From Actinomycetota bacterium (GTDB taxonomy: Bacteria; Actinomycetota; Rubrobacteria; Rubrobacterales; Rubrobacteraceae): 64,000 nucleotides of DNA. Both the position numbers and the translations under genes were made by a program. How positions within the stretch are numbered: position 1 is the stretch's first letter; each line of letters opens with the position of its first letter. The stretch is from contig CADDYV010000009.1 of NCBI GenBank assembly GCA_902810695.1, positions 1 to 64,000 of the forward strand, given 5' to 3'. Under the pieces are notes generated by a model. The model had not been told where the DNA came from. It did no database searches and saw nothing but the letters and a program-made list of their open reading frames with translations. Positions 1-64,000 of this stretch are shown piece by piece.

Positions 1-200
1 AAGAAAACCTTGCACTCCGCCGGAAACCTGCCCGGATGCTCTACCGGCCGGCCCCCAACACCAGAGAGCAGACCTAGACGTTCTGGTTGAACGTCATAGC
101 CATGCACCTCGATGCCGCTCTCGACGAGCCGGGTCGCGATGGGCATGCCCATAGTGCCCAGACCTGCAATACCGACGCTGTGAGTAGAAATGCGGTCCAA
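1..200 (-). CDS. NAD(P)-dependent beta-hydroxyacid dehydrogenase (partial, N-terminus only)
   Basis: Reading the minus strand from a TTG at 200 gives a protein that begins with a Rossmann motif, VGIAGLGTMGMPIATRLVESG, followed by the acidic residue of strand beta-2 (GYD). This is the N-terminus of the 3-hydroxyisobutyrate / 6-phosphogluconate dehydrogenase-like family, which oxidises beta-hydroxy acids such as tartronate semialdehyde (reverse reaction), hydroxyisobutyrate or sulfolactaldehyde-type substrates. An AGGAG lies about nine bases upstream of the TTG and supports this start. Only 66 codons are inside the window; the catalytic lysine region lies outside, so the substrate cannot be assigned. 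It diverges from the GntR regulator and is probably part of the same acid-catabolic neighbourhood. Confidence 0.75.
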   Translation of the reverse strand, partial: MDRISTHSVGIAGLGTMGMPIATRLVESGIEVHGYDVQPERLGLLSGVGGRPVEHPGRFPAECKVF

Positions 201-407
201 AAGCTTTAGCTCCTAACGTTCGAAGTCACCTGTCTACTCTCCTGGAGGTCGATCAGAAACCAGAGATGTCCACGCATGGCGAGCTATCGGGGCCTGAAAA
301 ACTCTTCCTTCGGTCCGACAACCCGTTTAGCATTTCCCCGTTGAAAGCTCGACCTTATCCTCCCACTAGACCCGAATATTGGTATTACGTTATACTAAAA
401 TTGGTAG

Positions 408-652
408 AGAAGCAAGCCTCGGAGAACTGCTACAGAGTCCGAACGGCGAGTGGAGGTCAAGTGCAGGGTTCCGTTACTCGTTGCTTTCCAACCCCGATAT
501 CGCGTAAGGGTGGACACAAAGGACATCGTCACGGGCGAGAGAGTGGTAGGCATCTACACAGATGATGGCTTCTCGTAGAAGTGGTTGCAGGGGAGGATGT
601 GCCTCTGGAGCATGGAGAGTTCGTGATGACCAAGCTGTACCCGAGGACGTAA
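408..652 (+). pseudogene. Decayed 3' end of an unidentified gene
   Basis: An open frame with no start of its own runs to TAG at 576-578 (about VDTKDIVTGERVVGIYTDDG). A continuation beginning at 575 in a neighbouring frame (VEVVAGEDVPLEHGEFVM) runs to TAA at 650-652. The two halves read naturally as one protein end if a single base is gained or lost near 575, which suggests a frameshifted remnant. I do not recognise the family. A 99-codon ORF at 266-565 in another frame looks like chance (low-complexity, basic, no homology recognised). The 201-671 stretch otherwise holds only a TATACT -10-like hexamer at 391-396, which could serve the downstream regulator. Confidence 0.3.
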
Positions 653-671
653 CAAAGGAGAGTACAAGAAC

Positions 672-1397
672 ATGTTCAAGCCTGTCTCAGATAGCCGGGC
701 CTATAGCGAGAGGATCGTCTCCCAGATCACCGATGCGATAGTCAAGGGAGACTTAAAACCCGGTGACAGGATGCCTACCGAGCGAGACCTGGCAGAGCAG
801 TTCGGGGTGAGCCGCACCGTGGTCAGGGATGCGGTAAAGACGCTTTCGGGACGGGGCATCCTCAAGGTGAGGCAGGGAGCGGGCATCTTCGTGGCTACCC
901 CCGAAGACGCCATGCCCGGAGCTTTGAGTGCTCTATCGAGCATGATCCTGGTTGGCGGCCCTGCTCTAAGAGACCATTTCGAGGTGCGTAAGCTCCTGGA
1001 GACCCAGGCTGCGGAGTGGGCCGCAGCGAGAGCAAAAGAGCACCACCTGGAGCGCCTGCAACAGATACTCGATGAAGCCTTTGGCTTTGAGGATAACCCG
1101 GATGCTTTGAGCGAGCGGGATGCGAAATTTCATGCGGGGCTGGCGGAAGCCTCCGGGAACCTGGTCCTGGTCAGGGTCATGCTGGTGCTTTTGGATCTTC
1201 TTGCGGCGAGCCGGCGCGAGACGTTGAGCATACCCGGGAGAGCGAGGCTCTCCCTTGAAGACCATGTACGCATTCTGGAGAAGGTAAAAGCTAGAGATTC
1301 CTCTGGAGCGCGCCAGGCGATGCTCGATCACCTAGAGTCGGTTGAGTCTTCCCTCAAAGAGCTACACCCTGAGTTGGGCATAGGCTCTTCTGCTTGA
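672..1397 (+). CDS. GntR-family (FadR subfamily) transcriptional regulator
   Basis: 241 aa. The N-terminal winged helix (about residues 10-75) contains the GntR signature LKPGDRMPTERDLAEQFGVS and TVVRDAVKTLSGRG. The C-terminal all-helical FCD domain (about 95-225) has D..H positions (DAKFHAGLAEASGN, DHVRILEKVKARD) typical of metal- or carboxylate-binding FadR-type regulators such as those for lactate, glycolate, uronates and galactonate. AAAGGAG sits nine bases before the ATG. It precedes a run of sugar/acid transporters and enzymes, so a role as a local repressor responding to a hydroxy acid is inferred. A TGGT-type half box and TATACT (379-396) upstream might mediate autoregulation. Confidence 0.9.
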   Translation: MFKPVSDSRAYSERIVSQITDAIVKGDLKPGDRMPTERDLAEQFGVSRTVVRDAVKTLSGRGILKVRQGAGIFVATPEDAMPGALSALSSMILVGGPALRDHFEVRKLLETQAAEWAAARAKEHHLERLQQILDEAFGFEDNPDALSERDAKFHAGLAEASGNLVLVRVMLVLLDLLAASRRETLSIPGRARLSLEDHVRILEKVKARDSSGARQAMLDHLESVESSLKELHPELGIGSSA

Positions 1398-1427
1398 GTG
1401 ATGCCAGGACAAGGCCTATACGCTTAT

Positions 1428-1456
1428 TTGACCGGTTTCAAGTTAGGGTATAACCT
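1428..1456 (+). promoter_or_regulatory. Candidate promoter with overlapping dyad upstream of the MFS gene
   Basis: TTGACC (1428-1433) and TATAAC (1449-1454) are separated by 15 bases, shorter than ideal. The -10 lies inside the near-palindrome AGGGTATAACCT (1445-1456, one mismatched pair), a natural place for a repressor to bind. It would drive the MFS-MFS-SDR-LarA run beginning at 1622. Confidence 0.4.
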
Positions 1457-1543
1457 ATCATCCATCTTCATCAAAAGTGCAGGGGGAGGGAATATGGAAA
1501 ATGGGTCGGCCGATCACACGCATATACGGCACCATTTTGCCTG

Positions 1544-1556
1544 TTGGTGATCCCAA
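1544..1556. promoter_or_regulatory. Candidate GntR/FadR-type operator
   Basis: TTGGTGATCCCAA matches the PdhR/LldR-type consensus TTGGTnnnACCAA with one substitution. It lies between the FadR-type regulator gene (ends 1397) and the MFS gene (starts 1622), about 90 bases downstream of the candidate promoter, as expected for a local operator. Prediction by eye only. Confidence 0.35.
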
Positions 1557-1621
1557 CGCTCTGGGGAGGCAGGTTTCCATAGGAACCTGAGGCAATAACC
1601 TTCGGGCCAGGAGGAGCAAAG

Positions 1622-2998
1622 ATGGCCGGAACAACATCTGTAGCTACGCAAAGAAGTGCCAGCAAACTGACCTACTTCTTCGGAGCCCTGGGAGGTCTGC
1701 TCTTCGGCTACGACCTGGGGATCGTGGCCGGTGCGCTGCTTTTTATTAAGCCGGATCTGGGCCTGAGCCCGGTGCAGGAGGGGCTGGTGGTGAGTTCCTT
1801 GCTGTTCGGGGCGGCGATCGGCGCGATCGGCTGTGGCCCGCTCTCCGACCGGACGGGCAGACGCTGGGTGGTCCTTCTGGCTGCCGCCATCTTCGGCGCC
1901 GGAGCGATCGGTGCGGCCCTCTCTCCCGGCGCCGACGCGCTCATATTCTTCAGGTTTGTTATGGGGCTGGCCGTCGGGACTTTCTCAGCCATGGTGCCGG
2001 TCTACCTCTCGGAGATAGCCCCGCCGGAGATTCGGGGCAGGCTCTCGGGGTTGAATCAGCTCATGATCTCCACCGGCATACTCGTGGCCTACCTGGTCAA
2101 CCTGGCGCTCAGCCCTTATGGCGCGTGGAGGTTGATGCTGGGACTGGCCTCCGCTCCCGCCATAGTCCTCCTGGTGGGACTCACTTTCCTGCCAGAGAGC
2201 CCCCGCTGGCTGGTGAAGCGGGGACGCGAAGACGAGGCGCGGGCCGTGCTCGGGCGCTATCGCGAGGCCGAAAGGGTAGACACCGAGATAGAGGACATAA
2301 AACAGGTAAACAGGCAGGAAGAGGAGCAACTGGGCCTGCGCCGGCTCTTACGCGATCCCCGTCTCCGGCGGTTGCTCTTGCTGGGCGTAGGGCTCGCGGT
2401 CTTCCAGCAGATAGTCGGGATCAACACCATCATCTACTACGCCCCGACCATTCTCACGAGCCTGGGCTACGGCAACTCGGCGGCCATCATCGCCAACGCG
2501 GGCCTCGGAGCCTGGACCGTGTTCATCACGATAATAATGCTTCTGTTCGTGGTGGATCGCATAGGGCGCAGGCGGCCGCTCATTTTCGGGGCCTGGGGCA
2601 TGGTGTTGAGCATGGTCGTCCTCGGCATAACGTTCTTCTCCGCCGGCATACAGGGGGGTGCGGCGGGCTGGATCGCCATCGCCTGTCTGGTGCTGTTCAA
2701 GGCCAGCTTCTCTTTGAGCTGGGGCGGCATAATGTGGATAATGCTCGGTGAAGTCTTCCCGCTGAGAATACGCGGCACCGCCATGGGCATATCATCCTTC
2801 TGCAACTGGGCCGCGAACTTCCTGGTAGGCCTGACTTTCCCCATACTGCTGGCAGCCGGAACAGGCGCCGTTTTCTTCGTCTTCGCCGCGATCGGGGTGC
2901 TGGCTTCCCTCTTTGCCTTCTTCGTGGTCCCAGAGACCAAAGGAAGAAGCCTGGAACAGATAGAGAGCCGCCTGGCTCTGGGGAAGGGGAGTGCGTAG
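1622..2998 (+). CDS. MFS sugar porter (sugar:H+ symporter family)
   Basis: 458 aa integral membrane protein with about 12 hydrophobic segments. It carries the hallmarks of the sugar porter family: GGLLFGYDLGIVAGAL in TM1, DRTGRRW in the 2-3 loop, PESPRWLVKRGR after TM6, GINTIIYYAP in TM7, DRIGRRRPL in the 8-9 loop and the terminal VPETKGRSLEQIE. Relatives such as XylE, GalP and AraE bring in pentoses, hexoses or inositol with protons. AGGAGG is placed eight bases before the ATG. It heads a co-directional run under the GntR regulator. The sugar-porter assignment is firm, the substrate is unknown. Confidence 0.93.
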   Translation: MAGTTSVATQRSASKLTYFFGALGGLLFGYDLGIVAGALLFIKPDLGLSPVQEGLVVSSLLFGAAIGAIGCGPLSDRTGRRWVVLLAAAIFGAGAIGAALSPGADALIFFRFVMGLAVGTFSAMVPVYLSEIAPPEIRGRLSGLNQLMISTGILVAYLVNLALSPYGAWRLMLGLASAPAIVLLVGLTFLPESPRWLVKRGREDEARAVLGRYREAERVDTEIEDIKQVNRQEEEQLGLRRLLRDPRLRRLLLLGVGLAVFQQIVGINTIIYYAPTILTSLGYGNSAAIIANAGLGAWTVFITIIMLLFVVDRIGRRRPLIFGAWGMVLSMVVLGITFFSAGIQGGAAGWIAIACLVLFKASFSLSWGGIMWIMLGEVFPLRIRGTAMGISSFCNWAANFLVGLTFPILLAAGTGAVFFVFAAIGVLASLFAFFVVPETKGRSLEQIESRLALGKGSA

Positions 2999-3036
2999 TA
3001 CATCTTTACGCCAAAAGAATGACGGGGAGGTAATGA

Positions 3037-4443
3037 GTGGCGGAAAGCCTGACTGTACGTACCAAGCGCGACATCATCGACTTTGTAAACTCCCACCCCA
3101 CCGGCAGCCGCAGGGCCAAGATCCTGGCGTTCGTCGCTCTGGGTGGGATCTTTATTGACGCCTATGACTTCACCAGCATCGGTATAGGAGTCGATTCGCT
3201 CCAGAGCCAGCTCTCCTTGACGCCCTTTGAGGTCGGCACCGTCACGGCGATCATGGCGTTCGGCGCGCTGGTCGGCGCCCTGGTGGGAGGATATGTGGTC
3301 GAGAGGGTCGGTCGCTACAAACTGTTCACCATAGACCTGTTCCTCTTTGTCGTCGCCGCCCTGGGTGCCGGGCTCTCCCCGAACCTGGGGTGGCTGCTCT
3401 TCTTCAGGTTTTTCCTGGGAGTAGGGGTCGGCCTCGACATGCCCGCCTCTCTGAGCTTCGTGGCCGAGTTCACCAACTCCAGCAACAAGGGAAAGTACGT
3501 CAACTTCTGGCAGATGATGTGGTACTGCGCCACGGTGTGCACGGGGTTGGTGGTGCTCGTCGTCTTTTTCGCCGGGGTGGGGAACGACCTGTGGCGGTGG
3601 GCCGTGGGATTCGGGGCGGTCCCTGCCCTGGTAGTGCTCGCGCTGCGCTTCCGCTACGCCGACGAGAGCCCCATGTGGGCGGCGCACCACCTGGGCCTCG
3701 AAGAAGCCGCAAAGATTCTGGAGAAGAACTACGACGTTCGCGTAAACGTTCCGCCTCTGGAAGAGAGGGCCACACGCCCTTCACGCGTGAGGTACGGCGC
3801 GATCTTCCAGCGGGGTTACAGGGCGCGAACTACTCTGGCCTCGATCATCTCCGGGTTGCAGAGCATGGAGTACTACGCCGTGGGGTTCTACCTGCCCACC
3901 ATATCGGCGTTGATCCTGGGCAAGGGTTTGCTGTACGTGATCATTGGGACCATCGTGATCAACCTCTTCGGCATCCTCGGGGGCGGCACCCAGCCGTTTT
4001 TTACCCCCAGGTTCGGGGTCTGGAAGCTCGCGGTTATCGGCTGCGCCATCGCCGCGGCCAGCCTGATCCTGGCCGGGATAACCAAGGGCGTCATCTCCAT
4101 CTACCTGCAGGGGCTGCTCCTGGGCATCTTTATCCTCGCCCACTCCTTTGGCCAGGGCTCGCAGGGGAAAACTATGGCCGCCCTGTCCTACCCCACCGAG
4201 TTTCGGGGTGTAGGAACCGGCTGGGCAGAGGCCATGTCGCGGGTAGGCAGCATCTTCGGCTTCTACGTCTTTCCCCTCGTGCTGGCCGCCGTCGGCCTGA
4301 GCCAGACCCTGCTCTATCTGGCGGCGATCCCCCTCATCATGCTGGCCTCTTTGCTGCTGATACGCTGGGAACCCGTGGGGCAAGACGTCGAAAGCGGGGT
4401 ACCGTCTCCACTCGAACCAAAAGCTCTGGCTTCTGAGGAATGA
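3037..4443 (+). CDS. MFS transporter (sugar/organic-acid porter-like)
   Basis: 468 aa with about 12 membrane segments. GGIFIDAYDFTSIGIG in TM1, a VERVGRYKLF loop 2-3 motif, and ESPMWAAHHLGLEEA where sugar porters have PESPRWL place it near the metabolite:H+ / sugar porter branches. The GTG at 3037 follows GGGGAGG by about six bases; an ATG at 3033 is in another frame and closes quickly. It lies 38 bases after the previous MFS gene, suggesting a shared transcript. A related architecture recurs in the minus-strand MFS protein at 59023-60423. Substrate unknown; a carboxylated sugar or aromatic acid is plausible. Confidence 0.88.
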   Translation: MAESLTVRTKRDIIDFVNSHPTGSRRAKILAFVALGGIFIDAYDFTSIGIGVDSLQSQLSLTPFEVGTVTAIMAFGALVGALVGGYVVERVGRYKLFTIDLFLFVVAALGAGLSPNLGWLLFFRFFLGVGVGLDMPASLSFVAEFTNSSNKGKYVNFWQMMWYCATVCTGLVVLVVFFAGVGNDLWRWAVGFGAVPALVVLALRFRYADESPMWAAHHLGLEEAAKILEKNYDVRVNVPPLEERATRPSRVRYGAIFQRGYRARTTLASIISGLQSMEYYAVGFYLPTISALILGKGLLYVIIGTIVINLFGILGGGTQPFFTPRFGVWKLAVIGCAIAAASLILAGITKGVISIYLQGLLLGIFILAHSFGQGSQGKTMAALSYPTEFRGVGTGWAEAMSRVGSIFGFYVFPLVLAAVGLSQTLLYLAAIPLIMLASLLLIRWEPVGQDVESGVPSPLEPKALASEE

Positions 4444-4459
4444 GAGGTGGCCTTAGACC

Positions 4460-5437
4460 ATGGCCGTTTTGATCACCGGCGGGACGGGGTTTATCGGAGC
4501 GTACGTTGCCCGAAGGTTGCTCAGGGCAGGCCGGAAGGTTGTTACGCTGGACAACCTCCCTTCCAATGTTATCAACGAGGTCCTCGATCCAGAGGAACTG
4601 GCTCAGGTGCGATTTATGCGCGGTGATGTCTCTTCTTTACGGGATGTGGCCCGCGCCATCCGTGACAATAACGTGGAGCGGGTGATTCACCTCGCCTCCC
4701 TGCTGCACCCGGCTTCTAACGAGAACCCGCCGCTGGCGATCCAGGTCAACATCCAGGGTCAGGCGACCATCCTGGAAGCCGCCCGGATCTTCGATCTGAA
4801 GAAGGTCGTATGGGCAAGCTCGGTAGTGGTCTTTGGCAGCCGGGACTCACAACCCCGCATCCCCGTGCCCAATGACGCTCCCCACCATCCGGTGAACCTG
4901 TACGGGGCGAGCAAGTCTTTCGACGAGTTCCTTACGAACCACTACATCAGGGAGTGGGGGATAGACGCTCTGGGGTTGCGGTTCACCGTAGTGTACGGCC
5001 CCGGCCGTGTTCGCGGAGCCAGCGCCTTCGTCAACGAGCTCATCAAACCCGCCCTCGGCAAGCCCGCCAACGTACCTTTCGGTGACGACATCGTGGACTG
5101 GCAGTACGTCGAAGACATCGCCGATCTCCTCGTCAAGTGTATTGATTTGCCGAGAACCAGAACCCCGGTTTTCAATACCCAGTTCGACAGGCGCTCGATC
5201 AGGGAAGCGGGGGCTTTTGTCAGAGAACTCATTCCTTCGGCTGTGATCACGTACCAGCCCGGAGAGTTCGGGATAGCGTGGGAGCTCGACGACTCGGTTC
5301 TGCAAGAGGAGATCGGCTTCGAGCCGATGTTCACGATGGAACGAGGATTGAGAGCGGTCCTAGAGCATGCCAGAAGGCAGGCCGGGCTCCCGCCACTGGA
5401 AGCTCCTGCCGGAGATCACTCGTGGAAAGGACAGTAG
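4460..5437 (+). CDS. NAD-dependent epimerase/dehydratase (extended SDR)
   Basis: 325 aa. The N-terminal Rossmann motif GGTGFIGAYVAR (residues 7-18), HLASLLHP in the position of the family's HLAA motif, the WASS strand and the catalytic YGASK (Tyr-x3-Lys) identify an extended short-chain dehydrogenase of the GalE / uronate-dehydrogenase type acting on nucleotide sugars, sugar acids or lactones. It follows the MFS gene by 16 bases. The setting between sugar transporters and a LarA-family enzyme favours catabolism of a sugar or sugar acid over envelope synthesis (no glycosyltransferases nearby). The exact reaction is not determinable from sequence alone. Confidence 0.88.
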   Translation: MAVLITGGTGFIGAYVARRLLRAGRKVVTLDNLPSNVINEVLDPEELAQVRFMRGDVSSLRDVARAIRDNNVERVIHLASLLHPASNENPPLAIQVNIQGQATILEAARIFDLKKVVWASSVVVFGSRDSQPRIPVPNDAPHHPVNLYGASKSFDEFLTNHYIREWGIDALGLRFTVVYGPGRVRGASAFVNELIKPALGKPANVPFGDDIVDWQYVEDIADLLVKCIDLPRTRTPVFNTQFDRRSIREAGAFVRELIPSAVITYQPGEFGIAWELDDSVLQEEIGFEPMFTMERGLRAVLEHARRQAGLPPLEAPAGDHSWKGQ

Positions 5438-5441
5438 CCGT

Positions 5442-6860
5442 TTGAGGAACGTTCGCATCGAGTACGGCGACTCGGGGATGGACATAGAGGTGCCGGAGAA
5501 CGCGGTGGTTCTCCGGCCCGGCGAGGCTTTCACGGAGCCAGAACCTCTGGAAGATCCCATCGAAGCCACGCGCCGAGCCCTGGCGGAGCCTCTTGGTTCT
5601 CCACCCATAAGGGAGCTGGTAGGGCCGGGAGCGAAGGTGGTGATCTCCTTCCCCGACAGGGTCAAGGGCGGCTCTCACGCCACTTCGCACAGGCGGGTGA
5701 CCATACCCCTCTTGCTCCAGGAGCTTGAGGCTGCCGGGATTGACGAGCGGGACATCAAACTCGTGTGCGCCATCGGTTTGCACCGGAAAAACCGCCCGGA
5801 CGAGTTCGAGAGCTACCTGGGACGCGATATCGCCGCACGATTCTGTGGCGAGCGGCTGGTGAATCACGATCCCGAAGACCCCCAAAGCATCCTCAAGGTA
5901 GGAGAAACGGAGCGGGGGGATATAGTAGAGGTCAATCAAGACGTAGTCGAGGCGGACCTCGCGATCATGCTGGGACACGCCATGGGCAACCCCTATGGAG
6001 GCTACTCCGGCGGGTACAAGATGCCGTGCACGGGGCTTACCACCTGGCGTTCGATCCGCTGCCACCACACTCCTAAGACGATGTACCGCGACGACTTCAC
6101 TCCCGCTTCCACCGAAAGCCATTTCCGCCACCAGCTCGTCGAGATCGGCGAAAAGATAGAAGGGGCCATGAAGAACCCGTTCTTCGCGGTGGATGCCGTG
6201 CTGGACAGCGAGTCCCGGCAGCTCGGCGTTTTCGCGGGGAGAGCAAGCGAGGTGGAGAGAGCAAGCTGGCCGGTGGCCGCCAGACGCACCGAAGTAGTGA
6301 TGGAGGAAGAGAAGGCGGACGTGCTCGTTTTGGGGATGCCGCGCTCTTTCCACTACGGTCCGGGGATGGGGTCGAATCCCATCCTGATGCTGCAGGCCAT
6401 CGGCTCTTCGATCGTCAGGGCCGCGGGAGCTTTGAGGCCGGACCCCGTCGTCATTTGCGCCTCGGTGTGCGATGGCTGGTTCAACGACGAGTGGTTCCCA
6501 TCTTACCGGGAGACCTACGATCTCTTCCAGCGGTGCAACCGGGTGGAGGAAATGCAGCGTTACGAAGACGACATGTGCGCCCGGCCAGAGTACCTGCGTG
6601 GCTTCAGAGAAGCCTACGGCTACCATCCCTTCCACGCCTTCTCGATGCTCTACATGGGAGGGATCGCGCTTGACTTCGCCCGCACTATCTACATAGTCGG
6701 TGCAAAAGAGCCGGATTTTGCGCGGGGAATGGGCTGCATCCCGGTGAGCACGTTCGATGAAGCGGTAAAGCAAGCGAGCCGTCAGGTGGGCGAAAACCCG
6801 AAGATGCTGGTGGTACCCGAACTCTCCAGGCCGCAGGTCCACGTGAGCGCCGGCGGATAA
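5442..6860 (+). CDS. LarA-family nickel-dependent hydroxyacid racemase/epimerase
   Basis: 472 aa from a TTG at 5442 (an ORF from 5367 would overlap the SDR by 70 bases). Starting there gives RNVRIEYGDSGMDIEVPE, the usual LarA beginning, with AAAGGA upstream. LarA proteins use a nickel-pincer cofactor bound to a lysine. Seen here: the IGLHR motif (first catalytic His), GYSGGYK (cofactor Lys) at about 5998-6018, and a downstream RCHHT for the Ni-binding His. The residue usually His before GYSGG (PHxxx in LarA) appears replaced (NPYG). Family members act on lactate, malate, gluconate and similar acids. Sugar transporters and an SDR next door point to an aldonate-type substrate. No larB/C/E cofactor genes occur here. 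Confidence 0.82.
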   Translation: MRNVRIEYGDSGMDIEVPENAVVLRPGEAFTEPEPLEDPIEATRRALAEPLGSPPIRELVGPGAKVVISFPDRVKGGSHATSHRRVTIPLLLQELEAAGIDERDIKLVCAIGLHRKNRPDEFESYLGRDIAARFCGERLVNHDPEDPQSILKVGETERGDIVEVNQDVVEADLAIMLGHAMGNPYGGYSGGYKMPCTGLTTWRSIRCHHTPKTMYRDDFTPASTESHFRHQLVEIGEKIEGAMKNPFFAVDAVLDSESRQLGVFAGRASEVERASWPVAARRTEVVMEEEKADVLVLGMPRSFHYGPGMGSNPILMLQAIGSSIVRAAGALRPDPVVICASVCDGWFNDEWFPSYRETYDLFQRCNRVEEMQRYEDDMCARPEYLRGFREAYGYHPFHAFSMLYMGGIALDFARTIYIVGAKEPDFARGMGCIPVSTFDEAVKQASRQVGENPKMLVVPELSRPQVHVSAGG

Positions 6861-6949
6861 TGGGCTCAGGTTATCGAGAAAGTCATCGTGTACGGGCGGG
6901 AACTATGGCTCTGAGAGGTTGTTAGCTTTCCACAAGGAGGGAAGAGAAG

Positions 6950-8254
6950 ATGAGATCCCCGAGTGGTTCGTCCGCTACCCTGGTCAGGCGCATAGCGAGG
7001 ATAACCGTGGTTATCCTCTTCTTCGCCTGGCTCGTTGACTACATTGACCGTCTCGTTATCACGCTTGCATTGCCGCCGATAGGAAAGGAGCTTCACCTCG
7101 ACAACACCGAAAAGGGAGCCATCCTGACCGTCTTCTTCCTCGCCTACGCCATATTCCAGATACCCGGTGGCCTTCTGGCCGACCGTATCGGGGCACGGAA
7201 GATCACGACGTTCACGATGATCATCTGGTCTGCGTTTACGGCGCTTACCGGGGCCGCCGCCAACTACGCGATGCTGCTGGTGGTGCGCTTTCTGTTCGGG
7301 GCGGCAGAGGGCATGTTCCCGGGCGCGTCAATGAAGGCGATATCCGAGCGTACCAGCGGCAGAAACAGGATGACGGCCAACGGTATCATGCTCGCCTCGA
7401 ACCCTTTGGGCGCGGCTCTGGCACCGTTGGTCGCGGCTCCGGCCATAGCCCTGGTGGGTTGGAAACATTCCTTCTTCTACGTGGCGGGTCTGGGTATCGT
7501 GATGGCGGCGATCATCTGGATCGCGCTGCCCAGGGTGTTGCCAGCCGGTGAAGGTGAGGAGCGGCAATCCCAGGAATCGAACGGCTCTGGCCGCGACAGC
7601 CTCCGGTTGCTGTCCTCGGGGACCATGTGGAAGTTCACGCTCATGTTCTTCGGCTTCGATGTCGTCTCCTGGGGGCTGGTTAGCTGGGTCCCGGACTACC
7701 TGGTAACCCAGAGAGGCGTGTCAATAGTTACTACAGGCATCTACGCCTCGATCCCGTGGTTTGTCGGCATGATATCGACGGTGGCGGGCGGTGTACTCTT
7801 CGACCGCTATTTTCATGAGCGTCACCGCTGGATAATCGTCCCGACGATGATCGTCACCGCGATCTTCCTGGACCTGATGGTTCGTTCGCATACCACGGCG
7901 GCCTTCGTAACCTTCGAGAGCATCGCGATGTTCTTCATGTTCGTGAACTTCATGCCGATCTTCGGGCTGCCCTTGCGGCTTTTGCCGCGCGAGGTGGTGG
8001 GATCAGGTTCCGCGCTGGTCAACTTCGGCGGTCAGGCCGGCGGGTTCGTGGCGCCACTCATCATGGGGTTTCTGGCGGACCGCCTCTCCTTTACCGCAGC
8101 CTTCGGGTTTCTGGTGTTCGGGGCGCTTCTGGCGGCGGCGTCCTCGTTGTGGTCTCCGCAGACCTCGGAGGCTTTTCGGGATGCGCTCGGGGACAAGCTG
8201 GCGGAGATGCGTTCGCCGCGGCCCGAGGGACATCGCCAGGTACAACGGCAATAG
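6950..8254 (+). CDS. MFS transporter, anion:cation symporter (ACS)-like
   Basis: 434 aa with about 12 membrane spans. The features LVDYIDRLVITLALPPIGKEL in TM1 and YAIFQIPGGLLADRIGARK before the loop 2-3 motif are typical of the ACS family (glucarate, galactonate, hexuronate and phthalate transporters). AAGGAGGG lies nine bases before the ATG. It follows the LarA-family gene by 89 bases and precedes an acyl-amino-acid deacylase by 16 bases, so it may import either a sugar acid for the upstream enzymes or an acylated amino acid for the downstream ones. Confidence 0.88.
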   Translation: MRSPSGSSATLVRRIARITVVILFFAWLVDYIDRLVITLALPPIGKELHLDNTEKGAILTVFFLAYAIFQIPGGLLADRIGARKITTFTMIIWSAFTALTGAAANYAMLLVVRFLFGAAEGMFPGASMKAISERTSGRNRMTANGIMLASNPLGAALAPLVAAPAIALVGWKHSFFYVAGLGIVMAAIIWIALPRVLPAGEGEERQSQESNGSGRDSLRLLSSGTMWKFTLMFFGFDVVSWGLVSWVPDYLVTQRGVSIVTTGIYASIPWFVGMISTVAGGVLFDRYFHERHRWIIVPTMIVTAIFLDLMVRSHTTAAFVTFESIAMFFMFVNFMPIFGLPLRLLPREVVGSGSALVNFGGQAGGFVAPLIMGFLADRLSFTAAFGFLVFGALLAAASSLWSPQTSEAFRDALGDKLAEMRSPRPEGHRQVQRQ

Positions 8255-8270
8255 CTGGAGGGACTACTGA

Positions 8271-9866
8271 ATGAAGAAGAATCTGGTAATAGCGGGGGCC
8301 AGCGTGCTGGACGGAACCGGAGCCCCCGCCACGCACTCCGATGTCTGCATCTCTGAGGGTGTGATCCAGGAAGTCAGCCCGGCCAGCGACTACCACGGCG
8401 ACAGGGAGGTGCTCGACGCGAGCGAGTTGACCCTGGCGCCCGGCTTCATAGATGCTCACTCGCACGCGGATAACGCCCCCTTCCTGGCTGACGATGACAC
8501 AACCAAGATACTACAGGGGGTAACCACCGAGGTGGTGGGCAACTGCGGGATGAGCCTCGCCCCCCGCAACGACAGGTACGCCGGGCTGCTTGCGGCCTAT
8601 GCCGGGCGCCTGTTTCCGACGGTTAGATGGTCTGGTGACAGCTTCTCCGATTTTCTATCAGAGGCGGATCGGCGCGGCTACGTAACCAACTACGCCCCGC
8701 TGGTCGGGCATGGCACCTTGAGGATCGCAGCTATGGGCATGGAGGACAGGCCGCCCACTGCTGAAGAACAAAAGCAGATGGGAGGCTTGCTCGAAGAAGC
8801 CCTTGAAGCCGGAGCATTCGGGCTATCCACGGGTCTCATATATCCACCGGGGCTCTTCTCGAAGACCGAGGAGATCATCGAGTTGGCCCGCGGCTTGCCG
8901 CCGCACGCCCTCTACGCCTCGCACATACGCGGCGAGGGGGAGAACCTGCTGGAGAGCATCCGGGAGGCCATCCGCATAGGGGAGGAAGCCGGTGTGCGTA
9001 CCCAGATCTCCCACCACAAGGCTGCGGGCAGAGAGAACTGGGGAAAGACAAAAGATACTTTGAAGATGATCGCGCAGGCCCGAGGGCGCGGGGTAGAGGT
9101 CTACCAGGATGTCTACCCCTACACGGCATCGAGCACCATGCTCACGGCCCTTCTGCCTCCCTACATGCAGGAGGGAGGAGATGAGGCCGTGCTGCGGAGG
9201 CTTCGCGAACATGACGCAGCAGCCCGGATACGCCAGGCTATCGAGGAAGGAGTCGAGGGCTGGGAGAATCACGTGTCCGGCGCGGGATGGGATGGCATCC
9301 TGATATCCTCGACCGCAGACCACCGGTATGAGGGGATGACTATAGAGGAGATATCCGGCCAGCTTGGTTTGGAGCCCGTCGAGGTCCTGGTTCGGATACT
9401 GCTGGAGGAGCAGCTGAGGGCGAGCATGGTTGTATTTTCCATGGACGAGGCCGACCTGCAGCGGGTATTGCGCGAGGAGCACACGATGATCGGCTCTGAC
9501 GGACTACCACCCGGCTTCGGCGGAAAGCCGCATCCCCGCCTCTTCGGCACATTCCCGCGGGTGCTGGCCCGCTACGTCCGCGAAGCTCCGGTTTTCTCAC
9601 TGGAAGAAGCTGTACGACGGATGACCTCGCTGCCGGCCAGGGTCTTCCGTATCCCCGGGCGCGGCGTGATCGAGCCAGGCAAGGTGGCTGATTTGGTCGC
9701 CTTCGATGCGCGTGAGGTCCGGGATGTAGGTGATTACCGCGACCCGGTGCATACCCCGGAGGGCATCCGTTGGGTATTACAGGCGGGACAGGTCGTGGTG
9801 GACGGTCAACGGTACATTGGCAACCGCAAGGGCCAACGCCTGCAACCTGCCACTTCATGGGTGTGA
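8271..9866 (+). CDS. N-acyl-D-amino-acid deacylase (D-aminoacylase family amidohydrolase)
   Basis: 531 aa. Opens with a short beta-sandwich strand (VIAGASVLDGTG), then the metal site DAHSHAD, the family-diagnostic GNCGMSLAP, the SHHKAAG motif, GSDGLPPGFGG and a C-terminal GVIEPGKVADLVAFD. These mark zinc amidohydrolases that remove acyl groups from D-amino acids or act on related D-glutamate/aspartate derivatives. Cytoplasmic, no signal peptide. It shares a transcript direction and close spacing with the upstream MFS gene and the downstream M20 peptidase, which suggests a pathway for modified amino acids or peptides. Confidence 0.9.
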   Translation: MKKNLVIAGASVLDGTGAPATHSDVCISEGVIQEVSPASDYHGDREVLDASELTLAPGFIDAHSHADNAPFLADDDTTKILQGVTTEVVGNCGMSLAPRNDRYAGLLAAYAGRLFPTVRWSGDSFSDFLSEADRRGYVTNYAPLVGHGTLRIAAMGMEDRPPTAEEQKQMGGLLEEALEAGAFGLSTGLIYPPGLFSKTEEIIELARGLPPHALYASHIRGEGENLLESIREAIRIGEEAGVRTQISHHKAAGRENWGKTKDTLKMIAQARGRGVEVYQDVYPYTASSTMLTALLPPYMQEGGDEAVLRRLREHDAAARIRQAIEEGVEGWENHVSGAGWDGILISSTADHRYEGMTIEEISGQLGLEPVEVLVRILLEEQLRASMVVFSMDEADLQRVLREEHTMIGSDGLPPGFGGKPHPRLFGTFPRVLARYVREAPVFSLEEAVRRMTSLPARVFRIPGRGVIEPGKVADLVAFDAREVRDVGDYRDPVHTPEGIRWVLQAGQVVVDGQRYIGNRKGQRLQPATSWV

Positions 9867-9972
9867 TAAACCTTCGAAATTTTCCCTGGTTCGGCAAAAG
9901 AAGTTTGACACAACCGGGAGCGTGGGTGTGAACTACGTAGGCCGCGGTGGGTGATAGGGGAGGTGCTTGAAG

Positions 9973-11292
9973 ATGGGTTGGTCGGTGGCCCGGCGGGAGC
10001 GAAACCGCGAGTCCGTACTCGGAGCTGTAGGTGAGCTCGCCCCGCGGATGGTCGAGGTGCTGCAGAGCTTCGTGCGGATTCCGACGGTGAACCCGCCCGG
10101 GGAGAACTACGAGAAATTCGTTGAGCACATGGGCTCCATCCTCGATGACCTGGGCTATGAGATCGAGGTGGTGCGGGTGCCGGAGAAGCGCCTGCCCGAG
10201 CTCGCGCCGCACGGCAAGGGCCTGCCCCGTCCGAACCTTATCGCCCGCCTGCCCGGAGCCGGTGAGGGACCACGGCTCCACCTGAACGGTCACTACGACG
10301 TGGTGCCTGCCGGGAGTGACTGGCATCACGATCCTTTCGGGGGGGAGATAGAGGACGAAAAAGTCTACGCCCGGGGAGCGGCGGACCAGAAGAGCGGGCT
10401 CGCCTGCCAGATCTTCGCTGTCGAGGCGTTGCGGATGGCCGGTCTGGACCCGGGCGGGTGCATCACCCACAGCGCGGTCCCGGACGAGGAGACCGTCGGC
10501 AACACGAACGCCGGGACTGGATTCCTCGTCGAGCAGGGGGTAATCAGCGCGGCGAACACCGACGCGGTCATCATCACCGAGCCGTTCGGTCCGGAGGGGG
10601 TGGGCATCGGGCACAAAGGCGCGATATGGGGTGATATCACCGTATACGGCAAAAAGGCGCACGGGAGCTCCCCGATGCTCGGCGTCAACGCGGTGGAGCT
10701 GGCGGGCCGCTTTCTGGCCTGGGTGGAAGACGGGCTCAAGCCCAGGCTGAACCGGCGAAAGACCGAACTCGCGGTAACACCCCCCGAGGCGATCCACTCC
10801 ACACTCTCCTTCGACACCATAGAGGGCGGGACGGCCACCAACACGGTCCCGGACCGCTGCAGGATCACCTTCAACCGCCGCCTCCTGCCGCAGGAGAGGG
10901 TGGACGAGGCCCGCCAGGAGTTACTCTCGCTGCTGGAAGAATTCGAGGAAGAGGAGCCCCGTTTCCGCTACGACTACCGGGAGACCTACGCCACCGAGCC
11001 TGTAATAATCCCGGAGGATGAGCCGCTTGTCAGGGTGGCCCGGCATGCCATTGGATCGCTAGGCATGAAGCCTCGACTCCTGATATCCGCCGGGAGCGAC
11101 GACCAGCGCTTCATCGTGCACCGCGCGGGGATCACGAACTGCATAATCTACGGGCCAGGCAGAACCGCTCTCTCCCACATCGCCGACGAATACGTCAGCG
11201 TACAGGACCTCATCACGGCCACGAAGGTCCTCGCGCTGATCCTCTGCGACTGCCTCTGGTCCACGAAAGGAGTCCCGAACCATGCAGGGTAG
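9973..11292 (+). CDS. M20-family metallopeptidase / deacylase (ArgE/DapE-like)
   Basis: 439 aa from ATG 9973. A TTG at 9967 is in frame but sits only three bases after GGGGAGG (9957-9963), while the ATG is at the normal nine. Zinc-site landmarks: LNGHYDVVPAG, ARGAADQKSGLA, PDEETVG, and late GPGRTALSHIADEYV with a metal-binding His. The family hydrolyses N-acyl amino acids or dipeptides with two zinc ions. The last 11 bases overlap the next gene, a DUF3311 protein, so the peptidase and the symporter pair are translationally coupled. Confidence 0.9.
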   Translation: MGWSVARRERNRESVLGAVGELAPRMVEVLQSFVRIPTVNPPGENYEKFVEHMGSILDDLGYEIEVVRVPEKRLPELAPHGKGLPRPNLIARLPGAGEGPRLHLNGHYDVVPAGSDWHHDPFGGEIEDEKVYARGAADQKSGLACQIFAVEALRMAGLDPGGCITHSAVPDEETVGNTNAGTGFLVEQGVISAANTDAVIITEPFGPEGVGIGHKGAIWGDITVYGKKAHGSSPMLGVNAVELAGRFLAWVEDGLKPRLNRRKTELAVTPPEAIHSTLSFDTIEGGTATNTVPDRCRITFNRRLLPQERVDEARQELLSLLEEFEEEEPRFRYDYRETYATEPVIIPEDEPLVRVARHAIGSLGMKPRLLISAGSDDQRFIVHRAGITNCIIYGPGRTALSHIADEYVSVQDLITATKVLALILCDCLWSTKGVPNHAG

Positions 11293-11500
11293 GCGCAGAT
11301 CGCTCTGGCTGCTTCTGGTCCCGTTCGTCATATTCATCGTCGGGCTGCCGTTCGCAAACCACATCCACCCGCTCATCTTCGGCGTGCCGTTTTTCACCTT
11401 CTGGATGCTGGTCGGCGTGGTGTGCACGCCGCTTGCGATCTGGCTCGCAGCCCTCTTCGACCCGCTCTACGGGAGAAGGAACAACGGGAGAGAGAGGTAG
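11282..11500 (+). CDS. DUF3311 small membrane protein (symporter partner)
   Basis: 72 aa with two hydrophobic segments (about residues 8-25 and 38-58) ending in FDPLYGRR. Proteins of this type are encoded immediately before sodium:solute symporters in many actinobacteria and proteobacteria and are thought to be a small subunit or assembly partner of the transporter. It overlaps the M20 gene by 11 bases and ends four bases before the symporter start, which fits that role. Confidence 0.85.
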   Translation: MQGRRRSLWLLLVPFVIFIVGLPFANHIHPLIFGVPFFTFWMLVGVVCTPLAIWLAALFDPLYGRRNNGRER

Positions 11501-11503
11501 GTC

Positions 11504-12961
11504 ATGTCCAACGCGGCGGTAGCCAGCACCATCTTCATAATCTTCATGATCCTCACCGTCGGGTTCGGCCTGCTCTCGGTCAGGGGGCGTCAGCCGAACC
11601 TCTCCGAGTGGTCGGTCGGCGGGCGCAACTTCGGCTCGGTCCTGCTCTGGGTGCTGCTCGCCGGCGAGATATACACGGCGTTCAGCTACCTCGGGGCGGC
11701 CGGATGGGGCTACGACTACGGGGCCCCGATCTACTACGAGTTCGCCTACCTTGCGGGGGGATACGCCCTCGGGTACTTCTTCGGCCCGCTGTTCTGGGGT
11801 TACGCCAAAAAGCACGGGCTCGTGAGCGTCTCGGACATGGGAGCGCACAGGTTCCAGAGCAAGACGCTCGGGGTCCTGATGGCCCTGATCACGACCATCT
11901 TCCTCATCCCCTACGTGCAGCTCGAGATCACCGGCATGGGTCTGGTCGTGAACCAGATGACTTACGGCGGCATAGACCTCAACTGGGCGTACGTGATCTC
12001 CTTCGTCGTTGCAGAAAGCTTTATCCTAATCAGCGGGCTGCGGGGCAGTGCCTGGGTGAGTATCCTCAAAGATTCCACGGTCATCCTCACCGTCATCGTG
12101 ATCGGCATCTACGTCCCCTACCATTTCTTCGGCGGCTACGGCGGACTCTTCGAGCGGCTCCTTCATACTCACCCGCAGGTGTTCACCCTGCCGGGGAACT
12201 CGCCGAACCTGGACTCCTGGTGGTTCGCCTCTACCACCATCGTCAACTCTCTGGGTTACATCGTGTTTCCGAATGTCTTCGCGGCGTACCTGGGGGCGCA
12301 GGCGGCGCGCACCATCCGCACCAACAGCATTTTCCTGCCCTTCTACCAGATCCTGCTCTTCGTCCCGATGCTGCTCGGGATGGCGGCGCTGCTCGTCGTG
12401 CCGCACCTTAAAGATAGCGACCTGGCGCTGCTCGCCCTCTCGATCAAGGCGTTCCCGGCGTGGTTCGTCGGCCTGATCGGGGTGGCCGGGGCGCTCTCGG
12501 CGATCGTGCCGATGGCGGTGTTCATGCTGGTTATAGGGACGATGTGGGGCCGGAGCATCCTGGGGATAAGCGTCGAGTCCGAGACGACCCAGAAACGGCT
12601 CTCGCAGCTCGTAACGTTTTTGGTCGGCGTGATCGCGCTGATCTTCTCCATCGCGCTGCCCTCCACCCTGGTCCGGCTCTCGGTTATCTCCTACGAGGGG
12701 ATAACCCAGCTCGCGCCCGTGCTGATCCTCGGGCTGCTGTGGCGCGGGATGACCGCGAAGGGTGCAATCGGCGGCTTCATCGCCGGGATAATCGTCGTGG
12801 TTATCCTGTTCGTTACGGGCCACGATCCCCTCTTCGGGATCAACGGCGGGCTCTACGGGCTTGTCGTCAACACAGTGGTCGGCGTGGCGGTGAGCCGGGC
12901 TACGGCCACGAGCCGCGACCTGGAGGAGGCTGGCCGGCGCATGGTTCCCCAGCAGCCCTGA
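11504..12961 (+). CDS. Sodium:solute symporter (SSS family)
   Basis: 485 aa with about 13 membrane segments. The start LSEWSVGGRNFGSVLLWVLLAGEIYTAF is the typical TM2 entry of SSS proteins, and the ITGMGLVVNQM and RTIRTNS regions match the family, which moves amino acids, carboxylates, sugars or proline with Na+. Located directly after its DUF3311 partner and among amidases and deacylases, it probably imports an amino-acid derivative or carboxylate. Start ATG 11504 has AGAGAGG just upstream. Confidence 0.92.
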   Translation: MSNAAVASTIFIIFMILTVGFGLLSVRGRQPNLSEWSVGGRNFGSVLLWVLLAGEIYTAFSYLGAAGWGYDYGAPIYYEFAYLAGGYALGYFFGPLFWGYAKKHGLVSVSDMGAHRFQSKTLGVLMALITTIFLIPYVQLEITGMGLVVNQMTYGGIDLNWAYVISFVVAESFILISGLRGSAWVSILKDSTVILTVIVIGIYVPYHFFGGYGGLFERLLHTHPQVFTLPGNSPNLDSWWFASTTIVNSLGYIVFPNVFAAYLGAQAARTIRTNSIFLPFYQILLFVPMLLGMAALLVVPHLKDSDLALLALSIKAFPAWFVGLIGVAGALSAIVPMAVFMLVIGTMWGRSILGISVESETTQKRLSQLVTFLVGVIALIFSIALPSTLVRLSVISYEGITQLAPVLILGLLWRGMTAKGAIGGFIAGIIVVVILFVTGHDPLFGINGGLYGLVVNTVVGVAVSRATATSRDLEEAGRRMVPQQP

Positions 12962-12976
12962 GAAGGGAGCGTTCGT

Positions 12977-13201
12977 TTGATCGCAGACGCAGTCTTTCTA
13001 GACGGGCAGGTGGTAACCGTGGACGGAAGCGACAGCGTCCACGGCGCCGGAGGCTACGGGCCACACAACCTGCGCATCATGCGGCGGGAGGTCCTTTCCG
13101 GTCCGATCCTCTCGATAAAGCGGGGGAGACTCAAAGACCCCGAGGCGGACCTCACGATGGTTGGCGGGAAGGGGATCTTCCGCCGGGAGATCTCCGCTTG
13201 A
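12977..13201 (+). pseudogene. Collapsed amidohydrolase (N- and C-terminal ends joined, middle deleted)
   Basis: A 74-codon frame begins TTG at 12977 after GAAGGGAG. Its first 21 residues (IADAVFLDGQVVTVDGSDSV) are the start of a YtcJ-type amidohydrolase. Its last 40 (VLSGPILSI, PEADLTMVGGKGIFRREI) are the end of the same family, which is normally over 500 aa. All metal ligands are missing, so the product cannot be an active enzyme. The frame stays open across the junction, so it may still be translated. The acylase start overlaps its stop (TTGA), so the relic may now act only as a coupling leader. Confidence 0.75.
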
Positions 13202-15519
13202 GCGGCACCTCGTACACCATCGAGGGTCTCGAGAGCCGCGTCGAGGTGCTCGTGGACCGCTACGGCGTGTCGCACATCTACGCCGGGAGCGAGCGAGACC
13301 TGTTCTTCGCGCAGGGCTGGAACGCCGCACGCGACCGGCTGTGGCAGATAGACCTGTGGCGCAGGCGGGGGCTCGGGCTGCTCTCAGAGGCGCTCGGGCG
13401 CGACTACCTGGAGCAGGACCGTGCGGCCCGGCTCTTCCTCTACCGGGGAGACATGGACCGGGAGTGGGAAGCCTGCTCCCCAGGAACCAGGCAGGTGGTG
13501 CGGGCGTTCGTCGAGGGGATCAACGCCTACATCGGTCTGACCGGGCGTGAGACGGATCTCCTCCCGCCGGAGTTCGGGGCGCTCGGCTACCGGCCCGCGA
13601 GGTGGTCTCCGGAGGACGTGGTGCGGGTGCGCTCAGGCGGCCTCTACCGCAATGTCGAGGAAGAGGTCGCCCGCGCCATCACCCTGCGGGACTTTGGCCC
13701 GGAGGTGGAGCGGCTGAGGAGCGTCCTGGAGCCGGAGCGGGAGATCTCTGTTCCAGAAGGGTTAGATCTCGGCCTCATCTCCGAAGAGGTGCTCGGGGTC
13801 TACCGGCTCGCTACCGGCGGCGTGGAATTCTCTCCGGGGAGCAACAACTGGGTCATCTCTCCACAGCGGAGCACGACCGGGCGTCCGATCCTGGCGAACG
13901 ACCCGCACCGGGACCAGTCGGTGCCGTCGCTGCGCTACGCGGTGCACCTCTCGGCTCCGGGGCTCGATGTGATCGGGGCCGGAGAGCCCGCGCTGCCGGG
14001 GATATCGCTCGGCCACAACGGCAGGATAGCGTTTGGGCTCACCATCTTCCCGATAGACCAGGAAGACCTCTACGTCTACGAGACGCGGCCCGGCTCCCCA
14101 CAGGAGTACCGCTACAACGGAGGCTGGGAGCATATGCGGGTCGTGAGGGAGGGGATCCCGGTTCGGGACGGAGACCCGGTAGAGGTCGAGCTCAAGTACA
14201 CCCGCCACGGACCCGTGATCCGCGAAGACCGGGAGAAGAGAGCCGCCTTCGCCGTGCGGGCCGCGTGGCTGGAGCCGGGGTCGGCGCCCTACCTGGGCGG
14301 GCTCGGGTGTATGCGCGCCGGGAACTGGGAGGAGTTCGTCCGAGCGCTCCGGGACTGGCGCACGCCCGGGGAGAACCTCGTCTACGCCGACACCTCGGGC
14401 AACATAGGGTGGAAGGCCACGGGGCTCGTGCCGCGGCGTCCCAACTGGGACGGGCTGCTGCCGGTGCCCGGCGACGGGCGGTACGAGTGGGACTGGTTCC
14501 TGCGCCAGGAGCTGCTGCCCGAGGAGGTCAACCCCACTCGTGGTTGGATCTCGACGGCCAACCAGATGAACCTTCCGGACGGTTACCCCGCGGAGGAGCG
14601 CAAAGTAAGCTTCGAGTGGTACCCGCCCTTCCGCCAGCAGCGGATCTCCGAGGTGATCGAATCCTCGCCCCGCTTCGGCCTGGAGGGCTCCCTGCGGCTG
14701 CAAACTGACCACCTCTCGGTCCCGGCGCGCCGCGTCGTCGCGGTTCTCGCGGGGCTGCGCTCCGACGACCCGGCCATCGAGGAGGCGCTGGAGCTATTGC
14801 AGGGATGGGACTGTGTCCTGGACGAGGGCTCCGCCGCTGCGGCGCTCTTTGAGGTGTGGTACAGGCTCCATCTGCGTCCGGAAGCCCTGCGCCGACTCCT
14901 GCCGGAGCGAGACGCGGAGCGCGCTTTAGCGGCGCTCACCGCCGACGCCTTCGAGTCGGATGCGGAGATCGCTGACCCCCGGGCGGTCCTCGACCTGATC
15001 AAAGCCCCCGACGAGAGGTTCGGCCCCGACCCGGACGCTGCCAGGGACGAGGCTCTGCTTTCGAGCCTCGGCGAGGCCGCGGCGCGCCTGCAGCGTCTCC
15101 TCGGTCCCGACCCCCAGGCGTGGAGGTGGGGAGATTTGCACAAAGCCTGCTTCCAGCACCCGCTCTCCGGTACCCCGGCGGCGCGGCGCATCCCGCAGCG
15201 TCTGGACGCCGGGCCGTTTCCCCGCGGGGGTAGCGGGGACACCGTCGGGAACACGGGCTACCGCGCGCAGAACTTCCGACAGACCGGGGGCGCCTCGTGG
15301 CGCATGGTCTTGGATATCGGGGAGTGGGATAATTCACTCGCGATGAACGCTCCGGGGCAGTCCGGAGATCCCAGAAGCCCTCACTACGCCGACCTCGCCC
15401 CGGCGTGGGCTAGAGGCGAAGCCTTTCCCCTGCTCTACAGCAGGCAGAGGGTGGAAGAGGAAACGTACCTGCGCATCCTGCTCGATCCGGAAGGGAAGTG
15501 CTGCGATGCCGAACGCTGA
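13198..15519 (+). CDS. Penicillin acylase family protein (Ntn-hydrolase)
   Basis: 773 aa from TTG 13198, which overlaps the preceding stop; the longer open frame upstream runs antisense-like through the symporter gene and is not coding. RYGVSHIYAGSERDLFFAQGWNAARDRLWQ is the family's opening. Autocleavage would occur at PGSNNWV, leaving Ser215 (codon at 13840) as N-terminal nucleophile of the beta chain, about 214 residues after the start. ANDPH, GHNGRIAFGLT and the C-terminal GDTVGNTG region also match. Members hydrolyse amides of acyl side chains, including acyl-homoserine lactones and beta-lactams. No signal peptide is visible, unlike many relatives. The 3' end overlaps the amidase gene by 14 bases. 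Confidence 0.9.
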   Translation: MSGTSYTIEGLESRVEVLVDRYGVSHIYAGSERDLFFAQGWNAARDRLWQIDLWRRRGLGLLSEALGRDYLEQDRAARLFLYRGDMDREWEACSPGTRQVVRAFVEGINAYIGLTGRETDLLPPEFGALGYRPARWSPEDVVRVRSGGLYRNVEEEVARAITLRDFGPEVERLRSVLEPEREISVPEGLDLGLISEEVLGVYRLATGGVEFSPGSNNWVISPQRSTTGRPILANDPHRDQSVPSLRYAVHLSAPGLDVIGAGEPALPGISLGHNGRIAFGLTIFPIDQEDLYVYETRPGSPQEYRYNGGWEHMRVVREGIPVRDGDPVEVELKYTRHGPVIREDREKRAAFAVRAAWLEPGSAPYLGGLGCMRAGNWEEFVRALRDWRTPGENLVYADTSGNIGWKATGLVPRRPNWDGLLPVPGDGRYEWDWFLRQELLPEEVNPTRGWISTANQMNLPDGYPAEERKVSFEWYPPFRQQRISEVIESSPRFGLEGSLRLQTDHLSVPARRVVAVLAGLRSDDPAIEEALELLQGWDCVLDEGSAAAALFEVWYRLHLRPEALRRLLPERDAERALAALTADAFESDAEIADPRAVLDLIKAPDERFGPDPDAARDEALLSSLGEAAARLQRLLGPDPQAWRWGDLHKACFQHPLSGTPAARRIPQRLDAGPFPRGGSGDTVGNTGYRAQNFRQTGGASWRMVLDIGEWDNSLAMNAPGQSGDPRSPHYADLAPAWARGEAFPLLYSRQRVEEETYLRILLDPEGKCCDAER

Positions 15520-16921
15520 GGAGATCTGCTACCTGCCTGCCACCGCGCTGGCCCGCTTCATCCGGCAGAGGGAACTTTCCGCCGTGGAGGTGGTGGAGGC
15601 GCACCTGGAGCGCATAGAGCAGGTGAACCCGAAGGTCAACGCGATCGTCACCCTGGTGCCGGAGCGTGCGCTTAGGGAAGCGCGCGCCGCCGACGAGAGG
15701 CTTGCGCGGGGCGAAGAAGTGGGGCCGCTGCACGGCCTGCCGGTGGTGCACAAGGACCTGGCATCCACCAGAGGCCTCCGCACCACCTTCGGCTCCCTCG
15801 TCTACAGCGACTTCGTCCCGCAGGAGGATGCTCTGATAGTCGAGCGCCTGAAGCGCGCCGGGGCGATAACGCTCGGCAAGAGCAACACCCCCGAGTTCGG
15901 CGCGGGATCTCAGACCTTCAACGAAGTCTTCGGGGCCACCAGAAACCCCTACGACCTCTCGAAGACCAGCGGCGGCTCAAGCGGCGGCGCGGCGGCCGCG
16001 CTCGCCTGCGGCATGGTCCCGATAGCCGACGGCAGCGACATGGGCGGCAGCCTGCGCAACCCGGCGGCCTTCTGCAACGTGGTGGGCCTGCGTCCCTCGC
16101 CGGGCCGGGTTCCCGTCTGGCCGACGCTTGCCCCGTGGTCCCCGCTCTCGGTAGAGGGACCGATGGCCCGCGACGTCCTCGACGCCGCACTGATGCTCGG
16201 CGCGATAGCCGGGCCGGACCCACGGGACCCGCTCTCCCTCTCTGAGCCGGGCGAGCTCTTCCTGGGATCACTGGAGCGCGACCTCTCCAGGGCGCGCCTC
16301 GCCTGGTGCCGCGACCTCGGGGGTCTTCCGGTGGAGCCGGTGATCACAGAGACGCTCGAAAAGCAGCTACGGGTCTTCGGGGATCTGGGGTGCGTCGTGG
16401 AGGAGGCGGAGCCGGACTTCTCGGGATCCGACGAGGCCTTCAAGGCGCTAAGAGCCTTCCACTTCGAACTCGCCTACGGCGAGTTGCTGGCGGAGCACCG
16501 GCATGAGATGAAGGACACCGTGGTTTGGAACATCGAGGAGGGACGCAGGCTCTCGGTATCAAAGTTCGCGGAGGCCGAGCGGATGAGAACCGCTCTCTAC
16601 CACCGGATGCGGGAGTTCATGCAAGGCTACGACTTCCTGCTGCTTCCAGTTACCCAGGTTGTCCCGTTCGACGTGCGCGTGCCTTTTCCTACGGAGATAG
16701 AGGGTGTGCAGATGGAAACCTACATAGACTGGATGAAGTCCTGCTACTACATCACGGTTACCGGGCTTCCCGCCTTATCCGTGCCGGGCGGGTTCACCCC
16801 GCAGGGGCTCCCGGTGGGCCTGCAGATCGTGGGCCGCCCCCGCGACGACCTGGGTGTAATGCGGCTCGGGCGCGCCTTCGAGCGGGAGACGGGATTCGGT
16901 CGCAGGCGGCCTGAGCTCTAG
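15506..16921 (+). CDS. Amidase (amidase-signature family)
   Basis: 471 aa. Lys of VHKDLAS, the cis-Ser within KTSGGSSGGAAAALACGM and the nucleophile Ser in GSDMGGSLRNPAAF form the Ser-cisSer-Lys triad of amidase-signature enzymes such as aryl/acyl amidases and GatA. It is a standalone copy with no gatB or gatC nearby, so a catabolic amide hydrolase is more likely than tRNA amidation. Start ATG 15506 follows GGAAGGGAAG. It is probably the last gene of the deacylase-symporter-acylase operon. Confidence 0.9.
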   Translation: MPNAEEICYLPATALARFIRQRELSAVEVVEAHLERIEQVNPKVNAIVTLVPERALREARAADERLARGEEVGPLHGLPVVHKDLASTRGLRTTFGSLVYSDFVPQEDALIVERLKRAGAITLGKSNTPEFGAGSQTFNEVFGATRNPYDLSKTSGGSSGGAAAALACGMVPIADGSDMGGSLRNPAAFCNVVGLRPSPGRVPVWPTLAPWSPLSVEGPMARDVLDAALMLGAIAGPDPRDPLSLSEPGELFLGSLERDLSRARLAWCRDLGGLPVEPVITETLEKQLRVFGDLGCVVEEAEPDFSGSDEAFKALRAFHFELAYGELLAEHRHEMKDTVVWNIEEGRRLSVSKFAEAERMRTALYHRMREFMQGYDFLLLPVTQVVPFDVRVPFPTEIEGVQMETYIDWMKSCYYITVTGLPALSVPGGFTPQGLPVGLQIVGRPRDDLGVMRLGRAFERETGFGRRRPEL

Positions 16922-16927
16922 AAAAGA

Positions 16928-16956
16928 TTGTTGCAGAGTGGGGTATGAGCTATGAT
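16928..16956 (+). promoter_or_regulatory. Candidate sigma-A type promoter of hypAB
   Basis: TTGTTG (16928-16933) and TATGAT (16951-16956) are 17 bases apart, 38 bases before the hypA start. The -10 hexamer is identical to that of the hydrogenase structural promoter at 18070. Confidence 0.5.
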
Positions 16957-16994
16957 GGCTGTGGTGGGGTGTTGATTTCGAGGAGCCGCTACGC

Positions 16995-17333
16995 TTGCAC
17001 GAGCTTTCCATAGCCGAGTCCATTGTCCGGGTGGCGTGCAACCACGCGGACGAAAGACGGGTTACGAGGGTGCACGTGAAACTCGGGCATCTGCGCCAGG
17101 TCGTGCCCTCGGCTCTGGCTTTCAGCTTCGGGCTGGTGGCCGAGGGGACCGGCGTCGAGGGCGCCGAGCTGGAGATGGAGGAGGTTCCGGCTGCCGGTAT
17201 ATGCCGCAGATGCGGAGAGGAGAGCCAGCTCGAAGGCTTTCCTCTGGTGTGCCGGACGTGCGGGGGCTTTGACCTGGAGATCATCAGGGGAGAAGAGTTG
17301 CTGGTCGAGTTTCTGGAGCTGGAGGAGGCGTAG
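16995..17333 (+). CDS. hypA: Hydrogenase nickel-insertion protein HypA
   Basis: 112 aa from TTG 16995, giving the invariant MHELSIAESIV whose His2 and neighbours bind nickel. Two CxxC pairs (CRRCGEE and CRTCGG) form the zinc site. HypA hands nickel to the hydrogenase large subunit precursor together with HypB. Stop and the hypB start are directly adjacent. It is the first gene of the maturation set; the rest of the hyp genes lie at 25805-30830. Confidence 0.95.
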   Translation: MHELSIAESIVRVACNHADERRVTRVHVKLGHLRQVVPSALAFSFGLVAEGTGVEGAELEMEEVPAAGICRRCGEESQLEGFPLVCRTCGGFDLEIIRGEELLVEFLELEEA

Positions 17334-18023
17334 ATGCACCGTACGGCTGTTAAAAAGGTGGTCCTGGAGAACGTCCTTGATGCCAACGACGCCTTAGCTC
17401 AGGCCAACCGGGAGAAGTTCGACCAGAGCGGAACATATGTGATCAACATGATGAGCTCTCCCGGTGCCGGCAAGACCGCGCTGCTGGAGCGCGCGCTGGA
17501 GCGATTGCGCGGCAAGTTGCGGCTGGGCGTCCTGGAGGGCGACGTGCAAACCACCCTGGACGCCGACAGGCTCGCCCGCTTTCACATTCCGCTCGTTCAG
17601 GTCAACACGGACCCCGGCTTCGGCGGTGAATGCCACCTGGATGCGAACATGGTGCGCTCGGGCCTTGCGGAGCTTCCTCTGGAAGACATAGATATCCTGG
17701 TCATAGAGAACGTCGGCAACCTGGTGTGCCCTGCGGAATTCAGGGTTGGTGAGAACGTGCGGGTCATGGTCTACTCCATCACCGAGGGTGAAGAGAAGCC
17801 CCTCAAGTATCCCCTGATGTTCCGCTCCGCGGATCTCGTGCTCGTAAACAAGATAGACCTTCTGGAATACCTGGACTTCGACCTGGAGCAGTTCCTGGGC
17901 TACCTGAAAGCGGTCAATCCCGCCGCCCCGCACATCCTAACCAGCGCCCGCACCGGCGAGGGCGTGGAGGAGTTTTGCTCCTGGCTGGAGCGCCGCACCG
18001 CCTATCCACCCGCAAGTGGATAA
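17334..18023 (+). CDS. hypB: Hydrogenase/urease nickel-incorporation GTPase HypB
   Basis: 229 aa. P-loop SSPGAGKTALLERAL, a GGECHLDANM segment with the Cys-His of the G-domain metal site, VIENVGNLVCPAEF (switch II region) and NKIDLL for guanine recognition define HypB, a SIMIBI GTPase that powers nickel insertion. The histidine-rich N-terminal stretch of nickel-storing HypBs is absent, so this is the short type. It follows hypA without a gap. Confidence 0.95.
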   Translation: MHRTAVKKVVLENVLDANDALAQANREKFDQSGTYVINMMSSPGAGKTALLERALERLRGKLRLGVLEGDVQTTLDADRLARFHIPLVQVNTDPGFGGECHLDANMVRSGLAELPLEDIDILVIENVGNLVCPAEFRVGENVRVMVYSITEGEEKPLKYPLMFRSADLVLVNKIDLLEYLDFDLEQFLGYLKAVNPAAPHILTSARTGEGVEEFCSWLERRTAYPPASG

Positions 18024-18046
18024 CCTACAAATTCCACTGGTACGCC

Positions 18047-18075
18047 TTGATACTTTTTTGATGGCGGATTATGAT
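18047..18075 (+). promoter_or_regulatory. Promoter of the hydrogenase structural operon
   Basis: TTGATA (18047-18052) and TATGAT (18070-18075) with exactly 17 bases between, the best sigma-A like match in the hydrogenase region. Transcription would begin near 18082, leaving about 220 bases of untranslated leader before the small-subunit GTG. Confidence 0.6.
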
Positions 18076-18081
18076 ACCTAT

Positions 18082-18304
18082 ACTACTATCGGGAAAGGAA
18101 TGCAAGGAGGTTTCTGGAGCACCGGATAGTTCGGGTTCGGCGGAAAGGGGCTGACCCGGAAATCCGGAACAAAGATACGCGTTCAGGGATGCGTCTGTGG
18201 GGACGCATTAGCTTCTTCCTTGAGTGTGGATGCAAGTCGGGAGGTGGACGGCTTTGCTGATACGGGGAAGTTCCGCTGTACGAAGGTGAAAGGAGGAGTG
18301 GCTC
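18082..18304 (+). ncRNA. Structured 5' leader RNA of the hydrogenase operon (candidate)
   Basis: Non-coding stretch between hypB and the small subunit. Three nested helices can be drawn by eye. An outer stem joins 18103-18110 to 18215-18222 (CAAGGAGG with CTTCCTTG, one G-U). Within it lies 18122-18127/18162-18167 (CCGGAT/ATCCGG), extended by 18132-18136/18154-18158 (CGGGT/ACCCG). A third arm is 18189-18195/18202-18208 (ATGCGTC/GACGCAT, 6-base loop). Together they make a three-way-junction shape starting about 20 bases after the predicted transcript start. I could not match it to a known riboswitch class. A regulatory leader is inferred. Confidence 0.45.
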
Positions 18305-19357
18305 GTGACCGAAACTCAGAGTGCGGCGTCGGGAGTGGAGGAGGTTCACATCCTGTGGATCTCGGAGGGGATGAGTTGTGATGGGGACTCGGTCTCCATC
18401 ACGGCGGCCTCGCTACCCAGTATCGAGGATGTGTTGCTGGGCAACATTCCGGGGCTGCCTACCGTGCACCTGCACAACAAGGTGCTCCATCCCTCGCTCG
18501 GGGGAGAAGATTTCCTGCGGCCCTTCCGGCAGGCTGTAGACGATGAGTTAGACGCGCCGTTCGTGCTGGTGATCGAAGGCTCCATCCCCAACGAGAACAT
18601 CAACGGTGACGGCTACTGGACCTCTTTCGGCAACGATCTGACAACGGGCGATCCATTGCCCATCAACTGGTGGATAGACCGGCTCGCGCCGAAGGCGTGG
18701 GCGGTGGTCGCGGCGGGGACGTGCGCCACCTACGGCGGAATACACGCGATGGCGGGAAATCCGACCGGGTGTATGGGGCTCGCGGACTATTTGGGTTGGG
18801 ACTTCCGCTCCGCTGGAGGAATCCCCATCGTCAACGTGCCGGGCTGTCCCGTGCAGCCGGACAACTTCATGGAGACCGTAACCTGGCTACTTTACCAGGC
18901 GGCGGGGATGGCTCCGATGATCCCGCTCGATGAGCAGCTAAGACCGACCTGGCTCTTCGGGAAGACGGTGCACGAGGGGTGCGACCGGGCCGGATACTAC
19001 GAGCAGGGCGACTTCGCCCTCGACTACAACTCGCCCAAGTGCCAGGTCAAGATCGGCTGCTGGGGACCGGTGGTCAACTGCAACGTCACCAAGCGGGGCT
19101 GGATGGACGGCGTCGGAGGGTGCCCCAACGTGGGCGGCATCTGCATCGGGTGCACCATGCCAGGTTTCCCGGACAAGTTCATGCCGTTCATGGACCAGCC
19201 GCCGGGCGGGACGGTCTCCTCGGCGCTGACCGGCCTCTACGGGCCCATGATCCGGAAGCTCAGGAGCATAACCAACGCGACGGTCAACAAAGAGCCCAGG
19301 TGGCGCCACAACCGCAGCGAGCTCACCACTGGCTACAACCCGCGCTGGCCGCGGTGA
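18305..19357 (+). CDS. hhyS: [NiFe]-hydrogenase small subunit, group 1h (high-affinity)
   Basis: 350 aa, GTG start after AAAGGAGGAG. Carries three iron-sulfur clusters that pass electrons from the Ni-Fe centre. Candidate proximal ligands are Cys25, Asp28 (MSCDGDS, where other groups have CxxC), Cys140 (AGTCATYGG) and Cys181 (VPGCPVQP). As I recall, the Asp ligand is a mark of the oxygen-insensitive actinobacterial hydrogenases. Distal: His223, Cys226, Cys246, Cys252. Medial region: Cys259, 273, 280, 283. There is no Tat signal or membrane anchor, as expected for this group, which oxidises atmospheric H2 and feeds the respiratory quinone pool. Confidence 0.95.
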   Translation: MTETQSAASGVEEVHILWISEGMSCDGDSVSITAASLPSIEDVLLGNIPGLPTVHLHNKVLHPSLGGEDFLRPFRQAVDDELDAPFVLVIEGSIPNENINGDGYWTSFGNDLTTGDPLPINWWIDRLAPKAWAVVAAGTCATYGGIHAMAGNPTGCMGLADYLGWDFRSAGGIPIVNVPGCPVQPDNFMETVTWLLYQAAGMAPMIPLDEQLRPTWLFGKTVHEGCDRAGYYEQGDFALDYNSPKCQVKIGCWGPVVNCNVTKRGWMDGVGGCPNVGGICIGCTMPGFPDKFMPFMDQPPGGTVSSALTGLYGPMIRKLRSITNATVNKEPRWRHNRSELTTGYNPRWPR

Positions 19358-19366
19358 GTGAAGGTG

Positions 19367-19402
19367 TCAGCGATCAGCCAACACCTGAAAGCTGACGGCT
19401 GA
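19367..19402 (+). other. Intercistronic hairpin between small and large subunit genes
   Basis: TCAGC-GA-TCAGC (19367-19378) can pair with GCTGA-CG-GCTGA (19391-19402) around a 12-base loop, two 5-bp helices with a 2x2 internal loop. ACCTGAAA occurs twice (19383-19390, 19404-19411). No T-run follows, so it is not a terminator. Confidence 0.45.
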
Positions 19403-19438
19403 TACCTGAAACCTCAGCAACTGAAAGGAGCGAATCAA

Positions 19439-21229
19439 ATGGCTACCCGAGAGGAAGTCAGGCCCGAAGCCAGAAACCTCGTGGAGATGTCGTGGGACCC
19501 GATCACGCGCATCGTCGGGAACCTGGGGATCTACACCAAGATAGACTTCGACAACCGCGAGGTGGTCGAGTGCAAGAGCACCTCCTCCATCTTCCGCGGC
19601 TACAGCGTCTTCATGAAGGGCAAGGACCCGCGCGACGCGCACTTCATCACCAGCCGCATCTGCGGCATCTGCGGCGACAACCACGCCACCTGCTCGTGCT
19701 ACGCGCAGCAGATGGCCTACGGGGTGAAGCCGCCGCCGCTGGCGGAGTGGATCGTCAACCTCGGCGAAGCAGCCGAGTACGTCTTCGACCACTGCATCTT
19801 CCAGGACAACCTGGTCTTCGTGGACTTCTGCGAGCAGATCGTGCGGGAGACCAACCCGAGTATGCTGCAGCGGGCGGAGCAGACCGAAGCCCCCCACGCC
19901 GACATCCACGGCTACCGCACCATCGCGGACATCATGCGGGCTTTCAACCCGTTCACCGGGGACATGTACAAGGAAGCCCTGCAGATGAGCCGCCTCACGC
20001 GCGAGATGTTTTGCCTGATGGAAGGGAGGCACGTCCATCCCTCCACGCTATACCCCGGCGGCGTGGGTACGGTGGCCACCCCGCAGCTCTTCACCGACTA
20101 CCTGACCAGGTTGATGCGCTTCATGGACTGGGTCAAGAAGGCCGTGCCGATGAACGACGATGTCTTCGACTTCTTCTACGAGGCGCTGCCGGGTTACGAA
20201 GAGGTCGGGAGGAGGCGCGTCCTGCTCGGCTGCTGGGGATCGTTCCAGGACCCGAACGTCTGCGACTACCGCTATCAGACGATGAACGAGTGGGGCAAGG
20301 CCATGTTCGTCACACCGGGCGTCGTCGTGGACAACGAGCTGGTAACCACTAACCTGATAGACATAAACCTCGGGATACGTATCCTGCTCGGCTCCTCCTA
20401 CTACGAGGACTGGGAGAACGAAGAGATGTTCGTCGAGCGCGACCCGCTCGGAAACCCGGTGGACCGGCGGCATCCGTGGAACCAGACCACGATCCCCAGG
20501 CCCCAGAAGCGCAACCTCGAAGAGGGACCGTATAGCTGGGTCATGAGCCCGAGATGGTACGACCAGCGCACCGGGGATCACCTGGCGCTGGATACCGGCG
20601 GCGGGGCGATAGCCAGGCTGTGGGCCACGGCGCTCGCCGGGCTGGTGGACATCGGCGGGTACGTCCGGGCCACGGGGAATAGCGTGGAGATCAACCTTCC
20701 CAAGACCGCCGCGATGCCCGAGGCGCACTTCGAGTGGAGGATCCCGCAGTGGTCCAACGCCATCGAGCGCGACCGGGCCAGGATCTACTTCATCGCCTAC
20801 TCCGCGGCGGCCGCGGTCTACTTCGTGGAGAGGGCGCTGGAGCTGGTGCGGCAGGGCGAGACCAAGGTCTTCGAGGACTTCGAGGTCCCAGACGAGGCCA
20901 TCGGGTGCGGCTTCCACGAGGCGGTGCGCGGGGTCCTCTCGCACCACCTGGTGATCCGGGACGGCAAGATCGCCAACTACCACCCCTACCCGCCAACCCC
21001 GTGGAACGGCTCGCCGACCGACTCCTACGGCACCCCCGGCCCCTACGAGGACGCGGTGATGGGATCTCCGATCTTCGAGGAGAACGGCCCCGAAGACTTT
21101 AAGGGCATAGACATCATGCGCGCCGTGCGCAGCTTCGATCCGTGCCTGCCGTGCGGGGTGCACATGTACCTGGGCAAGGGCAAGGTGCTCAAGAAGATAC
21201 ACTCCCCGCAACTCGGTGGAGACGTGTAG
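19439..21229 (+). CDS. hhyL: [NiFe]-hydrogenase large subunit, group 1h
   Basis: 596 aa, with GAAAGGAG before the ATG. The Ni-Fe site is formed by RICGICGDNHATC near the N-terminus and DPCLPCGVH near the C-terminus; the latter is followed by a 21-residue tail that the protease encoded at 25073 would remove after the histidine once nickel is inserted. Group 1h enzymes have very high affinity for H2 and tolerate oxygen, letting starved cells live on traces of H2. It pairs with the small subunit gene 81 bases upstream. Confidence 0.96.
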   Translation: MATREEVRPEARNLVEMSWDPITRIVGNLGIYTKIDFDNREVVECKSTSSIFRGYSVFMKGKDPRDAHFITSRICGICGDNHATCSCYAQQMAYGVKPPPLAEWIVNLGEAAEYVFDHCIFQDNLVFVDFCEQIVRETNPSMLQRAEQTEAPHADIHGYRTIADIMRAFNPFTGDMYKEALQMSRLTREMFCLMEGRHVHPSTLYPGGVGTVATPQLFTDYLTRLMRFMDWVKKAVPMNDDVFDFFYEALPGYEEVGRRRVLLGCWGSFQDPNVCDYRYQTMNEWGKAMFVTPGVVVDNELVTTNLIDINLGIRILLGSSYYEDWENEEMFVERDPLGNPVDRRHPWNQTTIPRPQKRNLEEGPYSWVMSPRWYDQRTGDHLALDTGGGAIARLWATALAGLVDIGGYVRATGNSVEINLPKTAAMPEAHFEWRIPQWSNAIERDRARIYFIAYSAAAAVYFVERALELVRQGETKVFEDFEVPDEAIGCGFHEAVRGVLSHHLVIRDGKIANYHPYPPTPWNGSPTDSYGTPGPYEDAVMGSPIFEENGPEDFKGIDIMRAVRSFDPCLPCGVHMYLGKGKVLKKIHSPQLGGDV

Positions 21230-21256
21230 CCCGAGAGTTCGGGCAGAGAAAATCCA

Positions 21257-21286
21257 GGTGGGTCCCGCGTTTTTTCGGGACCCGCC
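21257..21286 (+). other. Strong intercistronic hairpin downstream of the large subunit gene
   Basis: GGTGGGTCCCG (21257-21267) pairs with CGGGACCCGCC (21276-21286), 11 bp with one G-U pair, around a loop containing six T. No T-run follows the stem, so it is more likely an mRNA-protecting or processing element, or a weak attenuator, than a full terminator; the operon continues 19 bases later. Confidence 0.55.
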
Positions 21287-21304
21287 CTCTGAGGAAGGGT
21301 TGAG

Positions 21305-22198
21305 ATGCTTCTGGACGACCAGGAACTGAGGGAGCGGGTCTCCAGGATGGAGGCGCTGCTGGGGAAGATCGAAGCCCTCGAAGACCCGAACGCCAGATCC
21401 AAGGCTGCGGAGGTCGTGGGGGTTCTTCTGGAGCTATACGGCGAGGGCCTTGCGCGCATGATGAATGCTGTCGCCGAAAGCGACGAGCGCGAGAGGCTCT
21501 TCGAGCGTTTTGCTGAAGATGAGCTGATAGCGCACCTGCTGCTGTTGCACGGGCTGCATCCGGTAAGCGTGGAGGCGCGGGTGCTGCGCGCGCTGGATGA
21601 GGTCCGTCCGTACCTGGAGTCCCACGGCGGGAACGTGGAGCTTCTGGGTATAGAGAACGGCGTGGCGAGGGTGCGAATGGAAGGTAGCTGCCACGGCTGC
21701 CCCTCCTCCGCCGCAACGCTCAAACTGGCGATAGAGGAAGCCGTCCAGAAGGCCGCCCCGGACCTGGAGGGGATCGAGGCCGAGGGCGTAACAGAGCCCC
21801 CGCCCAGGCCCCAGGCTACCTTCGTGGCGGGGCCTACCCTGCGCAAGAAAAAGAAGAAACCAGCGGCGGAGCACACGTCCTGGACGGTGGTCGGTGGGTT
21901 GCCTCAGCTCTCCAGCGGCGGGATGCTGCTGAAGGAAGTCTCCGGCGAGATGGTGCTCTTCGTGAGGCTGGGGGGGGACTTCTACGCCTACCGCCACCTG
22001 TGTCCCGGCTGCGGGGAGTCGCTGGAGACGGGGAGCCTGGAGGGGGCAGAGCTTGTCTGCCCCGGCTGCTCTCACCGCTACGACGTGCGCCGGGCCGGGA
22101 GGTGTCCGGACGTACCGGAGCTACACCTGGAGCCCATCCCGCTGCTCGTGAACGAGGAGGGCATAGTGAAGATTGCTCTGACCGCCGCGGTGAGCTGA
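21305..22198 (+). CDS. NifU-domain / Rieske-like fusion protein of the hydrogenase operon
   Basis: 297 aa. An N-terminal helical part (1-85) is followed by a NifU C-terminal domain (about 90-165) with Cys129-HG-Cys132, which can carry or transfer an Fe-S cluster. A basic linker (KKKKK at 181-185) leads to a Rieske-like domain (about 192-292). The Rieske ligands are altered: Cys233-PG-Cys236 and Cys252-PG-Cys255-S-His257 instead of CxH...CxxH, so a four-Cys site is more likely than a classical Rieske centre. Its position right after the large subunit fits an electron-transfer or cluster-assembly partner, as with the Rieske-type protein of mycobacterial Huc operons. Confidence 0.85.
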   Translation: MLLDDQELRERVSRMEALLGKIEALEDPNARSKAAEVVGVLLELYGEGLARMMNAVAESDERERLFERFAEDELIAHLLLLHGLHPVSVEARVLRALDEVRPYLESHGGNVELLGIENGVARVRMEGSCHGCPSSAATLKLAIEEAVQKAAPDLEGIEAEGVTEPPPRPQATFVAGPTLRKKKKKPAAEHTSWTVVGGLPQLSSGGMLLKEVSGEMVLFVRLGGDFYAYRHLCPGCGESLETGSLEGAELVCPGCSHRYDVRRAGRCPDVPELHLEPIPLLVNEEGIVKIALTAAVS

Positions 22199-22202
22199 GG
22201 AT

Positions 22203-22904
22203 ATGGTCGAGCAGAATGGCAGGGAGACCTTCTCCGCTTTCTCCGCGCTGCGCCGGTTCGCGCGGGAGGGGTCCGGGAAGGCGGAGGAAGTTGCTACGGA
22301 GACCCGGGAGTCCTGCGATCTGTGCAGCGAGCCGATACCGCCCGAGCACCGGCATCTTCTGAATATCTCCACGCGCGAGATCATGTGCGCCTGCCGACCG
22401 TGCTCCATCCTCTTCGACAAAAAAGCGGCCAGTGAAGGCAAATATCGGCTCGTGCCCGACCGCTACCTGTTCCTCGAGGACTTCGAGATGGACGACGTGC
22501 GGTGGGCGAGCCTGCGGATACCGGTGGAGATGGCATTCTTCTTCTACAGCACGCCTGCCGGAAGAGTCGTGGCTTTCTATCCGAGCCCGATGGGAGCAAC
22601 GGAGTCGCTCCTGGAGCTCTCCACCTGGGAGGAGCTTGAGGAGCGCAACCCGGTGCTGGGAGAGATGGAGCAAGATGTGGAAGCTCTGCTGGTAAACCGA
22701 ACGCGCGGAGCGAGGGAGCACTTCATGGTTCCCGTTGACGAGTGCTACAGGCTGGTGGGGCTCATCCGGCTCCACTGGAGGGGCTTCAGTGGCGGGAAGG
22801 AGGTGTGGGAGGAGATAGGAAGGTTTTTCGAGGAGTTGCGGGAGCGCTCCAGGACCGTCACGGGCAAAGTCGCAGAGAAAGGAGAAGACAAATGGGAAGA
22901 CTGA
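22203..22904 (+). CDS. DUF5947-type hydrogenase-associated protein
   Basis: 233 aa. CDLC (about residue 39) and CACRPC (about 60) look like a zinc or Fe-S site near the N-terminus; the remainder is an unfamiliar alpha/beta domain (WASLRIPVEMAFFFYSTPAGRVVAFYPSP). I associate this type (DUF5947) with group 1h hydrogenase clusters, where it recurs without a known function. It starts four bases after the fusion gene and overlaps the next small gene by 13 bases. A role in assembly or electron transfer is inference from context only. Confidence 0.75.
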   Translation: MVEQNGRETFSAFSALRRFAREGSGKAEEVATETRESCDLCSEPIPPEHRHLLNISTREIMCACRPCSILFDKKAASEGKYRLVPDRYLFLEDFEMDDVRWASLRIPVEMAFFFYSTPAGRVVAFYPSPMGATESLLELSTWEELEERNPVLGEMEQDVEALLVNRTRGAREHFMVPVDECYRLVGLIRLHWRGFSGGKEVWEEIGRFFEELRERSRTVTGKVAEKGEDKWED

Positions 22905-23101
22905 GGGTGGGAAAGCCGGATGTCAAGCCGGATAAACCCTCGCACATGAAGGGGATACGCCAGGGGAACGAGACCGGCAGCTACGAGAACATGGCCGGGC
23001 ATCTCTCCAGCGGGAAGTCAACGGCCGAGCGTTCCACGGGCATCAACCCCGCATCCAGGAACCCGATAGATCCGGGCAGCCCGAACCTGTCGCCGGCCTA
23101 A
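22892..23101 (+). CDS. Small conserved-looking hydrogenase-operon protein (69 aa)
   Basis: ATG 22892 with GAAAGGAG upstream encodes a polar, glycine- and proline-rich protein, MGRLRVGKPDVKPDKPSHMK at the start and STGINPASRNPIDPGSPN near the end. It has no hydrophobic segment and is probably disordered. It overlaps the previous gene's end by 13 bases and precedes the next by seven, so it is part of the operon. Function unknown; a small scaffold or tether would fit its composition. Confidence 0.7.
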   Translation: MGRLRVGKPDVKPDKPSHMKGIRQGNETGSYENMAGHLSSGKSTAERSTGINPASRNPIDPGSPNLSPA

Positions 23102-23108
23102 CGCCTGT

Positions 23109-23756
23109 ATGCCTGATCTGGATTTCGCCATAGAGGGCGCCGAGGTCCTTGAATACGCCGCCGTTCCGAGCCTCCTCTTCAGGTTGCGCATCGAGAACCT
23201 GGGTGAAGAGCCCATCCGCTCCGTCGGCCTAGACACCCAGATCCGGATAGCTGCGACGCAGCGGCATTACGACGAGACAGAGCAGATGCGGCTCCTTGAG
23301 CTGTTCGGCGAGCCGGGCAGGTGGGGCACTACGTTGCGGAGCCTGCTGTGGACCCACACCGTCCTGCAGGTTCCACCGTTCTCCGGAAGCACGGTCGTGG
23401 ATATGCCCGTCGCGTGCACCTACGACCTGGAGGTGGCCGGGAGCAAGTATTTCCACGCGCTGCAAAACGGCGAGGTGCCGCTGGAGTTCCTGTTCAGCGG
23501 CACGGTCTTCTACACGGGAGAGGGAGGGCGGTTGCAGGTCGCCAGGATCCCCTGGGACAGAGAAGCCCGCTTCCGGCTGCCGGTCCGGGTGTGGAAGGAG
23601 ATGATGGAGCACTACTTTCCGAACAGCGCCTGGCTACGCCTGCGCAGGGACGCTTTCGACAGGCTCTACGACTACAAGGTCCGCCGGGGGCTCCCGACCT
23701 GGGAGGCTGCAGTGGAGGCGCTTCTGAGCGCCAGCGAGCAGGAGGTGGAGCGGTAG
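23109..23756 (+). CDS. DUF6084-type hydrogenase-associated protein
   Basis: 215 aa, beginning PDLDFAIEGAEVLEYAAVPSLLF. Mostly beta-rich with a C-terminal helical end (WKEMMEHYFPNSAWLRLRRDAFDRLYDYK). No catalytic motif or metal site is obvious. I assign it to DUF6084 from memory of hydrogenase operons; its job is unknown. Its stop overlaps the GTG of the following gene (TAGTG), indicating translational coupling. Confidence 0.75.
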   Translation: MPDLDFAIEGAEVLEYAAVPSLLFRLRIENLGEEPIRSVGLDTQIRIAATQRHYDETEQMRLLELFGEPGRWGTTLRSLLWTHTVLQVPPFSGSTVVDMPVACTYDLEVAGSKYFHALQNGEVPLEFLFSGTVFYTGEGGRLQVARIPWDREARFRLPVRVWKEMMEHYFPNSAWLRLRRDAFDRLYDYKVRRGLPTWEAAVEALLSASEQEVER

Positions 23757-24763
23757 TGGATGCGGTACGCAAGATCGCCGAGGCGGTGCTCTACGAGGGC
23801 TACGTGCTGTGGCCCTACCGCCGCTCCGCGATAAAGAACCAGAAGCGCTGGACGTTCGGAGGTGTGTACCCGCGGGCATACAGCGAGGCCACGAGCGGGG
23901 ACGATCCCTGGCTCATGCAGACTCAGTGCCTGGTGCTGGGAGATGCCGGGACAACAGTCGAGGTAAAGGTTCGCTTCCTGCAGGTCGTCGAGAGGAAGGT
24001 TGCCAGGGTAAGGGGCGAGGCCCTGGAGTTCGTGGATGAATTGCAGATTGGAGGCGAGCGCCACCTGTCGTGGGACGAGGCATACGAGCGGGAGGTGGTG
24101 GTCGGAGGGTGCAGGGTCTTCGATCTGCCATCGCCGGTGCGGGCGGGGATAGACATTCCGGGGGGGAGAACGGAGGAGCCGCTGGCGGACCTCGACGGGG
24201 AGATCGCGGGTGTCCTGGCGCGCAGGTGGCGCTCGCTGCGCGGATCGGTGGAGGTGGAGGCCGAGCCTCTGCGCGCGGGAGTGTTCAGGATAACGGCCAC
24301 GATAGCGAATACCACTCCGTGGGCGGGTGAGGACCGGGAGAGCACGCTCAAACAGACCTTCGTCTCGACGCACACCGTGCTGGAGGTGGAGGGCGGAGAG
24401 TTCGTCTCGCTGACAGACGCGCCCGAAGAGTTGCGGGAGTTTGCTCAAGGATGCGAGAACGTGAAGACGTGGCCGGTGCTGGTCGGTGAGGAGGGGGAGA
24501 GAAACGTGATGCTCTCTTCCCCGATCATCCTCTACGACTACCCGCAGGTCGCTCCCGAGAGCCCCGGCGACCTCTTCGATGGAACCGAGATAGACCAGCT
24601 TCTCATCATGAACATCCTCACCCTCACGGACGAGGAGAAAGAGGAGATGCGCGCCTCGGACCCGCGGGCGCGGGAGATCCTGGAGCGGTGCGAATCCCTT
24701 TCGCCGGAGGAGTTGATGAAGCTGCACGGGACCATCCGGGAGTTCCGGATGCTGAGGGAGTAG
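23756..24763 (+). CDS. Hydrogenase-operon protein of unknown function (335 aa)
   Basis: GTG 23756 overlaps the previous stop; the open frame extends upstream to 23321 but that part is a shadow of the DUF6084 gene. The protein starts VDAVRKIAEAVLYEGYVLWPYRRSAIKNQ and ends with a charged helical segment (LTDEEKEEMRASDPRAREILERC). No known catalytic motif is visible. The family travels with group 1h hydrogenases; a structural or maturation role is inferred from tight coupling with neighbours. Confidence 0.75.
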   Translation: MDAVRKIAEAVLYEGYVLWPYRRSAIKNQKRWTFGGVYPRAYSEATSGDDPWLMQTQCLVLGDAGTTVEVKVRFLQVVERKVARVRGEALEFVDELQIGGERHLSWDEAYEREVVVGGCRVFDLPSPVRAGIDIPGGRTEEPLADLDGEIAGVLARRWRSLRGSVEVEAEPLRAGVFRITATIANTTPWAGEDRESTLKQTFVSTHTVLEVEGGEFVSLTDAPEELREFAQGCENVKTWPVLVGEEGERNVMLSSPIILYDYPQVAPESPGDLFDGTEIDQLLIMNILTLTDEEKEEMRASDPRAREILERCESLSPEELMKLHGTIREFRMLRE

Positions 24764-24765
24764 GA

Positions 24766-25083
24766 GTGGACTTCTTCCAGGAACAGGAAGGAAAACCCGA
24801 GCTTGAGAGTCTGGTTGTGGGCGGCGTCGAGCTCAAGAAAGGTAGCCGGGTCCTGCTCTGGCCGCGTGGTGGGAGGGACATCATGGACCTCGCGCTCGCC
24901 GGAAAGGCCGCTTTCGTCGAGAGCATAGAGCAGGACTACGAGGACCGGGTTTACCTGGCGGTTACGCTGGAGGACGATCCGGGCAGGGAGCTTGGACAGG
25001 ACCGCAGCACGCTTGGGCACCGGTTCTTCTTCTCCCCCGAGGAGGTCGTGCCGCTGGATCTGGAGGGCGCCGATGAGTCCTGA
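24766..25083 (+). CDS. Hydrogenase-operon small protein (105 aa)
   Basis: GTG 24766 lies three bases after the previous stop. The sequence (VVGGVELKKGSRVLLWPRGGRDIMDLALAGK) suggests a compact beta-barrel-like fold with an SH3/OB-like start, acidic overall, no cysteines. The last 11 bases overlap the protease gene, so it may act with the maturation step. Function unknown. Confidence 0.7.
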   Translation: MDFFQEQEGKPELESLVVGGVELKKGSRVLLWPRGGRDIMDLALAGKAAFVESIEQDYEDRVYLAVTLEDDPGRELGQDRSTLGHRFFFSPEEVVPLDLEGADES

Positions 25084-25597
25084 GCGCATCCTGGTCGCCG
25101 GTATCGGTAACGTTTTCCTGGGCGACGACGGTTTCGGGGTCGAGGTAGCGCGCAGGCTCGCCGGACGCAATCTGCCGGAGAGCGTGGAAGTGGCGGACTT
25201 CGGTATAAGGGGGATGGATCTTATCTACGCGCTGCAGGAAGATTACGAGGCCGTCATCTTCCTCGACGCGACCCCGCGGGGCGAGAAGCCGGGGACAGTC
25301 TATCTCCTTGAGCCGGAGATCGAGGAAGACGGAGAGGTGGTACTGGACACGCACGGGATGGACCCTCTGAAAGTCATCAAATTCGCCCGCGCGCTCGGCG
25401 CCAGGCCGACCCGCACCCTCGTGGTGGGATGCGAGCCGCAGGTGGTAGTGAGCGGAGAGGACTACGACGAGATGGTAATGGGGTTGAGCGAGCCGGTGAG
25501 CGCGGCGGTAGAAGAGGCCGTGAAGCTTGTGGAGAGAATAGTCGAAACTAACGGCAAGACCGAACCCGGACATGGGGAAGGAGGTGAGCCTGCATGA
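25073..25597 (+). CDS. Hydrogenase maturation protease (HyaD/HybD family)
   Basis: 174 aa from ATG 25073. AGIGNVFLGDDGFGVEVARRL holds the first conserved acidic residue (Asp in GDDGFG), FGIRGMDL the second, and a DTHGMDP segment with His-Asp the third part of the nickel-sensing site. These proteases clip the C-terminal tail of the large subunit after the DPCxxCxxH motif once nickel is in place. It overlaps the preceding gene by 11 bases and the following 34-aa gene by 4 bases (ATGA). Confidence 0.92.
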   Translation: MSPERILVAGIGNVFLGDDGFGVEVARRLAGRNLPESVEVADFGIRGMDLIYALQEDYEAVIFLDATPRGEKPGTVYLLEPEIEEDGEVVLDTHGMDPLKVIKFARALGARPTRTLVVGCEPQVVVSGEDYDEMVMGLSEPVSAAVEEAVKLVERIVETNGKTEPGHGEGGEPA

Positions 25598-25698
25598 AGG
25601 GGAAGTTGCTGCTTTTCGGATTACTCCTGGGAACTGTCGCCATAACCGCTGTTCAGCTACCGGAGCTCCGCAGGTATCTGAATATGAGGTCAATGTAG
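25594..25698 (+). CDS. 34-aa single-span membrane peptide (DUF6893-like)
   Basis: ATG 25594 overlaps the protease stop and follows GGAAGGAGG by nine bases. The peptide is MKGKLLLFGLLLGTVAITAV, then QLPELRRYLNMRSM: one hydrophobic helix with a positively charged tail. The ELRRYL-plus-basic-end pattern resembles the tiny DUF6893 proteins I recall near actinobacterial hydrogenases. A membrane adaptor or anchor for the otherwise soluble hydrogenase is an attractive but untested idea. Confidence 0.65.
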   Translation: MKGKLLLFGLLLGTVAITAVQLPELRRYLNMRSM

Positions 25699-25715
25699 GC
25701 GCGAAGACGGGTGAG

Positions 25716-25808
25716 ATGGATGAATTGCCGCGAAAATTTGCTGCGAAGAACCTTGCACGCCCACAAAGGGTGATCTCCAGGCTGGCGAGGGACTCGACTA
25801 CGCTGTGA
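25716..25808 (+). CDS. Possible 30-aa coupled ORF ahead of hypF
   Basis: ATG 25716 gives a 30-residue basic peptide (MDELPRKFAAKNLARPQRVI...) whose TGA overlaps the hypF GTG. The Shine-Dalgarno is weak (GGGTGAG, close). It may be a coupling leader or simply intergenic sequence. Confidence 0.3.
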   Translation: MDELPRKFAAKNLARPQRVISRLARDSTTL

Positions 25809-28132
25809 GGACGCCTACCAGAGAGCGGCGCGAGATATCTATTCGCGGCATCGTGCAGGGCGTGGGCTTCAGGCCGTTCGTCTACTCCTTGGCGCGGCGA
25901 TACGCTTTAGCCGGCCACGTCCGCAACGACGCCGAAGGGGTCCACATCGAGGTGGAGGGGGACCCGGACGGGCTTGATCTCTTCCTGCGTAGCGTAGAGG
26001 AAGAAGCCCCGCCTTTGGCTGTGGTCGAGGCGGTGGCCTGGCGGCCGCTGGTGGTGCTTGGTGAGAGCGAGTTCCGCATCGAAGAGAGCCGGGAAGGAGT
26101 GGAGCGCCGGGCTCTCGTCTCTCCCGATGTCGCAACCTGCGAAGAGTGCCTGCGGGAGCTATTCGACCCGGACGACCGCCGCTACCGCTACCCCTTCATA
26201 AACTGCACCAACTGCGGGCCGCGCTTCACCATAACCCGCTCGGTTCCCTACGACCGGGCGATGACCACCATGGCACGCTTTACGATGTGCCCCGATTGCC
26301 AGCGGGAGTACGACGATCCGGCCAACCGCCGCTTCCATGCCCAGCCCAACGCCTGCCCGGTGTGCGGGCCGCAGGTGCGCCTGCTGGACCGCCGCGGGCA
26401 TGAACTTCACTCCAAACCGGATGACCCCATCCTGCGGACGACCAGACTGCTGCGTGGCCGGGCCATCGTGGCCGTCAAGGGGCTCGGCGGCTACCATCTG
26501 GCCTGCGATCCCTTCGATGAGCGGGCAGTGAAGGCCCTGCGGAGCCGCAAGGTGCGCCAGGACAAGCCCTTCGCGCTCATGGCCCGCGACCTCGCCCAGG
26601 TAAGAGGGCTGTGCCGGGTAACACCGGTGGAGGAGAAGCTGCTCCTCTCCCCGGCCCGCCCGATAGTCCTGCTGGAGCGCCGGGAGGATTGCCGGGTCGC
26701 GGAAGGAGTGGCACCGCGCCAGCACACCTTGGGCGTGATGCTCGCCTACACACCGCTTCACCACCTGCTCCTGCGCGACGCGAGCATCCCGCTGGTCATG
26801 ACCAGCGGCAACAACTCCGACGAGCCGATAGCCTACCGCGACGAGGAAGCCTTCGACCAACTCTGGGACATCGCCGACTACTTCCTGATACACGACCGCC
26901 CGATCCACATACGCTGCGACGATTCCGTGGTGAGGGGCTTCCGGGGAGAGCCGTACCCCATCCGGCGCTCCCGCGGCTACGCCCCGAGGCCGCTTGCGGT
27001 AGCCGACGGCTTCCGGCGGCACACTCTGGCCTGCGGGGGAGAGCTGAAAAATACCTTCTGTGTGGCGAAGGAGCGCCACGTCTTCCTGAGCCACCACATC
27101 GGGGACATGGAGAACTACGAGACCCTGCGTTCCTTCCGGGAGGGCGTCGAGCATTACTGTAATCTCTTCGACGTGAGGCCGGAGCTGGTGGTCTACGACC
27201 TTCACCCCGAATACCTCTCCACCAAGTACGCCCGTGAACTGGAAGAAGACGGGCTCCCTGCGGTGGGCGTGCAACACCACCACGCGCACGTCGCGAGCTG
27301 CCTGGCGGACAACGAGCGGCCGACGGATGAGCGTGTGATCGGGGTGGCCTTCGACGGGACCGGCTACGGTACCGACGGAGCCGTGTGGGGCGGGGAGTTC
27401 CTGGAAGGGAGCATCCGGGAAGGGTTCGAGCGGCGGGGACACCTGGAATATGCTCCACTTCCGGGCGGATCAGCAGCCATCAAAGAGCCCTGGCGCATGG
27501 CGGTCGCTCAGCTCGTCTCGCTCTACGGCGAGGAAGAAACCCTGAGGCTACCGCTTGAGGTGGTGAAGCAGGCCGGGGAGCGGAATGTGCGGCTCATTGC
27601 CCGGCTTGTCGAGCGCAGACTGAACACCCCACCTACATCCAGCGCGGGCCGGCTCTTCGACGCCGCATCAGCGCTGGCCGGTTTGCCGGGAACACGCCGG
27701 GCCACCTACGAGGGACAGGCCGCCGTAGAGTTGGAGCTGGCCGCGGAAGGTCCGGCGAGAGGGGGCTATCCCTTCCGGTTGCGGAGCGAAGGAGAGGGAT
27801 GGGTGGTCGAAACCGGAGAGGTGCTGGGCGCGGTGGTTGAGGACCTCATCGCCGGGCGTGAGGTTGGGGAGATAGCTTCCAGGTTCCACCGCACGGTGGC
27901 CGAGATGATCGCGCGTGGTTGCGAGGAGATCCGCGAGGCCACGGGGATCAGGGCGGTAGCCCTCTCCGGGGGGACTTTTCAGAACGTCTTGCTGCTGTAC
28001 CAGGTATCGGAGATGCTGGAAGAGAGAGGATTCACCGTCTACCGACACCGGCGCGTGCCAGCGGGGGACGGCGGGTTATGCCTGGGACAGGCTGTGTTGG
28101 GAGATGCGATCTTCGATGAAAGCGAGAGATAG
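25805..28132 (+). CDS. hypF: Carbamoyltransferase HypF
   Basis: 775 aa, GTG start coupled to the preceding TGA. Domain order: acylphosphatase-like (RGIVQGVGFRPFVYSLA, residues about 10-95), two zinc fingers (CEECLRELF..., CTNCGPRF; CPDCQ..., CPVCGPQ), YrdC-like carbamoyl-adenylate domain (about 200-380) and a Kae1-like domain with the HHHAHVASC metal site and GGTFQN. HypF makes carbamoyl-AMP and transfers the carbamoyl group to the HypE C-terminal cysteine, the source of the cyanide ligands of the Ni-Fe centre. Confidence 0.97.
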   Translation: MRTPTRERREISIRGIVQGVGFRPFVYSLARRYALAGHVRNDAEGVHIEVEGDPDGLDLFLRSVEEEAPPLAVVEAVAWRPLVVLGESEFRIEESREGVERRALVSPDVATCEECLRELFDPDDRRYRYPFINCTNCGPRFTITRSVPYDRAMTTMARFTMCPDCQREYDDPANRRFHAQPNACPVCGPQVRLLDRRGHELHSKPDDPILRTTRLLRGRAIVAVKGLGGYHLACDPFDERAVKALRSRKVRQDKPFALMARDLAQVRGLCRVTPVEEKLLLSPARPIVLLERREDCRVAEGVAPRQHTLGVMLAYTPLHHLLLRDASIPLVMTSGNNSDEPIAYRDEEAFDQLWDIADYFLIHDRPIHIRCDDSVVRGFRGEPYPIRRSRGYAPRPLAVADGFRRHTLACGGELKNTFCVAKERHVFLSHHIGDMENYETLRSFREGVEHYCNLFDVRPELVVYDLHPEYLSTKYARELEEDGLPAVGVQHHHAHVASCLADNERPTDERVIGVAFDGTGYGTDGAVWGGEFLEGSIREGFERRGHLEYAPLPGGSAAIKEPWRMAVAQLVSLYGEEETLRLPLEVVKQAGERNVRLIARLVERRLNTPPTSSAGRLFDAASALAGLPGTRRATYEGQAAVELELAAEGPARGGYPFRLRSEGEGWVVETGEVLGAVVEDLIAGREVGEIASRFHRTVAEMIARGCEEIREATGIRAVALSGGTFQNVLLLYQVSEMLEERGFTVYRHRRVPAGDGGLCLGQAVLGDAIFDESER

Positions 28133-28141
28133 GAGAGAGAT

Positions 28142-28420
28142 ATGTGCTTGGGAATACCGGGCCGGATAGTCGAAATCCTGGACGAGGATCTGATGCTGGC
28201 GAAGGCGGAAGTCGGGGGGGTCCGCAGGAACATCAACATCGGGCTGGTCCACCACGACGGGGAGAGAGTGGAGGTCGGTGACTGGGTTCTGATCCACGTC
28301 GGCTTCGCGCTATCCAAGATAGACGAGGAAGAGGCGAGTTCTACCCTGCGGGCGCTGGAGGGTATCGGCGACGCCTACGAGCAGGAGCTACAAGAGTTGC
28401 GCGCTTCGAGGATCGAGTAA
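28142..28420 (+). CDS. hypC: Hydrogenase assembly chaperone HypC
   Basis: 92 aa starting MCLGIPGRIVEI; Cys2 is the functional residue that holds the Fe(CN)2CO unit with HypD and then binds the immature large subunit. An OB-like fold with GDWVLIHVGFALSKIDEEEA is standard. Ten bases after hypF. Confidence 0.96.
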   Translation: MCLGIPGRIVEILDEDLMLAKAEVGGVRRNINIGLVHHDGERVEVGDWVLIHVGFALSKIDEEEASSTLRALEGIGDAYEQELQELRASRIE

Positions 28421-28422
28421 TC

Positions 28423-28659
28423 GTGAAAGAGAAACTGCTACAGAGTTACTGCACGCTGGACCACGACGGGTGCGTCGTCTGCTCCGACGCCGGCATCTCG
28501 GTCCGGGTCGTCTCGGTGGAGGGTGATGACGCCCTCTGCGAGGACTCGGCGGGAAACCAGGCCCGGATAGCCGTAGAACTGGTGGCCCCTGTGCGGGCTG
28601 GAGAGGTTTTGCTGACGCACGGGGGCGTTGCAATCGGTAGGGTCGAGGAGGATTCTTAA
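28423..28659 (+). CDS. HypC/HupF-like second chaperone (78 aa)
   Basis: GTG 28423, two bases after the hypC stop. The middle (VRVVSVEGDDALCEDSAG) and end (GEVLLTHGGVAIGRV) follow the HypC OB-fold, but the N-terminal Cys2 signature is replaced by CTLDHDGCVVCSDAGI with three cysteines. Such HypC-like paralogues occur beside hypC in actinobacterial clusters. It could be a specialised chaperone or carry a metal through its CVVC pair; the function is not established. Confidence 0.75.
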   Translation: MKEKLLQSYCTLDHDGCVVCSDAGISVRVVSVEGDDALCEDSAGNQARIAVELVAPVRAGEVLLTHGGVAIGRVEEDS

Positions 28660-29781
28660 GTGAAGTACGTAAAAGAGTTTCGCAACGCCGAGCTTGCGCG
28701 GGCGGTGGCCGCAGAGATCGCCACGCTCGCAGAGCCGGGTAGGCACTACAAGATCATGGAGGTCTGCGGCGGTCATACCCACACCATCTACCGCCACGGC
28801 ATAAAAGACTTGCTGCCGGATCAGATAGAGCTGGTGCACGGCCCCGGCTGTCCGGTCTGCGTCTTGCCGATGGGCCGGGTGGATGAGGGTATAGATATAG
28901 CCGAGCGCCCGGAAGTCATCTTCACCTGCTTCGGGGACATGATGCGGGTGCCGGGCTCCAGAGGCAACCTGCTGGAGATCAAGGCGCAGGGAGCCGACGT
29001 GCGGATGGTCTACTCGCCGCTGGACGCGCTGCGCCTCGCCCGCGAGAACCCCGACCGGCAGGTAGTCTTCTACGCCATAGGATTCGAGACCACGGCCCCA
29101 TCCACGGCGCTCACCCTGCAGCGGGCGAAGAAGGAGGGGATCGAGAACTTCTCCGTCTTCTGCAACCACGTTACCATCGTGCCGCCGGTGAGGGCGCTCC
29201 TCGACTCGCCGGATTTGCGGCTCGACGCCTTCATCGGTCCGGGGCACGTCTCGACGATTATCGGGTGCCGGCCCTACGAGTTCATGCCCGCCGATTACGG
29301 CAAGCCGTGCGTGGTGGCGGGGTTCGAGCCGCTGGACATTTTGCAGTCCATCCTGATGATCATGCACCAGCTCGCCGAGGGGCGTTGCGAGGTCGAGAAC
29401 CAGTACGCAAGAGTAGTTCCCTGGGAGGGAAACCTCGCCGCCCTCAGGAGCATGGCCGAGGTCTTCGAGCTGCGGCCGTACTTCGAGTGGCGGGGGTTGG
29501 GGTTCATCGCCCAGTCGGCGCTGAAGATTTCTCCCGCGTACTCCTACTTCGACGCGGAACTGCGCTACTCCACGCCGGGCGTGCGGGTCGCCGACCCGAA
29601 GGCCTGCCAGTGCGGGGAGGTCCTGAAAGGCGTCCTCAAGCCCCACGAGTGCCGGGTCTTCGGGACGGCGTGCACGCCGGAGCATCCTTTAGGCGCGCTG
29701 ATGGTCTCCTCCGAGGGCGCGTGCGCCGCCTACTTCAACTTCGGGCGCAGGGCCAAGGAGAAGGTGGGGGCTACAGAATGA
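28660..29781 (+). CDS. hypD: Hydrogenase iron-ligand assembly protein HypD
   Basis: 373 aa, GTG directly after the previous stop. EVCGGHTHTIYRHGI (N-terminal Cys for iron), HGPGCPVCVLP (redox Cys pair) and the C-terminal ACQCGEVLKGVLKP, ACTPEHPLGALMVSSEGACAAYF with the [4Fe-4S] cysteines are all present. HypD with HypC builds Fe(CN)2CO. The stop overlaps the hypE start (ATGA). Confidence 0.97.
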   Translation: MKYVKEFRNAELARAVAAEIATLAEPGRHYKIMEVCGGHTHTIYRHGIKDLLPDQIELVHGPGCPVCVLPMGRVDEGIDIAERPEVIFTCFGDMMRVPGSRGNLLEIKAQGADVRMVYSPLDALRLARENPDRQVVFYAIGFETTAPSTALTLQRAKKEGIENFSVFCNHVTIVPPVRALLDSPDLRLDAFIGPGHVSTIIGCRPYEFMPADYGKPCVVAGFEPLDILQSILMIMHQLAEGRCEVENQYARVVPWEGNLAALRSMAEVFELRPYFEWRGLGFIAQSALKISPAYSYFDAELRYSTPGVRVADPKACQCGEVLKGVLKPHECRVFGTACTPEHPLGALMVSSEGACAAYFNFGRRAKEKVGATE

Positions 29782-30830
29782 GCGAGCAGCGCCAGAAGGT
29801 CCACCCACGCCTCCGGTTCGACGCCCCGCGCGTGGACATGAGCCACGGGGCCGGGGGCAAGGCTACCCACAAGCTCATCGAAGGATTGCTGCTACCGGCG
29901 CTGGAGAACCCGGCGCTCGCCCCGCTCTCCGACGCGGCGATACTGCCTTTCGGAGATGTCCGGCTAGCCCTGACCACTGACTCTTTCGTGGTAAGGCCGC
30001 TGAAGTTCCCCGGCGGGTCCATCGGGGAGCTGGCGGTCAACGGCACGGTCAACGACCTGGCGGTCTCCGGAGCCGCCCCGCTCGCGCTCTCGGCGGCCCT
30101 GATCGTCGAGGAGGGGCTGGAGACGGAGGTTCTAAAACGCGAGGTGGAGGCGATGGCGCGTGCCGCCGGGCGCGCCGGGGTCGCCATAGCCGCCGGGGAC
30201 ACCAAGGTGGTCGAGCGGGGCAAGGGCGACGGGCTGTATGTGATCACCACGGGAGTTGGGATTGCCGACCCGGAGATAGAGCTATCGGCGGCTTCCGTAA
30301 GGCCGGGAGATAAAATCCTCTGCTCCGGCACTCTGGGCGACCATGGGGCGGCCATCCTGATCGCACGCGGAGACCTCGACCTCGAAGCCGACGTGCTCTC
30401 CGACACCCGGCCTTTGACTACTCTGGTCGAGGCGATAAAAGATGCTGCGGGAGCGGGACTGCGCTTCATGCGCGACCCCACGCGCGGCGGGGTGGGAACC
30501 GTCCTGAACGAACTCGCCCGAGATTCGGGGTGCGGCATCGTGATCTGGGAGGAAAGGCTCCCGATCCGGGAGGTCGTGCAGGGGGCGTGCGAGATCCTGG
30601 GCATAGACCCCCTCTACGTCGCCAACGAGGGCAAGCTGCTCGCGGTCGTGGCCCCCGAAGCCGCAGATGCCGCGCTCGAAGCGCAGCGGTCCGTCGAGGG
30701 CGGCGAGGAGGCCGAGATCATTGGCGAGGTCCGCGAAGAGCCCGCCCGCATGGTCGTCATGCACACCGGCTTCGGCGGCACCCGCATGATAGACATGCTC
30801 GTCGGAGACCCGCTGCCGAGGATATGCTAG
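29778..30830 (+). CDS. hypE: Hydrogenase cyanide-ligand synthase HypE
   Basis: 350 aa from ATG 29778 overlapping the hypD stop; the open frame begins earlier but that part shadows hypD. MSHGAGGKATHKLI, the ATP-binding GDTKVVERGKGDG and the carboxyl-terminal PRIC, whose cysteine is carbamoylated by HypF and dehydrated to thiocyanate, mark HypE (PurM/AIR-synthase-like fold). A 3' fragment of a second hypE lies 530 bases downstream at 31357. Confidence 0.97.
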   Translation: MSEQRQKVHPRLRFDAPRVDMSHGAGGKATHKLIEGLLLPALENPALAPLSDAAILPFGDVRLALTTDSFVVRPLKFPGGSIGELAVNGTVNDLAVSGAAPLALSAALIVEEGLETEVLKREVEAMARAAGRAGVAIAAGDTKVVERGKGDGLYVITTGVGIADPEIELSAASVRPGDKILCSGTLGDHGAAILIARGDLDLEADVLSDTRPLTTLVEAIKDAAGAGLRFMRDPTRGGVGTVLNELARDSGCGIVIWEERLPIREVVQGACEILGIDPLYVANEGKLLAVVAPEAADAALEAQRSVEGGEEAEIIGEVREEPARMVVMHTGFGGTRMIDMLVGDPLPRIC

Positions 30831-30842
30831 GGAGGTGATCGA

Positions 30843-31313
30843 GTGGGTGAGGTAGTTCATGTTCCAGCCGCTGGTGATCGGTTTCGGGAGCAGCGCAAGG
30901 TGTTCGGCTCCAGGACGATCGATATCAAGGTCTCGACTCTGGATACGAGCGGCAGCCTATGTATCCTCGAGATCACCGATCCCCTCAAGGGTGGAGTTCC
31001 GTGGCACTTCCACCGCGAGCAGGAAGAGTGGTTCTACGTCATCGAGGGCGAATACGTTATCGAAGTCGGAGACGAGCGGTACGAGCTGAGGCCCGGAGAC
31101 TCCGTCCTCGCGCCGCGAAAGGTGCCGCATGTCTGGGCTCACGTTGGAGAGGGAACGGGACGTCTGCTCATCGTCTTCCAACCCGCGGGCAGGATGGAGG
31201 ATTTCTTCAGTGGACTTGCGCAGTTGGGTAGTAATCCGCAACGCGAGGAACTTCAGAAGCTGTTTAGTGCGCACGGGATGGAAATCACCGGACCACCTTT
31301 AGCGGTCGAATGA
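30843..31313 (+). CDS. Cupin-domain protein
   Basis: 156 aa, GTG after GGGAGGTGATCGA. A single cupin: PWHFHREQEEWFYVIEGEYVIE supplies the His-x-His and Glu metal ligands, and DSVLAPRKVPHVWAHVGEG the second motif with its His. Such one-domain cupins bind Fe, Mn or Ni and act as dioxygenases, isomerases or sensors. Starting 12 bases after hypE, it is likely co-transcribed. It sits between hypE and a hypE remnant, so it may have arrived with a rearrangement. Function unknown; it is not a bicupin oxalate decarboxylase. Confidence 0.8.
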   Translation: MGEVVHVPAAGDRFREQRKVFGSRTIDIKVSTLDTSGSLCILEITDPLKGGVPWHFHREQEEWFYVIEGEYVIEVGDERYELRPGDSVLAPRKVPHVWAHVGEGTGRLLIVFQPAGRMEDFFSGLAQLGSNPQREELQKLFSAHGMEITGPPLAVE

Positions 31314-31356
31314 CTTGTAAGGAGTGCTTTCCTGCGTTACGAGCCCAGATGTATAG

Positions 31357-31428
31357 ACCAGCTTCGGCGGTACCTGCATGATAGATATGCTGGCGGGAAA
31401 TCTTTTGTCAAGGCTAGCGCGCAAGTAG
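31357..31428 (+). pseudogene. Remnant of a second hypE 3' end
   Basis: Codons from 31357 read TSFGGTCMIDMLAGNLLSRL then ARK and stop, against the end of the intact HypE TGFGGTRMIDMLVGDPLPRIC. The DNA over the first 40 bases is also nearly the same (GCTTCGGCGG, GCATGATAGA). The part upstream of 31357 degrades within about 15 bases and the terminal cysteine is lost. A leftover of a duplicated or replaced hypE. Confidence 0.8.
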
Positions 31429-31445
31429 ACCAGAAAGGCGGTGGG

Positions 31446-31772
31446 ATGAACGAAGAGCGACCCTGGACGCTCGGTATCTGGATGGTCAAGCATGGCCAGG
31501 AGGAGGCGTTTCGGGAGGTGTGGACCTCATTTGCGGAATGGACGGCGCGACACCAGCGGGGAGCACTGGAAGCGTACTTGCTGCAGAATACGCAACAACC
31601 GCAGCAATTCTTTACGTTTGGCCCCTGGGAGGACAACGAGGCGGTCGCAGAGTGGCGCAGCCGGCCTGAATTCAAAGCGTTTGTAACCAGAGTCAGAGAG
31701 GTATGCGACGAGTTTAACCCGCATACGTTGCGCCTTGTGGCCCACGTAGAACCTCGCTCGGAGAGCAAGTGA
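31446..31772 (+). CDS. ABM-fold (antibiotic biosynthesis monooxygenase-like) protein
   Basis: 108 aa. WTLGIWMVKHGQEEAFREVW, then QQPQQFFTFGPWEDNEAVAEW and a final helical segment fit the dimeric ferredoxin-like alpha/beta barrel of the ABM family, which includes small heme-degrading and quinone-forming monooxygenases as well as many proteins of unknown role. It follows the hypE remnant by 17 bases and is in the hydrogenase transcript direction. No specific substrate can be named. Confidence 0.75.
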   Translation: MNEERPWTLGIWMVKHGQEEAFREVWTSFAEWTARHQRGALEAYLLQNTQQPQQFFTFGPWEDNEAVAEWRSRPEFKAFVTRVREVCDEFNPHTLRLVAHVEPRSESK

Positions 31773-31800
31773 CCGTCTTCTTCTGACAAGGACGGTGATA

Positions 31801-32979
31801 ATGAAGACTGATACCAACACTCTCATTGCGCGGAGCAGGGAAGAACTGCTCCGGCGAAACGATATCTTCGAGACCTTCTTCAAAGCTGAAGCTCCACGGT
31901 TAGCCGAGGCGTGTCACGAGATGTCGCGCCGCTTTATGGCGGGCGGGCGGCTTCTGGCGTTCGGCAACGGTTCGGCGGCGACCGACGCCCAGCACGTCTC
32001 GGTGGAGTTCGTGCATCCGGTGATCGTGGGTAAGCGGGCGCTCCCGGCTCTGGACGTGGGACCGGAGTTCGAGGAACGGCTGCCGGTCATCCTGAAAGAG
32101 CAGGATATGGTCATGGGCTTTGCGTTTCCCGAGCGGGACGAGTCGGTGGAGCGGGCGCTGCGGGTTGCTAGAGATCGAGGTGCTCTAACCTTTGCGTTGG
32201 CCGGGGAGGTGGGGGACTACACCTTTGATCTCCCGGATAGAGACCCGTTTGTGTGCCAGGAGGTCTTCGAGCACCTCTACCACGTGCTCTGGGAAACGGT
32301 CCACGTGTACTTCGAGCATCGCGAGCAGGGCCACGATGTCGGGGCCTCTTCTTTCCTGTACCCGATGCTTGGCAGGGAGGAGCAGCGGCTGGAGAAAGTC
32401 GTGAAAGAGGTGCAGGGCTCGATGCTGCAGAAGATGGAGGAGGTGAACCGCATGCGCGCCGCAGCCGCCGAGACGGAAGTAGGGAACATTTCCGGGGCGG
32501 CGGCGGCGATCGTGGAGCGACTCGAAGGTGGTGGCAGGCTCATCACCTTCGGCAACGGCGGCTCGGCCACCGACGCCAACGACCTGGTCGCTGACTGCCT
32601 CTCTCCGCCCACTGGCTTCCGGCCCATCTCTGCGGTCTCGCTCTCTGCGGAGTCTGCGAACATCACCGCCATCGCCAACGATATAGGTGCGGAGGCGATC
32701 TTCGCGCGCCAGCTTATCGCCCATGCCCGTCCCGAGGATGTAGCCGTGGGGATCTCCACCAGCGGAGGCTCGCCGAACATCCTGGCCGCCCTTTCAGAAG
32801 CTCGCAAGCGCGGGCTCCTGACCCTCGGGATCGTGGGCTATGACGGAGGGCGGGTGGTGAGTGAACGACGCGCGGATCACGCCATCGTGGTGCGCTCGGA
32901 CTACATCCCGCGCATCCAGGAGGTACAGGCGTCCGTCTACCACGTGCTACGCGGCCTCATAGAGAGACTGAGGAGTTAG
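31801..32979 (+). CDS. Double SIS-domain protein (GmhA-like tandem)
   Basis: 392 aa from ATG 31801 (GTG 31795 is closer to the AAGGACGG). Two sugar-isomerase domains: the first (about 35-190) has GRLLAFGNGSAATDAQHVSVEF but then diverges; the second (about 210-390) has GRLITFGNGGSATDANDLVADCL, VGISTSGGSPNIL and looks fully conserved. GmhA enzymes isomerise sedoheptulose 7-phosphate. No LPS heptose genes are near, and similar SIS proteins are, as I recall, part of actinobacterial hydrogenase clusters, so a maturation or regulatory role is possible. It ends three bases before the convergent glutaredoxin stop. Confidence 0.82.
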   Translation: MKTDTNTLIARSREELLRRNDIFETFFKAEAPRLAEACHEMSRRFMAGGRLLAFGNGSAATDAQHVSVEFVHPVIVGKRALPALDVGPEFEERLPVILKEQDMVMGFAFPERDESVERALRVARDRGALTFALAGEVGDYTFDLPDRDPFVCQEVFEHLYHVLWETVHVYFEHREQGHDVGASSFLYPMLGREEQRLEKVVKEVQGSMLQKMEEVNRMRAAAAETEVGNISGAAAAIVERLEGGGRLITFGNGGSATDANDLVADCLSPPTGFRPISAVSLSAESANITAIANDIGAEAIFARQLIAHARPEDVAVGISTSGGSPNILAALSEARKRGLLTLGIVGYDGGRVVSERRADHAIVVRSDYIPRIQEVQASVYHVLRGLIERLRS

Positions 32980-32982
32980 GAG

Positions 32983-33207
32983 CTAGACGGTACACCCCTG
33001 GCCCTGCCAGCCCACCTGTGGCGGCTTGCCTTCCTCCACGATCACGGGCACCGTGCGCTTTCCGCCGGTGATATCAAGCATCCGCTCGCGCGCTTCCGGG
33101 TCTTTCTCCACGTCGTACTCCACGAACTCCACACCGCGCCACTCCAGGTCCTCGCGCGCCGCGGCGCTGTAGGGACAGCCGGATGCCGTATAAAGCTCTA
33201 CGCGCAT
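32983..33207 (-). CDS. Glutaredoxin-family protein
   Basis: 74 aa thioredoxin fold: VELYTASGCPYSAAAREDLEW with a CPYS active site, EYDVEKDPEA, the cis-Pro TVPVI, and a C-terminal GWQGQGC with another cysteine. Family members reduce disulfides or carry Fe-S clusters. The extra terminal GC resembles the small glutaredoxins that accompany group 1h hydrogenase operons, which suggests a part in cluster delivery. Encoded convergent to the SIS gene with almost no gap. Confidence 0.88.
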   Translation of the reverse strand: MRVELYTASGCPYSAAAREDLEWRGVEFVEYDVEKDPEARERMLDITGGKRTVPVIVEEGKPPQVGWQGQGCTV

Positions 33208-33319
33208 GTTTCAAATTTTATCAAAAGCGTTGCTGCTATCTCATCAGGAGCCTTTGTCCCGCTGCCCTGCATGCGGCCTTGCCATCCGGCGGAAATACTC
33301 CCGACTTTGGCATAAAATA

Positions 33320-33333
33320 TATACTTGATAGTA
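33320..33333 (+). promoter_or_regulatory. -10 element for a leaderless GntR transcript
   Basis: TATACT (33320-33325) is followed by seven bases and then the ATG at 33333, so transcription would start at or next to the first codon. No Shine-Dalgarno precedes the ATG. No good -35 hexamer is visible. Confidence 0.55.
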
Positions 33334-34037
33334 TGGAACCGCCTAACAACGCTTCGGGACCAGCCAAGCGCAGCAAACTTTATCAAGACGTAGCTAATCG
33401 CATCCGGGATCTCATTTCGAGGGGCGAATTATTGCCCGGCCAGCCATTGCCACCAGAACGCAAGCTGGCGGAGCAGTTCAAGGTGGGACGTGCTGTGATC
33501 CGGGAAGCCGTCCGCCAGCTTGAGGCGTCCGGCCTGGTGGAGAGCCGTCATGGGGGCGGCAATTACGTTCGTGAGATCACCAGCGAGCACCTGGTGGCTC
33601 CCATCGCGAGCCTGCTCAGCAACAACGTCCGGCTCCGCCGGGAACTTATGGATGCGAGGTTGTTCTTCGAGCCGCAGGTGGCGCGTGCAGCAGCCTCGCG
33701 CGCCACTCCAGAGGACTTGAAACTGCTGGAGGACGTGGTTCGCAGGCAGGCGGAGCGCGTAGCTAGCGGAGAGCCTACCGCCGAGGAGGATGCGCAGTTC
33801 CACAGCCTGCTGGCGCGCGCGACCCATAACACGGTGGTAGAACGGATACTGGAGGTGATCAACGGCCTGCTGGAGGAGACCTACGAACGCCCGTTCCATC
33901 ACAGCGAGAGGCCTCAACGGTCACTGCGGGGCAATGAACGCGTTCTGGAAGCTGTGCGGAGGCAGGATCAGGACGCGGCGCAAAAGGCGATGGAGGAGCA
34001 TATCGAGGATATAGCCCGTCCGCCGGTCGGGGAGTGA
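33333..34037 (+). CDS. GntR-family (FadR subfamily) transcriptional regulator
   Basis: 234 aa from ATG 33333; the open frame reaches back to 33183 but that part overlaps the glutaredoxin gene and lacks a ribosome site. Winged helix LLPGQPLPPERKLAEQFKVG and AVIREAVRQLEASGLVESRHG; FCD domain with AEEDAQFHSLLARATHN (metal-binding Asp/His region). FadR-type proteins answer to small organic acids. It could control the hydrogenase locus, the 40-44 kb oxidoreductase operon with its PdhR/LldR-like double operator, or itself; no target box is seen directly upstream. Confidence 0.9.
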   Translation: MEPPNNASGPAKRSKLYQDVANRIRDLISRGELLPGQPLPPERKLAEQFKVGRAVIREAVRQLEASGLVESRHGGGNYVREITSEHLVAPIASLLSNNVRLRRELMDARLFFEPQVARAAASRATPEDLKLLEDVVRRQAERVASGEPTAEEDAQFHSLLARATHNTVVERILEVINGLLEETYERPFHHSERPQRSLRGNERVLEAVRRQDQDAAQKAMEEHIEDIARPPVGE

Positions 34038-34161
34038 TATTCAGGCGACCGAAACGGAACGGTTGGGGAAAGGGGTAGTGCTGTGAAAAGGATCAACGAC
34101 CAACGCATTATGTAATTTGTGAGAGCCGTTCGTAGGGGTGCAGACTACGGGAGGAGAGGTG

Positions 34162-34422
34162 ATGAAGGTAGACGGGGCGTTGTTGAAGGAAGCGAGAGAG
34201 CGGGTTTTCATGTCTCCGGAGGAGCTGGCCGAGGCGCTCTCCCTCAATCTGGGTGTGGTAGTAGGGTTGGAGGCTGCTGCCCGGACCGAGGTCAAGGAAA
34301 ATCTGGCCGGGGAGATAGCCCAGATCCTCTTCGTGGCGAGATCTGACCTGACGGATTATCCAAACCCGCCGAGACCTGTGGAGGTTGACAGGCGGCCCGA
34401 GGACCTCGGATACGATTTGTGA
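34162..34422 (+). CDS. Small XRE-like helix-turn-helix protein
   Basis: 86 aa from ATG 34162 (GGAGAGGTG just upstream; a GTG at 34138 is also in frame). LLKEARERVFMSPEELAEALSLNLGVVVGLE resembles the helix-turn-helix of Xre/Cro proteins although the recognition helix is unusual. The C-terminus is acidic and Pro-rich (DYPNPPRPVEVD). It is similar in design to the next protein, suggesting duplication. Confidence 0.6.
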   Translation: MKVDGALLKEARERVFMSPEELAEALSLNLGVVVGLEAAARTEVKENLAGEIAQILFVARSDLTDYPNPPRPVEVDRRPEDLGYDL

Positions 34423-34461
34423 TGCTGCTCGGAGAGAGCGCATGGCTAGAAAGGACGACCC

Positions 34462-34914
34462 ATGCAACTGTATCTCGTGGATGGCGCCCGTCTACGCACT
34501 CTGAGGGAGCGGGCCTCCCTCACTCAGGAAGAGTTGTCCGAGATGATCGGTCAGAACAAGAGTTGGGCTTCGGAGATGGAACTGGAGAGCCGCGTGCACG
34601 TCCTTGAGATCGTCGTGAGCAGGCTCACGAAAGTGCTGGGGGTCGAGGTTCGGGATCTCACGACGTTTCCCGACCCGCCGGACCCGCCGGGCGTCCCCGA
34701 AGATCCAAGCCTGGATGTAGAAAAGTTGAGAGCACTGAGAGAGGAAGCTTCTCTTTCCCCGGAAGAGCTCGACGAACTGGCGGAGCTGGAGCCCGGTTCG
34801 GTGGCGATGGTCGAGGGCGCGGAGCCTTCTGAAGAGGTTCGCGCCTCGGTAGACGCGATCTGGAGTATCGCTCAGGTTTTGAAGGTTTCGCCCACGGTTC
34901 TCCTCAGAAAGTAA
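34462..34914 (+). CDS. Tandem XRE-like helix-turn-helix protein
   Basis: 150 aa. The first domain (LRTLRERASLTQEELSEMIGQNKSWASEME) is a good Xre helix-turn-helix; after a proline-rich linker (FPDPPDPPGVPEDP) a second, weaker copy follows (LRALREEASLSPEELDELAELEPGSVAMVE). No toxin or phage gene adjoins it. DNA binding is likely; the target is unknown. Confidence 0.7.
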   Translation: MQLYLVDGARLRTLRERASLTQEELSEMIGQNKSWASEMELESRVHVLEIVVSRLTKVLGVEVRDLTTFPDPPDPPGVPEDPSLDVEKLRALREEASLSPEELDELAELEPGSVAMVEGAEPSEEVRASVDAIWSIAQVLKVSPTVLLRK

Positions 34915-34937
34915 AGGGTATCCATATCTCTATCGCG

Positions 34938-35429
34938 ATGGATTTCAAAAGGCTAAGCGACCAGGACCTCGAAGCCCTGAGAGACGAGATAACGGAGTAT
35001 TTCGAGACTTACTACTCGGAGCTACGGAGCAGGATGAGTGATCATGGATCACCGATCTACGGGAGGGCGCCAGAGTTTCTCAAGGGTTACAGAAGGGTCA
35101 TCACCGTACTCGGACTGGATGGGGTGGTCATAACCCACTGGCCCGCGGAGCGAGACTCCTTCGATTTTCACCTCTCTCCCGACAGGCAGGCCAGGGATAT
35201 CGCCGCCGAGGAGTGCGCCGGAGAGCAGATCCTCGACTACCAGCCGGGCAGCGACTTCGGGACCTACGAGATCACCGAACCCTTGAAGCTTATGGTCGGA
35301 GATCAGGTCGTCTGGACGTCCCGGTGGAAGCGGATGGACATATCCAGCCGGCTCGACGCCTGGCGAAACACAGAGCAGGCCCGCCAGGCGGCAGAAGAGG
35401 ACCTGGCTTCTTACACCGGAACTTCCTGA
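34938..35429 (+). CDS. Hypothetical protein (163 aa)
   Basis: Begins MDFKRLSDQDLEALRDEITEYFETYY. A helical N-terminus is followed by a beta-rich centre (GYRRVITVLGLDGVVITHWP) and a helical acidic end. No domain recognised. It follows the XRE-like gene by 23 bases and ends just before a strong terminator, so it closes the small 34-35 kb transcript. Confidence 0.6.
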   Translation: MDFKRLSDQDLEALRDEITEYFETYYSELRSRMSDHGSPIYGRAPEFLKGYRRVITVLGLDGVVITHWPAERDSFDFHLSPDRQARDIAAEECAGEQILDYQPGSDFGTYEITEPLKLMVGDQVVWTSRWKRMDISSRLDAWRNTEQARQAAEEDLASYTGTS

Positions 35430-35430
35430 C

Positions 35431-35471
35431 AAAAAAGCGAGCCGCTTTAATCTGCGGCTCGCCCTCTTTTT
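35431..35471. terminator. Bidirectional intrinsic terminator
   Basis: GCGAGCCGC (35437-35445) and GCGGCTCGC (35454-35462) form a perfect 9-bp stem with an 8-base loop. It is flanked by AAAAAA on the left (T-run for the minus strand) and CTCTTTTT on the right, so it can end both convergent genes. Confidence 0.88.
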
Positions 35472-35491
35472 AACTAGGATCTAAAGAGACC

Positions 35492-35677
35492 TTAACGCTT
35501 GTTCAGATAGCTGTTCTGCTTCAGAATCTCCTCGAATTCCTTGTCTATGTCCGAAGGCGGCTCGGCAAGCCTCGGCCCGCGACCCCTGCCCAGACCTTTG
35601 CCTAACCCATGGAACATCTGCGCTGTGGGCGCGAAAGCCTCGAACCACCTCGACCATCTCGTCTTGCTACTCTTCAT
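35492..35677 (-). CDS. Hypothetical 61-aa protein
   Basis: A strong CAGGAGGCG lies a few bases before the ATG at 35677. The protein is basic at the front (KSSKTRWSRWFEAF), glycine/arginine-rich in the middle (GLGKGLGRGRGPRL) and acidic at the end (DIDKEFEEILKQ). No known family. The ribosome site and shared terminator argue that it is a real gene. Confidence 0.6.
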   Translation of the reverse strand: MKSSKTRWSRWFEAFAPTAQMFHGLGKGLGRGRGPRLAEPPSDIDKEFEEILKQNSYLNKR

Positions 35678-35740
35678 TACGCCTCCTGAAGATATTGGTC
35701 CTACCTGTCGGGAAATATAACAAACAGTTACCAGATTGCC

Positions 35741-35754
35741 GTTAACGCGTTAAC
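35741..35754. promoter_or_regulatory. Perfect 14-bp palindrome in a divergent promoter region
   Basis: GTTAACGCGTTAAC is self-complementary and is flanked by GTTAC (from 35727) and two GTAAC copies (near 35757 and 35770). It lies between the divergent 61-aa gene (-) and methyltransferase gene (+), where an operator would be expected. Confidence 0.45.
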
Positions 35755-35854
35755 AAGTAACGGAATGTAACGAAAAATTGTTAGTCAGATCAATAACTCT
35801 TGGTTCTGAGCTTGGGGCTTACCCGGACTGAGGGGTGCTGGTAAGCTTTGCGCT

Positions 35855-36559
35855 ATGGTGGATGAGTGGTCTGATGAGGCTTTCGCCCGCAGGTGGGACG
35901 CTGCTGCGCTGGAAGAGAATCCCGTACGCGCCGAGCAGTTGGACATTCTTCTCTCTGTCCTTGTGGAGGAGTATCGTTCGGGAGAGGTGATCCTCGATTT
36001 GGGGGCGGGATCCGGCATCGTTGAAGAGATGATCTTTGGTCAGATTCCGAAGGCCAGGGTCATAGGCGTGGATTCTTCCGCGGCCATGATCAGGCTGGCG
36101 CACGATCGGCTCCGGGGCTATGAAAATCGCTACCGAATCATAAGGCACGATCTGGAGGAACTTGCAACGCTGGATCTTCCTGAAGATGAGTACGGTATCG
36201 TTATAAGCGTCCAGGCGCTGCACCACCTCTCCGACGACCGTAAGAAACGGTTATTCGTCTTCGTGCGGGAAACCTTGAGAGAAAATGGACTCTTCCTTTT
36301 GCTGGACCGGCTGGCTGAGAATACTCCGGCCCTGTACTCCTGTTATCGCAGCCTCTGGCGGCGTCAGGAGAGGGTGTACCGTATCCGCATCTCCGCAGCG
36401 AGAGAGACATACGAAGAGCACGCTGAAAAGCTATCTGCCAAGCAGGATCATCCGGCAAGCCTCAAGCAACATCTGGTGTGGCTCCGGGAAGCGGGGTTCG
36501 ATGCCGCCTGCCTGCACCTGCACGGCAACCGTGCCCTGTTCGCCGCCCGGAAAGCCTGA
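35855..36559 (+). CDS. Class I SAM-dependent methyltransferase
   Basis: 234 aa. VILDLGAGSGIVEEMIF is the SAM-binding motif I, VIGVDSSAAMI gives the acidic residue at the end of strand 2, and IVISVQALHHLSDDRKKRLF corresponds to motif IV and post motifs of Methyltransf_25/11-type enzymes. Small-molecule methylation is likely; the substrate is not evident. Isolated gene with its own upstream region. Confidence 0.85.
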   Translation: MVDEWSDEAFARRWDAAALEENPVRAEQLDILLSVLVEEYRSGEVILDLGAGSGIVEEMIFGQIPKARVIGVDSSAAMIRLAHDRLRGYENRYRIIRHDLEELATLDLPEDEYGIVISVQALHHLSDDRKKRLFVFVRETLRENGLFLLLDRLAENTPALYSCYRSLWRRQERVYRIRISAARETYEEHAEKLSAKQDHPASLKQHLVWLREAGFDAACLHLHGNRALFAARKA

Positions 36560-36623
36560 GAAGGCTGTGGCGACTGGCGACAGAGCATCAATGGCGTCGG
36601 TCCAACCGCATTTATCTAACCTG

Positions 36624-36995
36624 CTAGTGAGCCGGGAATAACGCCGAGTGCAACACATTGGCGTAGGCTAGCGCGACAACAGCGAGCGCCCCCACCCGTT
36701 TCGCCAGAACAACGAAGCTCGACTCGGGGGAGCCATCCCTCCAGCCATCAAAAACGTTGTACTTACGAGGCCAGTAAACGTATTTATAAAAAAGGTAGAG
36801 ATAGATGGCGACCGCAACCACGGGTAGCAGGAAAATGTCATCCTTGCCGCCATATGCATCCGGGCCAGAGGGTCCCCATTGTATGGGTACGTGTTTGGGC
36901 AACGAGTTCCAGGAGTAAGCACCAGCGATAAACATGATGGCGATGATGCCCAATTGGGAAAGCTCGGTTTTCCAATCTATGCGCAACTCGTTCAT
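36624..36995 (-). CDS. DUF1648-type membrane protein
   Basis: 123 aa from ATG 36995, which has GGGGA nine bases upstream; starts at 37055 or 37004 are less well placed. Four hydrophobic segments; LPKHVPIQWGPSGPDAYGGKDD is the DUF1648 motif (loop with conserved PxHxxxxGxxD), seen in SdpI-type immunity proteins and other small membrane proteins of unknown role. Confidence 0.75.
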   Translation of the reverse strand: MNELRIDWKTELSQLGIIAIMFIAGAYSWNSLPKHVPIQWGPSGPDAYGGKDDIFLLPVVAVAIYLYLFYKYVYWPRKYNVFDGWRDGSPESSFVVLAKRVGALAVVALAYANVLHSALFPAH

Positions 36996-37059
36996 CGTTA
37001 TCATTCCCCAAAGCTCGTACCTGCCAGTATATATTGCATTTTGCTGTGGCGTCACAAAG

Positions 37060-37794
37060 TTACTTGGTCAGCCGATCCTCTCGTGTTTCGCTTTCGTGTC
37101 CCTCTTGTCCCTGCGCGCTAGCCTGCTTTCGCCACGCCCACAACCAGGTAAGGGCGACGAAAGCTGCTGTGATCGCGATCTCTATTGGGGTTTCGACGCT
37201 CCGCAGTGTCTGGGTAAACTTCTGGATAGAGTCGTCGCTAAAGATCATCCTTATCGCTATCCAGGCGAGGAGACCGGCTCCGATGTAGACGAGCCACCCC
37301 CAGCGATCCAGCAGCACGATGAGCAGTCTGCTTCCCCAGAAGACCACCGGGACCGTCGCGGCCAGCCCGACCCCGAGCAGCCACAGGTTTCCCCCGGAAA
37401 CTCCGATGAGGGCAAGCACGTTGTCCAGCGACATGAGAACATCAGCCGCCACTATGACCCATATGGCCTGCCACACGCTATCGCCGCCCTTTACTTGCGG
37501 GCCGGACTCCTGGTCATCGTGTACGAGCTTCCAGGCTATCCAGAAAAGGAGGAGACCTGCCGCCACCCGGAAATAAGGGATCTGGAGGAGTAGAGTAACA
37601 ATGGTCGCGAAGATGAGGAGCAAAAGTACGGCCCCAACAGCTCCCCAGAAGATTGCCTTCTTGCGCGTTGCGCCTCGCAGTCGGCCCGCTGCCATGGCGA
37701 TCACCACAGCATTGTCCCCGGACAGCATGACCGCAGTGAATATCACGCCAAAGAGCCGGGCTAACAGTACCGCAAAGCTTCCTATCAGTATCAC
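37060..37794 (-). CDS. TerC-family (YjbE-type) integral membrane protein
   Basis: 244 aa from GTG 37794 (GGAAAGG upstream) with about seven membrane segments. The paired acidic motifs VMLSGDNAVVIAMA and DVLMSLDNVLALIG are the TerC signature; relatives export manganese or assist metallation of exported proteins. The C-terminus is a charged cytoplasmic tail. I looked for a yybP-ykoY manganese riboswitch upstream and did not find one. Confidence 0.9.
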   Translation of the reverse strand: MILIGSFAVLLARLFGVIFTAVMLSGDNAVVIAMAAGRLRGATRKKAIFWGAVGAVLLLLIFATIVTLLLQIPYFRVAAGLLLFWIAWKLVHDDQESGPQVKGGDSVWQAIWVIVAADVLMSLDNVLALIGVSGGNLWLLGVGLAATVPVVFWGSRLLIVLLDRWGWLVYIGAGLLAWIAIRMIFSDDSIQKFTQTLRSVETPIEIAITAAFVALTWLWAWRKQASAQGQEGHESETREDRLTK

Positions 37795-37940
37795 CTCACC
37801 TTTCCGTATTGCCCTTGAAGCGCAGAGACTTTACTTTTCCGAGCTTACCAATCTTTTGAGCGATCCGGCGGCAAACTGTTTTTCGGCGCAACGACTCAGC
37901 AGGGCTGTAAAGCGCATTGTTTTCCCGCTGCGCAGGTTAT

Positions 37941-38456
37941 TTAGCGGCGAGGGGCCTTCGCCTTTCTATCCACGCTCGCCACGATCCGCCTCACGTAACC
38001 CAGGGCCACAGGGTTGTGGTCCGAGATCCTGGGCCACCACCAGCCCCCAAGGATCTCATGGACCCACAAAAACCCTATCCCGTACCCGAATCCCAAGACC
38101 ACGTGGTATGCCAGAAAAGGCAGAATCCCTTCCGGGAAGAGAGGTCTGCTGCTAGATCCCATCGCGGTTCCGAGCGTTAGCTGATGGATCAACCTTGCGA
38201 TCGGGAACATTACCATCCAGTAGAGCACGGACGGAGCGACGCCAGCCAGACGAACCTTACCCGCCGCCAGAAGCCCGTCATAGCCCGCCCCGAAGATTGC
38301 CAGCGGGATGCCCAATCCCAGAAAATTGAGGATTACGAGCAAGGAGGACTGACCGCTAAAGGCGGCCAGCCCTCCCGCTACCAGCCCTGTACCAAGCCCG
38401 GTCGCGACTCCGGGAAGCGCCAACTCCCATGTGCTGCGCGACAGAGGAACCCGCAT
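37941..38456 (-). CDS. Hypothetical membrane protein (171 aa)
   Basis: About five hydrophobic segments, with GVATGLGTGLVAGGLAAF near the start and HVVLGFGYGIGFLWVHE late. It begins two bases after the stop of the Nramp-like gene and is therefore probably co-transcribed and functionally linked to it. No family recognised. Confidence 0.7.
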   Translation of the reverse strand: MRVPLSRSTWELALPGVATGLGTGLVAGGLAAFSGQSSLLVILNFLGLGIPLAIFGAGYDGLLAAGKVRLAGVAPSVLYWMVMFPIARLIHQLTLGTAMGSSSRPLFPEGILPFLAYHVVLGFGYGIGFLWVHEILGGWWWPRISDHNPVALGYVRRIVASVDRKAKAPRR

Positions 38457-38458
38457 CT

Positions 38459-39973
38459 TTAGCTCACCACGACTCCGAAGCGGAACAGACTGTAGAACAG
38501 CATGCCGAGGTAGAAGATCGCCCCGAGAGCCAGCACGACGCTAACCAGGAAGTGGGGCCGGATCTTCTTCGGCAAAAGCAGGTTGTTGGTGAACAGCAGG
38601 AGCACGCAGTACGCGCCCATCGCGAAGGTCGAGAGGAACGCGAGGACATCCAGGACAGCTCCCGGCCCGTCCGCCGGGCCGAACAGGAGTATCAGTATCC
38701 CGAATGCCATGACGCCGAACAGGAAGCCGAAGTAGAGCTTGCTCATGCTGAAGCGTCGCGCACCGGGTATGAAGTAGTACGTCATATCCGACTGCCCGCG
38801 CGCGAAGGCGTCGAAGATGCCGAAAGACCCTTTCCAGCCGACGATAGCGATAAAGCCCAGGTACACGATCTTCAGGAAGGTTCCGCCCACGCTATGAAAA
38901 GCGGCTGCTATGGCCGATATCGAAGCCGTCTCGTCGCCGCCTTTGATGACGCCGGCGACGTGCGGGTTGATCTGCCCGGCGGCCTGCGCGAGGATCGTGA
39001 AGACGATGGTAACCAGCATGGTTATGCCCCAGAAAAGCAGGATGGCGTCGAAGCTAACCCACCGTCTCCAGTCCTTCCACTTCCGCATCTCTTCCTGGTT
39101 CTCCGTATCGAACATGAAGCCCCGGGAAGGCATGGTCTCTTCCTCTTCATCGAGGTGCACCAGACCTTTGATACGAGGGATGTGCGCTCCCATACCGGCG
39201 CCCTTGTCCCGCAGCCAGAGCGTGTACCACATCTGCTGCATGCCCGAAGGACCAGCAAACGCGATGGAACCCACGATGATCGGGAACCACGTGGCCCCAA
39301 ACGCTACCTTGGGCATATACCCGAAGGAGACCAGGCCGTATATGGTGGCCCACAACTCGTGCCAGGTTCCCAGGACCCCGGCAACTATCACGGAGCCGAT
39401 CACCAGCAGGCCGATGAGGATCGAAAGGACCGTCTCGAGTACGTTGTAAACGTACTTCGCGAGGGTGAATATAACGCCCATCAGTATTATTCCCACGATG
39501 GCCGTGCCGAGCCAGCCGATTCCCGTTATGAACTCAAACGCTTGGGCCCCGAGCGAGATGTGCCCCGGCCAGATGTACACCAGTATGGCCACGGCGAAGA
39601 AGAACCACATGAAGGGTTTGGCTATGCGTGCGGCGCCGAAGAAGATGCTCTCCCCGGTAGCCATCGCATAGCGCGCCATCTCCAGCATCACGACCGCCTG
39701 CAGCGAGACCCCGATCAAAAACAGCCAGCGGATCTGGGGTCCGAAGACCAAGACGAGCCGTGGCCACATAAACGTCTCGCCGAGCCCGACTCCCAGCGCC
39801 ACCAGAACCATGGCGGGACCGATAATATGCAGCGCCACCGGAGCCTCGGGAAGCTCCCGGATCGGCATCGGCTCCCCTCTACCAGAGTCCCAAACCTTCT
39901 CTTCTACCTGCTCAGTAACCTGTTGAGCGCTACCTCCGGGGTTATCCTCGGAGCCCCTGGGTCTAGTTGCCAC
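38459..39973 (-). CDS. Nramp-like transporter lacking the canonical metal motif
   Basis: 504 aa, GTG start with GGGAGG upstream, about 11 membrane segments in the LeuT-type pattern. The segment GPAMVLVALGVGLGETFMWP occupies TM1, where metal-transporting Nramp proteins have Asp-Pro-Gly-Asn; here the DPGN is replaced by a GLGET sequence. TM6 also lacks the usual MPH. The family placement (Nramp/APC superfamily) is from overall layout. The cargo may not be Mn/Fe. It is directly downstream of the 2-oxoacid oxidoreductase operon on the same strand, separated by a hairpin and a small leader ORF. Confidence 0.75.
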   Translation of the reverse strand: MATRPRGSEDNPGGSAQQVTEQVEEKVWDSGRGEPMPIRELPEAPVALHIIGPAMVLVALGVGLGETFMWPRLVLVFGPQIRWLFLIGVSLQAVVMLEMARYAMATGESIFFGAARIAKPFMWFFFAVAILVYIWPGHISLGAQAFEFITGIGWLGTAIVGIILMGVIFTLAKYVYNVLETVLSILIGLLVIGSVIVAGVLGTWHELWATIYGLVSFGYMPKVAFGATWFPIIVGSIAFAGPSGMQQMWYTLWLRDKGAGMGAHIPRIKGLVHLDEEEETMPSRGFMFDTENQEEMRKWKDWRRWVSFDAILLFWGITMLVTIVFTILAQAAGQINPHVAGVIKGGDETASISAIAAAFHSVGGTFLKIVYLGFIAIVGWKGSFGIFDAFARGQSDMTYYFIPGARRFSMSKLYFGFLFGVMAFGILILLFGPADGPGAVLDVLAFLSTFAMGAYCVLLLFTNNLLLPKKIRPHFLVSVVLALGAIFYLGMLFYSLFRFGVVVS

Positions 39974-40046
39974 GACAACCTCCCGAGGTAAACCAGGTTT
40001 CCCGACGGCTAGCCTCAGGTAGCCGCGGAAACGCTTGAGCCGACAT
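39963..40046 (-). CDS. Possible 27-aa leader peptide of the Nramp-like gene
   Basis: ATG 40046 is preceded by GAAGGAGGAGAA and opens a 27-codon frame (MSAQAFPRLPEASRRETWFT...) whose stop lies 11 bases inside the transporter start. The Shine-Dalgarno can pair with an upstream TTCTCC (hairpin 40053-40074). Reads like a translational-coupling or regulatory uORF; conservation is unknown. Confidence 0.4.
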   Translation of the reverse strand: MSAQAFPRLPEASRRETWFTSGGCRGN

Positions 40047-40190
40047 TTGGTTTTCTCCTCCTTCCCCTGGAGAAGAGACCCGGCGTTGTCGCCGCGATCT
40101 CTGTGGTTTTTTTACCGCTCCCGGTTGCTCAAGTTTAGAATATGTATTTGCTATATCACTTCCTTTCCACACTCTTCTGTTTTCATTGGG

Positions 40191-40222
40191 GCGGAGAGGA
40201 GTGGCGTCGTCCTCCTCTCCGC
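40191..40222 (-). terminator. Stable hairpin after the oxidoreductase operon
   Basis: GCGGAGAGGAG (40191-40201) pairs perfectly with CTCCTCTCCGC (40212-40222), 11 bp with a 10-base loop, 26 bases after the beta-subunit stop. No T-run follows on the minus strand, so it may slow or protect the transcript rather than terminate it fully. Confidence 0.45.
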
Positions 40223-40247
40223 TTCCTGTGCACCGCTGGTCTCTGGG

Positions 40248-41435
40248 CTACTGGCCCATCGAGGGCAGTGCGTTTGGATACTCGTCCAGCTCGTTGTCAT
40301 CTCGCCACGGCTCGTTTGGCATGTCGGAGACGCCTTCGTGCTCCTCGTGGGCGTGCCCCGGTTCTCCGATCCACGAGGCGTTCTCCCGCTTCACATTGTT
40401 GTTCCGAACCTTCGGCTCTTCGGTGGTTATGTTTATGGGACCGCCGTAGCTGAAGGCGACGACGCACGGGATGATCCACTGCTCCCACATCTCGTCCACC
40501 TTCTTCTGGAAGTACGCGTAGTCCTGGTTCTTGAAGTGGGCGAAGCGTCCCTGCTTCTCCAGGTACTCCCGGACCGGCTTGCGACGCCTGCCCAGAGCAA
40601 GCTGCTTGGTCTTGCCGGTGAAGTTCAGCACGCCGTCTTTGATCTCATAGAGCGGGTATATGCCGGTCTCGATGGCGAGCTTCCCAAGCTCGGTGGAGTG
40701 CTCCGGGTCGTAGTGCCAGCCTTTGGGGCAGGGATCTAGCACGTGCATGTAGGTCGGTCCGCCCGCGCTCAGGGCCGCCCGCACCTTGTCCATCATGTCT
40801 ACCGGGACCGCCGGGGTCCCCGAGGCTATGTATCTGGTATCGGGATGGCCGGCGGCCAGCATGCCGGGGACGTTCTTCTTCCACCGGCGCTGCATGATGC
40901 GGTGCTTCTTGCCCGGAGGACTGAAGGTAGTGACCGCGCCCCACGGAGTCTGGCCGGAGGTCTGGATGTCGGTGTTGGCGTAGCTCTCGTTGTCGTAGAG
41001 GAAGATCAGGAGGTTGTACTCTATGTCGGTGAGCGCCGCACTGATCGCCGAAAGACCCATGTCTGCGCCCCCGCCATCGCCGCAGAAGGCGATCACGTTG
41101 ATCGGCTCGTCCTTCATCTTCCCCTTGCGCATGAGCGACTTGAGCCCGGCGGCGGTTCCGATCGCCGAGGAGCCCGCCGCGCCGAGCTGGGTATGCATCC
41201 AGGGCACGACCCAGGGCGTGGACATGTAGGTGGTGTTCGCCACGTACATACATCCGGTGGTGCCGAGCACGATGGTCCGCGGTCCCGCCGCCTTCGCCAT
41301 CAACCTCATAGGCAGGGAGGACAGGCAACCCTGGCAGGTGCGGTGTCCCGACTCGAAATATTCTTCCTTCGGTGCTTTCTTTATGGATTTGATCGGTTCG
41401 AGCTTGAGCGCCCGTCCGGGTGCCTCGGTGGTCAC
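40248..41435 (-). CDS. 2-oxoacid:ferredoxin oxidoreductase beta subunit (oxalate oxidoreductase-like)
   Basis: 395 aa. TPP-binding domain: CGDGGGADMGLSAISAALT with Mg2+-binding GDG, then DNESYANTDIQTSGQTPWGA (the second Mg/TPP segment). Cluster cysteines: CQGCLSS near residue 35, TTGCMY and DPCPKGW. An extended C-terminal tail of about 90 residues (EEPKVRNNNVKRENASW onward) has no motif I know. It is the last gene of the three-gene minus-strand operon, 39 bases after the alpha subunit. The beta subunit does not by itself decide between pyruvate and oxalate; see the alpha subunit. Confidence 0.9.
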   Translation of the reverse strand: MTTEAPGRALKLEPIKSIKKAPKEEYFESGHRTCQGCLSSLPMRLMAKAAGPRTIVLGTTGCMYVANTTYMSTPWVVPWMHTQLGAAGSSAIGTAAGLKSLMRKGKMKDEPINVIAFCGDGGGADMGLSAISAALTDIEYNLLIFLYDNESYANTDIQTSGQTPWGAVTTFSPPGKKHRIMQRRWKKNVPGMLAAGHPDTRYIASGTPAVPVDMMDKVRAALSAGGPTYMHVLDPCPKGWHYDPEHSTELGKLAIETGIYPLYEIKDGVLNFTGKTKQLALGRRRKPVREYLEKQGRFAHFKNQDYAYFQKKVDEMWEQWIIPCVVAFSYGGPINITTEEPKVRNNNVKRENASWIGEPGHAHEEHEGVSDMPNEPWRDDNELDEYPNALPSMGQ

Positions 41436-41474
41436 TGCGACCTCCTTCCTCTGTCGCGATACTCGCTCATGTGT

Positions 41475-42689
41475 CTACTCGCGCACGCCGATCCAACTGA
41501 CGGTAGGAACCGTCTCTCCAGCGGCGGCACGCTTCGTGATGTAGGCCATCTCGTCCATCATCTCCGGAGTCAGCTCCCGACCGCCGAGACCGCCGATGAA
41601 GTTCACCACGCGGGGCCTGCGTTCGGCATCATAAAGCGCCGCCCGCAGGTCGGTGAACAGCACCCCACCATGCTGCGGCGAGCCGTAGGCGTAGTCGCGA
41701 TCCACGACGCCCACGGCCCTGAAGCGCCCCAGCACCTCCGCCAACTCCTCGTCGGGGAACGGCCTGAACCACTTGAGCCGGACGAAGCCGACCTTCTCGC
41801 CGCGATCTCGCAGCCTGCGCACCATAACCTTGGCCGGAAGCCCCAGCGAGCCCATCCCGAACAGCACGTACTCCGCATCCTCGGTCATATACTCTTCGAA
41901 GAACGGGTTGTCTCCGCCGCGCCCGAACAGCCTCCTGAAATCGTCGTGCGCCTCGCGGATGACGCCCTTGACCCTCTTCGCGGCATCGTCGGTCTGCTTG
42001 CGGATCTCCATGACCCAGTCCTCGTTCGCCTGGGGCGCTATGCTGATGGGGTTATCCGGGTGGAGCAGCCGTTCGCCGAGGTCGTACGGCGGCAAGAACT
42101 CGTTTACCGTCTCCTGATCCGGGATCTTGATGAGCGTCTGGGAGTGGGTGATGAACGCGCCGTCCACGCCGAGCCCCACCGGGAGAAAGACCCTCTTGTC
42201 CTCGCCGACGCGGTAGGCCATGAGCGTCGCGTCGAAGCACTCCTGCGCATCCTCGACCCAGAAGAGCAGCCAGCCGAGGTCGCGCACGGCCATCGCGTCG
42301 TTGTGCTCGACCCCGAACGCGCCCGGGTCGTCCAGGGCGCGGTTGCCTATCATGGCCACGACCGGCAGACGGAGCGAAGGGGTAACCGCGTTGGACTCCA
42401 TGGCGTACATCCACCCCACGCCCGAGGAACCCACGAACACCCGGCTGCCCACCGCCGAAGCGTGCTTGCAGATCTCGAACTGGGAGTGCTCGCTCTCCGC
42501 AACGATATACTCGGCGTCGAGTTCGCCGTCGGCGATAAGCTTCGCCACAGCCTGCATCACCCCGTCGTAGGGCCGGATGGGATACGCCGCCATCACGTCC
42601 ACATCCGCCAGTTTCACCGCCTGGGCGACCGCCTGCGTGCCGGTCGTCAGCTTCTCGGTTTGCCGCCCGAGTGGCTTCGAGATGGTCAC
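41475..42689 (-). CDS. 2-oxoacid:ferredoxin oxidoreductase alpha subunit with oxalate-type active-site motifs
   Basis: 404 aa. Pyruvate enzymes have YPITP near the N-terminus; this protein has AAYPIRPYDG with Arg39. It also has IGNRALDDPGAFGVEHND with Arg117 and Asp120. From memory, Moorella oxalate oxidoreductase uses Arg31, Arg109 and Asp112; all three match here with a constant offset of eight residues. The reaction would be oxalate to 2 CO2 with two low-potential electrons to ferredoxin, without CoA. C-terminal GMGSLGLPAKVMVRRLRDRG is the usual domain II. If the motif reading is wrong, it is a pyruvate or other 2-oxoacid enzyme. Confidence 0.85.
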   Translation of the reverse strand: MTISKPLGRQTEKLTTGTQAVAQAVKLADVDVMAAYPIRPYDGVMQAVAKLIADGELDAEYIVAESEHSQFEICKHASAVGSRVFVGSSGVGWMYAMESNAVTPSLRLPVVAMIGNRALDDPGAFGVEHNDAMAVRDLGWLLFWVEDAQECFDATLMAYRVGEDKRVFLPVGLGVDGAFITHSQTLIKIPDQETVNEFLPPYDLGERLLHPDNPISIAPQANEDWVMEIRKQTDDAAKRVKGVIREAHDDFRRLFGRGGDNPFFEEYMTEDAEYVLFGMGSLGLPAKVMVRRLRDRGEKVGFVRLKWFRPFPDEELAEVLGRFRAVGVVDRDYAYGSPQHGGVLFTDLRAALYDAERRPRVVNFIGGLGGRELTPEMMDEMAYITKRAAAGETVPTVSWIGVRE

Positions 42690-42752
42690 CGCGTCTCGCC
42701 TCCCCTTCCCAAAACTTCTCGCATTGCTCTACTCCCTCGTCTCAGTAGCCGG

Positions 42753-43955
42753 CTAGCTCGTACGGTCTGCTTGCTTGCCTCCCGACCACGCCCAGGTGTC
42801 GGCGTTGAAGTAGTCGTGATGCTCTATCCTGCCGTTCGCTATCTTCTCTTCGCGCCACCGGTGGTAGGCTTCCTTGTCTTCCTTCCACATCGGGAAGACA
42901 TCTTCGTTGCCTTCCTCGATAAATTCGAGGTCGTTGACCATCACGATGCAGTCCTCGACCGGGCAGACCTGGGCGCAGATGCCGCACCCGGTGCAGTAGT
43001 CGTAGTTAACGGGGTGAAATCCCTCTTCGGTGATGTCGAAGCACTCATCGGGGCAGTCGAGCCAGCACTGGCGGCACTTGATGCAGGTGTCGAAGTTGAC
43101 CACCGGGCGCATGGTCCGATCGGAAGAGGTTTTGTAGTCCGGGTTGCGCTCGCCCAGCTTGCGGGCCTCGACGATGATGCCTTCCCGCATCTCCTTGTAC
43201 CCCGGCAGCCTGACCGGCTCGTAGTCGTCCTCTTTGCCCACGCCGGCGGCGACCTCGTGGATCACCACTTCCTCGTAGCCATCTCTGAGCGCCGCGAGGT
43301 GCTCTTCGCCGAGCTTCTCGTCCTCGTTTACCACGCTCTCTACCGCGCTGAACTCGAAGATGTCCGGGCGCGTACGCGCTATGGCGCCGAGCACCCGCAT
43401 GTCCGTGCCGTCGTCGCGATATACCCAGAGCCCGCCCAGGCTCGGCGTTCCGGGAAGGATCGCCAGCGTCCAGTCCCAGGGCTTGCGCGGGATCACCTTC
43501 AATAGCTCCTCGGCGGATCTGTTCGAGATAACCAGTAGCGTTCCGCCGCGCCGGAGACGCAAATTGATCGGCTGCCGGCCGTAGAAAGCCCAGGACTCGA
43601 CCCCGTCGCACAATGTGTCGTCGAGGACCGTGATCACATCCAGCTCGTTCGGCTCGTACTTGGCCATGTGCTCCTGAAGCCGCATCTCGTCCGGGGCGAT
43701 CACCGCGAACTGCTTCGCCGGAACACCGTTGCGCTCCGGCGAGTCGCCATAGCGCTGGATCGTCGAGCCCAGCCAGTCCCGCTTGCGGGCGGCCATGACC
43801 ACGTGCTTGCAGAGGTTCGCCGCGAGCGTCTTCTGGTAGATCCCCCGGTAGGTGAACTCCACGCTCTTGGCTTCCTCGCGAACCTCAGTGGAGCTTCGGC
43901 CTGCAGCGGAGTCCTGCGCGACGGGCGGCGTGTTGGCTTCAGTGCCAGACGACAT
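42753..43955 (-). CDS. 2-oxoacid:ferredoxin oxidoreductase fused gamma-delta subunit
   Basis: 400 aa from ATG 43955 with AAGGAGAGAGG upstream (the open frame to 44051 runs through the operator). The gamma part (about 35-270) has AANLCKHVVMAARKRDWLG and DVITVLDDTLCDGVESW; the delta part holds two [4Fe-4S] ferredoxin motifs, CIKCRQCWLDCPDECFD and CTGCGICAQVCPVEDC. Gamma-delta fusion as first gene, then alpha and beta, is the arrangement I recall for the Moorella oxalate enzyme. First gene after the promoter at 44030-44058. Confidence 0.88.
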   Translation of the reverse strand: MSSGTEANTPPVAQDSAAGRSSTEVREEAKSVEFTYRGIYQKTLAANLCKHVVMAARKRDWLGSTIQRYGDSPERNGVPAKQFAVIAPDEMRLQEHMAKYEPNELDVITVLDDTLCDGVESWAFYGRQPINLRLRRGGTLLVISNRSAEELLKVIPRKPWDWTLAILPGTPSLGGLWVYRDDGTDMRVLGAIARTRPDIFEFSAVESVVNEDEKLGEEHLAALRDGYEEVVIHEVAAGVGKEDDYEPVRLPGYKEMREGIIVEARKLGERNPDYKTSSDRTMRPVVNFDTCIKCRQCWLDCPDECFDITEEGFHPVNYDYCTGCGICAQVCPVEDCIVMVNDLEFIEEGNEDVFPMWKEDKEAYHRWREEKIANGRIEHHDYFNADTWAWSGGKQADRTS

Positions 43956-43993
43956 CCTCTCTCCTTTCTTGCACGGTCCCCATATCCGTGAAT

Positions 43994-44019
43994 TTGGCTC
44001 TACCAAATGGTAGAACCAA
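43994..44019. promoter_or_regulatory. Double PdhR/LldR-like operator
   Basis: A 12-bp inverted repeat with a 2-base spacer and one mismatch. It can be read as two FadR-family boxes: TTGGCTCTACCAA (43994-44006) and TGGTAGAACCAA (44008-44019), each one substitution from TTGGTnnnACCAA. It lies just downstream of the -10, where a bound GntR repressor would block transcription. Confidence 0.65.
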
Positions 44020-44029
44020 TTTCGGGATG

Positions 44030-44058
44030 ATTCTAGCAGCAGCGAGTACAAAGATCAA
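44030..44058 (-). promoter_or_regulatory. Promoter of the oxidoreductase operon
   Basis: On the minus strand TTGATC (44058-44053) and TAGAAT (44035-44030) are 17 bases apart; the start point would fall near 44023, immediately before the double operator. Confidence 0.55.
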
Positions 44059-44175
44059 CGGCCTCACCTGATCCACTCCGGATTTCCGCGTCTTTACGTG
44101 CAAAACCGGGTTGTATAGGCTGATTCGCTCTGGTGGTATATGTGATCCGCCGTTTTTTAGATGGAATACAGCGGC

Positions 44176-44736
44176 TCACTGTCTGCGCTCCTTCTCTGGA
44201 AGGTTGTGATCGCTTTGGGACTGGTGGATCTGTATGAGGTGGCGTTCTACGAGTTCAAAGAGTTTGCCTTCCAGAGCGCGCTGCTGATCAGCCGCTTCCG
44301 AGAGTTGCTGGCTTGTCTTCTCAAGCGAGGAAAATTCGATCTCCCCGAAAATCTTCTCGCGGCGTTCGAGCAGGTCCTGGAGTTCGTCGAAAAGCCGGTC
44401 TCTGTGCTCCTGGCAGATGTAGCGTTCGAGTCGCCTGAATATAAGATCTTCCAGTTCCCGGCGCTGCCTCAAAAGATCGAACACGTCGCGGAGATATCGC
44501 TCCCGCTCGCGCTGAAACTGCAGTTCGCGCTCCAGTCCTTCCATGAGGAGATTCTGATCCAACTGTTCAAACGGTCGTTGGGCCTCTTCGGTGATCTGCT
44601 CCATCCGTGCTCTATTGCGGCGGCGCCTCTCGCCCTCGAAGAGCCTCTCCTGCCAGCCGAGCACCCGTCCGAGTTCATCGAGAAGGCGGGTTAACTCCTG
44701 CTCGTGTTCCTCTAGCTCCCGTATTTTGTCGGCCAC
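44176..44736 (-). CDS. Hypothetical coiled-coil protein
   Basis: 186 aa from GTG 44736 with AGGGAGA upstream. Almost entirely charged helix (RELEEHEQELTRLLDELGRVL; LERYICQEHRDRLFDELQDLLERREKIF), so a long coiled coil is likely. A 177-codon frame on the opposite strand is its antisense shadow: it lacks a ribosome site and is the leucine/phenylalanine complement of these codons. Function unknown. Confidence 0.65.
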   Translation of the reverse strand: MADKIRELEEHEQELTRLLDELGRVLGWQERLFEGERRRRNRARMEQITEEAQRPFEQLDQNLLMEGLERELQFQRERERYLRDVFDLLRQRRELEDLIFRRLERYICQEHRDRLFDELQDLLERREKIFGEIEFSSLEKTSQQLSEAADQQRALEGKLFELVERHLIQIHQSQSDHNLPEKERRQ

Positions 44737-44773
44737 GATATCTCCCTCTGTGCCCGGTCTACAGGGTGAGGCT

Positions 44774-45262
44774 CTAAACGCGCTGGTTTTCCTGCAATGA
44801 CGGCGGGTGGGGAGGAGCCGCGAGCGGCTCGCACGGGATCGGGAAGACCACGACCGGGCAATCCGAAGAGGCCATTACCTTGTGCGTGGTGGAGGTCGGG
44901 CGGAAGCGGTGCATGAAACCTTTTCCTCGCCGGCCCAGCACCACGAGATCAAAGCCCACTTCCTTGATATGGCTCAGGATGGCTTTCGCGGGATCCCCCT
45001 TCATCAACTCGACCGACTTGGGTTCGATGCCCAGATCCCTCGCCGTGCACCGGGCTTGATCGCAGAACTCTTCGAAGTCTCCGTCGGCCACGGCTTTCGG
45101 TAGTTCCACTTCCTGCGCTACGACCTGTAACGCCGGTGGATACTCTTGCACGCAGAGAACGTGCAACTCGGCCTCTAGCATGAGGGCCAGCCTGGCCGCC
45201 TGCTTAAGCACCTCATTGCACGCTCTGGACTCGTCTATTGCCACCAGGATTCTGCCGTACAT
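44774..45262 (-). CDS. Universal stress protein (UspA family)
   Basis: 162 aa. ILVAIDESRACNEVLKQAARLA is the family opening, and VVLGRRGKGFMHRFRPTSTTHKVMASSDCPVVV the C-terminal region; the ATP loop is not a perfect G-2x-G-9x-G(S/T). Cytoplasmic stress or energy-status protein. The 250 bases between its start and the glycerate-kinase stop (45263-45512) hold only an AT-rich patch around 45385-45400 that may contain its promoter. Confidence 0.88.
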   Translation of the reverse strand: MYGRILVAIDESRACNEVLKQAARLALMLEAELHVLCVQEYPPALQVVAQEVELPKAVADGDFEEFCDQARCTARDLGIEPKSVELMKGDPAKAILSHIKEVGFDLVVLGRRGKGFMHRFRPTSTTHKVMASSDCPVVVFPIPCEPLAAPPHPPSLQENQRV

Positions 45263-45512
45263 GTGGATAATCCCCTTTCGCGGACGTTGGCAGCTCGTCC
45301 AGGCGGTACCACCGCTTCGAAAATCTCCGTTGCGGTCTCCACTGCCCCTTCCCCTTCTTCGACAGGTACGACCAGTTTACCAGAAAAGTATATTATGTGC
45401 AATTTGCGTCAAGAGCCCGACGCGGTTTTGATGCCGGCTCGCGCGTTCTCTGAACCCGGTGTGTCGAGAAGCGTAGATGGATCGTGCGGGCTTCTTTCTG
45501 GGGGTACTGAGC

Positions 45513-46853
45513 TCAGGCTTCGGGTCGTCTGCGCTTTCTGCCGACCAGAGCTATACGCAGGTCGTTGACGTTGGTTCCCGTGGGTCCGGTAACGAGTAGA
45601 GCATCTCCTGCTTTGAGGGCCGTGTAGGCGTCGTTTTTTCTCAGGGCTTCGGTGGGGTCCACGCCGTTTTCGCGGATGGACCGGGCGGTCGAGCCGGTTA
45701 CTATCCCGCCTGCGGCGTCGGTCGGGCCGTCGTTGCCGTCGGTATCGGCGGAGAGGGCCGCCCAGTTCTCTACGCCTGCTAGCTCCACCGCCAGCGCCAG
45801 GGCGAACTCCTGGTTGGGGCCGCCGAGCCCGTCGCCGCGTACCGTAACCGTAGCCTCGCCGCCGCTCACGAGGGCGCATGGCGGAGGGATGGGATTGCCG
45901 GTCTCCAGAACCTCTCGGATTATGGCCGCGTATACCGAGGCCGCGCCCCTCGCGTCTCCTGTGATGGTCGTGGAGAGCAGCATCGGTTCGTAGCCCAACT
46001 GCCGGGCTTTGGCCGCTGCGGCCTCGGATGAAAGCCGCCCGCCGCCGCAGATAATGTGCGTAACCCTCTCGAAGATGGAATCTCCGGGCTTGGGGGTTTC
46101 CGGACCATTTTCCAGGCGTTCGGAGATGCTTCGCGGCGGGTCTATGGCGTAGCGTTTCAACACGTCTCTCGCGTCTTCGAGGGTTGTGGGATCCGGGGCG
46201 GTGAGGCCGCTGGCTATCGCCGAGGGGTCGTCGCCGACCACGTCGGAGAGGAGCAGGGCTAGGGTGCGCGCGGGAGCGGCCCGGCGGACGAGGCCGCCGC
46301 CCTTGAGAGTGGAGATGTGCTTGCGGACGGTGTTGATGTCGCCTATCGAAGCCCCGCTTTTGAGCAGCGCTCCGGTGAGTTGTTTCAGGTCGGAGAGGCT
46401 TATCGGCGGGACCGGGTCCGCGAGCAGTGCCGAGGCTCCACCAGATATCAGGGCCAGGAGGAGATCCCCTGCCTCAAGCGAGTCCACAAGCTCCTCTACG
46501 CACCGGGCGACCTCGACGCCGCGCTCGTCGGGCTCCGGGTGAGAAGCGAACAGCGTCTTGAACTGCTCCGGGCCCGGCCGGTGGCCTTCTTTGGTGATCA
46601 CCAGCCCGCCGGAGACTCTATCCCTGAGCAGCTCCCCGGCGGCAGTTGCCATCGCACCGGCAGCTTTGCCCGCGGCGAGCACGAAGACTCGCTCCGCCTC
46701 GAAACTGAAGATAGCCTCACCCTCGCAGCGCAGAGCCCGCAAAACAGCGCGTCCGGGATCGGCGGCCTCAAGCCCGGCGGCGAAGATATCCCTCAAATCC
46801 TCCTTCACAGGGACATTGTAATGTCCGGGCGGACTTTCATGCACGACAGGCAC
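45513..46853 (-). CDS. Glycerate 2-kinase (MOFRL/DUF4147 family)
   Basis: 446 aa. FVLAAGKAAGAMATAAGELL at the N-terminus, LISGGASALLADP, the INTVRKHISTLKGGGL segment and the C-terminal CALVSGGEATVTVRGDGLGG (MOFRL motif) are all characteristic. It phosphorylates D-glycerate to 2-phosphoglycerate, taking glyoxylate- or tartronate-derived glycerate into glycolysis. Divergent from the glycolate oxidase genes with 224 bases between, which fits joint control of C2/C3 acid use. The GTG at 46853 is the furthest start; a later GTG at the VKEDL position is possible. Confidence 0.9.
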   Translation of the reverse strand: MPVVHESPPGHYNVPVKEDLRDIFAAGLEAADPGRAVLRALRCEGEAIFSFEAERVFVLAAGKAAGAMATAAGELLRDRVSGGLVITKEGHRPGPEQFKTLFASHPEPDERGVEVARCVEELVDSLEAGDLLLALISGGASALLADPVPPISLSDLKQLTGALLKSGASIGDINTVRKHISTLKGGGLVRRAAPARTLALLLSDVVGDDPSAIASGLTAPDPTTLEDARDVLKRYAIDPPRSISERLENGPETPKPGDSIFERVTHIICGGGRLSSEAAAAKARQLGYEPMLLSTTITGDARGAASVYAAIIREVLETGNPIPPPCALVSGGEATVTVRGDGLGGPNQEFALALAVELAGVENWAALSADTDGNDGPTDAAGGIVTGSTARSIRENGVDPTEALRKNDAYTALKAGDALLVTGPTGTNVNDLRIALVGRKRRRPEA

Positions 46854-47077
46854 TACGGTTCCCGGGACCTTTCGATCACCTCGACCGGAGTTTAAGATAA
46901 AATCGCCTCAGATAAGATCTGGGGATAGCGTCAGCCGCAGGAAGGGATGCGAGGTTGGCCGTTGCGGGTAGCGGCGTTCGCAGGGCAGATGTTAGAGGCA
47001 TTGAAGACAAAGGGTTCGGCGTGATACTCGCTAAGATGAGGATGCCTGCCGCGTGGTAGGGGAAGGGAGCTAGAGAA

Positions 47078-48532
47078 GTGGAGCGCACACAGCTTATAAG
47101 CACGATGGAGTCCATCCTCGGGCCGGAGGGTGTGATCCACGAGCGAGAGCAGCTACGCACCTACGAATGCGACGGCCTGATGAACTACCGGGTCATCCCG
47201 GACCTCGTCGTCTTACCCGAGAGTGCCGGGCAGGTGCAGCAGATCGTGAGGGTCTGCTACGAGGAGGGGATACCCTTCGTCGCCCGCGGCTCGGGGACCG
47301 GGCTCTCGGGCGGGGCCTTACCTGTAGAGTCGGGCATACTCATCGTGCTCGCCCGGATGCGAAGGATCCTCGATGTGGACATACCGAACCAGAGGGTTAC
47401 CGTGGAGCCGGGCGTGGTCAACCTGTGGGTCACCCAGGAGGTGGCGAGCGAGGGATACTTCTACGCCCCCGACCCTTCGAGCCAGCTCGTCTCCTCCATC
47501 GGCGGCAACTTCGCGGAGAACTCCGGCGGGGTCCACTGCCTGAAGTACGGCTTCACGACGAACCACGTGACGGGGGCCGAAGTGGTGCTGCCGGATGGGT
47601 CCGTGGCGCACATCGGCGGCGGCAAAGCCCCCGACGAGCCGGGCTACGACCTGCTCGGCGCGTTCGTCGGCTCCGAGGGAACTTTAGGGATAGCCACCAA
47701 GATCACACTGCGCATAGTCCGCACGCCGGAGTCGGTGAGGACGCTTATAGCGGCCTTCGAGGACACGGAGAAGGCGGGCGGGGCGGTCTCGGGGATCATC
47801 GGTAGCGGGTGCGTCCCGGCGGGCATCGAGATGATGGACTCCCTGACGCTCGAAGCGGTAGAAGAAGCGGTGCATCCGCACTACCCGGAGTGCGGGGCGC
47901 TCCTTCTGGTGGAGCTCGACGGCCCGGAGGCCGAGGTCGAAAACCAGTTCGAGCAGGTGATAAAGATCTGCGAGGAGAACGGGTCTTCCGAGATCCGGGT
48001 AGCCAAAGACGATGCCGAGAGGGCGCTCTTCTGGAAGGGGCGCAAGGCGGCATTCGGGGCGATGGGCCGAATCGCGAACGACTACTACGTCCAGGACGGC
48101 GTAATCCCGCGCACCGAACTCCCGGCGGTGTTGAAGAAGATCAGCGACCTCAGCGCGGAGTACGGCCTGCGCGTGGCGAACGTCTTCCACGCCGGGGATG
48201 GCAACCTGCACCCGCTGGTCCTCTACGATAACAACAATGAAGGCGAGGCGGAGAGGGCGGAGGAGCTGGCCGGAGAGATCATCCGCGCCTGCCTGGAGCA
48301 CGGCGGCTCGCTGACCGGCGAGCACGGCATCGGCGAGGACAAGAAGAAGTACATGCCGGATATGTTCACCGCGGACGATCTGAACGTCATGCAGCTTCTG
48401 CGGTGCGCTTTCGACCCGCACCACCTCTGCAACCCCGGCAAGGTCTTCCCGACCCCGCGGCTGTGCGCCGAACGCCCGGGGCCGTTCAGGGTGCACCCGC
48501 TGCAAGAGGCCGGCCTCGCGGAGATGTTCTGA
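47078..48532 (+). CDS. glcD: Glycolate oxidase, FAD-linked subunit GlcD
   Basis: 484 aa, GTG start after GGGAAGGGAGCTAG. The FAD-binding PCMH domain shows PFVARGSGTGLSGGALP and the SIGGNFAENSGGVHCLKYG segment, and the C-terminal half ends with HAGDGNLHPLVLYD and GEHGIGEDKKKYM, the substrate and flavin side typical of GlcD/D-lactate dehydrogenases. It oxidises glycolate (or D-lactate) to glyoxylate (pyruvate). Stop and glcE start overlap (TGATG). Confidence 0.93.
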   Translation: MERTQLISTMESILGPEGVIHEREQLRTYECDGLMNYRVIPDLVVLPESAGQVQQIVRVCYEEGIPFVARGSGTGLSGGALPVESGILIVLARMRRILDVDIPNQRVTVEPGVVNLWVTQEVASEGYFYAPDPSSQLVSSIGGNFAENSGGVHCLKYGFTTNHVTGAEVVLPDGSVAHIGGGKAPDEPGYDLLGAFVGSEGTLGIATKITLRIVRTPESVRTLIAAFEDTEKAGGAVSGIIGSGCVPAGIEMMDSLTLEAVEEAVHPHYPECGALLLVELDGPEAEVENQFEQVIKICEENGSSEIRVAKDDAERALFWKGRKAAFGAMGRIANDYYVQDGVIPRTELPAVLKKISDLSAEYGLRVANVFHAGDGNLHPLVLYDNNNEGEAERAEELAGEIIRACLEHGGSLTGEHGIGEDKKKYMPDMFTADDLNVMQLLRCAFDPHHLCNPGKVFPTPRLCAERPGPFRVHPLQEAGLAEMF

Positions 48533-49791
48533 TGCAGACCGCGAACGTCTCCCTGGAGGACCTGCAGGGCATAGTAGGAGAAGAACACGCCCGCGAAGCC
48601 GCTCCCGAAGACGCGGTAGACGGCGCGACGCCCTCGTTCGTCGCCGAACCCGGCTCGGTGGAGGAGATCGCAGGGCTATTGAAGCTCGCGAGTGGGGCGG
48701 GGCTCGCGGTCGCGCCGCGCGGTGGGGGGACGAAGATGCACCTCGGAAATCCCCCTCGGAATCTGGACCTCATCGTGAGCACCGCCAGGATGAACGGGGT
48801 GCTGGAGCACGCCGCGCCGGATCAGGTACTGCGGGTGCAGGCCGGGATCGGGCTCGAAGGGTTGCAGGAGCGGCTCTCCGCCTCGAACCAGATGCTCGCG
48901 ATAGACCCGCCGGAGCGCGGAGCCACCGTGGGCGGTGTGGTGGCGACGAACGCCTCCGGCCCGCTGCGGCTCAGGTACGGCACCATCCGGGACCTCATCA
49001 TCGGAATCACGGTCGTTCTCCCGGACGGCACGGTGGCGAAGGCCGGAGGCAAGGTCGTAAAGAACGTCGCCGGTTACGACCTCGGCAAGCTGTTCACCGG
49101 GTCTCTGGGAACTCTGGGGATCATCGCGGAGGCCAACTTCCGGCTGCACCCGATACCGGAGGTCGCCAAAACCGTCGTGGTCGAGCTGGAGAGCCAGCAG
49201 GGTGCTGCGGAAGCAGCACAGGCCATCATGCACTCCCAGATCGTGCCGAGTGCGGTGGAGTTGCGCTGGGGTCCCAGCGGGAAGAGACTCGCGGTACTCG
49301 TCGAGAGCATCCCCGGCGGTATCGGGGCGAAGGCGGAGACGGCGGCTTTCCTGCTCAAGCCTTTTGGGGAGGTCCACACTGAGGACGGCAGAGCCGAGAT
49401 TTTGCGCTTACCGGAGGCTGGAGAAAATGAGACCATCGTCAAGATCACGGCTCCCCCGGCGGAGCTTGCGGGCGTTCTGGAGTCGGTCTCCAGGGCGGCG
49501 GAGCGCAGAGGTTTAGAGGTCAGGATGTGGGGTCATGCCGCGAGCGGTGTAACGTTTGCGGGGCTCTCCGGCGGAGGCGTCGAGGCTCTGGCCGACTTTG
49601 TCGGGGAGATGCGTGAGATCCGGGCGAGAAGAGGAGGAAGCGTTACCTTGCAGAGAGCTTCCGTGGAGTTGAAGCGGAGAGCGGGCGCGTGGGGCTACGG
49701 CGGGGACGCCCTGGGGCTCATGCGCCGGGTGAAGGAGAAGTTCGACCCATCGGGGACGATGAACCCCGGCAGGTTCGTAGGAGGTATCTAG
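48532..49791 (+). CDS. glcE: Glycolate oxidase FAD-binding subunit GlcE
   Basis: 419 aa from ATG 48532. A second, shorter PCMH flavoprotein: VAPRGGGTKMHLGNPP, GGVVATNASGPLRLRYG, VVKNVAGYDLGKLFTGSLGTLG. The substrate-binding C-terminal HAGDGN of GlcD is missing, as in GlcE. It is coupled to glcD and glcF by overlapping start/stop codons, consistent with a three-subunit membrane-associated complex. Confidence 0.93.
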   Translation: MQTANVSLEDLQGIVGEEHAREAAPEDAVDGATPSFVAEPGSVEEIAGLLKLASGAGLAVAPRGGGTKMHLGNPPRNLDLIVSTARMNGVLEHAAPDQVLRVQAGIGLEGLQERLSASNQMLAIDPPERGATVGGVVATNASGPLRLRYGTIRDLIIGITVVLPDGTVAKAGGKVVKNVAGYDLGKLFTGSLGTLGIIAEANFRLHPIPEVAKTVVVELESQQGAAEAAQAIMHSQIVPSAVELRWGPSGKRLAVLVESIPGGIGAKAETAAFLLKPFGEVHTEDGRAEILRLPEAGENETIVKITAPPAELAGVLESVSRAAERRGLEVRMWGHAASGVTFAGLSGGGVEALADFVGEMREIRARRGGSVTLQRASVELKRRAGAWGYGGDALGLMRRVKEKFDPSGTMNPGRFVGGI

Positions 49792-51254
49792 TGACCGAGC
49801 GGCGGAACGGCGAGGGCCTACCGCAGGATAAGGCGATGACCAACTCCATCGGCGCGGGGAGCCCGGAGGATGTGGGCCAGGGTGTCGGCGAGGCGAGCGA
49901 GCTGGCGGAGGAGGCGACCGTCGGTGCAGGGCGCAGGGAGAGCGGCAAAACGAGCTTTCCGGCCTTCGACACCCACCACCCGCCCGACAAGGCGCTCATA
50001 GACGAGTGCGTCCACTGCGGGTTCTGTCTGCCGACCTGCCCGACGTATGTGCTCTTCGGCGAGGAGATGGACTCCCCGCGCGGGCGTATCTACCTCATGA
50101 ACAAGGGGCTCGAAGAGGAACCGTTGAACGACCAGATGGTCCGGCACTTCGATTTGTGTCTGGGGTGCATGGCGTGCGTGACGGCGTGTCCGGCGGGGGT
50201 GCAGTACGAAAAGCTCATCGAGGCGACCCGCGCGCAGGTCGAGCGCCGCTACGAGAGATCGCCGGAGGACAAAGCCTTCCGGGAGATGATCTTCAACCTC
50301 TTCCCCTACCCGAACCGGCTGCGTCTCGCCGCCGCTCCCATGAAGCTATACCAGCGGTTCGGTATCGGGAGCAGGCTCCGCAAGGCCGGCATCATGGACC
50401 GGCTGCCGGCGCGGGTACGGGCGATGGAGGCTCTCTTGCCGGAAGTTCCCAAGGAGGAGAAGATCCCGGAGACGACGCCGCCCGCAGGAGAGAAGCGCAG
50501 GCGCGTCGGGATACTCACCGGCTGCGTGCAGCGGGTTTTCTTCTCCAGGGTAAACGCGGCGACCGTCCGCGTGCTCGCCGCCGAGGGATGCGAAGTCGTA
50601 GCCCCTGCAGGCCAGGGCTGCTGCGGCGCTCTCTCGACCCACGCCGGGCGCGAGGAGGAGTCCCTGAACTTTGCCCGCAAGACGATAGATACCTTCGAGG
50701 AGTACGATTTGGATAACGTCATCGTCAACGCTGCCGGTTGCGGCTCGACGATGAAGGAGTACGGACATCTCCTGCGCGACGACCCCGAGTATGCGGAGAG
50801 AGCTAAAGAATTCTCCGCGAAGGTGAAGGACGTTACGGAGTTCTTACAGGAACTGGGCCCTGTGGCCGAGCGGCACCCGCTGCCCGTCTCGGTTGCCTAC
50901 CATGACGCCTGCCACCTGGCTCACGCCCAGGGCATCAGAAGCCAGCCCCGGCAGAGCTTGAAACAGATACCGGGGATGGACGTGCGTGAGATAAGGGAGG
51001 CGGAGATCTGCTGCGGTTCGGCGGGGATCTACAACATGGTCGAGCCCGAGGCGGCTTCGGAGCTTGGCGAGCGCAAGGCGAAGAACGTTCTCGCCGCCGG
51101 AGCGCAGATGCTCGTTACCGCCAACCCCGGCTGCACGCTCCAGATCCGGGCTTCCCTGAAGAAGCTGGGCCAGGATATGCCGATGGCTCACCCTGTAGAG
51201 GTCGTAGACGCCTCGCTGCGCGGCGAGCCGGTAGAGACGCTGCTACAGCGTTAG
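49791..51254 (+). CDS. glcF: Glycolate oxidase iron-sulfur subunit GlcF
   Basis: 487 aa from GTG 49791 overlapping the glcE stop. An unusual hydrophilic N-terminal extension of about 55 residues precedes two [4Fe-4S] motifs (CVHCGFCLPTCPTY and CLGCMACVTACPAG). Two CCG domains follow (CCGALSTHAGREEE, NAAGCGSTMKEYG; HLAHAQGIR, ICCGSAGIYNM, NPGCTLQI). It passes electrons from GlcD/E to the quinone pool. Confidence 0.93.
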   Translation: MTERRNGEGLPQDKAMTNSIGAGSPEDVGQGVGEASELAEEATVGAGRRESGKTSFPAFDTHHPPDKALIDECVHCGFCLPTCPTYVLFGEEMDSPRGRIYLMNKGLEEEPLNDQMVRHFDLCLGCMACVTACPAGVQYEKLIEATRAQVERRYERSPEDKAFREMIFNLFPYPNRLRLAAAPMKLYQRFGIGSRLRKAGIMDRLPARVRAMEALLPEVPKEEKIPETTPPAGEKRRRVGILTGCVQRVFFSRVNAATVRVLAAEGCEVVAPAGQGCCGALSTHAGREEESLNFARKTIDTFEEYDLDNVIVNAAGCGSTMKEYGHLLRDDPEYAERAKEFSAKVKDVTEFLQELGPVAERHPLPVSVAYHDACHLAHAQGIRSQPRQSLKQIPGMDVREIREAEICCGSAGIYNMVEPEAASELGERKAKNVLAAGAQMLVTANPGCTLQIRASLKKLGQDMPMAHPVEVVDASLRGEPVETLLQR

Positions 51255-51260
51255 GGAAAC

Positions 51261-52175
51261 ATGAGAGCTACCCGCTCCCTTCTCGCGGTTCCCGGATCCA
51301 ACCTCAAGATGGTGGAGAAGGCGCTCTCCTCGAAGGCTGATGCCGTATTCCTCGATCTCGAAGACGCCGTAGCTCCGGGCGAGAAAGCCGCGGCCCGGGG
51401 GAGCGTCATCCGGGCGATAAACGAGTTCGACTGGGGCAGCAGGAGCAGGCTCTACCGGATGAACGCCCTGGACACGCCGTACTTCTACCGGGATGTGATC
51501 GAGATCGCCGAGGAAGCGGGGGAGATGCTGGATGCGATCCTGATTCCCAAGGTACAGAGTGCCGGGGATCTACACACCCTCGACAAGCTTCTTTCGAGCA
51601 TAGAGATCAACGCCGGTCTCGAACCCGGCAAGATAAGGCTCGAAGCCCAGATAGAGAGCGCCGGAGGGCTCGCCAGCATAGACGGTATAGCCCGCGCGAG
51701 CAGCCGTCTCGAAGCCTTCCACTTCGGACCCGGAGACTTCGCCGCGAGCCTCCGGATGCCGGGCGGCAACATCGGCGTCTCCGACGAGTGGGATGAGGCA
51801 TATCCCGGACACCGCTTCCACTACGCCATGCAGCGCATCGTGGTTGCCGCGCGCGCCGCGGGCCTGCGCGTCCTGGACGGGCCGGTAGCAGATTACCGGG
51901 ATGAGGAGGCTCTGCGCGAGAGCTGCAAGATCGCCCGCTCTCTGGGCTACGACGGCAAGTGGTGCATCCATCCGGCCCAGATCGAGACCGTCAACGAGGT
52001 CTTCTCCCCCACCGAAAAAGAGGTCGAGTGGGCCAGGAAGGTGGTCTCCGCCTACGAGGAGGCGAGCGCCGCCGGTACGGGATCCATAAGCGTTGATGGG
52101 CAAATGGTAGATAACGCCTCGATAAAGATGGCCCGGAACACCCTGGATATCGCCCGGATAGCCGGGATGCTCTAA
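51261..52175 (+). CDS. HpcH/HpaI-family CoA ester lyase (malyl-CoA lyase-like)
   Basis: 304 aa. RSLLAVPGSNLKMVEKALSS, FLDLEDAVAPGEK (Mg-binding acidic), a RLEAQIESAGGL segment (Glu), HFGPGDFAASL (Asp) and GKWCIHPAQIETVN are the citrate-lyase-beta/malyl-CoA/citramalyl-CoA lyase motifs. Next to glcDEF it could join glyoxylate with acetyl- or propionyl-CoA, providing an exit for glyoxylate. It follows glcF by six bases. Confidence 0.88.
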   Translation: MRATRSLLAVPGSNLKMVEKALSSKADAVFLDLEDAVAPGEKAAARGSVIRAINEFDWGSRSRLYRMNALDTPYFYRDVIEIAEEAGEMLDAILIPKVQSAGDLHTLDKLLSSIEINAGLEPGKIRLEAQIESAGGLASIDGIARASSRLEAFHFGPGDFAASLRMPGGNIGVSDEWDEAYPGHRFHYAMQRIVVAARAAGLRVLDGPVADYRDEEALRESCKIARSLGYDGKWCIHPAQIETVNEVFSPTEKEVEWARKVVSAYEEASAAGTGSISVDGQMVDNASIKMARNTLDIARIAGML

Positions 52176-52290
52176 ACAGGTAACCAATTGAATTAGTGCT
52201 GCTGATCCAGCTATTTCTGTCTACCTGCTTAAGCGGCGAGCCTCTATCCACCAGAAAAATCGGCCAGAGGAGCGTATACAGCAACTAGAG

Positions 52291-52326
52291 TTGCGAATTA
52301 GCTTCATACGTGGCATACTTATGAGA
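52291..52326 (+). promoter_or_regulatory. Promoter of a leaderless IclR transcript
   Basis: TTGCGA (52291-52296) and CATACT (52314-52319) have a 17-base spacer. Six bases separate the -10 from the ATG at 52326, so the mRNA would begin at the start codon. There is no Shine-Dalgarno. Confidence 0.6.
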
Positions 52327-53135
52327 TGGGTGAAAGGGAAAAGAACCTTCGAAAGGAACTCGCCGTGTTGATGGTACTCGGCCGCGAGGAGGCGGTCGAG
52401 GACGGTGGTTTGGGGGTAGTACGGATCGCCCAACTCGTCGGGCGGGAGAAGACCCAGATCTCGCGGGCCTTGAAAACGCTTGCCGAGAGCGGGTTTGTCG
52501 AGCGGGATCCGGCGACGCTCCGTTACCGCCTTGGCTGGAGACTCTTCACGCTGGCGGCTCATGCTGGTGAGCAGAGGCTGCTCAGCGTCGCTCCTCCACT
52601 GCTCAAGCGGCTGGTGAAGAACCTAGGGGAGACGGCTCACCTGTCTGTCCTCCAGCGCACCGAGGTTCTGACGGTACTCTCTGAGTCCCCGCCTCATGTC
52701 GTACAGGCAGCGGGTTGGACCGGACGGACGGTTCCTGCCTACTGCACCTCGTCCGGTCGAGCACTTCTGTTCGACCACGACTATGATGTGCTCTCCGAGC
52801 TCCTCTCCGGCGTGGAATTTCGCAAACTGGGACCCAACGCGGTCCAAGATGTCGAGGAATTGTACGAGAGGATCGTTGACGCGCGTACCCGAGGGTATGC
52901 GCTTGTGGATGAGGAGTCCGAGCCCGGCCTGGTCGCCGCGGCGGCGCCGGTTCGGGATTTTAAAGGTCGGATAGTCGCGGCGCTCAACGTCTCGGCGCCG
53001 AAGTTCCGTCTCGGCGGGCGTCTGGAAGACGCCGGGCAAGAAGTCAAGAATACTGCGGACGAACTCTCCACTTCACTTGGCTTCTCTCCTGATCCCCGGC
53101 CAGGCGTTGTTGATTCCTCTGAACCAGGAGGATAG
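52326..53135 (+). CDS. IclR-family transcriptional regulator
   Basis: 269 aa. The N-terminal helix-turn-helix (GVVRIAQLVGREKTQISRALKTLAESGFVERD) is followed by the IclR effector domain (ETAHLSVLQRTEVLTVL, VPAYCTSSGRALL, RGYALVDEESEPGLVAAAAPVRD). Its stop directly abuts the transporter permease start at 53136, so it is co-transcribed and presumably autoregulates the betaine uptake operon. The ligand is unknown. Confidence 0.9.
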   Translation: MGEREKNLRKELAVLMVLGREEAVEDGGLGVVRIAQLVGREKTQISRALKTLAESGFVERDPATLRYRLGWRLFTLAAHAGEQRLLSVAPPLLKRLVKNLGETAHLSVLQRTEVLTVLSESPPHVVQAAGWTGRTVPAYCTSSGRALLFDHDYDVLSELLSGVEFRKLGPNAVQDVEELYERIVDARTRGYALVDEESEPGLVAAAAPVRDFKGRIVAALNVSAPKFRLGGRLEDAGQEVKNTADELSTSLGFSPDPRPGVVDSSEPGG

Positions 53136-53783
53136 ATGAGCTTTTTTCAATACCTGTCCGTCAACCGGGAGTACATCCTCGGGCTGGCCATCGGGCACGC
53201 CGTGGTCGTGGCCATATCGTTAGCCATCGCCATCGTGATCGCGGTGTCGGTAGGCGTGCTGGTGTACCGCACGGAGCGTGCGGCCAACATAGTGCTCGCG
53301 ATAGCCTCGACCTTCCTGACCATTCCATCCTTTGCCCTGTTCGGCCTCTTTATACCGATCTTCGGTCTCGGGTACGAGCCGACGATCGTCGCGCTGGTGT
53401 TCTACGGGCTCTTGCCGATCTTGCGGAACACGGTTACCGGCTTGCACTCCGTGGACCCTGCGATCGTGGAGTCGGCGCAGGGGATGGGGATGGGTGCCTT
53501 CCGACGGCTCGTGCGCATCGAGATGCCCCTGGCGTGGCCGGTCATCATCGCCGGTGTGCGCGTCTCCACCATGCTCTTGATGGGTATCGCGGCGATAGCC
53601 GCCGTCGTGAGCGGCCCGGGCCTGGGCAACGACATCTTCGACGGGCTCTCCCGCATCGGTGGCGCCGGCGCCCTGTACCAGGTGCTCGACGGCACGCTCG
53701 GCGTCGTCGTGCTGGCGTTGATATTCGACACGTTCTTCAACCTCTTGAGCAGGCTTACGACTCCGCGAGGTATCCGTGACTGA
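53136..53783 (+). CDS. opuCB: Betaine/choline-type ABC transporter permease (OpuCB-like)
   Basis: 215 aa, about five membrane spans. The coupling loop GLHSVDPAIVESAQGMGMGAFRRLVRIEMPLAWPVIIAGVR contains the EAA-type motif. Together with the next three genes it forms a complete OpuC-type importer for glycine betaine, choline, carnitine or related quaternary amines, with an ATP-driven import across the cytoplasmic membrane. It overlaps the ATPase gene by eight bases. Confidence 0.9.
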   Translation: MSFFQYLSVNREYILGLAIGHAVVVAISLAIAIVIAVSVGVLVYRTERAANIVLAIASTFLTIPSFALFGLFIPIFGLGYEPTIVALVFYGLLPILRNTVTGLHSVDPAIVESAQGMGMGAFRRLVRIEMPLAWPVIIAGVRVSTMLLMGIAAIAAVVSGPGLGNDIFDGLSRIGGAGALYQVLDGTLGVVVLALIFDTFFNLLSRLTTPRGIRD

Positions 53784-54960
53784 GAGAGTTACTACTAGAC
53801 AGAACAGAGCTAGCAATAAGACCATGATCCGCCTAGAGAATCTTACCAAGGTCTTTCCGGGCCAGGACGAACCGGCGGTAGATAACCTCTCGATGGATAT
53901 CTACGAGGGTGATATCGTCATCCTCGTAGGTCAATCGGGGTGCGGCAAGACCACGACGATGAAGATGATCAACCGCCTCATCGAACCTTCCAGCGGGAGG
54001 ATTTTCCTGGAAGGTGAAGACGTGACCAGAGTCAATCCGGACGCTTTGAGGCGTCGGATGGGCTATGTGATCCAGCAGATAGGGCTCTTCCCCCACATGA
54101 CCATCGCCGACAACATCGCCACGGTACCCAGGATGCTGGGCTGGGATAAGAAACGCATCTCGGACCGGGTAGACGAGTTGCTGGAGATGGTGGGCATAGA
54201 CCTCTCCTACCGGAACCGTTACCCGAAGGAGCTCTCCGGTGGCCAGCGCCAGCGGGTTGGGGTGGCGCGGGCGATGGCCGCCGACCCGCCAGTAATGTTG
54301 ATGGATGAGCCGTTCGGGGCGATAGACCCTATCACCCGCGAGAGGCTGCAAGACGAGTTTTTGAGGCTCCAGCGGGAGATAAAGAAAACCATCGTCTTCG
54401 TTACCCATGATATAGACGAAGCTATAAAGATGGGTGACCGCATCGCCATCTTGGGCGACCACGCCAGGATCGCCCAGTACGACACCCCCGAAAAGATACT
54501 GACCGATCCCGCAAACGAGTTCGTCGAGAACTTCGTCGGGGCCGGCGCTTCGATCAAGCGCCTCAGCCTCAGCCGGGTTTCGGATATCGAGACGGCTGAC
54601 TGGCCGGTCGCCAGGCTCTCAGACAGCCCCGAAAAGGCACACTCCCTAATGCGAAGCTCCGGCAAGGATTACGTGCTGCTGCTCGACGACCGGGATCGCC
54701 CCAGACGGTGGGTCAGCATGGAAGACCTCAAGCAAGACGGCATCTCACTCGAGAAAGCCGGCTGGCCGGCGGTAGCCATCGTCGAGAGAAACGCGAGCCT
54801 GTACCACACCCTCGATGTCATGATCACCTCCTACAAGGGCTCGGCGATCGTCGTCGACGATAATGGTCGCTACCAGGGCGTGGTGGATTTCGACACGGTC
54901 CTGGAGGCCATCAACGCCATGCGTCCCTCACAAACGGAGCAAGCGCATGAAGAGCCGTAG
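53776..54960 (+). CDS. opuCA: Betaine-type ABC transporter ATP-binding protein with CBS domains (OpuCA-like)
   Basis: 394 aa. Walker A GQSGCGKTTTMKMI, ABC signature LSGGQRQRVGVARA, Walker B PVMLMDEPFGAIDP and the switch His in VTHDIDEA make up the NBD (about 15-260). The C-terminal region (about 265-385) holds a CBS pair (VLLLDDRDRPRRWVSMEDL; GSAIVVDDNGRYQGVVDFDTV), the ionic-strength or nucleotide sensor known in OpuA/OpuC. GTG 53776 has GAGG upstream; the ATG at 53824 lacks a ribosome site. Confidence 0.93.
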   Translation: MTERVTTRQNRASNKTMIRLENLTKVFPGQDEPAVDNLSMDIYEGDIVILVGQSGCGKTTTMKMINRLIEPSSGRIFLEGEDVTRVNPDALRRRMGYVIQQIGLFPHMTIADNIATVPRMLGWDKKRISDRVDELLEMVGIDLSYRNRYPKELSGGQRQRVGVARAMAADPPVMLMDEPFGAIDPITRERLQDEFLRLQREIKKTIVFVTHDIDEAIKMGDRIAILGDHARIAQYDTPEKILTDPANEFVENFVGAGASIKRLSLSRVSDIETADWPVARLSDSPEKAHSLMRSSGKDYVLLLDDRDRPRRWVSMEDLKQDGISLEKAGWPAVAIVERNASLYHTLDVMITSYKGSAIVVDDNGRYQGVVDFDTVLEAINAMRPSQTEQAHEEP

Positions 54961-54990
54961 GCGAATCTCACTAGACAGAGGTTTCCGACG

Positions 54991-55752
54991 ATGATCGCGC
55001 AGACAAAGACCACGAAAATCCCCAGTGGTCCTGCGAGGGTACTGCGCTACGCCGGGATGCCCATTTTTCTTGCGATCGTGTGCCTGGTGCTCTATCTGTG
55101 GGTGAGCAGCCACAAGCTCGACAGCATCGAGCGGAGCAGCCTGAACGCGGGCTTCATTACCCTGCACCTGATCCAGCACATCGAACTTACGGTTGTCTCC
55201 ACCGCGATCGTCGTCGTACTGGCGGTGAGCACCGGGATACTGCTCACCCGGCCGTTCGCCCGCTGGGCGACCCCGGTGGTGATCGCCCTGGCCAACATAG
55301 GCCAGGCGGTCCCTTCGATCGGGTTGCTCGTCCTGCTCGCCTTTATCTGGAACTTCGGATTCTGGCCGACTATCGTAGCCCTGGTAGCGTACTCGTTCCT
55401 GTCCATCTTGCGTAACACCATGGTGGGGTTGCAGCAGGTCGACCGTTCCACCATCGAGGCCGCGCGCGGCATGGGGATGACCAAGACGGCTGTACTGTTC
55501 CGCATCGAGCTGCCCCTCGCCGTTCCCGTCATCCTCGCCGGTATCAGAACCGCCCTGATCCTGAACGTCGGCACTGCGGCACTGGCCACGTTCGTGGACG
55601 CGGGTGGATTGGGCTCCCTGATAGATCGCGGTAACCGTCTGGGCAGGATGCCGATACTGATCACCGGTAGCGTGCTGACCGCGGTCCTTGCTCTGTTCGT
55701 GGACTGGGTGGGGGGCGTGGCCGAGAGCATCCTGCGTCCGAAGGGCCTGTAG
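54991..55752 (+). CDS. opuCD: Betaine-type ABC transporter permease (OpuCD-like)
   Basis: 253 aa, six predicted spans with EAA loop GLQQVDRSTIEAARGMGMTKTAVLFRIELPLAVPVILAGIR. Second membrane subunit of the importer, 30 bases after the ATPase gene. It has a longer N-terminus than the first permease. Confidence 0.92.
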   Translation: MIAQTKTTKIPSGPARVLRYAGMPIFLAIVCLVLYLWVSSHKLDSIERSSLNAGFITLHLIQHIELTVVSTAIVVVLAVSTGILLTRPFARWATPVVIALANIGQAVPSIGLLVLLAFIWNFGFWPTIVALVAYSFLSILRNTMVGLQQVDRSTIEAARGMGMTKTAVLFRIELPLAVPVILAGIRTALILNVGTAALATFVDAGGLGSLIDRGNRLGRMPILITGSVLTAVLALFVDWVGGVAESILRPKGL

Positions 55753-55768
55753 TACCCAAGGAGGAAAA

Positions 55769-56731
55769 ATGCAAAAGAAATTGACGCGGCGGGATTTTCT
55801 GAAGGCGACCGGCACAGGATTGGCCGGAGCAGCTCTTCTCGGAGCCGCGGGCTGCGGTGGCGCTGGTGGCGGAGCCGCCGGGAATGCGAAGTTGTCGGGT
55901 GCCAGGTTCACCGTAGGGTCCAAGGAATTTACCGAGGAGCAGATTTTCGGCGAGCTCACCAAACAGGTTCTCGAAAACGCGGGTGCATCTGTCACCTACA
56001 ACCAGCTAGGTGGGACCACCATCGCTCGCGATGCGCTGACCTCTGGCCGGATCGATATGTACTGGGAGTACACGGGCACCGCCTGGATCGACTTTCTCAA
56101 ACACACCAAGCCGATCCCCAACAGCCACAAGCAATTCGAGGCCGTGGCCAAAGAGGATCTCAAGAAGAACCACATAAAATGGATCTCTCCTCCCGCCCCG
56201 GAAGACAACACCTACGCCCTCGCCGTGCGCAGCGAGGCGTACAATAAGCTGGGCGTCAAAAAGCTCTCGGATCTCAAGCAACTGGTCCAGAAGAATCCCA
56301 GCGAAGCTACCCTCTGTGGTGCGTCCGAGTTTCTAAGTCGTCCCGATGGCTTGCCGGGTTTGGAAAAAACCTACGGATTCAAGTTCCCGCAAAACAACAT
56401 CGCCGAACTCGACGAGGGCGCTATCTACGAAGCGATAGACAAAGGCAAGAAGTGCAACTTCGGCGAAGTGTTCACGACCGACGGCCGTATCCAGGCGCTC
56501 CATCTGAAGGTCATCAAAGACGATAAGCACTTCTTCCCCATCTACAACCCGGCACTCAACGTGCGCGAAGACGTCTACAAGAAGCATCCGCAACTGGAGA
56601 AGCTTTTTGCGCCCATTTCCAAGAAGCTCACCACCACGACGATGCAAAAGCTGAACGCGAAGGTAGACGTGAAAGGCCAGCTTCCCGAAACGGTTGCCAA
56701 GGAGTGGCTCAGCAGTAACGGATTTATCTAA
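55769..56731 (+). CDS. opuCC: Betaine-type ABC transporter substrate-binding lipoprotein (OpuCC-like)
   Basis: 320 aa from ATG 55769 with AAGGAGG six bases upstream. The signal peptide combines a twin-arginine motif (TRRDFLKATG) with a lipobox (LGAAGC), so export by Tat and lipid anchoring at Cys are predicted. The mature part, ARFTVGSKEFTEEQIFGELT onward, is the QAT/OpuAC family with MYWEYTGTAW; tyrosines and tryptophans there form the aromatic cage for a trimethylammonium group. Confidence 0.92.
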   Translation: MQKKLTRRDFLKATGTGLAGAALLGAAGCGGAGGGAAGNAKLSGARFTVGSKEFTEEQIFGELTKQVLENAGASVTYNQLGGTTIARDALTSGRIDMYWEYTGTAWIDFLKHTKPIPNSHKQFEAVAKEDLKKNHIKWISPPAPEDNTYALAVRSEAYNKLGVKKLSDLKQLVQKNPSEATLCGASEFLSRPDGLPGLEKTYGFKFPQNNIAELDEGAIYEAIDKGKKCNFGEVFTTDGRIQALHLKVIKDDKHFFPIYNPALNVREDVYKKHPQLEKLFAPISKKLTTTTMQKLNAKVDVKGQLPETVAKEWLSSNGFI

Positions 56732-56886
56732 TGAGGGATCTCGGATGCCGCAGAAAGTATGGGAGAATACCGCCGTAAACTTGAGAGCAAAGCGTTCCAT
56801 GCGGGTTCCAACTCCTTCCACCCGTGGAGATCCACGCCAGTCACTCGGATGGCAGGACATGAATCAAAAAGCGCGGCATTGCAATT

Positions 56887-57729
56887 ATGCGGGTGGCCTT
56901 AGCCCAGGTTGACTGCCTCCTCGGAGACGTTGAGGGGAACCTCCGTCGGGCTAGAGAAGTCGTAACTGAGGCCAGGGCCAGAGGCGCGGACCTCGTCGTT
57001 TTCCCCGAATTGAGCCTGACCGGGTACTCGCTGGGCCAGCTCAGCAACGAAGTATCACTCAAGGTTCAGGGCAAGCGCATCGCCTCCGTGCTCGAAGCGG
57101 CAGGCGAGACGTCAGTGGTCCTGGGGTTTTACGAGGAGACTCACACCCCGCACACTTACAACTCTGCGGCTTATTTTGAGGATGGCTCTCTCCTCCACGT
57201 ACACCGCAAGCTCTACCTGCCGACCTACGGCGCCTACGAAGAGAGGAAATATTACTCCCCCGGGCAGACTATGCGGGCCTTCGACACAAAGTTCGGACGC
57301 ATGGCGATATTGATCTGTAACGACGCCTGGCAACCGTTTTTGCCCTTTATCGCGGTCCAGGATGGAGCCAGGGCACTTATCGTGCCCGCCAGCAGCGCCC
57401 ACAGCGAGTACCCTGGAGCGATGGACACCAAGAGCTACTGGCAGGACATCACCCGCTTCTACGCCCGCATGCTCGAGAGTTACGTGATCTTCGTCAACCG
57501 GGTTGGACAGGAAGGAGCCTTCGCCTTTTGGGGCTATTCCCATATCGTCGATCCCTGGGGGCGGGTTGTAGTAGAAGGTCCCGATTACAAGGAGGCTCTC
57601 ATTACCGCGGATATTGATCTGGATGACGCCCGACGCCGGCGCCGAGAGGTTCCGCTGCTCAAGGAGGCCCGTCTCGCGCTCTTGAGCAAGGAACTCAATC
57701 GTCTCGCCGAAGAAGGCGGTGATGTGTAG
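56887..57729 (+). CDS. Nitrilase-superfamily carbon-nitrogen hydrolase
   Basis: 280 aa. Glu of FPELSLTGYSLG, Lys of HRKLYLPTYG and Cys of ILICNDAWQP form the Glu-Lys-Cys triad. Enzymes of this superfamily cleave amides, nitriles or N-carbamoyl groups. The 155 bases before it (56732-56886) hold a short 55-codon frame of doubtful value; no clear ribosome site precedes ATG 56887. It may belong with the betaine operon or be separate. Substrate unknown. Confidence 0.85.
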   Translation: MRVALAQVDCLLGDVEGNLRRAREVVTEARARGADLVVFPELSLTGYSLGQLSNEVSLKVQGKRIASVLEAAGETSVVLGFYEETHTPHTYNSAAYFEDGSLLHVHRKLYLPTYGAYEERKYYSPGQTMRAFDTKFGRMAILICNDAWQPFLPFIAVQDGARALIVPASSAHSEYPGAMDTKSYWQDITRFYARMLESYVIFVNRVGQEGAFAFWGYSHIVDPWGRVVVEGPDYKEALITADIDLDDARRRRREVPLLKEARLALLSKELNRLAEEGGDV

Positions 57730-57833
57730 GTAGTGGCGGATGACGTGAGTCCCGAGCCGGGGTGCGCTTCTACCGCGTTACTAAACTTCTGGGTAGTTCA
57801 ATGCCGCCGTATGTCGCGAGCTTTGATCTCCTG

Positions 57834-57863
57834 CAGCGGAGAGCTTCGCTGTTCATTTTCTTT
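57834..57863. terminator. Weak hairpin in a convergent gap
   Basis: CAGCG (57834-57838) and CGCTG (57847-57851) with an 8-base loop, followed by TTCATTTTCTTTC on the plus strand. Stem of only 5 bp, so a modest terminator for the nitrilase transcript at best. The 163-base gap holds nothing else recognisable. Confidence 0.3.
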
Positions 57864-57892
57864 CGAGGGTTGCGCTAATCCTGTTCCTGTGA

Positions 57893-59023
57893 TCAAACCG
57901 GCGTCAGACGGTTCGCGGACAGGTGGCTGATAGAGAAGCTAGTTTTCCCATCCAGGATGAGATCCGCCGCTATCTGACCCATAACCGGTGCCATCTTGAA
58001 GCCATGCCCCGAAAATCCGCACAAAAGCACCGTATTGGGAAGGCCAGGAGCCTTGTCTACCACGGAGTGACCGTCAGAGGTGTATGCGTCCATGTAAGCA
58101 TTGACCCTCAGAGGTTCAGGGATCAAATCTGGCAAGAACCTATGCACAGCCCCCTTGATCTTCGAGAGGTCTTCCGGAGGCACCCTCAGATCCAGTTCAT
58201 CAGGATCCTTTACCTTGCCATAGCCGGTATTCAGCGCCACCTTCAGAGTGCATCCCTCTATAGTAGGAAATCCAGAGAAGTCGTAGTTGTTGGTCTGCCT
58301 GATGAAGATGGGGAAGTTTTGGGGAGCGAACGCCTGCGGGTTTGAGGTGGCAAACCAGGTCATAACCAACCGCTGGACTCTAAGCCACTGTTCCCATCCG
58401 GGGAGTAGCTTGCCGGTCCAGGGTCCGGCTGAGATCACGACCTTGCCAACAATGTAGTCCTTGCCCTCTGCGCGAATTCGGACATGTTCTACAGCAGGTT
58501 CGATCGCTTGGACTCGGGTGTGGCGGTGGATGACTGCGCCGAGCTCTTCGGCGCGTTGCGCTGCGGTGAGAACGGCGTATTCTGGACGCAGAAATCCCGC
58601 CATCTTGTCGAGCACCATCACTTCGCCTGCGAGCAAGCGGTGCTGCGGATAGCGCGAGCGCGCCGCCTTCTCGTCCAGGATCTCGTGGTCGAGACCGAAT
58701 GTTTCGATGCTCTCAAGTACGTTCTTCATGAATTGGGCCTGCGGATCCCCGATCATCAGACCCCCCGTCAGGGTAAGAAGCCTGCGTCCCGTCTCCTGCT
58801 CAAGCTCCCGCCACAGTATGTATGCCTCCTGCAAGAGAGGGACATACTCTGCACCTTCCAGGTAGGCTGTTCTGAAGATGCGGGTCTCTCCGCCCGCAGC
58901 GCCGCGATCATGTCCCGGTCCGAACTGCTCGAAGCCGATCACCGGCACACCGCGTCGAGCTAGCTGCCAGAGCGCCATGCTGCCGGTAGAGCCAGCCCCG
59001 ATAACTGCCACGTCTGCGTCCAT
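57893..59023 (-). CDS. Sarcosine oxidase / N-methyl amino-acid oxidase (MSOX/SolA-like)
   Basis: 376 aa. VAVIGAGSTGSMALWQLARRG is the FAD-binding motif, and LLCGFSGHGFKMAPVMGQIAADL the C-terminal MSOX/MTOX segment with the cysteine that binds FAD covalently. Monomeric sarcosine and N-methyltryptophan oxidases demethylate secondary N-methyl amines to formaldehyde and H2O2. The gene overlaps the stop of the upstream MFS gene (ATGA), so the two form an operon, the MFS protein probably importing the substrate. Confidence 0.88.
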   Translation of the reverse strand: MDADVAVIGAGSTGSMALWQLARRGVPVIGFEQFGPGHDRGAAGGETRIFRTAYLEGAEYVPLLQEAYILWRELEQETGRRLLTLTGGLMIGDPQAQFMKNVLESIETFGLDHEILDEKAARSRYPQHRLLAGEVMVLDKMAGFLRPEYAVLTAAQRAEELGAVIHRHTRVQAIEPAVEHVRIRAEGKDYIVGKVVISAGPWTGKLLPGWEQWLRVQRLVMTWFATSNPQAFAPQNFPIFIRQTNNYDFSGFPTIEGCTLKVALNTGYGKVKDPDELDLRVPPEDLSKIKGAVHRFLPDLIPEPLRVNAYMDAYTSDGHSVVDKAPGLPNTVLLCGFSGHGFKMAPVMGQIAADLILDGKTSFSISHLSANRLTPV

Positions 59024-60423
59024 CAGACCTCCCTGCCGCGGGTAGATGGGTCGGAAAGCGATTCTTCCCCTGGCCTGGTGGTGGGTGCGGGAGATTCCGC
59101 CGCAGCCAAATCCGGTGCTGAACTTGCCTCGATCAGTGTAAGCGTACGGGTCTCCGGTGCCCAGGCCACAGAGATGATCAGGCCCAACAGCAAAACGGCG
59201 GTTGCTATGAGCATCGTCGGGCCGATCCCGAGCGAATCAACGCTGGATGGCAGCAGAAATGTGCCGATTGCGGCCCCTACACGGCTGATCGCTGCGGCGA
59301 CCCCAACTCCCGAGGCGCGAATCTCGGTGGGGAACACCTCGCTCGGGTACACCGACTCCAGGTTGGCCGCCGCGGACATCACAAACGCGAAGAGGGCAAA
59401 GCAGGCCAGGATGACTCCCACGGGCGCCTTGGGCCAGACACCGAGGAACCCCATCAAGACCGTGAGCACGACAAAGGAGCCGATAAGGAGACGCCTCCTG
59501 GGCAGCATGTTCATGATTATCACGCCCACCGCCGCGCCAGCGAGCAGGAAAAGGTTGAGCACTATTTCACCCGTATTCCCGCTCAGGCCCAGAGCATCGA
59601 GCACCGTGGGCAGGAACGTGAAGAGCGCGAAGTAGGGGACAACCTGGCAGAACCAGAACAGTCCGGCGAACGCTGTTCGCTTTCGCATCCCACCTCCAAA
59701 GAGCCTGCGGTAGTTAGTCCTGTTGTTGGTCTCGGGGCTCAGATCCTCTACCTCGGCGTTGGGGTCAACGTACTCTCTGATAATGTCTCTTGCCTCCTCA
59801 ACACGTCCCTTGCCCAAAAGCCATCGCGGGGATTCCGGGGTGCCGATCCTCAGAAGCAGCACTACGAAGGCTGGTACGGCGCTGCTGGCAAGCATCCACC
59901 GCCAGGAATCGTGACCCAGGCCCTGAAGCGCATCGCCCACCAGATATGCGACCACGAAGCCTACGGTCCAGACTGCGTTCAGGCTCGCGAGCAGCGGTCC
60001 ACGCTGCCTGCGCGGCACGAACTCTGCCAGTAGCGCAGGGCCGATCGCGTAGTCGGCGCCAATAGCGATGCCCATTACCAGTCGCAGGATGAATAGCTGC
60101 CACGGCTCGTTTACGAAGAATTGCAGAATGGATCCAATAATGAACAGGATCAAGTCCGCCACGTACATCTTCTGCCGGCCCACGAGGTCGGTGACCCACC
60201 CGAAAACGATGCCCCCGATAAAGATCCCGATCAAAGCCGAAGCACCGATAAGACCGCTCCACAGCGGACCCAGGCCCAACTGCGGACCAAGCAGGGAAAG
60301 CGCAATCCCAATAATCCCGAGTATGTAGCCGTCGCAGAAGAACCCGCCTGTCGTGTAGGCGGTTACCCGCAGATGGAAGCCCTTGAGCGGTGCGTCATCG
60401 ATGCTCGTTGTTCGCATTGCCAT
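59023..60423 (-). CDS. MFS transporter (sugar porter-like)
   Basis: 466 aa from ATG 60423, with AGAGGGGATT upstream. About 12 membrane segments; WVTDLVGRQKMYVADLI is the loop 2-3 motif and TPESPRWLLGKGRVEEA the sugar porter motif after TM6. Similar in build to the protein at 3037-4443. First gene of a two-gene operon with the sarcosine-oxidase-like enzyme; divergent from the lacI-type regulator, which may control it. Confidence 0.88.
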   Translation of the reverse strand: MAMRTTSIDDAPLKGFHLRVTAYTTGGFFCDGYILGIIGIALSLLGPQLGLGPLWSGLIGASALIGIFIGGIVFGWVTDLVGRQKMYVADLILFIIGSILQFFVNEPWQLFILRLVMGIAIGADYAIGPALLAEFVPRRQRGPLLASLNAVWTVGFVVAYLVGDALQGLGHDSWRWMLASSAVPAFVVLLLRIGTPESPRWLLGKGRVEEARDIIREYVDPNAEVEDLSPETNNRTNYRRLFGGGMRKRTAFAGLFWFCQVVPYFALFTFLPTVLDALGLSGNTGEIVLNLFLLAGAAVGVIIMNMLPRRRLLIGSFVVLTVLMGFLGVWPKAPVGVILACFALFAFVMSAAANLESVYPSEVFPTEIRASGVGVAAAISRVGAAIGTFLLPSSVDSLGIGPTMLIATAVLLLGLIISVAWAPETRTLTLIEASSAPDLAAAESPAPTTRPGEESLSDPSTRGREV

Positions 60424-60502
60424 TTCCAATCCCCTCTCCCATTTACCCCGATGCGATCACACGGCATTATCCTCCGTCTTATGTTGCTCGTCTACCAGCC
60501 AC

Positions 60503-60529
60503 TTGACATAGCAGGGCATGACTTATAAC
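60503..60529 (+). promoter_or_regulatory. Candidate promoter of the LacI operon
   Basis: TTGACA (60503-60508) and TATAAC (60524-60529) are 15 bases apart. The same unusual spacing and -10 occur at 1428-1454. The operators start two bases after the -10. Confidence 0.5.
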
Positions 60530-60530
60530 G

Positions 60531-60563
60531 TATAGAAAAGGTTTTCAGAAAAGGTTTTCTATA
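60531..60563. promoter_or_regulatory. Tandem LacI-type operators
   Basis: AGAAAAGGTTTTC occurs twice back to back (60534-60546, 60547-60559); each holds GAAAA/TTTTC arms around a GG centre, one base from the common LacI GAAAACGTTTTC. TATAGAAAA and TTTTCTATA at the outer ends (60531-60539 and 60555-60563) make the whole block a larger dyad. Placed between the divergent regulator and MFS genes. Confidence 0.75.
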
Positions 60564-60574
60564 AGGCTCATAAC

Positions 60575-61666
60575 ATGGCGCGCAGGGTAAACATAAAGGA
60601 TGTGGCTCAGCGGGCGGGGGTTTCCATCTCCACGGTGTCGCGAGCACTCAATGACACGGACTATCCGGTCAAACCGGAGACCAGAAAAAGGGTGCTGGAG
60701 GCGGCGGGGGAGTTGGGGTTTAGACCCAATGATCTGGCGCGCGGGCTGCTCTCCAGCAAGAGCCGCACCATCGGTTTGATCATCCCGGATATTTCCAACC
60801 CTTACTATCCGGAGCTGTCGCTGGGCGTGGAGTCTACTGCTTCGGAGCATGGATACTCCGTCGTCTTCTGCAACACGGGCAGGAGCGCAGAGAAGCTGGA
60901 GCAGTATGTGGATGTTCTGCTCCAGAAGCGTGCTGACGGGATAATTCTGGCAGGTGGGGGTACGCAATCCAGGCAGGCCTCGCAGGTGCTCTCGGATTTC
61001 GATCTCGCGGTTGCGCTCGTTGGCAGACACAGCCTGCCGTTTCCCTCCGTGCAGATAGACAACCGTAAAGCGGCGAGAGAAGCAACCTCTCATCTGCTCG
61101 ACCTCGGCCATCAGAGGGTCGCGTTCATCAGTGGACCGCCCAACCTCACCAGCGTGCAGGACAGGCTTTTGGGCTACCACGAAGCCCTGCGGGAGCGTGG
61201 CATCGATCGGGATGACCGGCTCGTTCGCGAAGGAAACTTCGAGCCCCGCAGCGGTTATTCAGCGGCGATGGCTCTGCTGCAGGGCGAGCCGAGGCCGACG
61301 GCGATCTTCGCGGCCAACGACCGGATGGCTATAAGCGCGATATCCGCCGCGATCGACCTCGGGATGAGCGTACCAAAAGATCTCTCGGTGGTCGGCTTTG
61401 ACGATACCGTACTCGCCTCTCAGGTCCGTCCATCGCTCACGACCGTGGCGGTTCCGGCATACGAGATGGGAGTGTCGGTCATGAAGCTATTGCTCGACAC
61501 GCTCGCCGGTAAGGAGTGTCCACAAACGGTGTGGCTCTCAGCGGAGCTGGTAGTCCGCCAGTCAACAGGGCCGGTATCAGAGGAAGAGGAGCCAGAGATG
61601 CATGGCACAGAGAGAAGACAGATGAAAGCTAGAACGGATAACGAGAAAGGAGAAATACAGACGTGA
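60575..61666 (+). CDS. LacI-family transcriptional regulator
   Basis: 363 aa. [22 protein letters not shown] is the LacI helix-turn-helix, [26 protein letters not shown] the hinge and start of the periplasmic-binding-like ligand domain. AAGG lies eight bases before the ATG. It probably binds the tandem boxes directly upstream and answers to a sugar or purine-like ligand. The stop overlaps the creatininase start (GTGA). Confidence 0.92.
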
Positions 61667-62562
61667 GCGACTACAGGGCAAACGGTGCAGGGCAGAGGCG
61701 CAAGCACAACCTCCTGACCATGTCCTTCGCGGAGGTAGAGGAACGTCTCAAAGAGGATGGTCAGGATATCGTGCTCGTCCCGCTGGGGAGCACCGAGAAG
61801 CACGGCGCGCATATCCCGCTCGGCACCGACAGCTACGTGACCATGGAGGTGGTCGAGCGAACGGCGGCTGCCGCCGACGTGATGTACACGCCGCTCGAAC
61901 CCTTCGGCTACTCACCGCATCACATGGGACGCCATCTTGAGGGGGCGGGCACCATAACGCTCGCCGCCGAGACCTACCGCCGGATAATGAACGACGTGGC
62001 GCGCAGCCTCATCTACCACGGCTTCAAGAAGATCATCTTCGTCAGCCACCACGGCTCCAATACCAAGCCCGTTGACGAGGTGATGCGCGCTCTGCGCTAC
62101 CGCACCGGGGCGTTTATCGCCTTCTACAAGACGCCTACCGAGCGGGAGGCGAGTGTGGTCCAGGATCTCTTCGAAAATCCTCCGGAGGAAACACCGGGGT
62201 GGCACTCCAGCGAGCTTGAGACCTCGTGCCTGATGGCCTGCGGTGACGGTCTGGTGGACATGGACCGGGCCATCGAAGACCGCGCTCACGCGCCAGCCTA
62301 CATGGGGAAGTCGTTCTCTAAGGTAGACGGTACAGCCACGGTCAAGTTCCAGGGCTCGGAGAATATCTGGGTGCCGATGGAGCATCACGAGTACTGCGAC
62401 ACGGCCGTAATCGGCAACCCGTTCCGCGCCACCAAGGAGAAGGGGCTGGCGATGTTCGAGCGGATGGCCCAGCATCTCGCCGACTTCGTGAGCGAGGCGC
62501 GTAACTTCAAGGTAGAGATCAAGCAGAGCGACTTCCCCGAGCGGGCCTACTACGAGGCGTAG
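61663..62562 (+). CDS. Creatininase-family amidohydrolase
   Basis: 299 aa from GTG 61663. GSTEKHGAHIPLGTDSYVTMEV, IFVSHHGSNTKPVDEV and the ELETSCLMACGDGLVDM segment are the metal and substrate motifs of the creatininase family, which hydrolyses cyclic or linear amides (creatinine, mycofactocin precursor, formamidopyrimidines). The mycofactocin context is missing here, and the MSOX-like enzyme across the divergent promoter (sarcosine is a creatinine breakdown product) makes a creatinine-like substrate conceivable but unproven. Confidence 0.85.
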   Translation: MSDYRANGAGQRRKHNLLTMSFAEVEERLKEDGQDIVLVPLGSTEKHGAHIPLGTDSYVTMEVVERTAAAADVMYTPLEPFGYSPHHMGRHLEGAGTITLAAETYRRIMNDVARSLIYHGFKKIIFVSHHGSNTKPVDEVMRALRYRTGAFIAFYKTPTEREASVVQDLFENPPEETPGWHSSELETSCLMACGDGLVDMDRAIEDRAHAPAYMGKSFSKVDGTATVKFQGSENIWVPMEHHEYCDTAVIGNPFRATKEKGLAMFERMAQHLADFVSEARNFKVEIKQSDFPERAYYEA

Positions 62563-62572
62563 GGACCGAAGT

Positions 62573-63238
62573 ATGAAGAGCGAAGCGTCTGTATCGAGCG
62601 GGATAGACCTAATAAGCAACGAGGCGGTGAGGATTGCTCGCGCCGAGCTGGTGCGTATATCCCACCGGGCGTACCAGCGCGGTCTCGTGGTGGGGGTGAG
62701 CGGCAACAACAGCATACGCGTGAGCGGTACTGATGCCTTCCTCATAAAGGCCACCGGATGCAACCAGGGCGATATGGAGACTTCGGATACGGTGCTGGTA
62801 GATCTCGAAGGCAACGTACTCGAGGAAGGCAAACGTCCTTCGAAGGAAGTGCGCTGGCACCTGGCGATCTACCGCCGGAATCCAGGGGTGGGAGGAATCG
62901 TGCACGTTCACCCTCCCTACGCTACCGCGTGGGCCGTGGCCAACCGTACACCACCTTTGGTTCACACAGCCTCCCGCGGCGTGTTGCAGAAGATCGCGCT
63001 GGTCGAGCTCGCTCCCTCCGGCTCTGAGGAGCTTGCGAACATGATCGCCGGAGCATTCTCCGATGAGGGCCTGCGCGTGGCGCTGATGCGGGAGCACGGT
63101 ATCGTCGCCGTGGGGCCGAGCTTGCGGGAGGCCTATTACCGCGCCGAGTACCTGGAAGACACCGCCAAGGTCGCGCTCCTGGCGGCTCAGGTACAGGCGC
63201 TCGGACCGGACGGCGGCGTCACGCTCGCGGGTTCGTAA
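62573..63238 (+). CDS. Class II aldolase/adducin-family protein
   Basis: 221 aa. VVGVSGNNSIRV, HVHPPYATAW (zinc His pair) and MREHGIVAVG (third His) match L-fuculose- and L-ribulose-phosphate aldolases/epimerases. The exact sugar phosphate or hydroxy-keto acid cannot be read from the sequence. Ten bases after the creatininase gene, so part of the same transcript under the LacI regulator. Confidence 0.87.
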   Translation: MKSEASVSSGIDLISNEAVRIARAELVRISHRAYQRGLVVGVSGNNSIRVSGTDAFLIKATGCNQGDMETSDTVLVDLEGNVLEEGKRPSKEVRWHLAIYRRNPGVGGIVHVHPPYATAWAVANRTPPLVHTASRGVLQKIALVELAPSGSEELANMIAGAFSDEGLRVALMREHGIVAVGPSLREAYYRAEYLEDTAKVALLAAQVQALGPDGGVTLAGS

Positions 63239-63261
63239 GAAAACTTTGGAGCGGAGCCAAC

Positions 63262-64000
63262 ATGGAACCGCCTAGCATCGCCATACTCGCCACCCTCGAC
63301 ACCAAGTCGGGAGAGGCTGCCTGCCTCAAGCGGAGTATCGAGGACCGCGGCAGGCTGGCAACGGTCTTTGACGTGGGCTTCGGTAAGAGTTCGCCTGGAT
63401 TAGCTTCGGTTGGTGCTGAAGAGGTGGCCAGCAGCGGCGGCTCAACCGTGGCCCGGCTGCGATCTGCGTACCGGCGAGATCTCGCGATGAAGACTATGGG
63501 AGAAGGTGCCGGCAAGCTGCTCAGAGCGCGACACGAAGCCGGGATGCTTGCCGGTGTGATCGGTGTGGGGGGCAACCAGGGTACGGCCATAGCCTCGATC
63601 GCGATGCGAATGCTACCGATAGGGATGCCCAAGCTGATCGTCTCCACCGTGGCGTCCGGAAACGTGCGCAAGTACGTAGGTGATTGCGACATAGCGATGC
63701 TGTTTTCGGTTGGCGATCTCCTGGGCGGGCCGAACCCCGTGACTAAAAGGGTGCTCGCCAAAGCAGCAGCCGCCATCGTGGGGATGGCAGAAGCAGAAGA
63801 GGAAATGAATGCCATCTCGCTACCCAGGTCTGTCGCCATTACCGCCTTCGGCAACACGCACCGGGCCGTGACTGCTGCCATGGAGCGCCTGAGGGAAGCG
63901 GGCCGCCGCGTCGTCCCGTTTCACGCCTCTGGCGCCTGTGGCTCGGCGATGGAACGGCTCGTGGAGGAGGGAGCCATAGAGGCGGTGCTAGATCTCACCA
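63262..64000 (+). CDS. Tm-1-like ATP-binding protein (UPF0261), 3' end outside the window
   Basis: The 246 visible codons begin MEPPSIAILATLDTKSGEA, followed by GVIGVGGNQGTAIASIAMRMLPIGMPKLIVSTVASG and a second AITAFGNTHRAV segment, the UPF0261/Tm-1-like family. In bacteria these proteins occur in catabolic operons, often beside a phosphoenolpyruvate-hydrolase-like gene, and have no settled function. GGAGCGG precedes the ATG. The frame is open to the window edge. Confidence 0.85.
   Translation, partial: MEPPSIAILATLDTKSGEAACLKRSIEDRGRLATVFDVGFGKSSPGLASVGAEEVASSGGSTVARLRSAYRRDLAMKTMGEGAGKLLRARHEAGMLAGVIGVGGNQGTAIASIAMRMLPIGMPKLIVSTVASGNVRKYVGDCDIAMLFSVGDLLGGPNPVTKRVLAKAAAAIVGMAEAEEEMNAISLPRSVAITAFGNTHRAVTAAMERLREAGRRVVPFHASGACGSAMERLVEEGAIEAVLDLT

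Follow-up and report, generated by a model that had tools for sequence, protein, structure and literature searches.

A predicted oxalate:ferredoxin oxidoreductase of a divergent OOR sister subfamily in Rubrobacteraceae

Oxalate accumulates in soil far below the plant and fungal supply. The transporter OxlT exchanges oxalate for formate. The closest described enzyme to the one reported here is the oxalate oxidoreductase (OOR) of Moorella thermoacetica, for which the role of Arg31 was described and in which Asp116 was assigned to a bait-and-switch mechanism and described as important (PMC5020499); OOR residue roles are taken here in part from that work. A 2023 survey of oxalotrophy covered only oxc, frc, oxdC and oxlT, and listed Acidobacteria, Deltaproteobacteria and Chloroflexi among the possible new oxalotrophs (PMC10192776). 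We analyzed a 64,000-nt stretch of a Rubrobacteraceae genome (contig CADDYV010000009.1, positions 1 to 64,000; "the window"), in which a sequence-only reading had suggested an OOR operon in an aerobic host.

Operon layout and similarity to Moorella OOR

The operon (40248–43955, minus strand) consists of three ORFs in the order γδ-α-β, as the sequence-only reading had described (Table 1). A second possible start of gamma-delta, TTG at 44051, lies upstream and is also open. Gamma-delta carries two CxxCxxCxxxC motifs (residues 291 and 321), and beta Cys34, 37, 62 and 236 align with OOR cysteines. Beta has NTDIQTS (Asp156) in place of OOR NTGIQTS, and its C-terminal extension exceeds that of most relatives (395 aa vs. 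a branch median of 346 aa). Promoter and terminator scans gave no signal above shuffles to define the transcript.

Table 1. Coordinates of the predicted operon, its motifs and its neighbors in the window
Feature	Position	Strand	Remarks
171-aa protein	37941..38456	-	follows permease; conserved in Rubrobacteraceae; no NCBIfam match
Nramp-fold permease	38459..39973	-	directly after beta; NF037982, 394.8 bits
Beta subunit	40248..41435	-	395 aa; TPP- and proximal [4Fe-4S]-binding
Alpha subunit	41475..42689	-	404 aa; substrate-binding domains I-II
RALDDPGAF switch loop (alpha 117-125)	42315..42341	-	aligned to OOR
YPIRPY motif (alpha 36-41)	42567..42584	-	Arg39 = OOR Arg31; Thr in PFORs
Gamma-delta subunit	42753..43955	-	400 aa; gamma domain + fused 2x[4Fe-4S] ferredoxin domain
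186-aa protein	44176..44736	-	precedes gamma-delta; conserved in complete genomes G011/G041; no Pfam match
Universal stress protein	44774..45262	-	PF00582; by synteny first gene of run; conserved in Rubrobacteraceae
Glycerate 2-kinase family (DUF4147/MOFRL)	45513..46853	-	context only
glcD, glcE-like, glcF glycolate oxidase genes	47078..51254	+	divergent from operon; context only; exact starts of second and third genes approximate

In PDB searches the best matches of all three subunits were OOR chains: 5c4i_A for alpha (E 2.8e-105), 5c4i_C for beta (E 9.2e-90) and the delta chain 5c4i_B for gamma-delta (E 2e-18), values which exclude chance likeness. The alpha AlphaFold model (pLDDT 85.4) has 5c4i as its top fold match (TM 0.88–0.90). 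None of the three subunits reaches its NCBIfam OOR equivalog cut-off (alpha 395 bits against 500, beta 354 against 590, gamma-delta 107 against 230 for OxalOxreddelta), a point against assigning oxalate as the substrate.

The alignment confirmed YPIRPY in alpha and the equivalence of Arg39, Arg117 and Asp120 to Moorella Arg31, Arg109 and Asp112 at a constant offset of eight. The sequence-only reading had also taken the Arg109 equivalent as a mark of OOR. This argument was dropped because every PFOR compared carries the same Arg. Sixteen alpha residues are common to OOR and the branch described below and absent from 21 PFORs; by this comparison R39, Y41, D120, G123 and F125 are the diagnostic ones. 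Within the loop, Phe125 corresponds to Phe117, Asp121 replaces Pro113, and Ala124 replaces Asp116, a change that the sequence-only reading had missed. Alpha residues 118–126 have pLDDT below 50 in the AlphaFold model, and the switch loop is probably mobile.

A sister branch with transporter neighbors

In a tree computed with the motif columns removed, the window enzyme and its relatives form a branch sister to OOR with 100/99 support, apart from PFORs and not within the clade of Moorella OOR itself. A tree that kept these columns likewise placed it next to OOR, and neither tree put it among pyruvate or 2-oxoglutarate enzymes. By this placement the branch is a distinct, divergent sister subfamily of OOR and not the Moorella enzyme itself. 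It comprises at least 80 loci and at least 366 relatives, most of them MAGs from soil or the sea, and spans about ten phyla, so that the earlier remark on its occurrence outside acetogens was an understatement. The gene order gamma-delta, alpha, beta is found in essentially all 80 loci. The Arg31 and Asp112 equivalents are kept and the switch loop RALDDPGAFG is invariant across the branch, with Ala at the Asp116 position throughout; 19 alpha positions, two of them in the substrate loop, are fixed differences from canonical OOR. The branch is apparently large and undescribed: openly licensed texts on Rubrobacter, Rokubacteria, SAR202 and Acidobacteria and oxalate do not describe it, which is weak evidence. 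The plasmid sequences searched contained ordinary PFORs only.

In 23 loci an OxlT-type transporter lies no more than 800 bp from the operon, whereas the remaining 819 kb of flanks contain none. Three of five scored neighbors exceed the TIGR04259 cut-off of 335 (481, 513 and 514 bits for L064, L071 and L061), and the OxlT-like neighbors of L082, L105 and L142 are below this equivalog cut-off. The best PDB match of the OxlT-type neighbors is OxlT (8hpj), and the columns of OxlT Arg272 and Lys355 hold R and K in every neighbor covering both. OxlT adjacency is independent support, and the best new evidence, for oxalate as the likely substrate; together with the tree it favors the sequence-only reading of an oxalate enzyme, in the form of a divergent subfamily. 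The known exchange for formate counts against this assignment. The enzyme should yield no formate, and the OxlT neighbor must therefore run otherwise, e.g., by proton symport or with another counter-ion. Tripartite carboxylate transporters are also among the recurrent neighbors.

In Rubrobacteraceae the neighbor is a permease (model pLDDT 69) for which Nramp folds head the Foldseek list at 15–16% identity. An ortholog is present in 7 of 8 operon-positive genomes and in 1 of 31 operon-negative ones (Fisher p ~4e-6, ignoring kinship). The exception is G087, in which an OFA/OxlT-like transporter replaces it at the operon. At what we take to be the Nramp motif positions, the metal-binding motifs DPGN and MPH were not found in the alignment, and GLGET and AGPSGMQQMW stand there instead. 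We infer that the permease is a candidate oxalate importer. Its fold and its generic NCBIfam label, both Nramp, would also suit an ordinary metal transporter placed beside the operon by chance, but the motif replacements, the co-occurrence and the substitution in G087 make this rather unlikely.

Substrate, mechanism and physiological role

On the strength of its homology and architecture, the conservation of active-site residues and of the cysteines that bind cofactors, the tree and the neighboring transporters, we consider the product of the operon to be probably an oxalate:ferredoxin oxidoreductase that depends on TPP and [4Fe-4S] clusters. The lack of an oxalyl-CoA decarboxylase above cut-off in the genome also speaks for this. 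That oxalate is the substrate, that no CoA is needed, that ferredoxin accepts the electrons and that the neighboring permease imports oxalate are inferred features of this assignment. Oxalate would enter the active site at the alpha-beta interface, where it would be held by alpha Arg39 and Arg117 and attacked by the TPP on beta. The first CO2 would then leave, and the TPP-bound carboxylate would be oxidized in two one-electron steps, the electrons passing through three [4Fe-4S] clusters. Release of the second CO2 would follow without CoA. With Asp116 changed to Ala and Pro113 to Asp, the charge switch must proceed in another way; as a guess, Asp121 may take it over.

The enzyme might oxidize oxalate in order to remove an internal product of glycolate/glyoxylate over-oxidation, the permeases serving other purposes. 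This is a rival on physiology and is compatible with the same enzyme chemistry. It fits the glycolate oxidase and glycerate kinase genes in the window, a glyoxylate carboligase above cut-off in the genome, and the FMN hydroxyacid oxidases that adjoin Dehalococcoidia members of the branch. We regard it as unlikely, since transporters (OxlT, tripartite carboxylate, Nramp-fold permease) recur beside the operon and the glycolate oxidase genes are not adjacent to it in relatives. The glycolate oxidase genes that the sequence-only reading had placed next to the operon are indeed nearby, but they are divergent, about 3 kb upstream and outside the operon. In G011, G041, G087 and G098 neither the glycolate oxidase nor the glycerate kinase genes adjoin the operon, and a link at operon level was therefore given up.

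Another small 2-oxoacid could be the substrate of the branch, and oxalate a poor or secondary one. The most likely candidates are glyoxylate, converted to CO2 plus either formate or formyl-CoA, and mesoxalate. Ala in place of Asp116 and Asp in place of Pro113 would then mark a specificity switch. The absence of the bait-and-switch Asp throughout the branch counts against the oxalate assignment, and the 19 fixed differences point to another substrate, as do the FMN hydroxyacid oxidases, which fit glyoxylate too, and the gene resembling glyoxylate aminotransferase that are found beside some members. In L088 a second OOR operon with canonical motifs follows the branch operon in tandem. This arrangement is in keeping with an oxalate enzyme, yet two OOR-type enzymes in one operon could also mean different substrates. 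Against a switch stand the retained Arg39, Asp120 and Phe125 (glyoxylate needs no second Arg) and the recurrence of OxlT-type transporters as neighbors; we judge it improbable. Convergence on YPIRP in an enzyme for pyruvate or some other 2-oxoacid was rejected as highly improbable. The superfamily is shared, the M. acetivorans PFOR ranks second among PDB matches (alpha and beta sequence, alpha fold), and the profile used detected no OFOR alpha in the genome besides that of the window. Against this, the motif-free tree separates the window enzyme from all PFORs, the residues around the substrate match OOR and not PFOR, and YPITP is not present.

The preferred assignment, oxalate:ferredoxin oxidoreductase, was placed by the sequence-only reading in an aerobic host. 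COX1 was not detected in ten Rubrobacteraceae and so lends no support to that claim; a cytochrome bd oxidase (CydA) match does. The rest is the aerobic lifestyle of Rubrobacter. If oxygen-respiring cells have a ferredoxin-reducing oxalate enzyme, it would supply low-potential electrons. A loop that lacks Asp116 offers a natural case for testing the bait-and-switch mechanism.

The branch occurs in Acidobacteria, Deltaproteobacteria and Chloroflexi, beside oxlT in several, which makes it a candidate enzyme for the possible oxalotrophs of these groups. The distribution suggests a widespread oxalate-consuming route missed by current surveys. We tentatively propose that this second OOR subfamily, with a reshaped switch loop that lacks Asp116, may act as a major and so far unrecognized sink for oxalate among aerobic prokaryotes of soil and sea. 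Its substrate would be supplied by OxlT or, in the case of Rubrobacteraceae, by a permease of Nramp fold carrying oxalate in place of metal.

Comparison with known systems

The window enzyme shares with M. thermoacetica OOR (5c4i/5exd/5exe) a fused gamma-delta plus alpha and beta, the TPP motif, YPIRPY, the Arg31/Arg109/Asp112/Phe117 equivalents, 47% alpha identity and, judged by ligand conservation, three [4Fe-4S] clusters. It differs in its separate branch, in the two loop substitutions and beta NTGIQ to NTDIQ, in longer gamma-delta and beta tails, in its host organisms and in its neighbors (OxlT, Nramp-fold permease, GntR regulator). PFORs (M. acetivorans 9bt4; Moorella 6cin) have the same OFOR fold and cofactor chemistry, but they carry YPITP without Asp112 or the GxF loop, use CoA and form a separate clade. 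Canonical-motif OOR homologs with an NAD(P)-binding GltA-like fusion (L010/L011 and the second operon of L088) belong to the YPIRPY clade, have the same alpha and beta folds and also adjoin carboxylate transporters or FMN hydroxyacid oxidase. They keep the loop RTLDPPGDFG, and their electron transfer is predicted to be NAD(P)-linked via the fused subunit rather than ferredoxin-only. Type II/III oxalotrophy (Frc/Oxc, OxlT; PMC10192776) likewise combines OxlT-type transport with an oxalate-degrading enzyme, whereas the window system would cleave oxalate directly by redox chemistry without oxalyl-CoA, in a genome with neither oxalyl-CoA decarboxylase (Oxc) nor OxlT above cut-off.

Subunits and active site of the OOR-related enzyme

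The operon encodes an enzyme of the oxalate oxidoreductase (OOR) family of Moorella thermoacetica, with the same fused γδ, α and β subunits. The intergenic gaps are 63 bases (γδ/α) and 39 bases (α/β). The AlphaFold model of the α subunit (pLDDT 85.4, pTM 0.89) also shows 5c4i as its top structural match (TM 0.88–0.90). Two CxxCxxCxxxC motifs in the δ part of γδ and four β cysteines that align with cysteines of the OOR β chain are compatible with three clusters as in OOR. Given the clear homologs of the minus-strand genes, an opposite-strand open frame of 920 codons was judged to be a high-GC shadow ORF.

Features of the window discussed in the text
Feature	Position	Strand	Remark
[NiFe] hydrogenase small and large subunits, hypB, hypF, hypC-like gene	17334-28420		
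Permease, Nramp-fold	38459-39973	-	next after β
β subunit gene	40248-41435	-	first PDB match 5c4i (Moorella OOR)
α subunit gene	41475-42689	-	first PDB match 5c4i (Moorella OOR)
γδ subunit gene	42753-43955	-	first PDB match 5c4i (Moorella OOR)
Open frame	40743-43505	+	rejected
CitE/malyl-CoA-lyase-like gene after glcF, then glycine-betaine-type ABC transporter set	51261-56731		

Alignment confirmed that Arg39, Arg117 and Asp120 of the α subunit match Moorella Arg31, Arg109 and Asp112, as proposed in the sequence-only reading. The Arg109 equivalent, counted there as a mark of OOR, proved uninformative since all pyruvate:ferredoxin oxidoreductases (PFORs) compared have it. A comparison of 88 sequences of the sister group of OOR that holds this enzyme (the branch) with four canonical OORs (RTLDPPGDFG loop) and 21 PFORs gave 16 α residues, including R39, Y41, D120, G123 and F125, that are fixed in both branch and OOR and occur in none of the PFORs. 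According to PMC5020499, the OOR bait-and-switch mechanism is served by Arg31 of the "unique YPIRP motif" and by Asp116. The Asp116 position, overlooked earlier, is Ala124 in the window α.

A separate branch and its distribution

Conserved segments of the α alignment were sought in 84,980 species genomes, which gave at least 366 relatives. The best 80 were kept, and all 80 carry a RALDDPGAFG loop. The RTLDPPGDFG loop is found in Moorella OOR, two Actinomycetota proteins (L010 and L011) and the second α of L088, a Candidatus Sulfotelmatobacter (Acidobacterium) locus. Maximum-likelihood trees gave three clean groups (branch, canonical OOR and PFOR), each with 100/99 support in a careful 38-row tree computed after both motif regions had been deleted. 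Placement among the pyruvate enzymes, named beforehand as counting against an OOR, was not found: branch and PFOR form separate groups. Because its scores are under the NCBIfam OOR equivalog cut-offs, the enzyme is filed as a variant, not a Moorella-type OOR.

The closest named relatives are Rubrobacteraceae MAGs (α identity 85–92%). Branch MAGs are labeled Actinomycetota, Chloroflexota (with SAR202), Acidobacteriota, Myxococcota, Armatimonadota/ANGP1, Rokubacteria, Pseudomonadota, Bipolaricaulota, Bacillota and Nitrososphaerota, labels that may include binning errors where they come from single contigs.

L088 (1972-11261) holds two OOR-type enzymes in one run: GntR, window-type γδ, α and β, followed by γ, a GltA-like NAD(P)/δ fusion, and canonical-OOR-type α and β. 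The two are predicted to use different electron acceptors. In two Actinomycetota loci (L144:2190-8529 and L145:3661-11856), canonical-motif OOR α and β are paired with a 620-aa GltA-like NAD(P)-binding protein that carries a fused δ ferredoxin domain, a predicted NAD(P)-linked OOR. Both operons adjoin TctA/TctC, and that of L144 also an FMN hydroxyacid oxidase.

Transporter genes adjoining the operon

The γδ-α-β order is retained in essentially every locus of sufficient length, and 40 of 66 loci have a GntR/FCD regulator immediately upstream. The first same-strand neighbor is a transporter of the oxalate transporter (OxlT) type, an MFS protein, in 16/64 loci. A search of both sides and strands located an OxlT-like gene <800 bp from the operon in 23 loci (113 kb of sequence), and none was found beyond 800 bp in the remaining 819 kb of flanks; the p-value for this adjacency is inflated by kinship among loci. 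The OxlT-like neighbors come from Acidobacteriota, Myxococcota and other groups. Of five that were scored, three (481–514) exceed the TIGR04259 equivalog cut-off of 335. The best PDB match is OxlT 8hpj, and Arg272 and Lys355, which act in oxalate binding, are kept in every neighbor spanning these columns. Elsewhere, the same place is occupied by tripartite carboxylate transporters (TctC/TctA) or, in Dehalococcoidia loci, FMN hydroxyacid oxidases. In six Dehalococcoidia/SAR202 loci (L081, L094, L095, L097, L103 and L111) an FMN-dependent hydroxyacid oxidase lies ~700 bp downstream of β, and upstream on the other strand are a double CaiB CoA-transferase and an acetolactate-synthase-like TPP enzyme.

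The operon is present in 8 of 39 Rubrobacteraceae genomes. Seven of the eight have a counterpart of the window's Nramp-fold permease (69–87% identical to it), downstream of the operon wherever both share one contig. The 31 operon-negative genomes yielded one permease fragment, at a contig end (G354), and otherwise only paralogs (~30% identity). The eighth carrier, G087, has an OFA-family transporter at the permease place, with OxlT as best PDB match and the Arg and Lys kept; this exchange suggests that permease and OxlT share one job. The DPGN and MPH metal motifs are absent from the permease alignment and sequence search found no solved relative; Foldseek ranks Nramp structures first (modest model). 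A universal stress protein upstream and a 171-aa protein plus TerC downstream are conserved in several Rubrobacteraceae genomes. In G011 and G041, β and the permease are separated by a gene for a BhcA-like glyoxylate aminotransferase.

Metabolic setting and substrate

In the window's own genome (3.59 Mb, 148 contigs, 98% complete), profile search found neither oxalyl-CoA decarboxylase nor OxlT at cut-off. Glyoxylate carboligase reached cut-off and, with the glycolate oxidase and glycerate 2-kinase of the window, outlines a route from glycolate to glycerate that is distinct from the operon. Oxygen use is read from CydA (458.6 bits; full-length in 4/5 Rubrobacteraceae genomes tested). COX1 (PF00115) had no match in ten Rubrobacteraceae genomes, this one included, an artefact of the search or a true absence.

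Against oxalate stand mainly the loss of Asp116 in the branch, the sub-cut-off OOR scores, the fact that a strict OxlT antiport would lack its formate, and the presence of both OOR types in tandem in L088. Judged from sequence, oxalate is nevertheless quite likely the substrate, and the adjoining permease would import it. By analogy with Moorella OOR, the reaction would be independent of CoA, with ferredoxin as acceptor.
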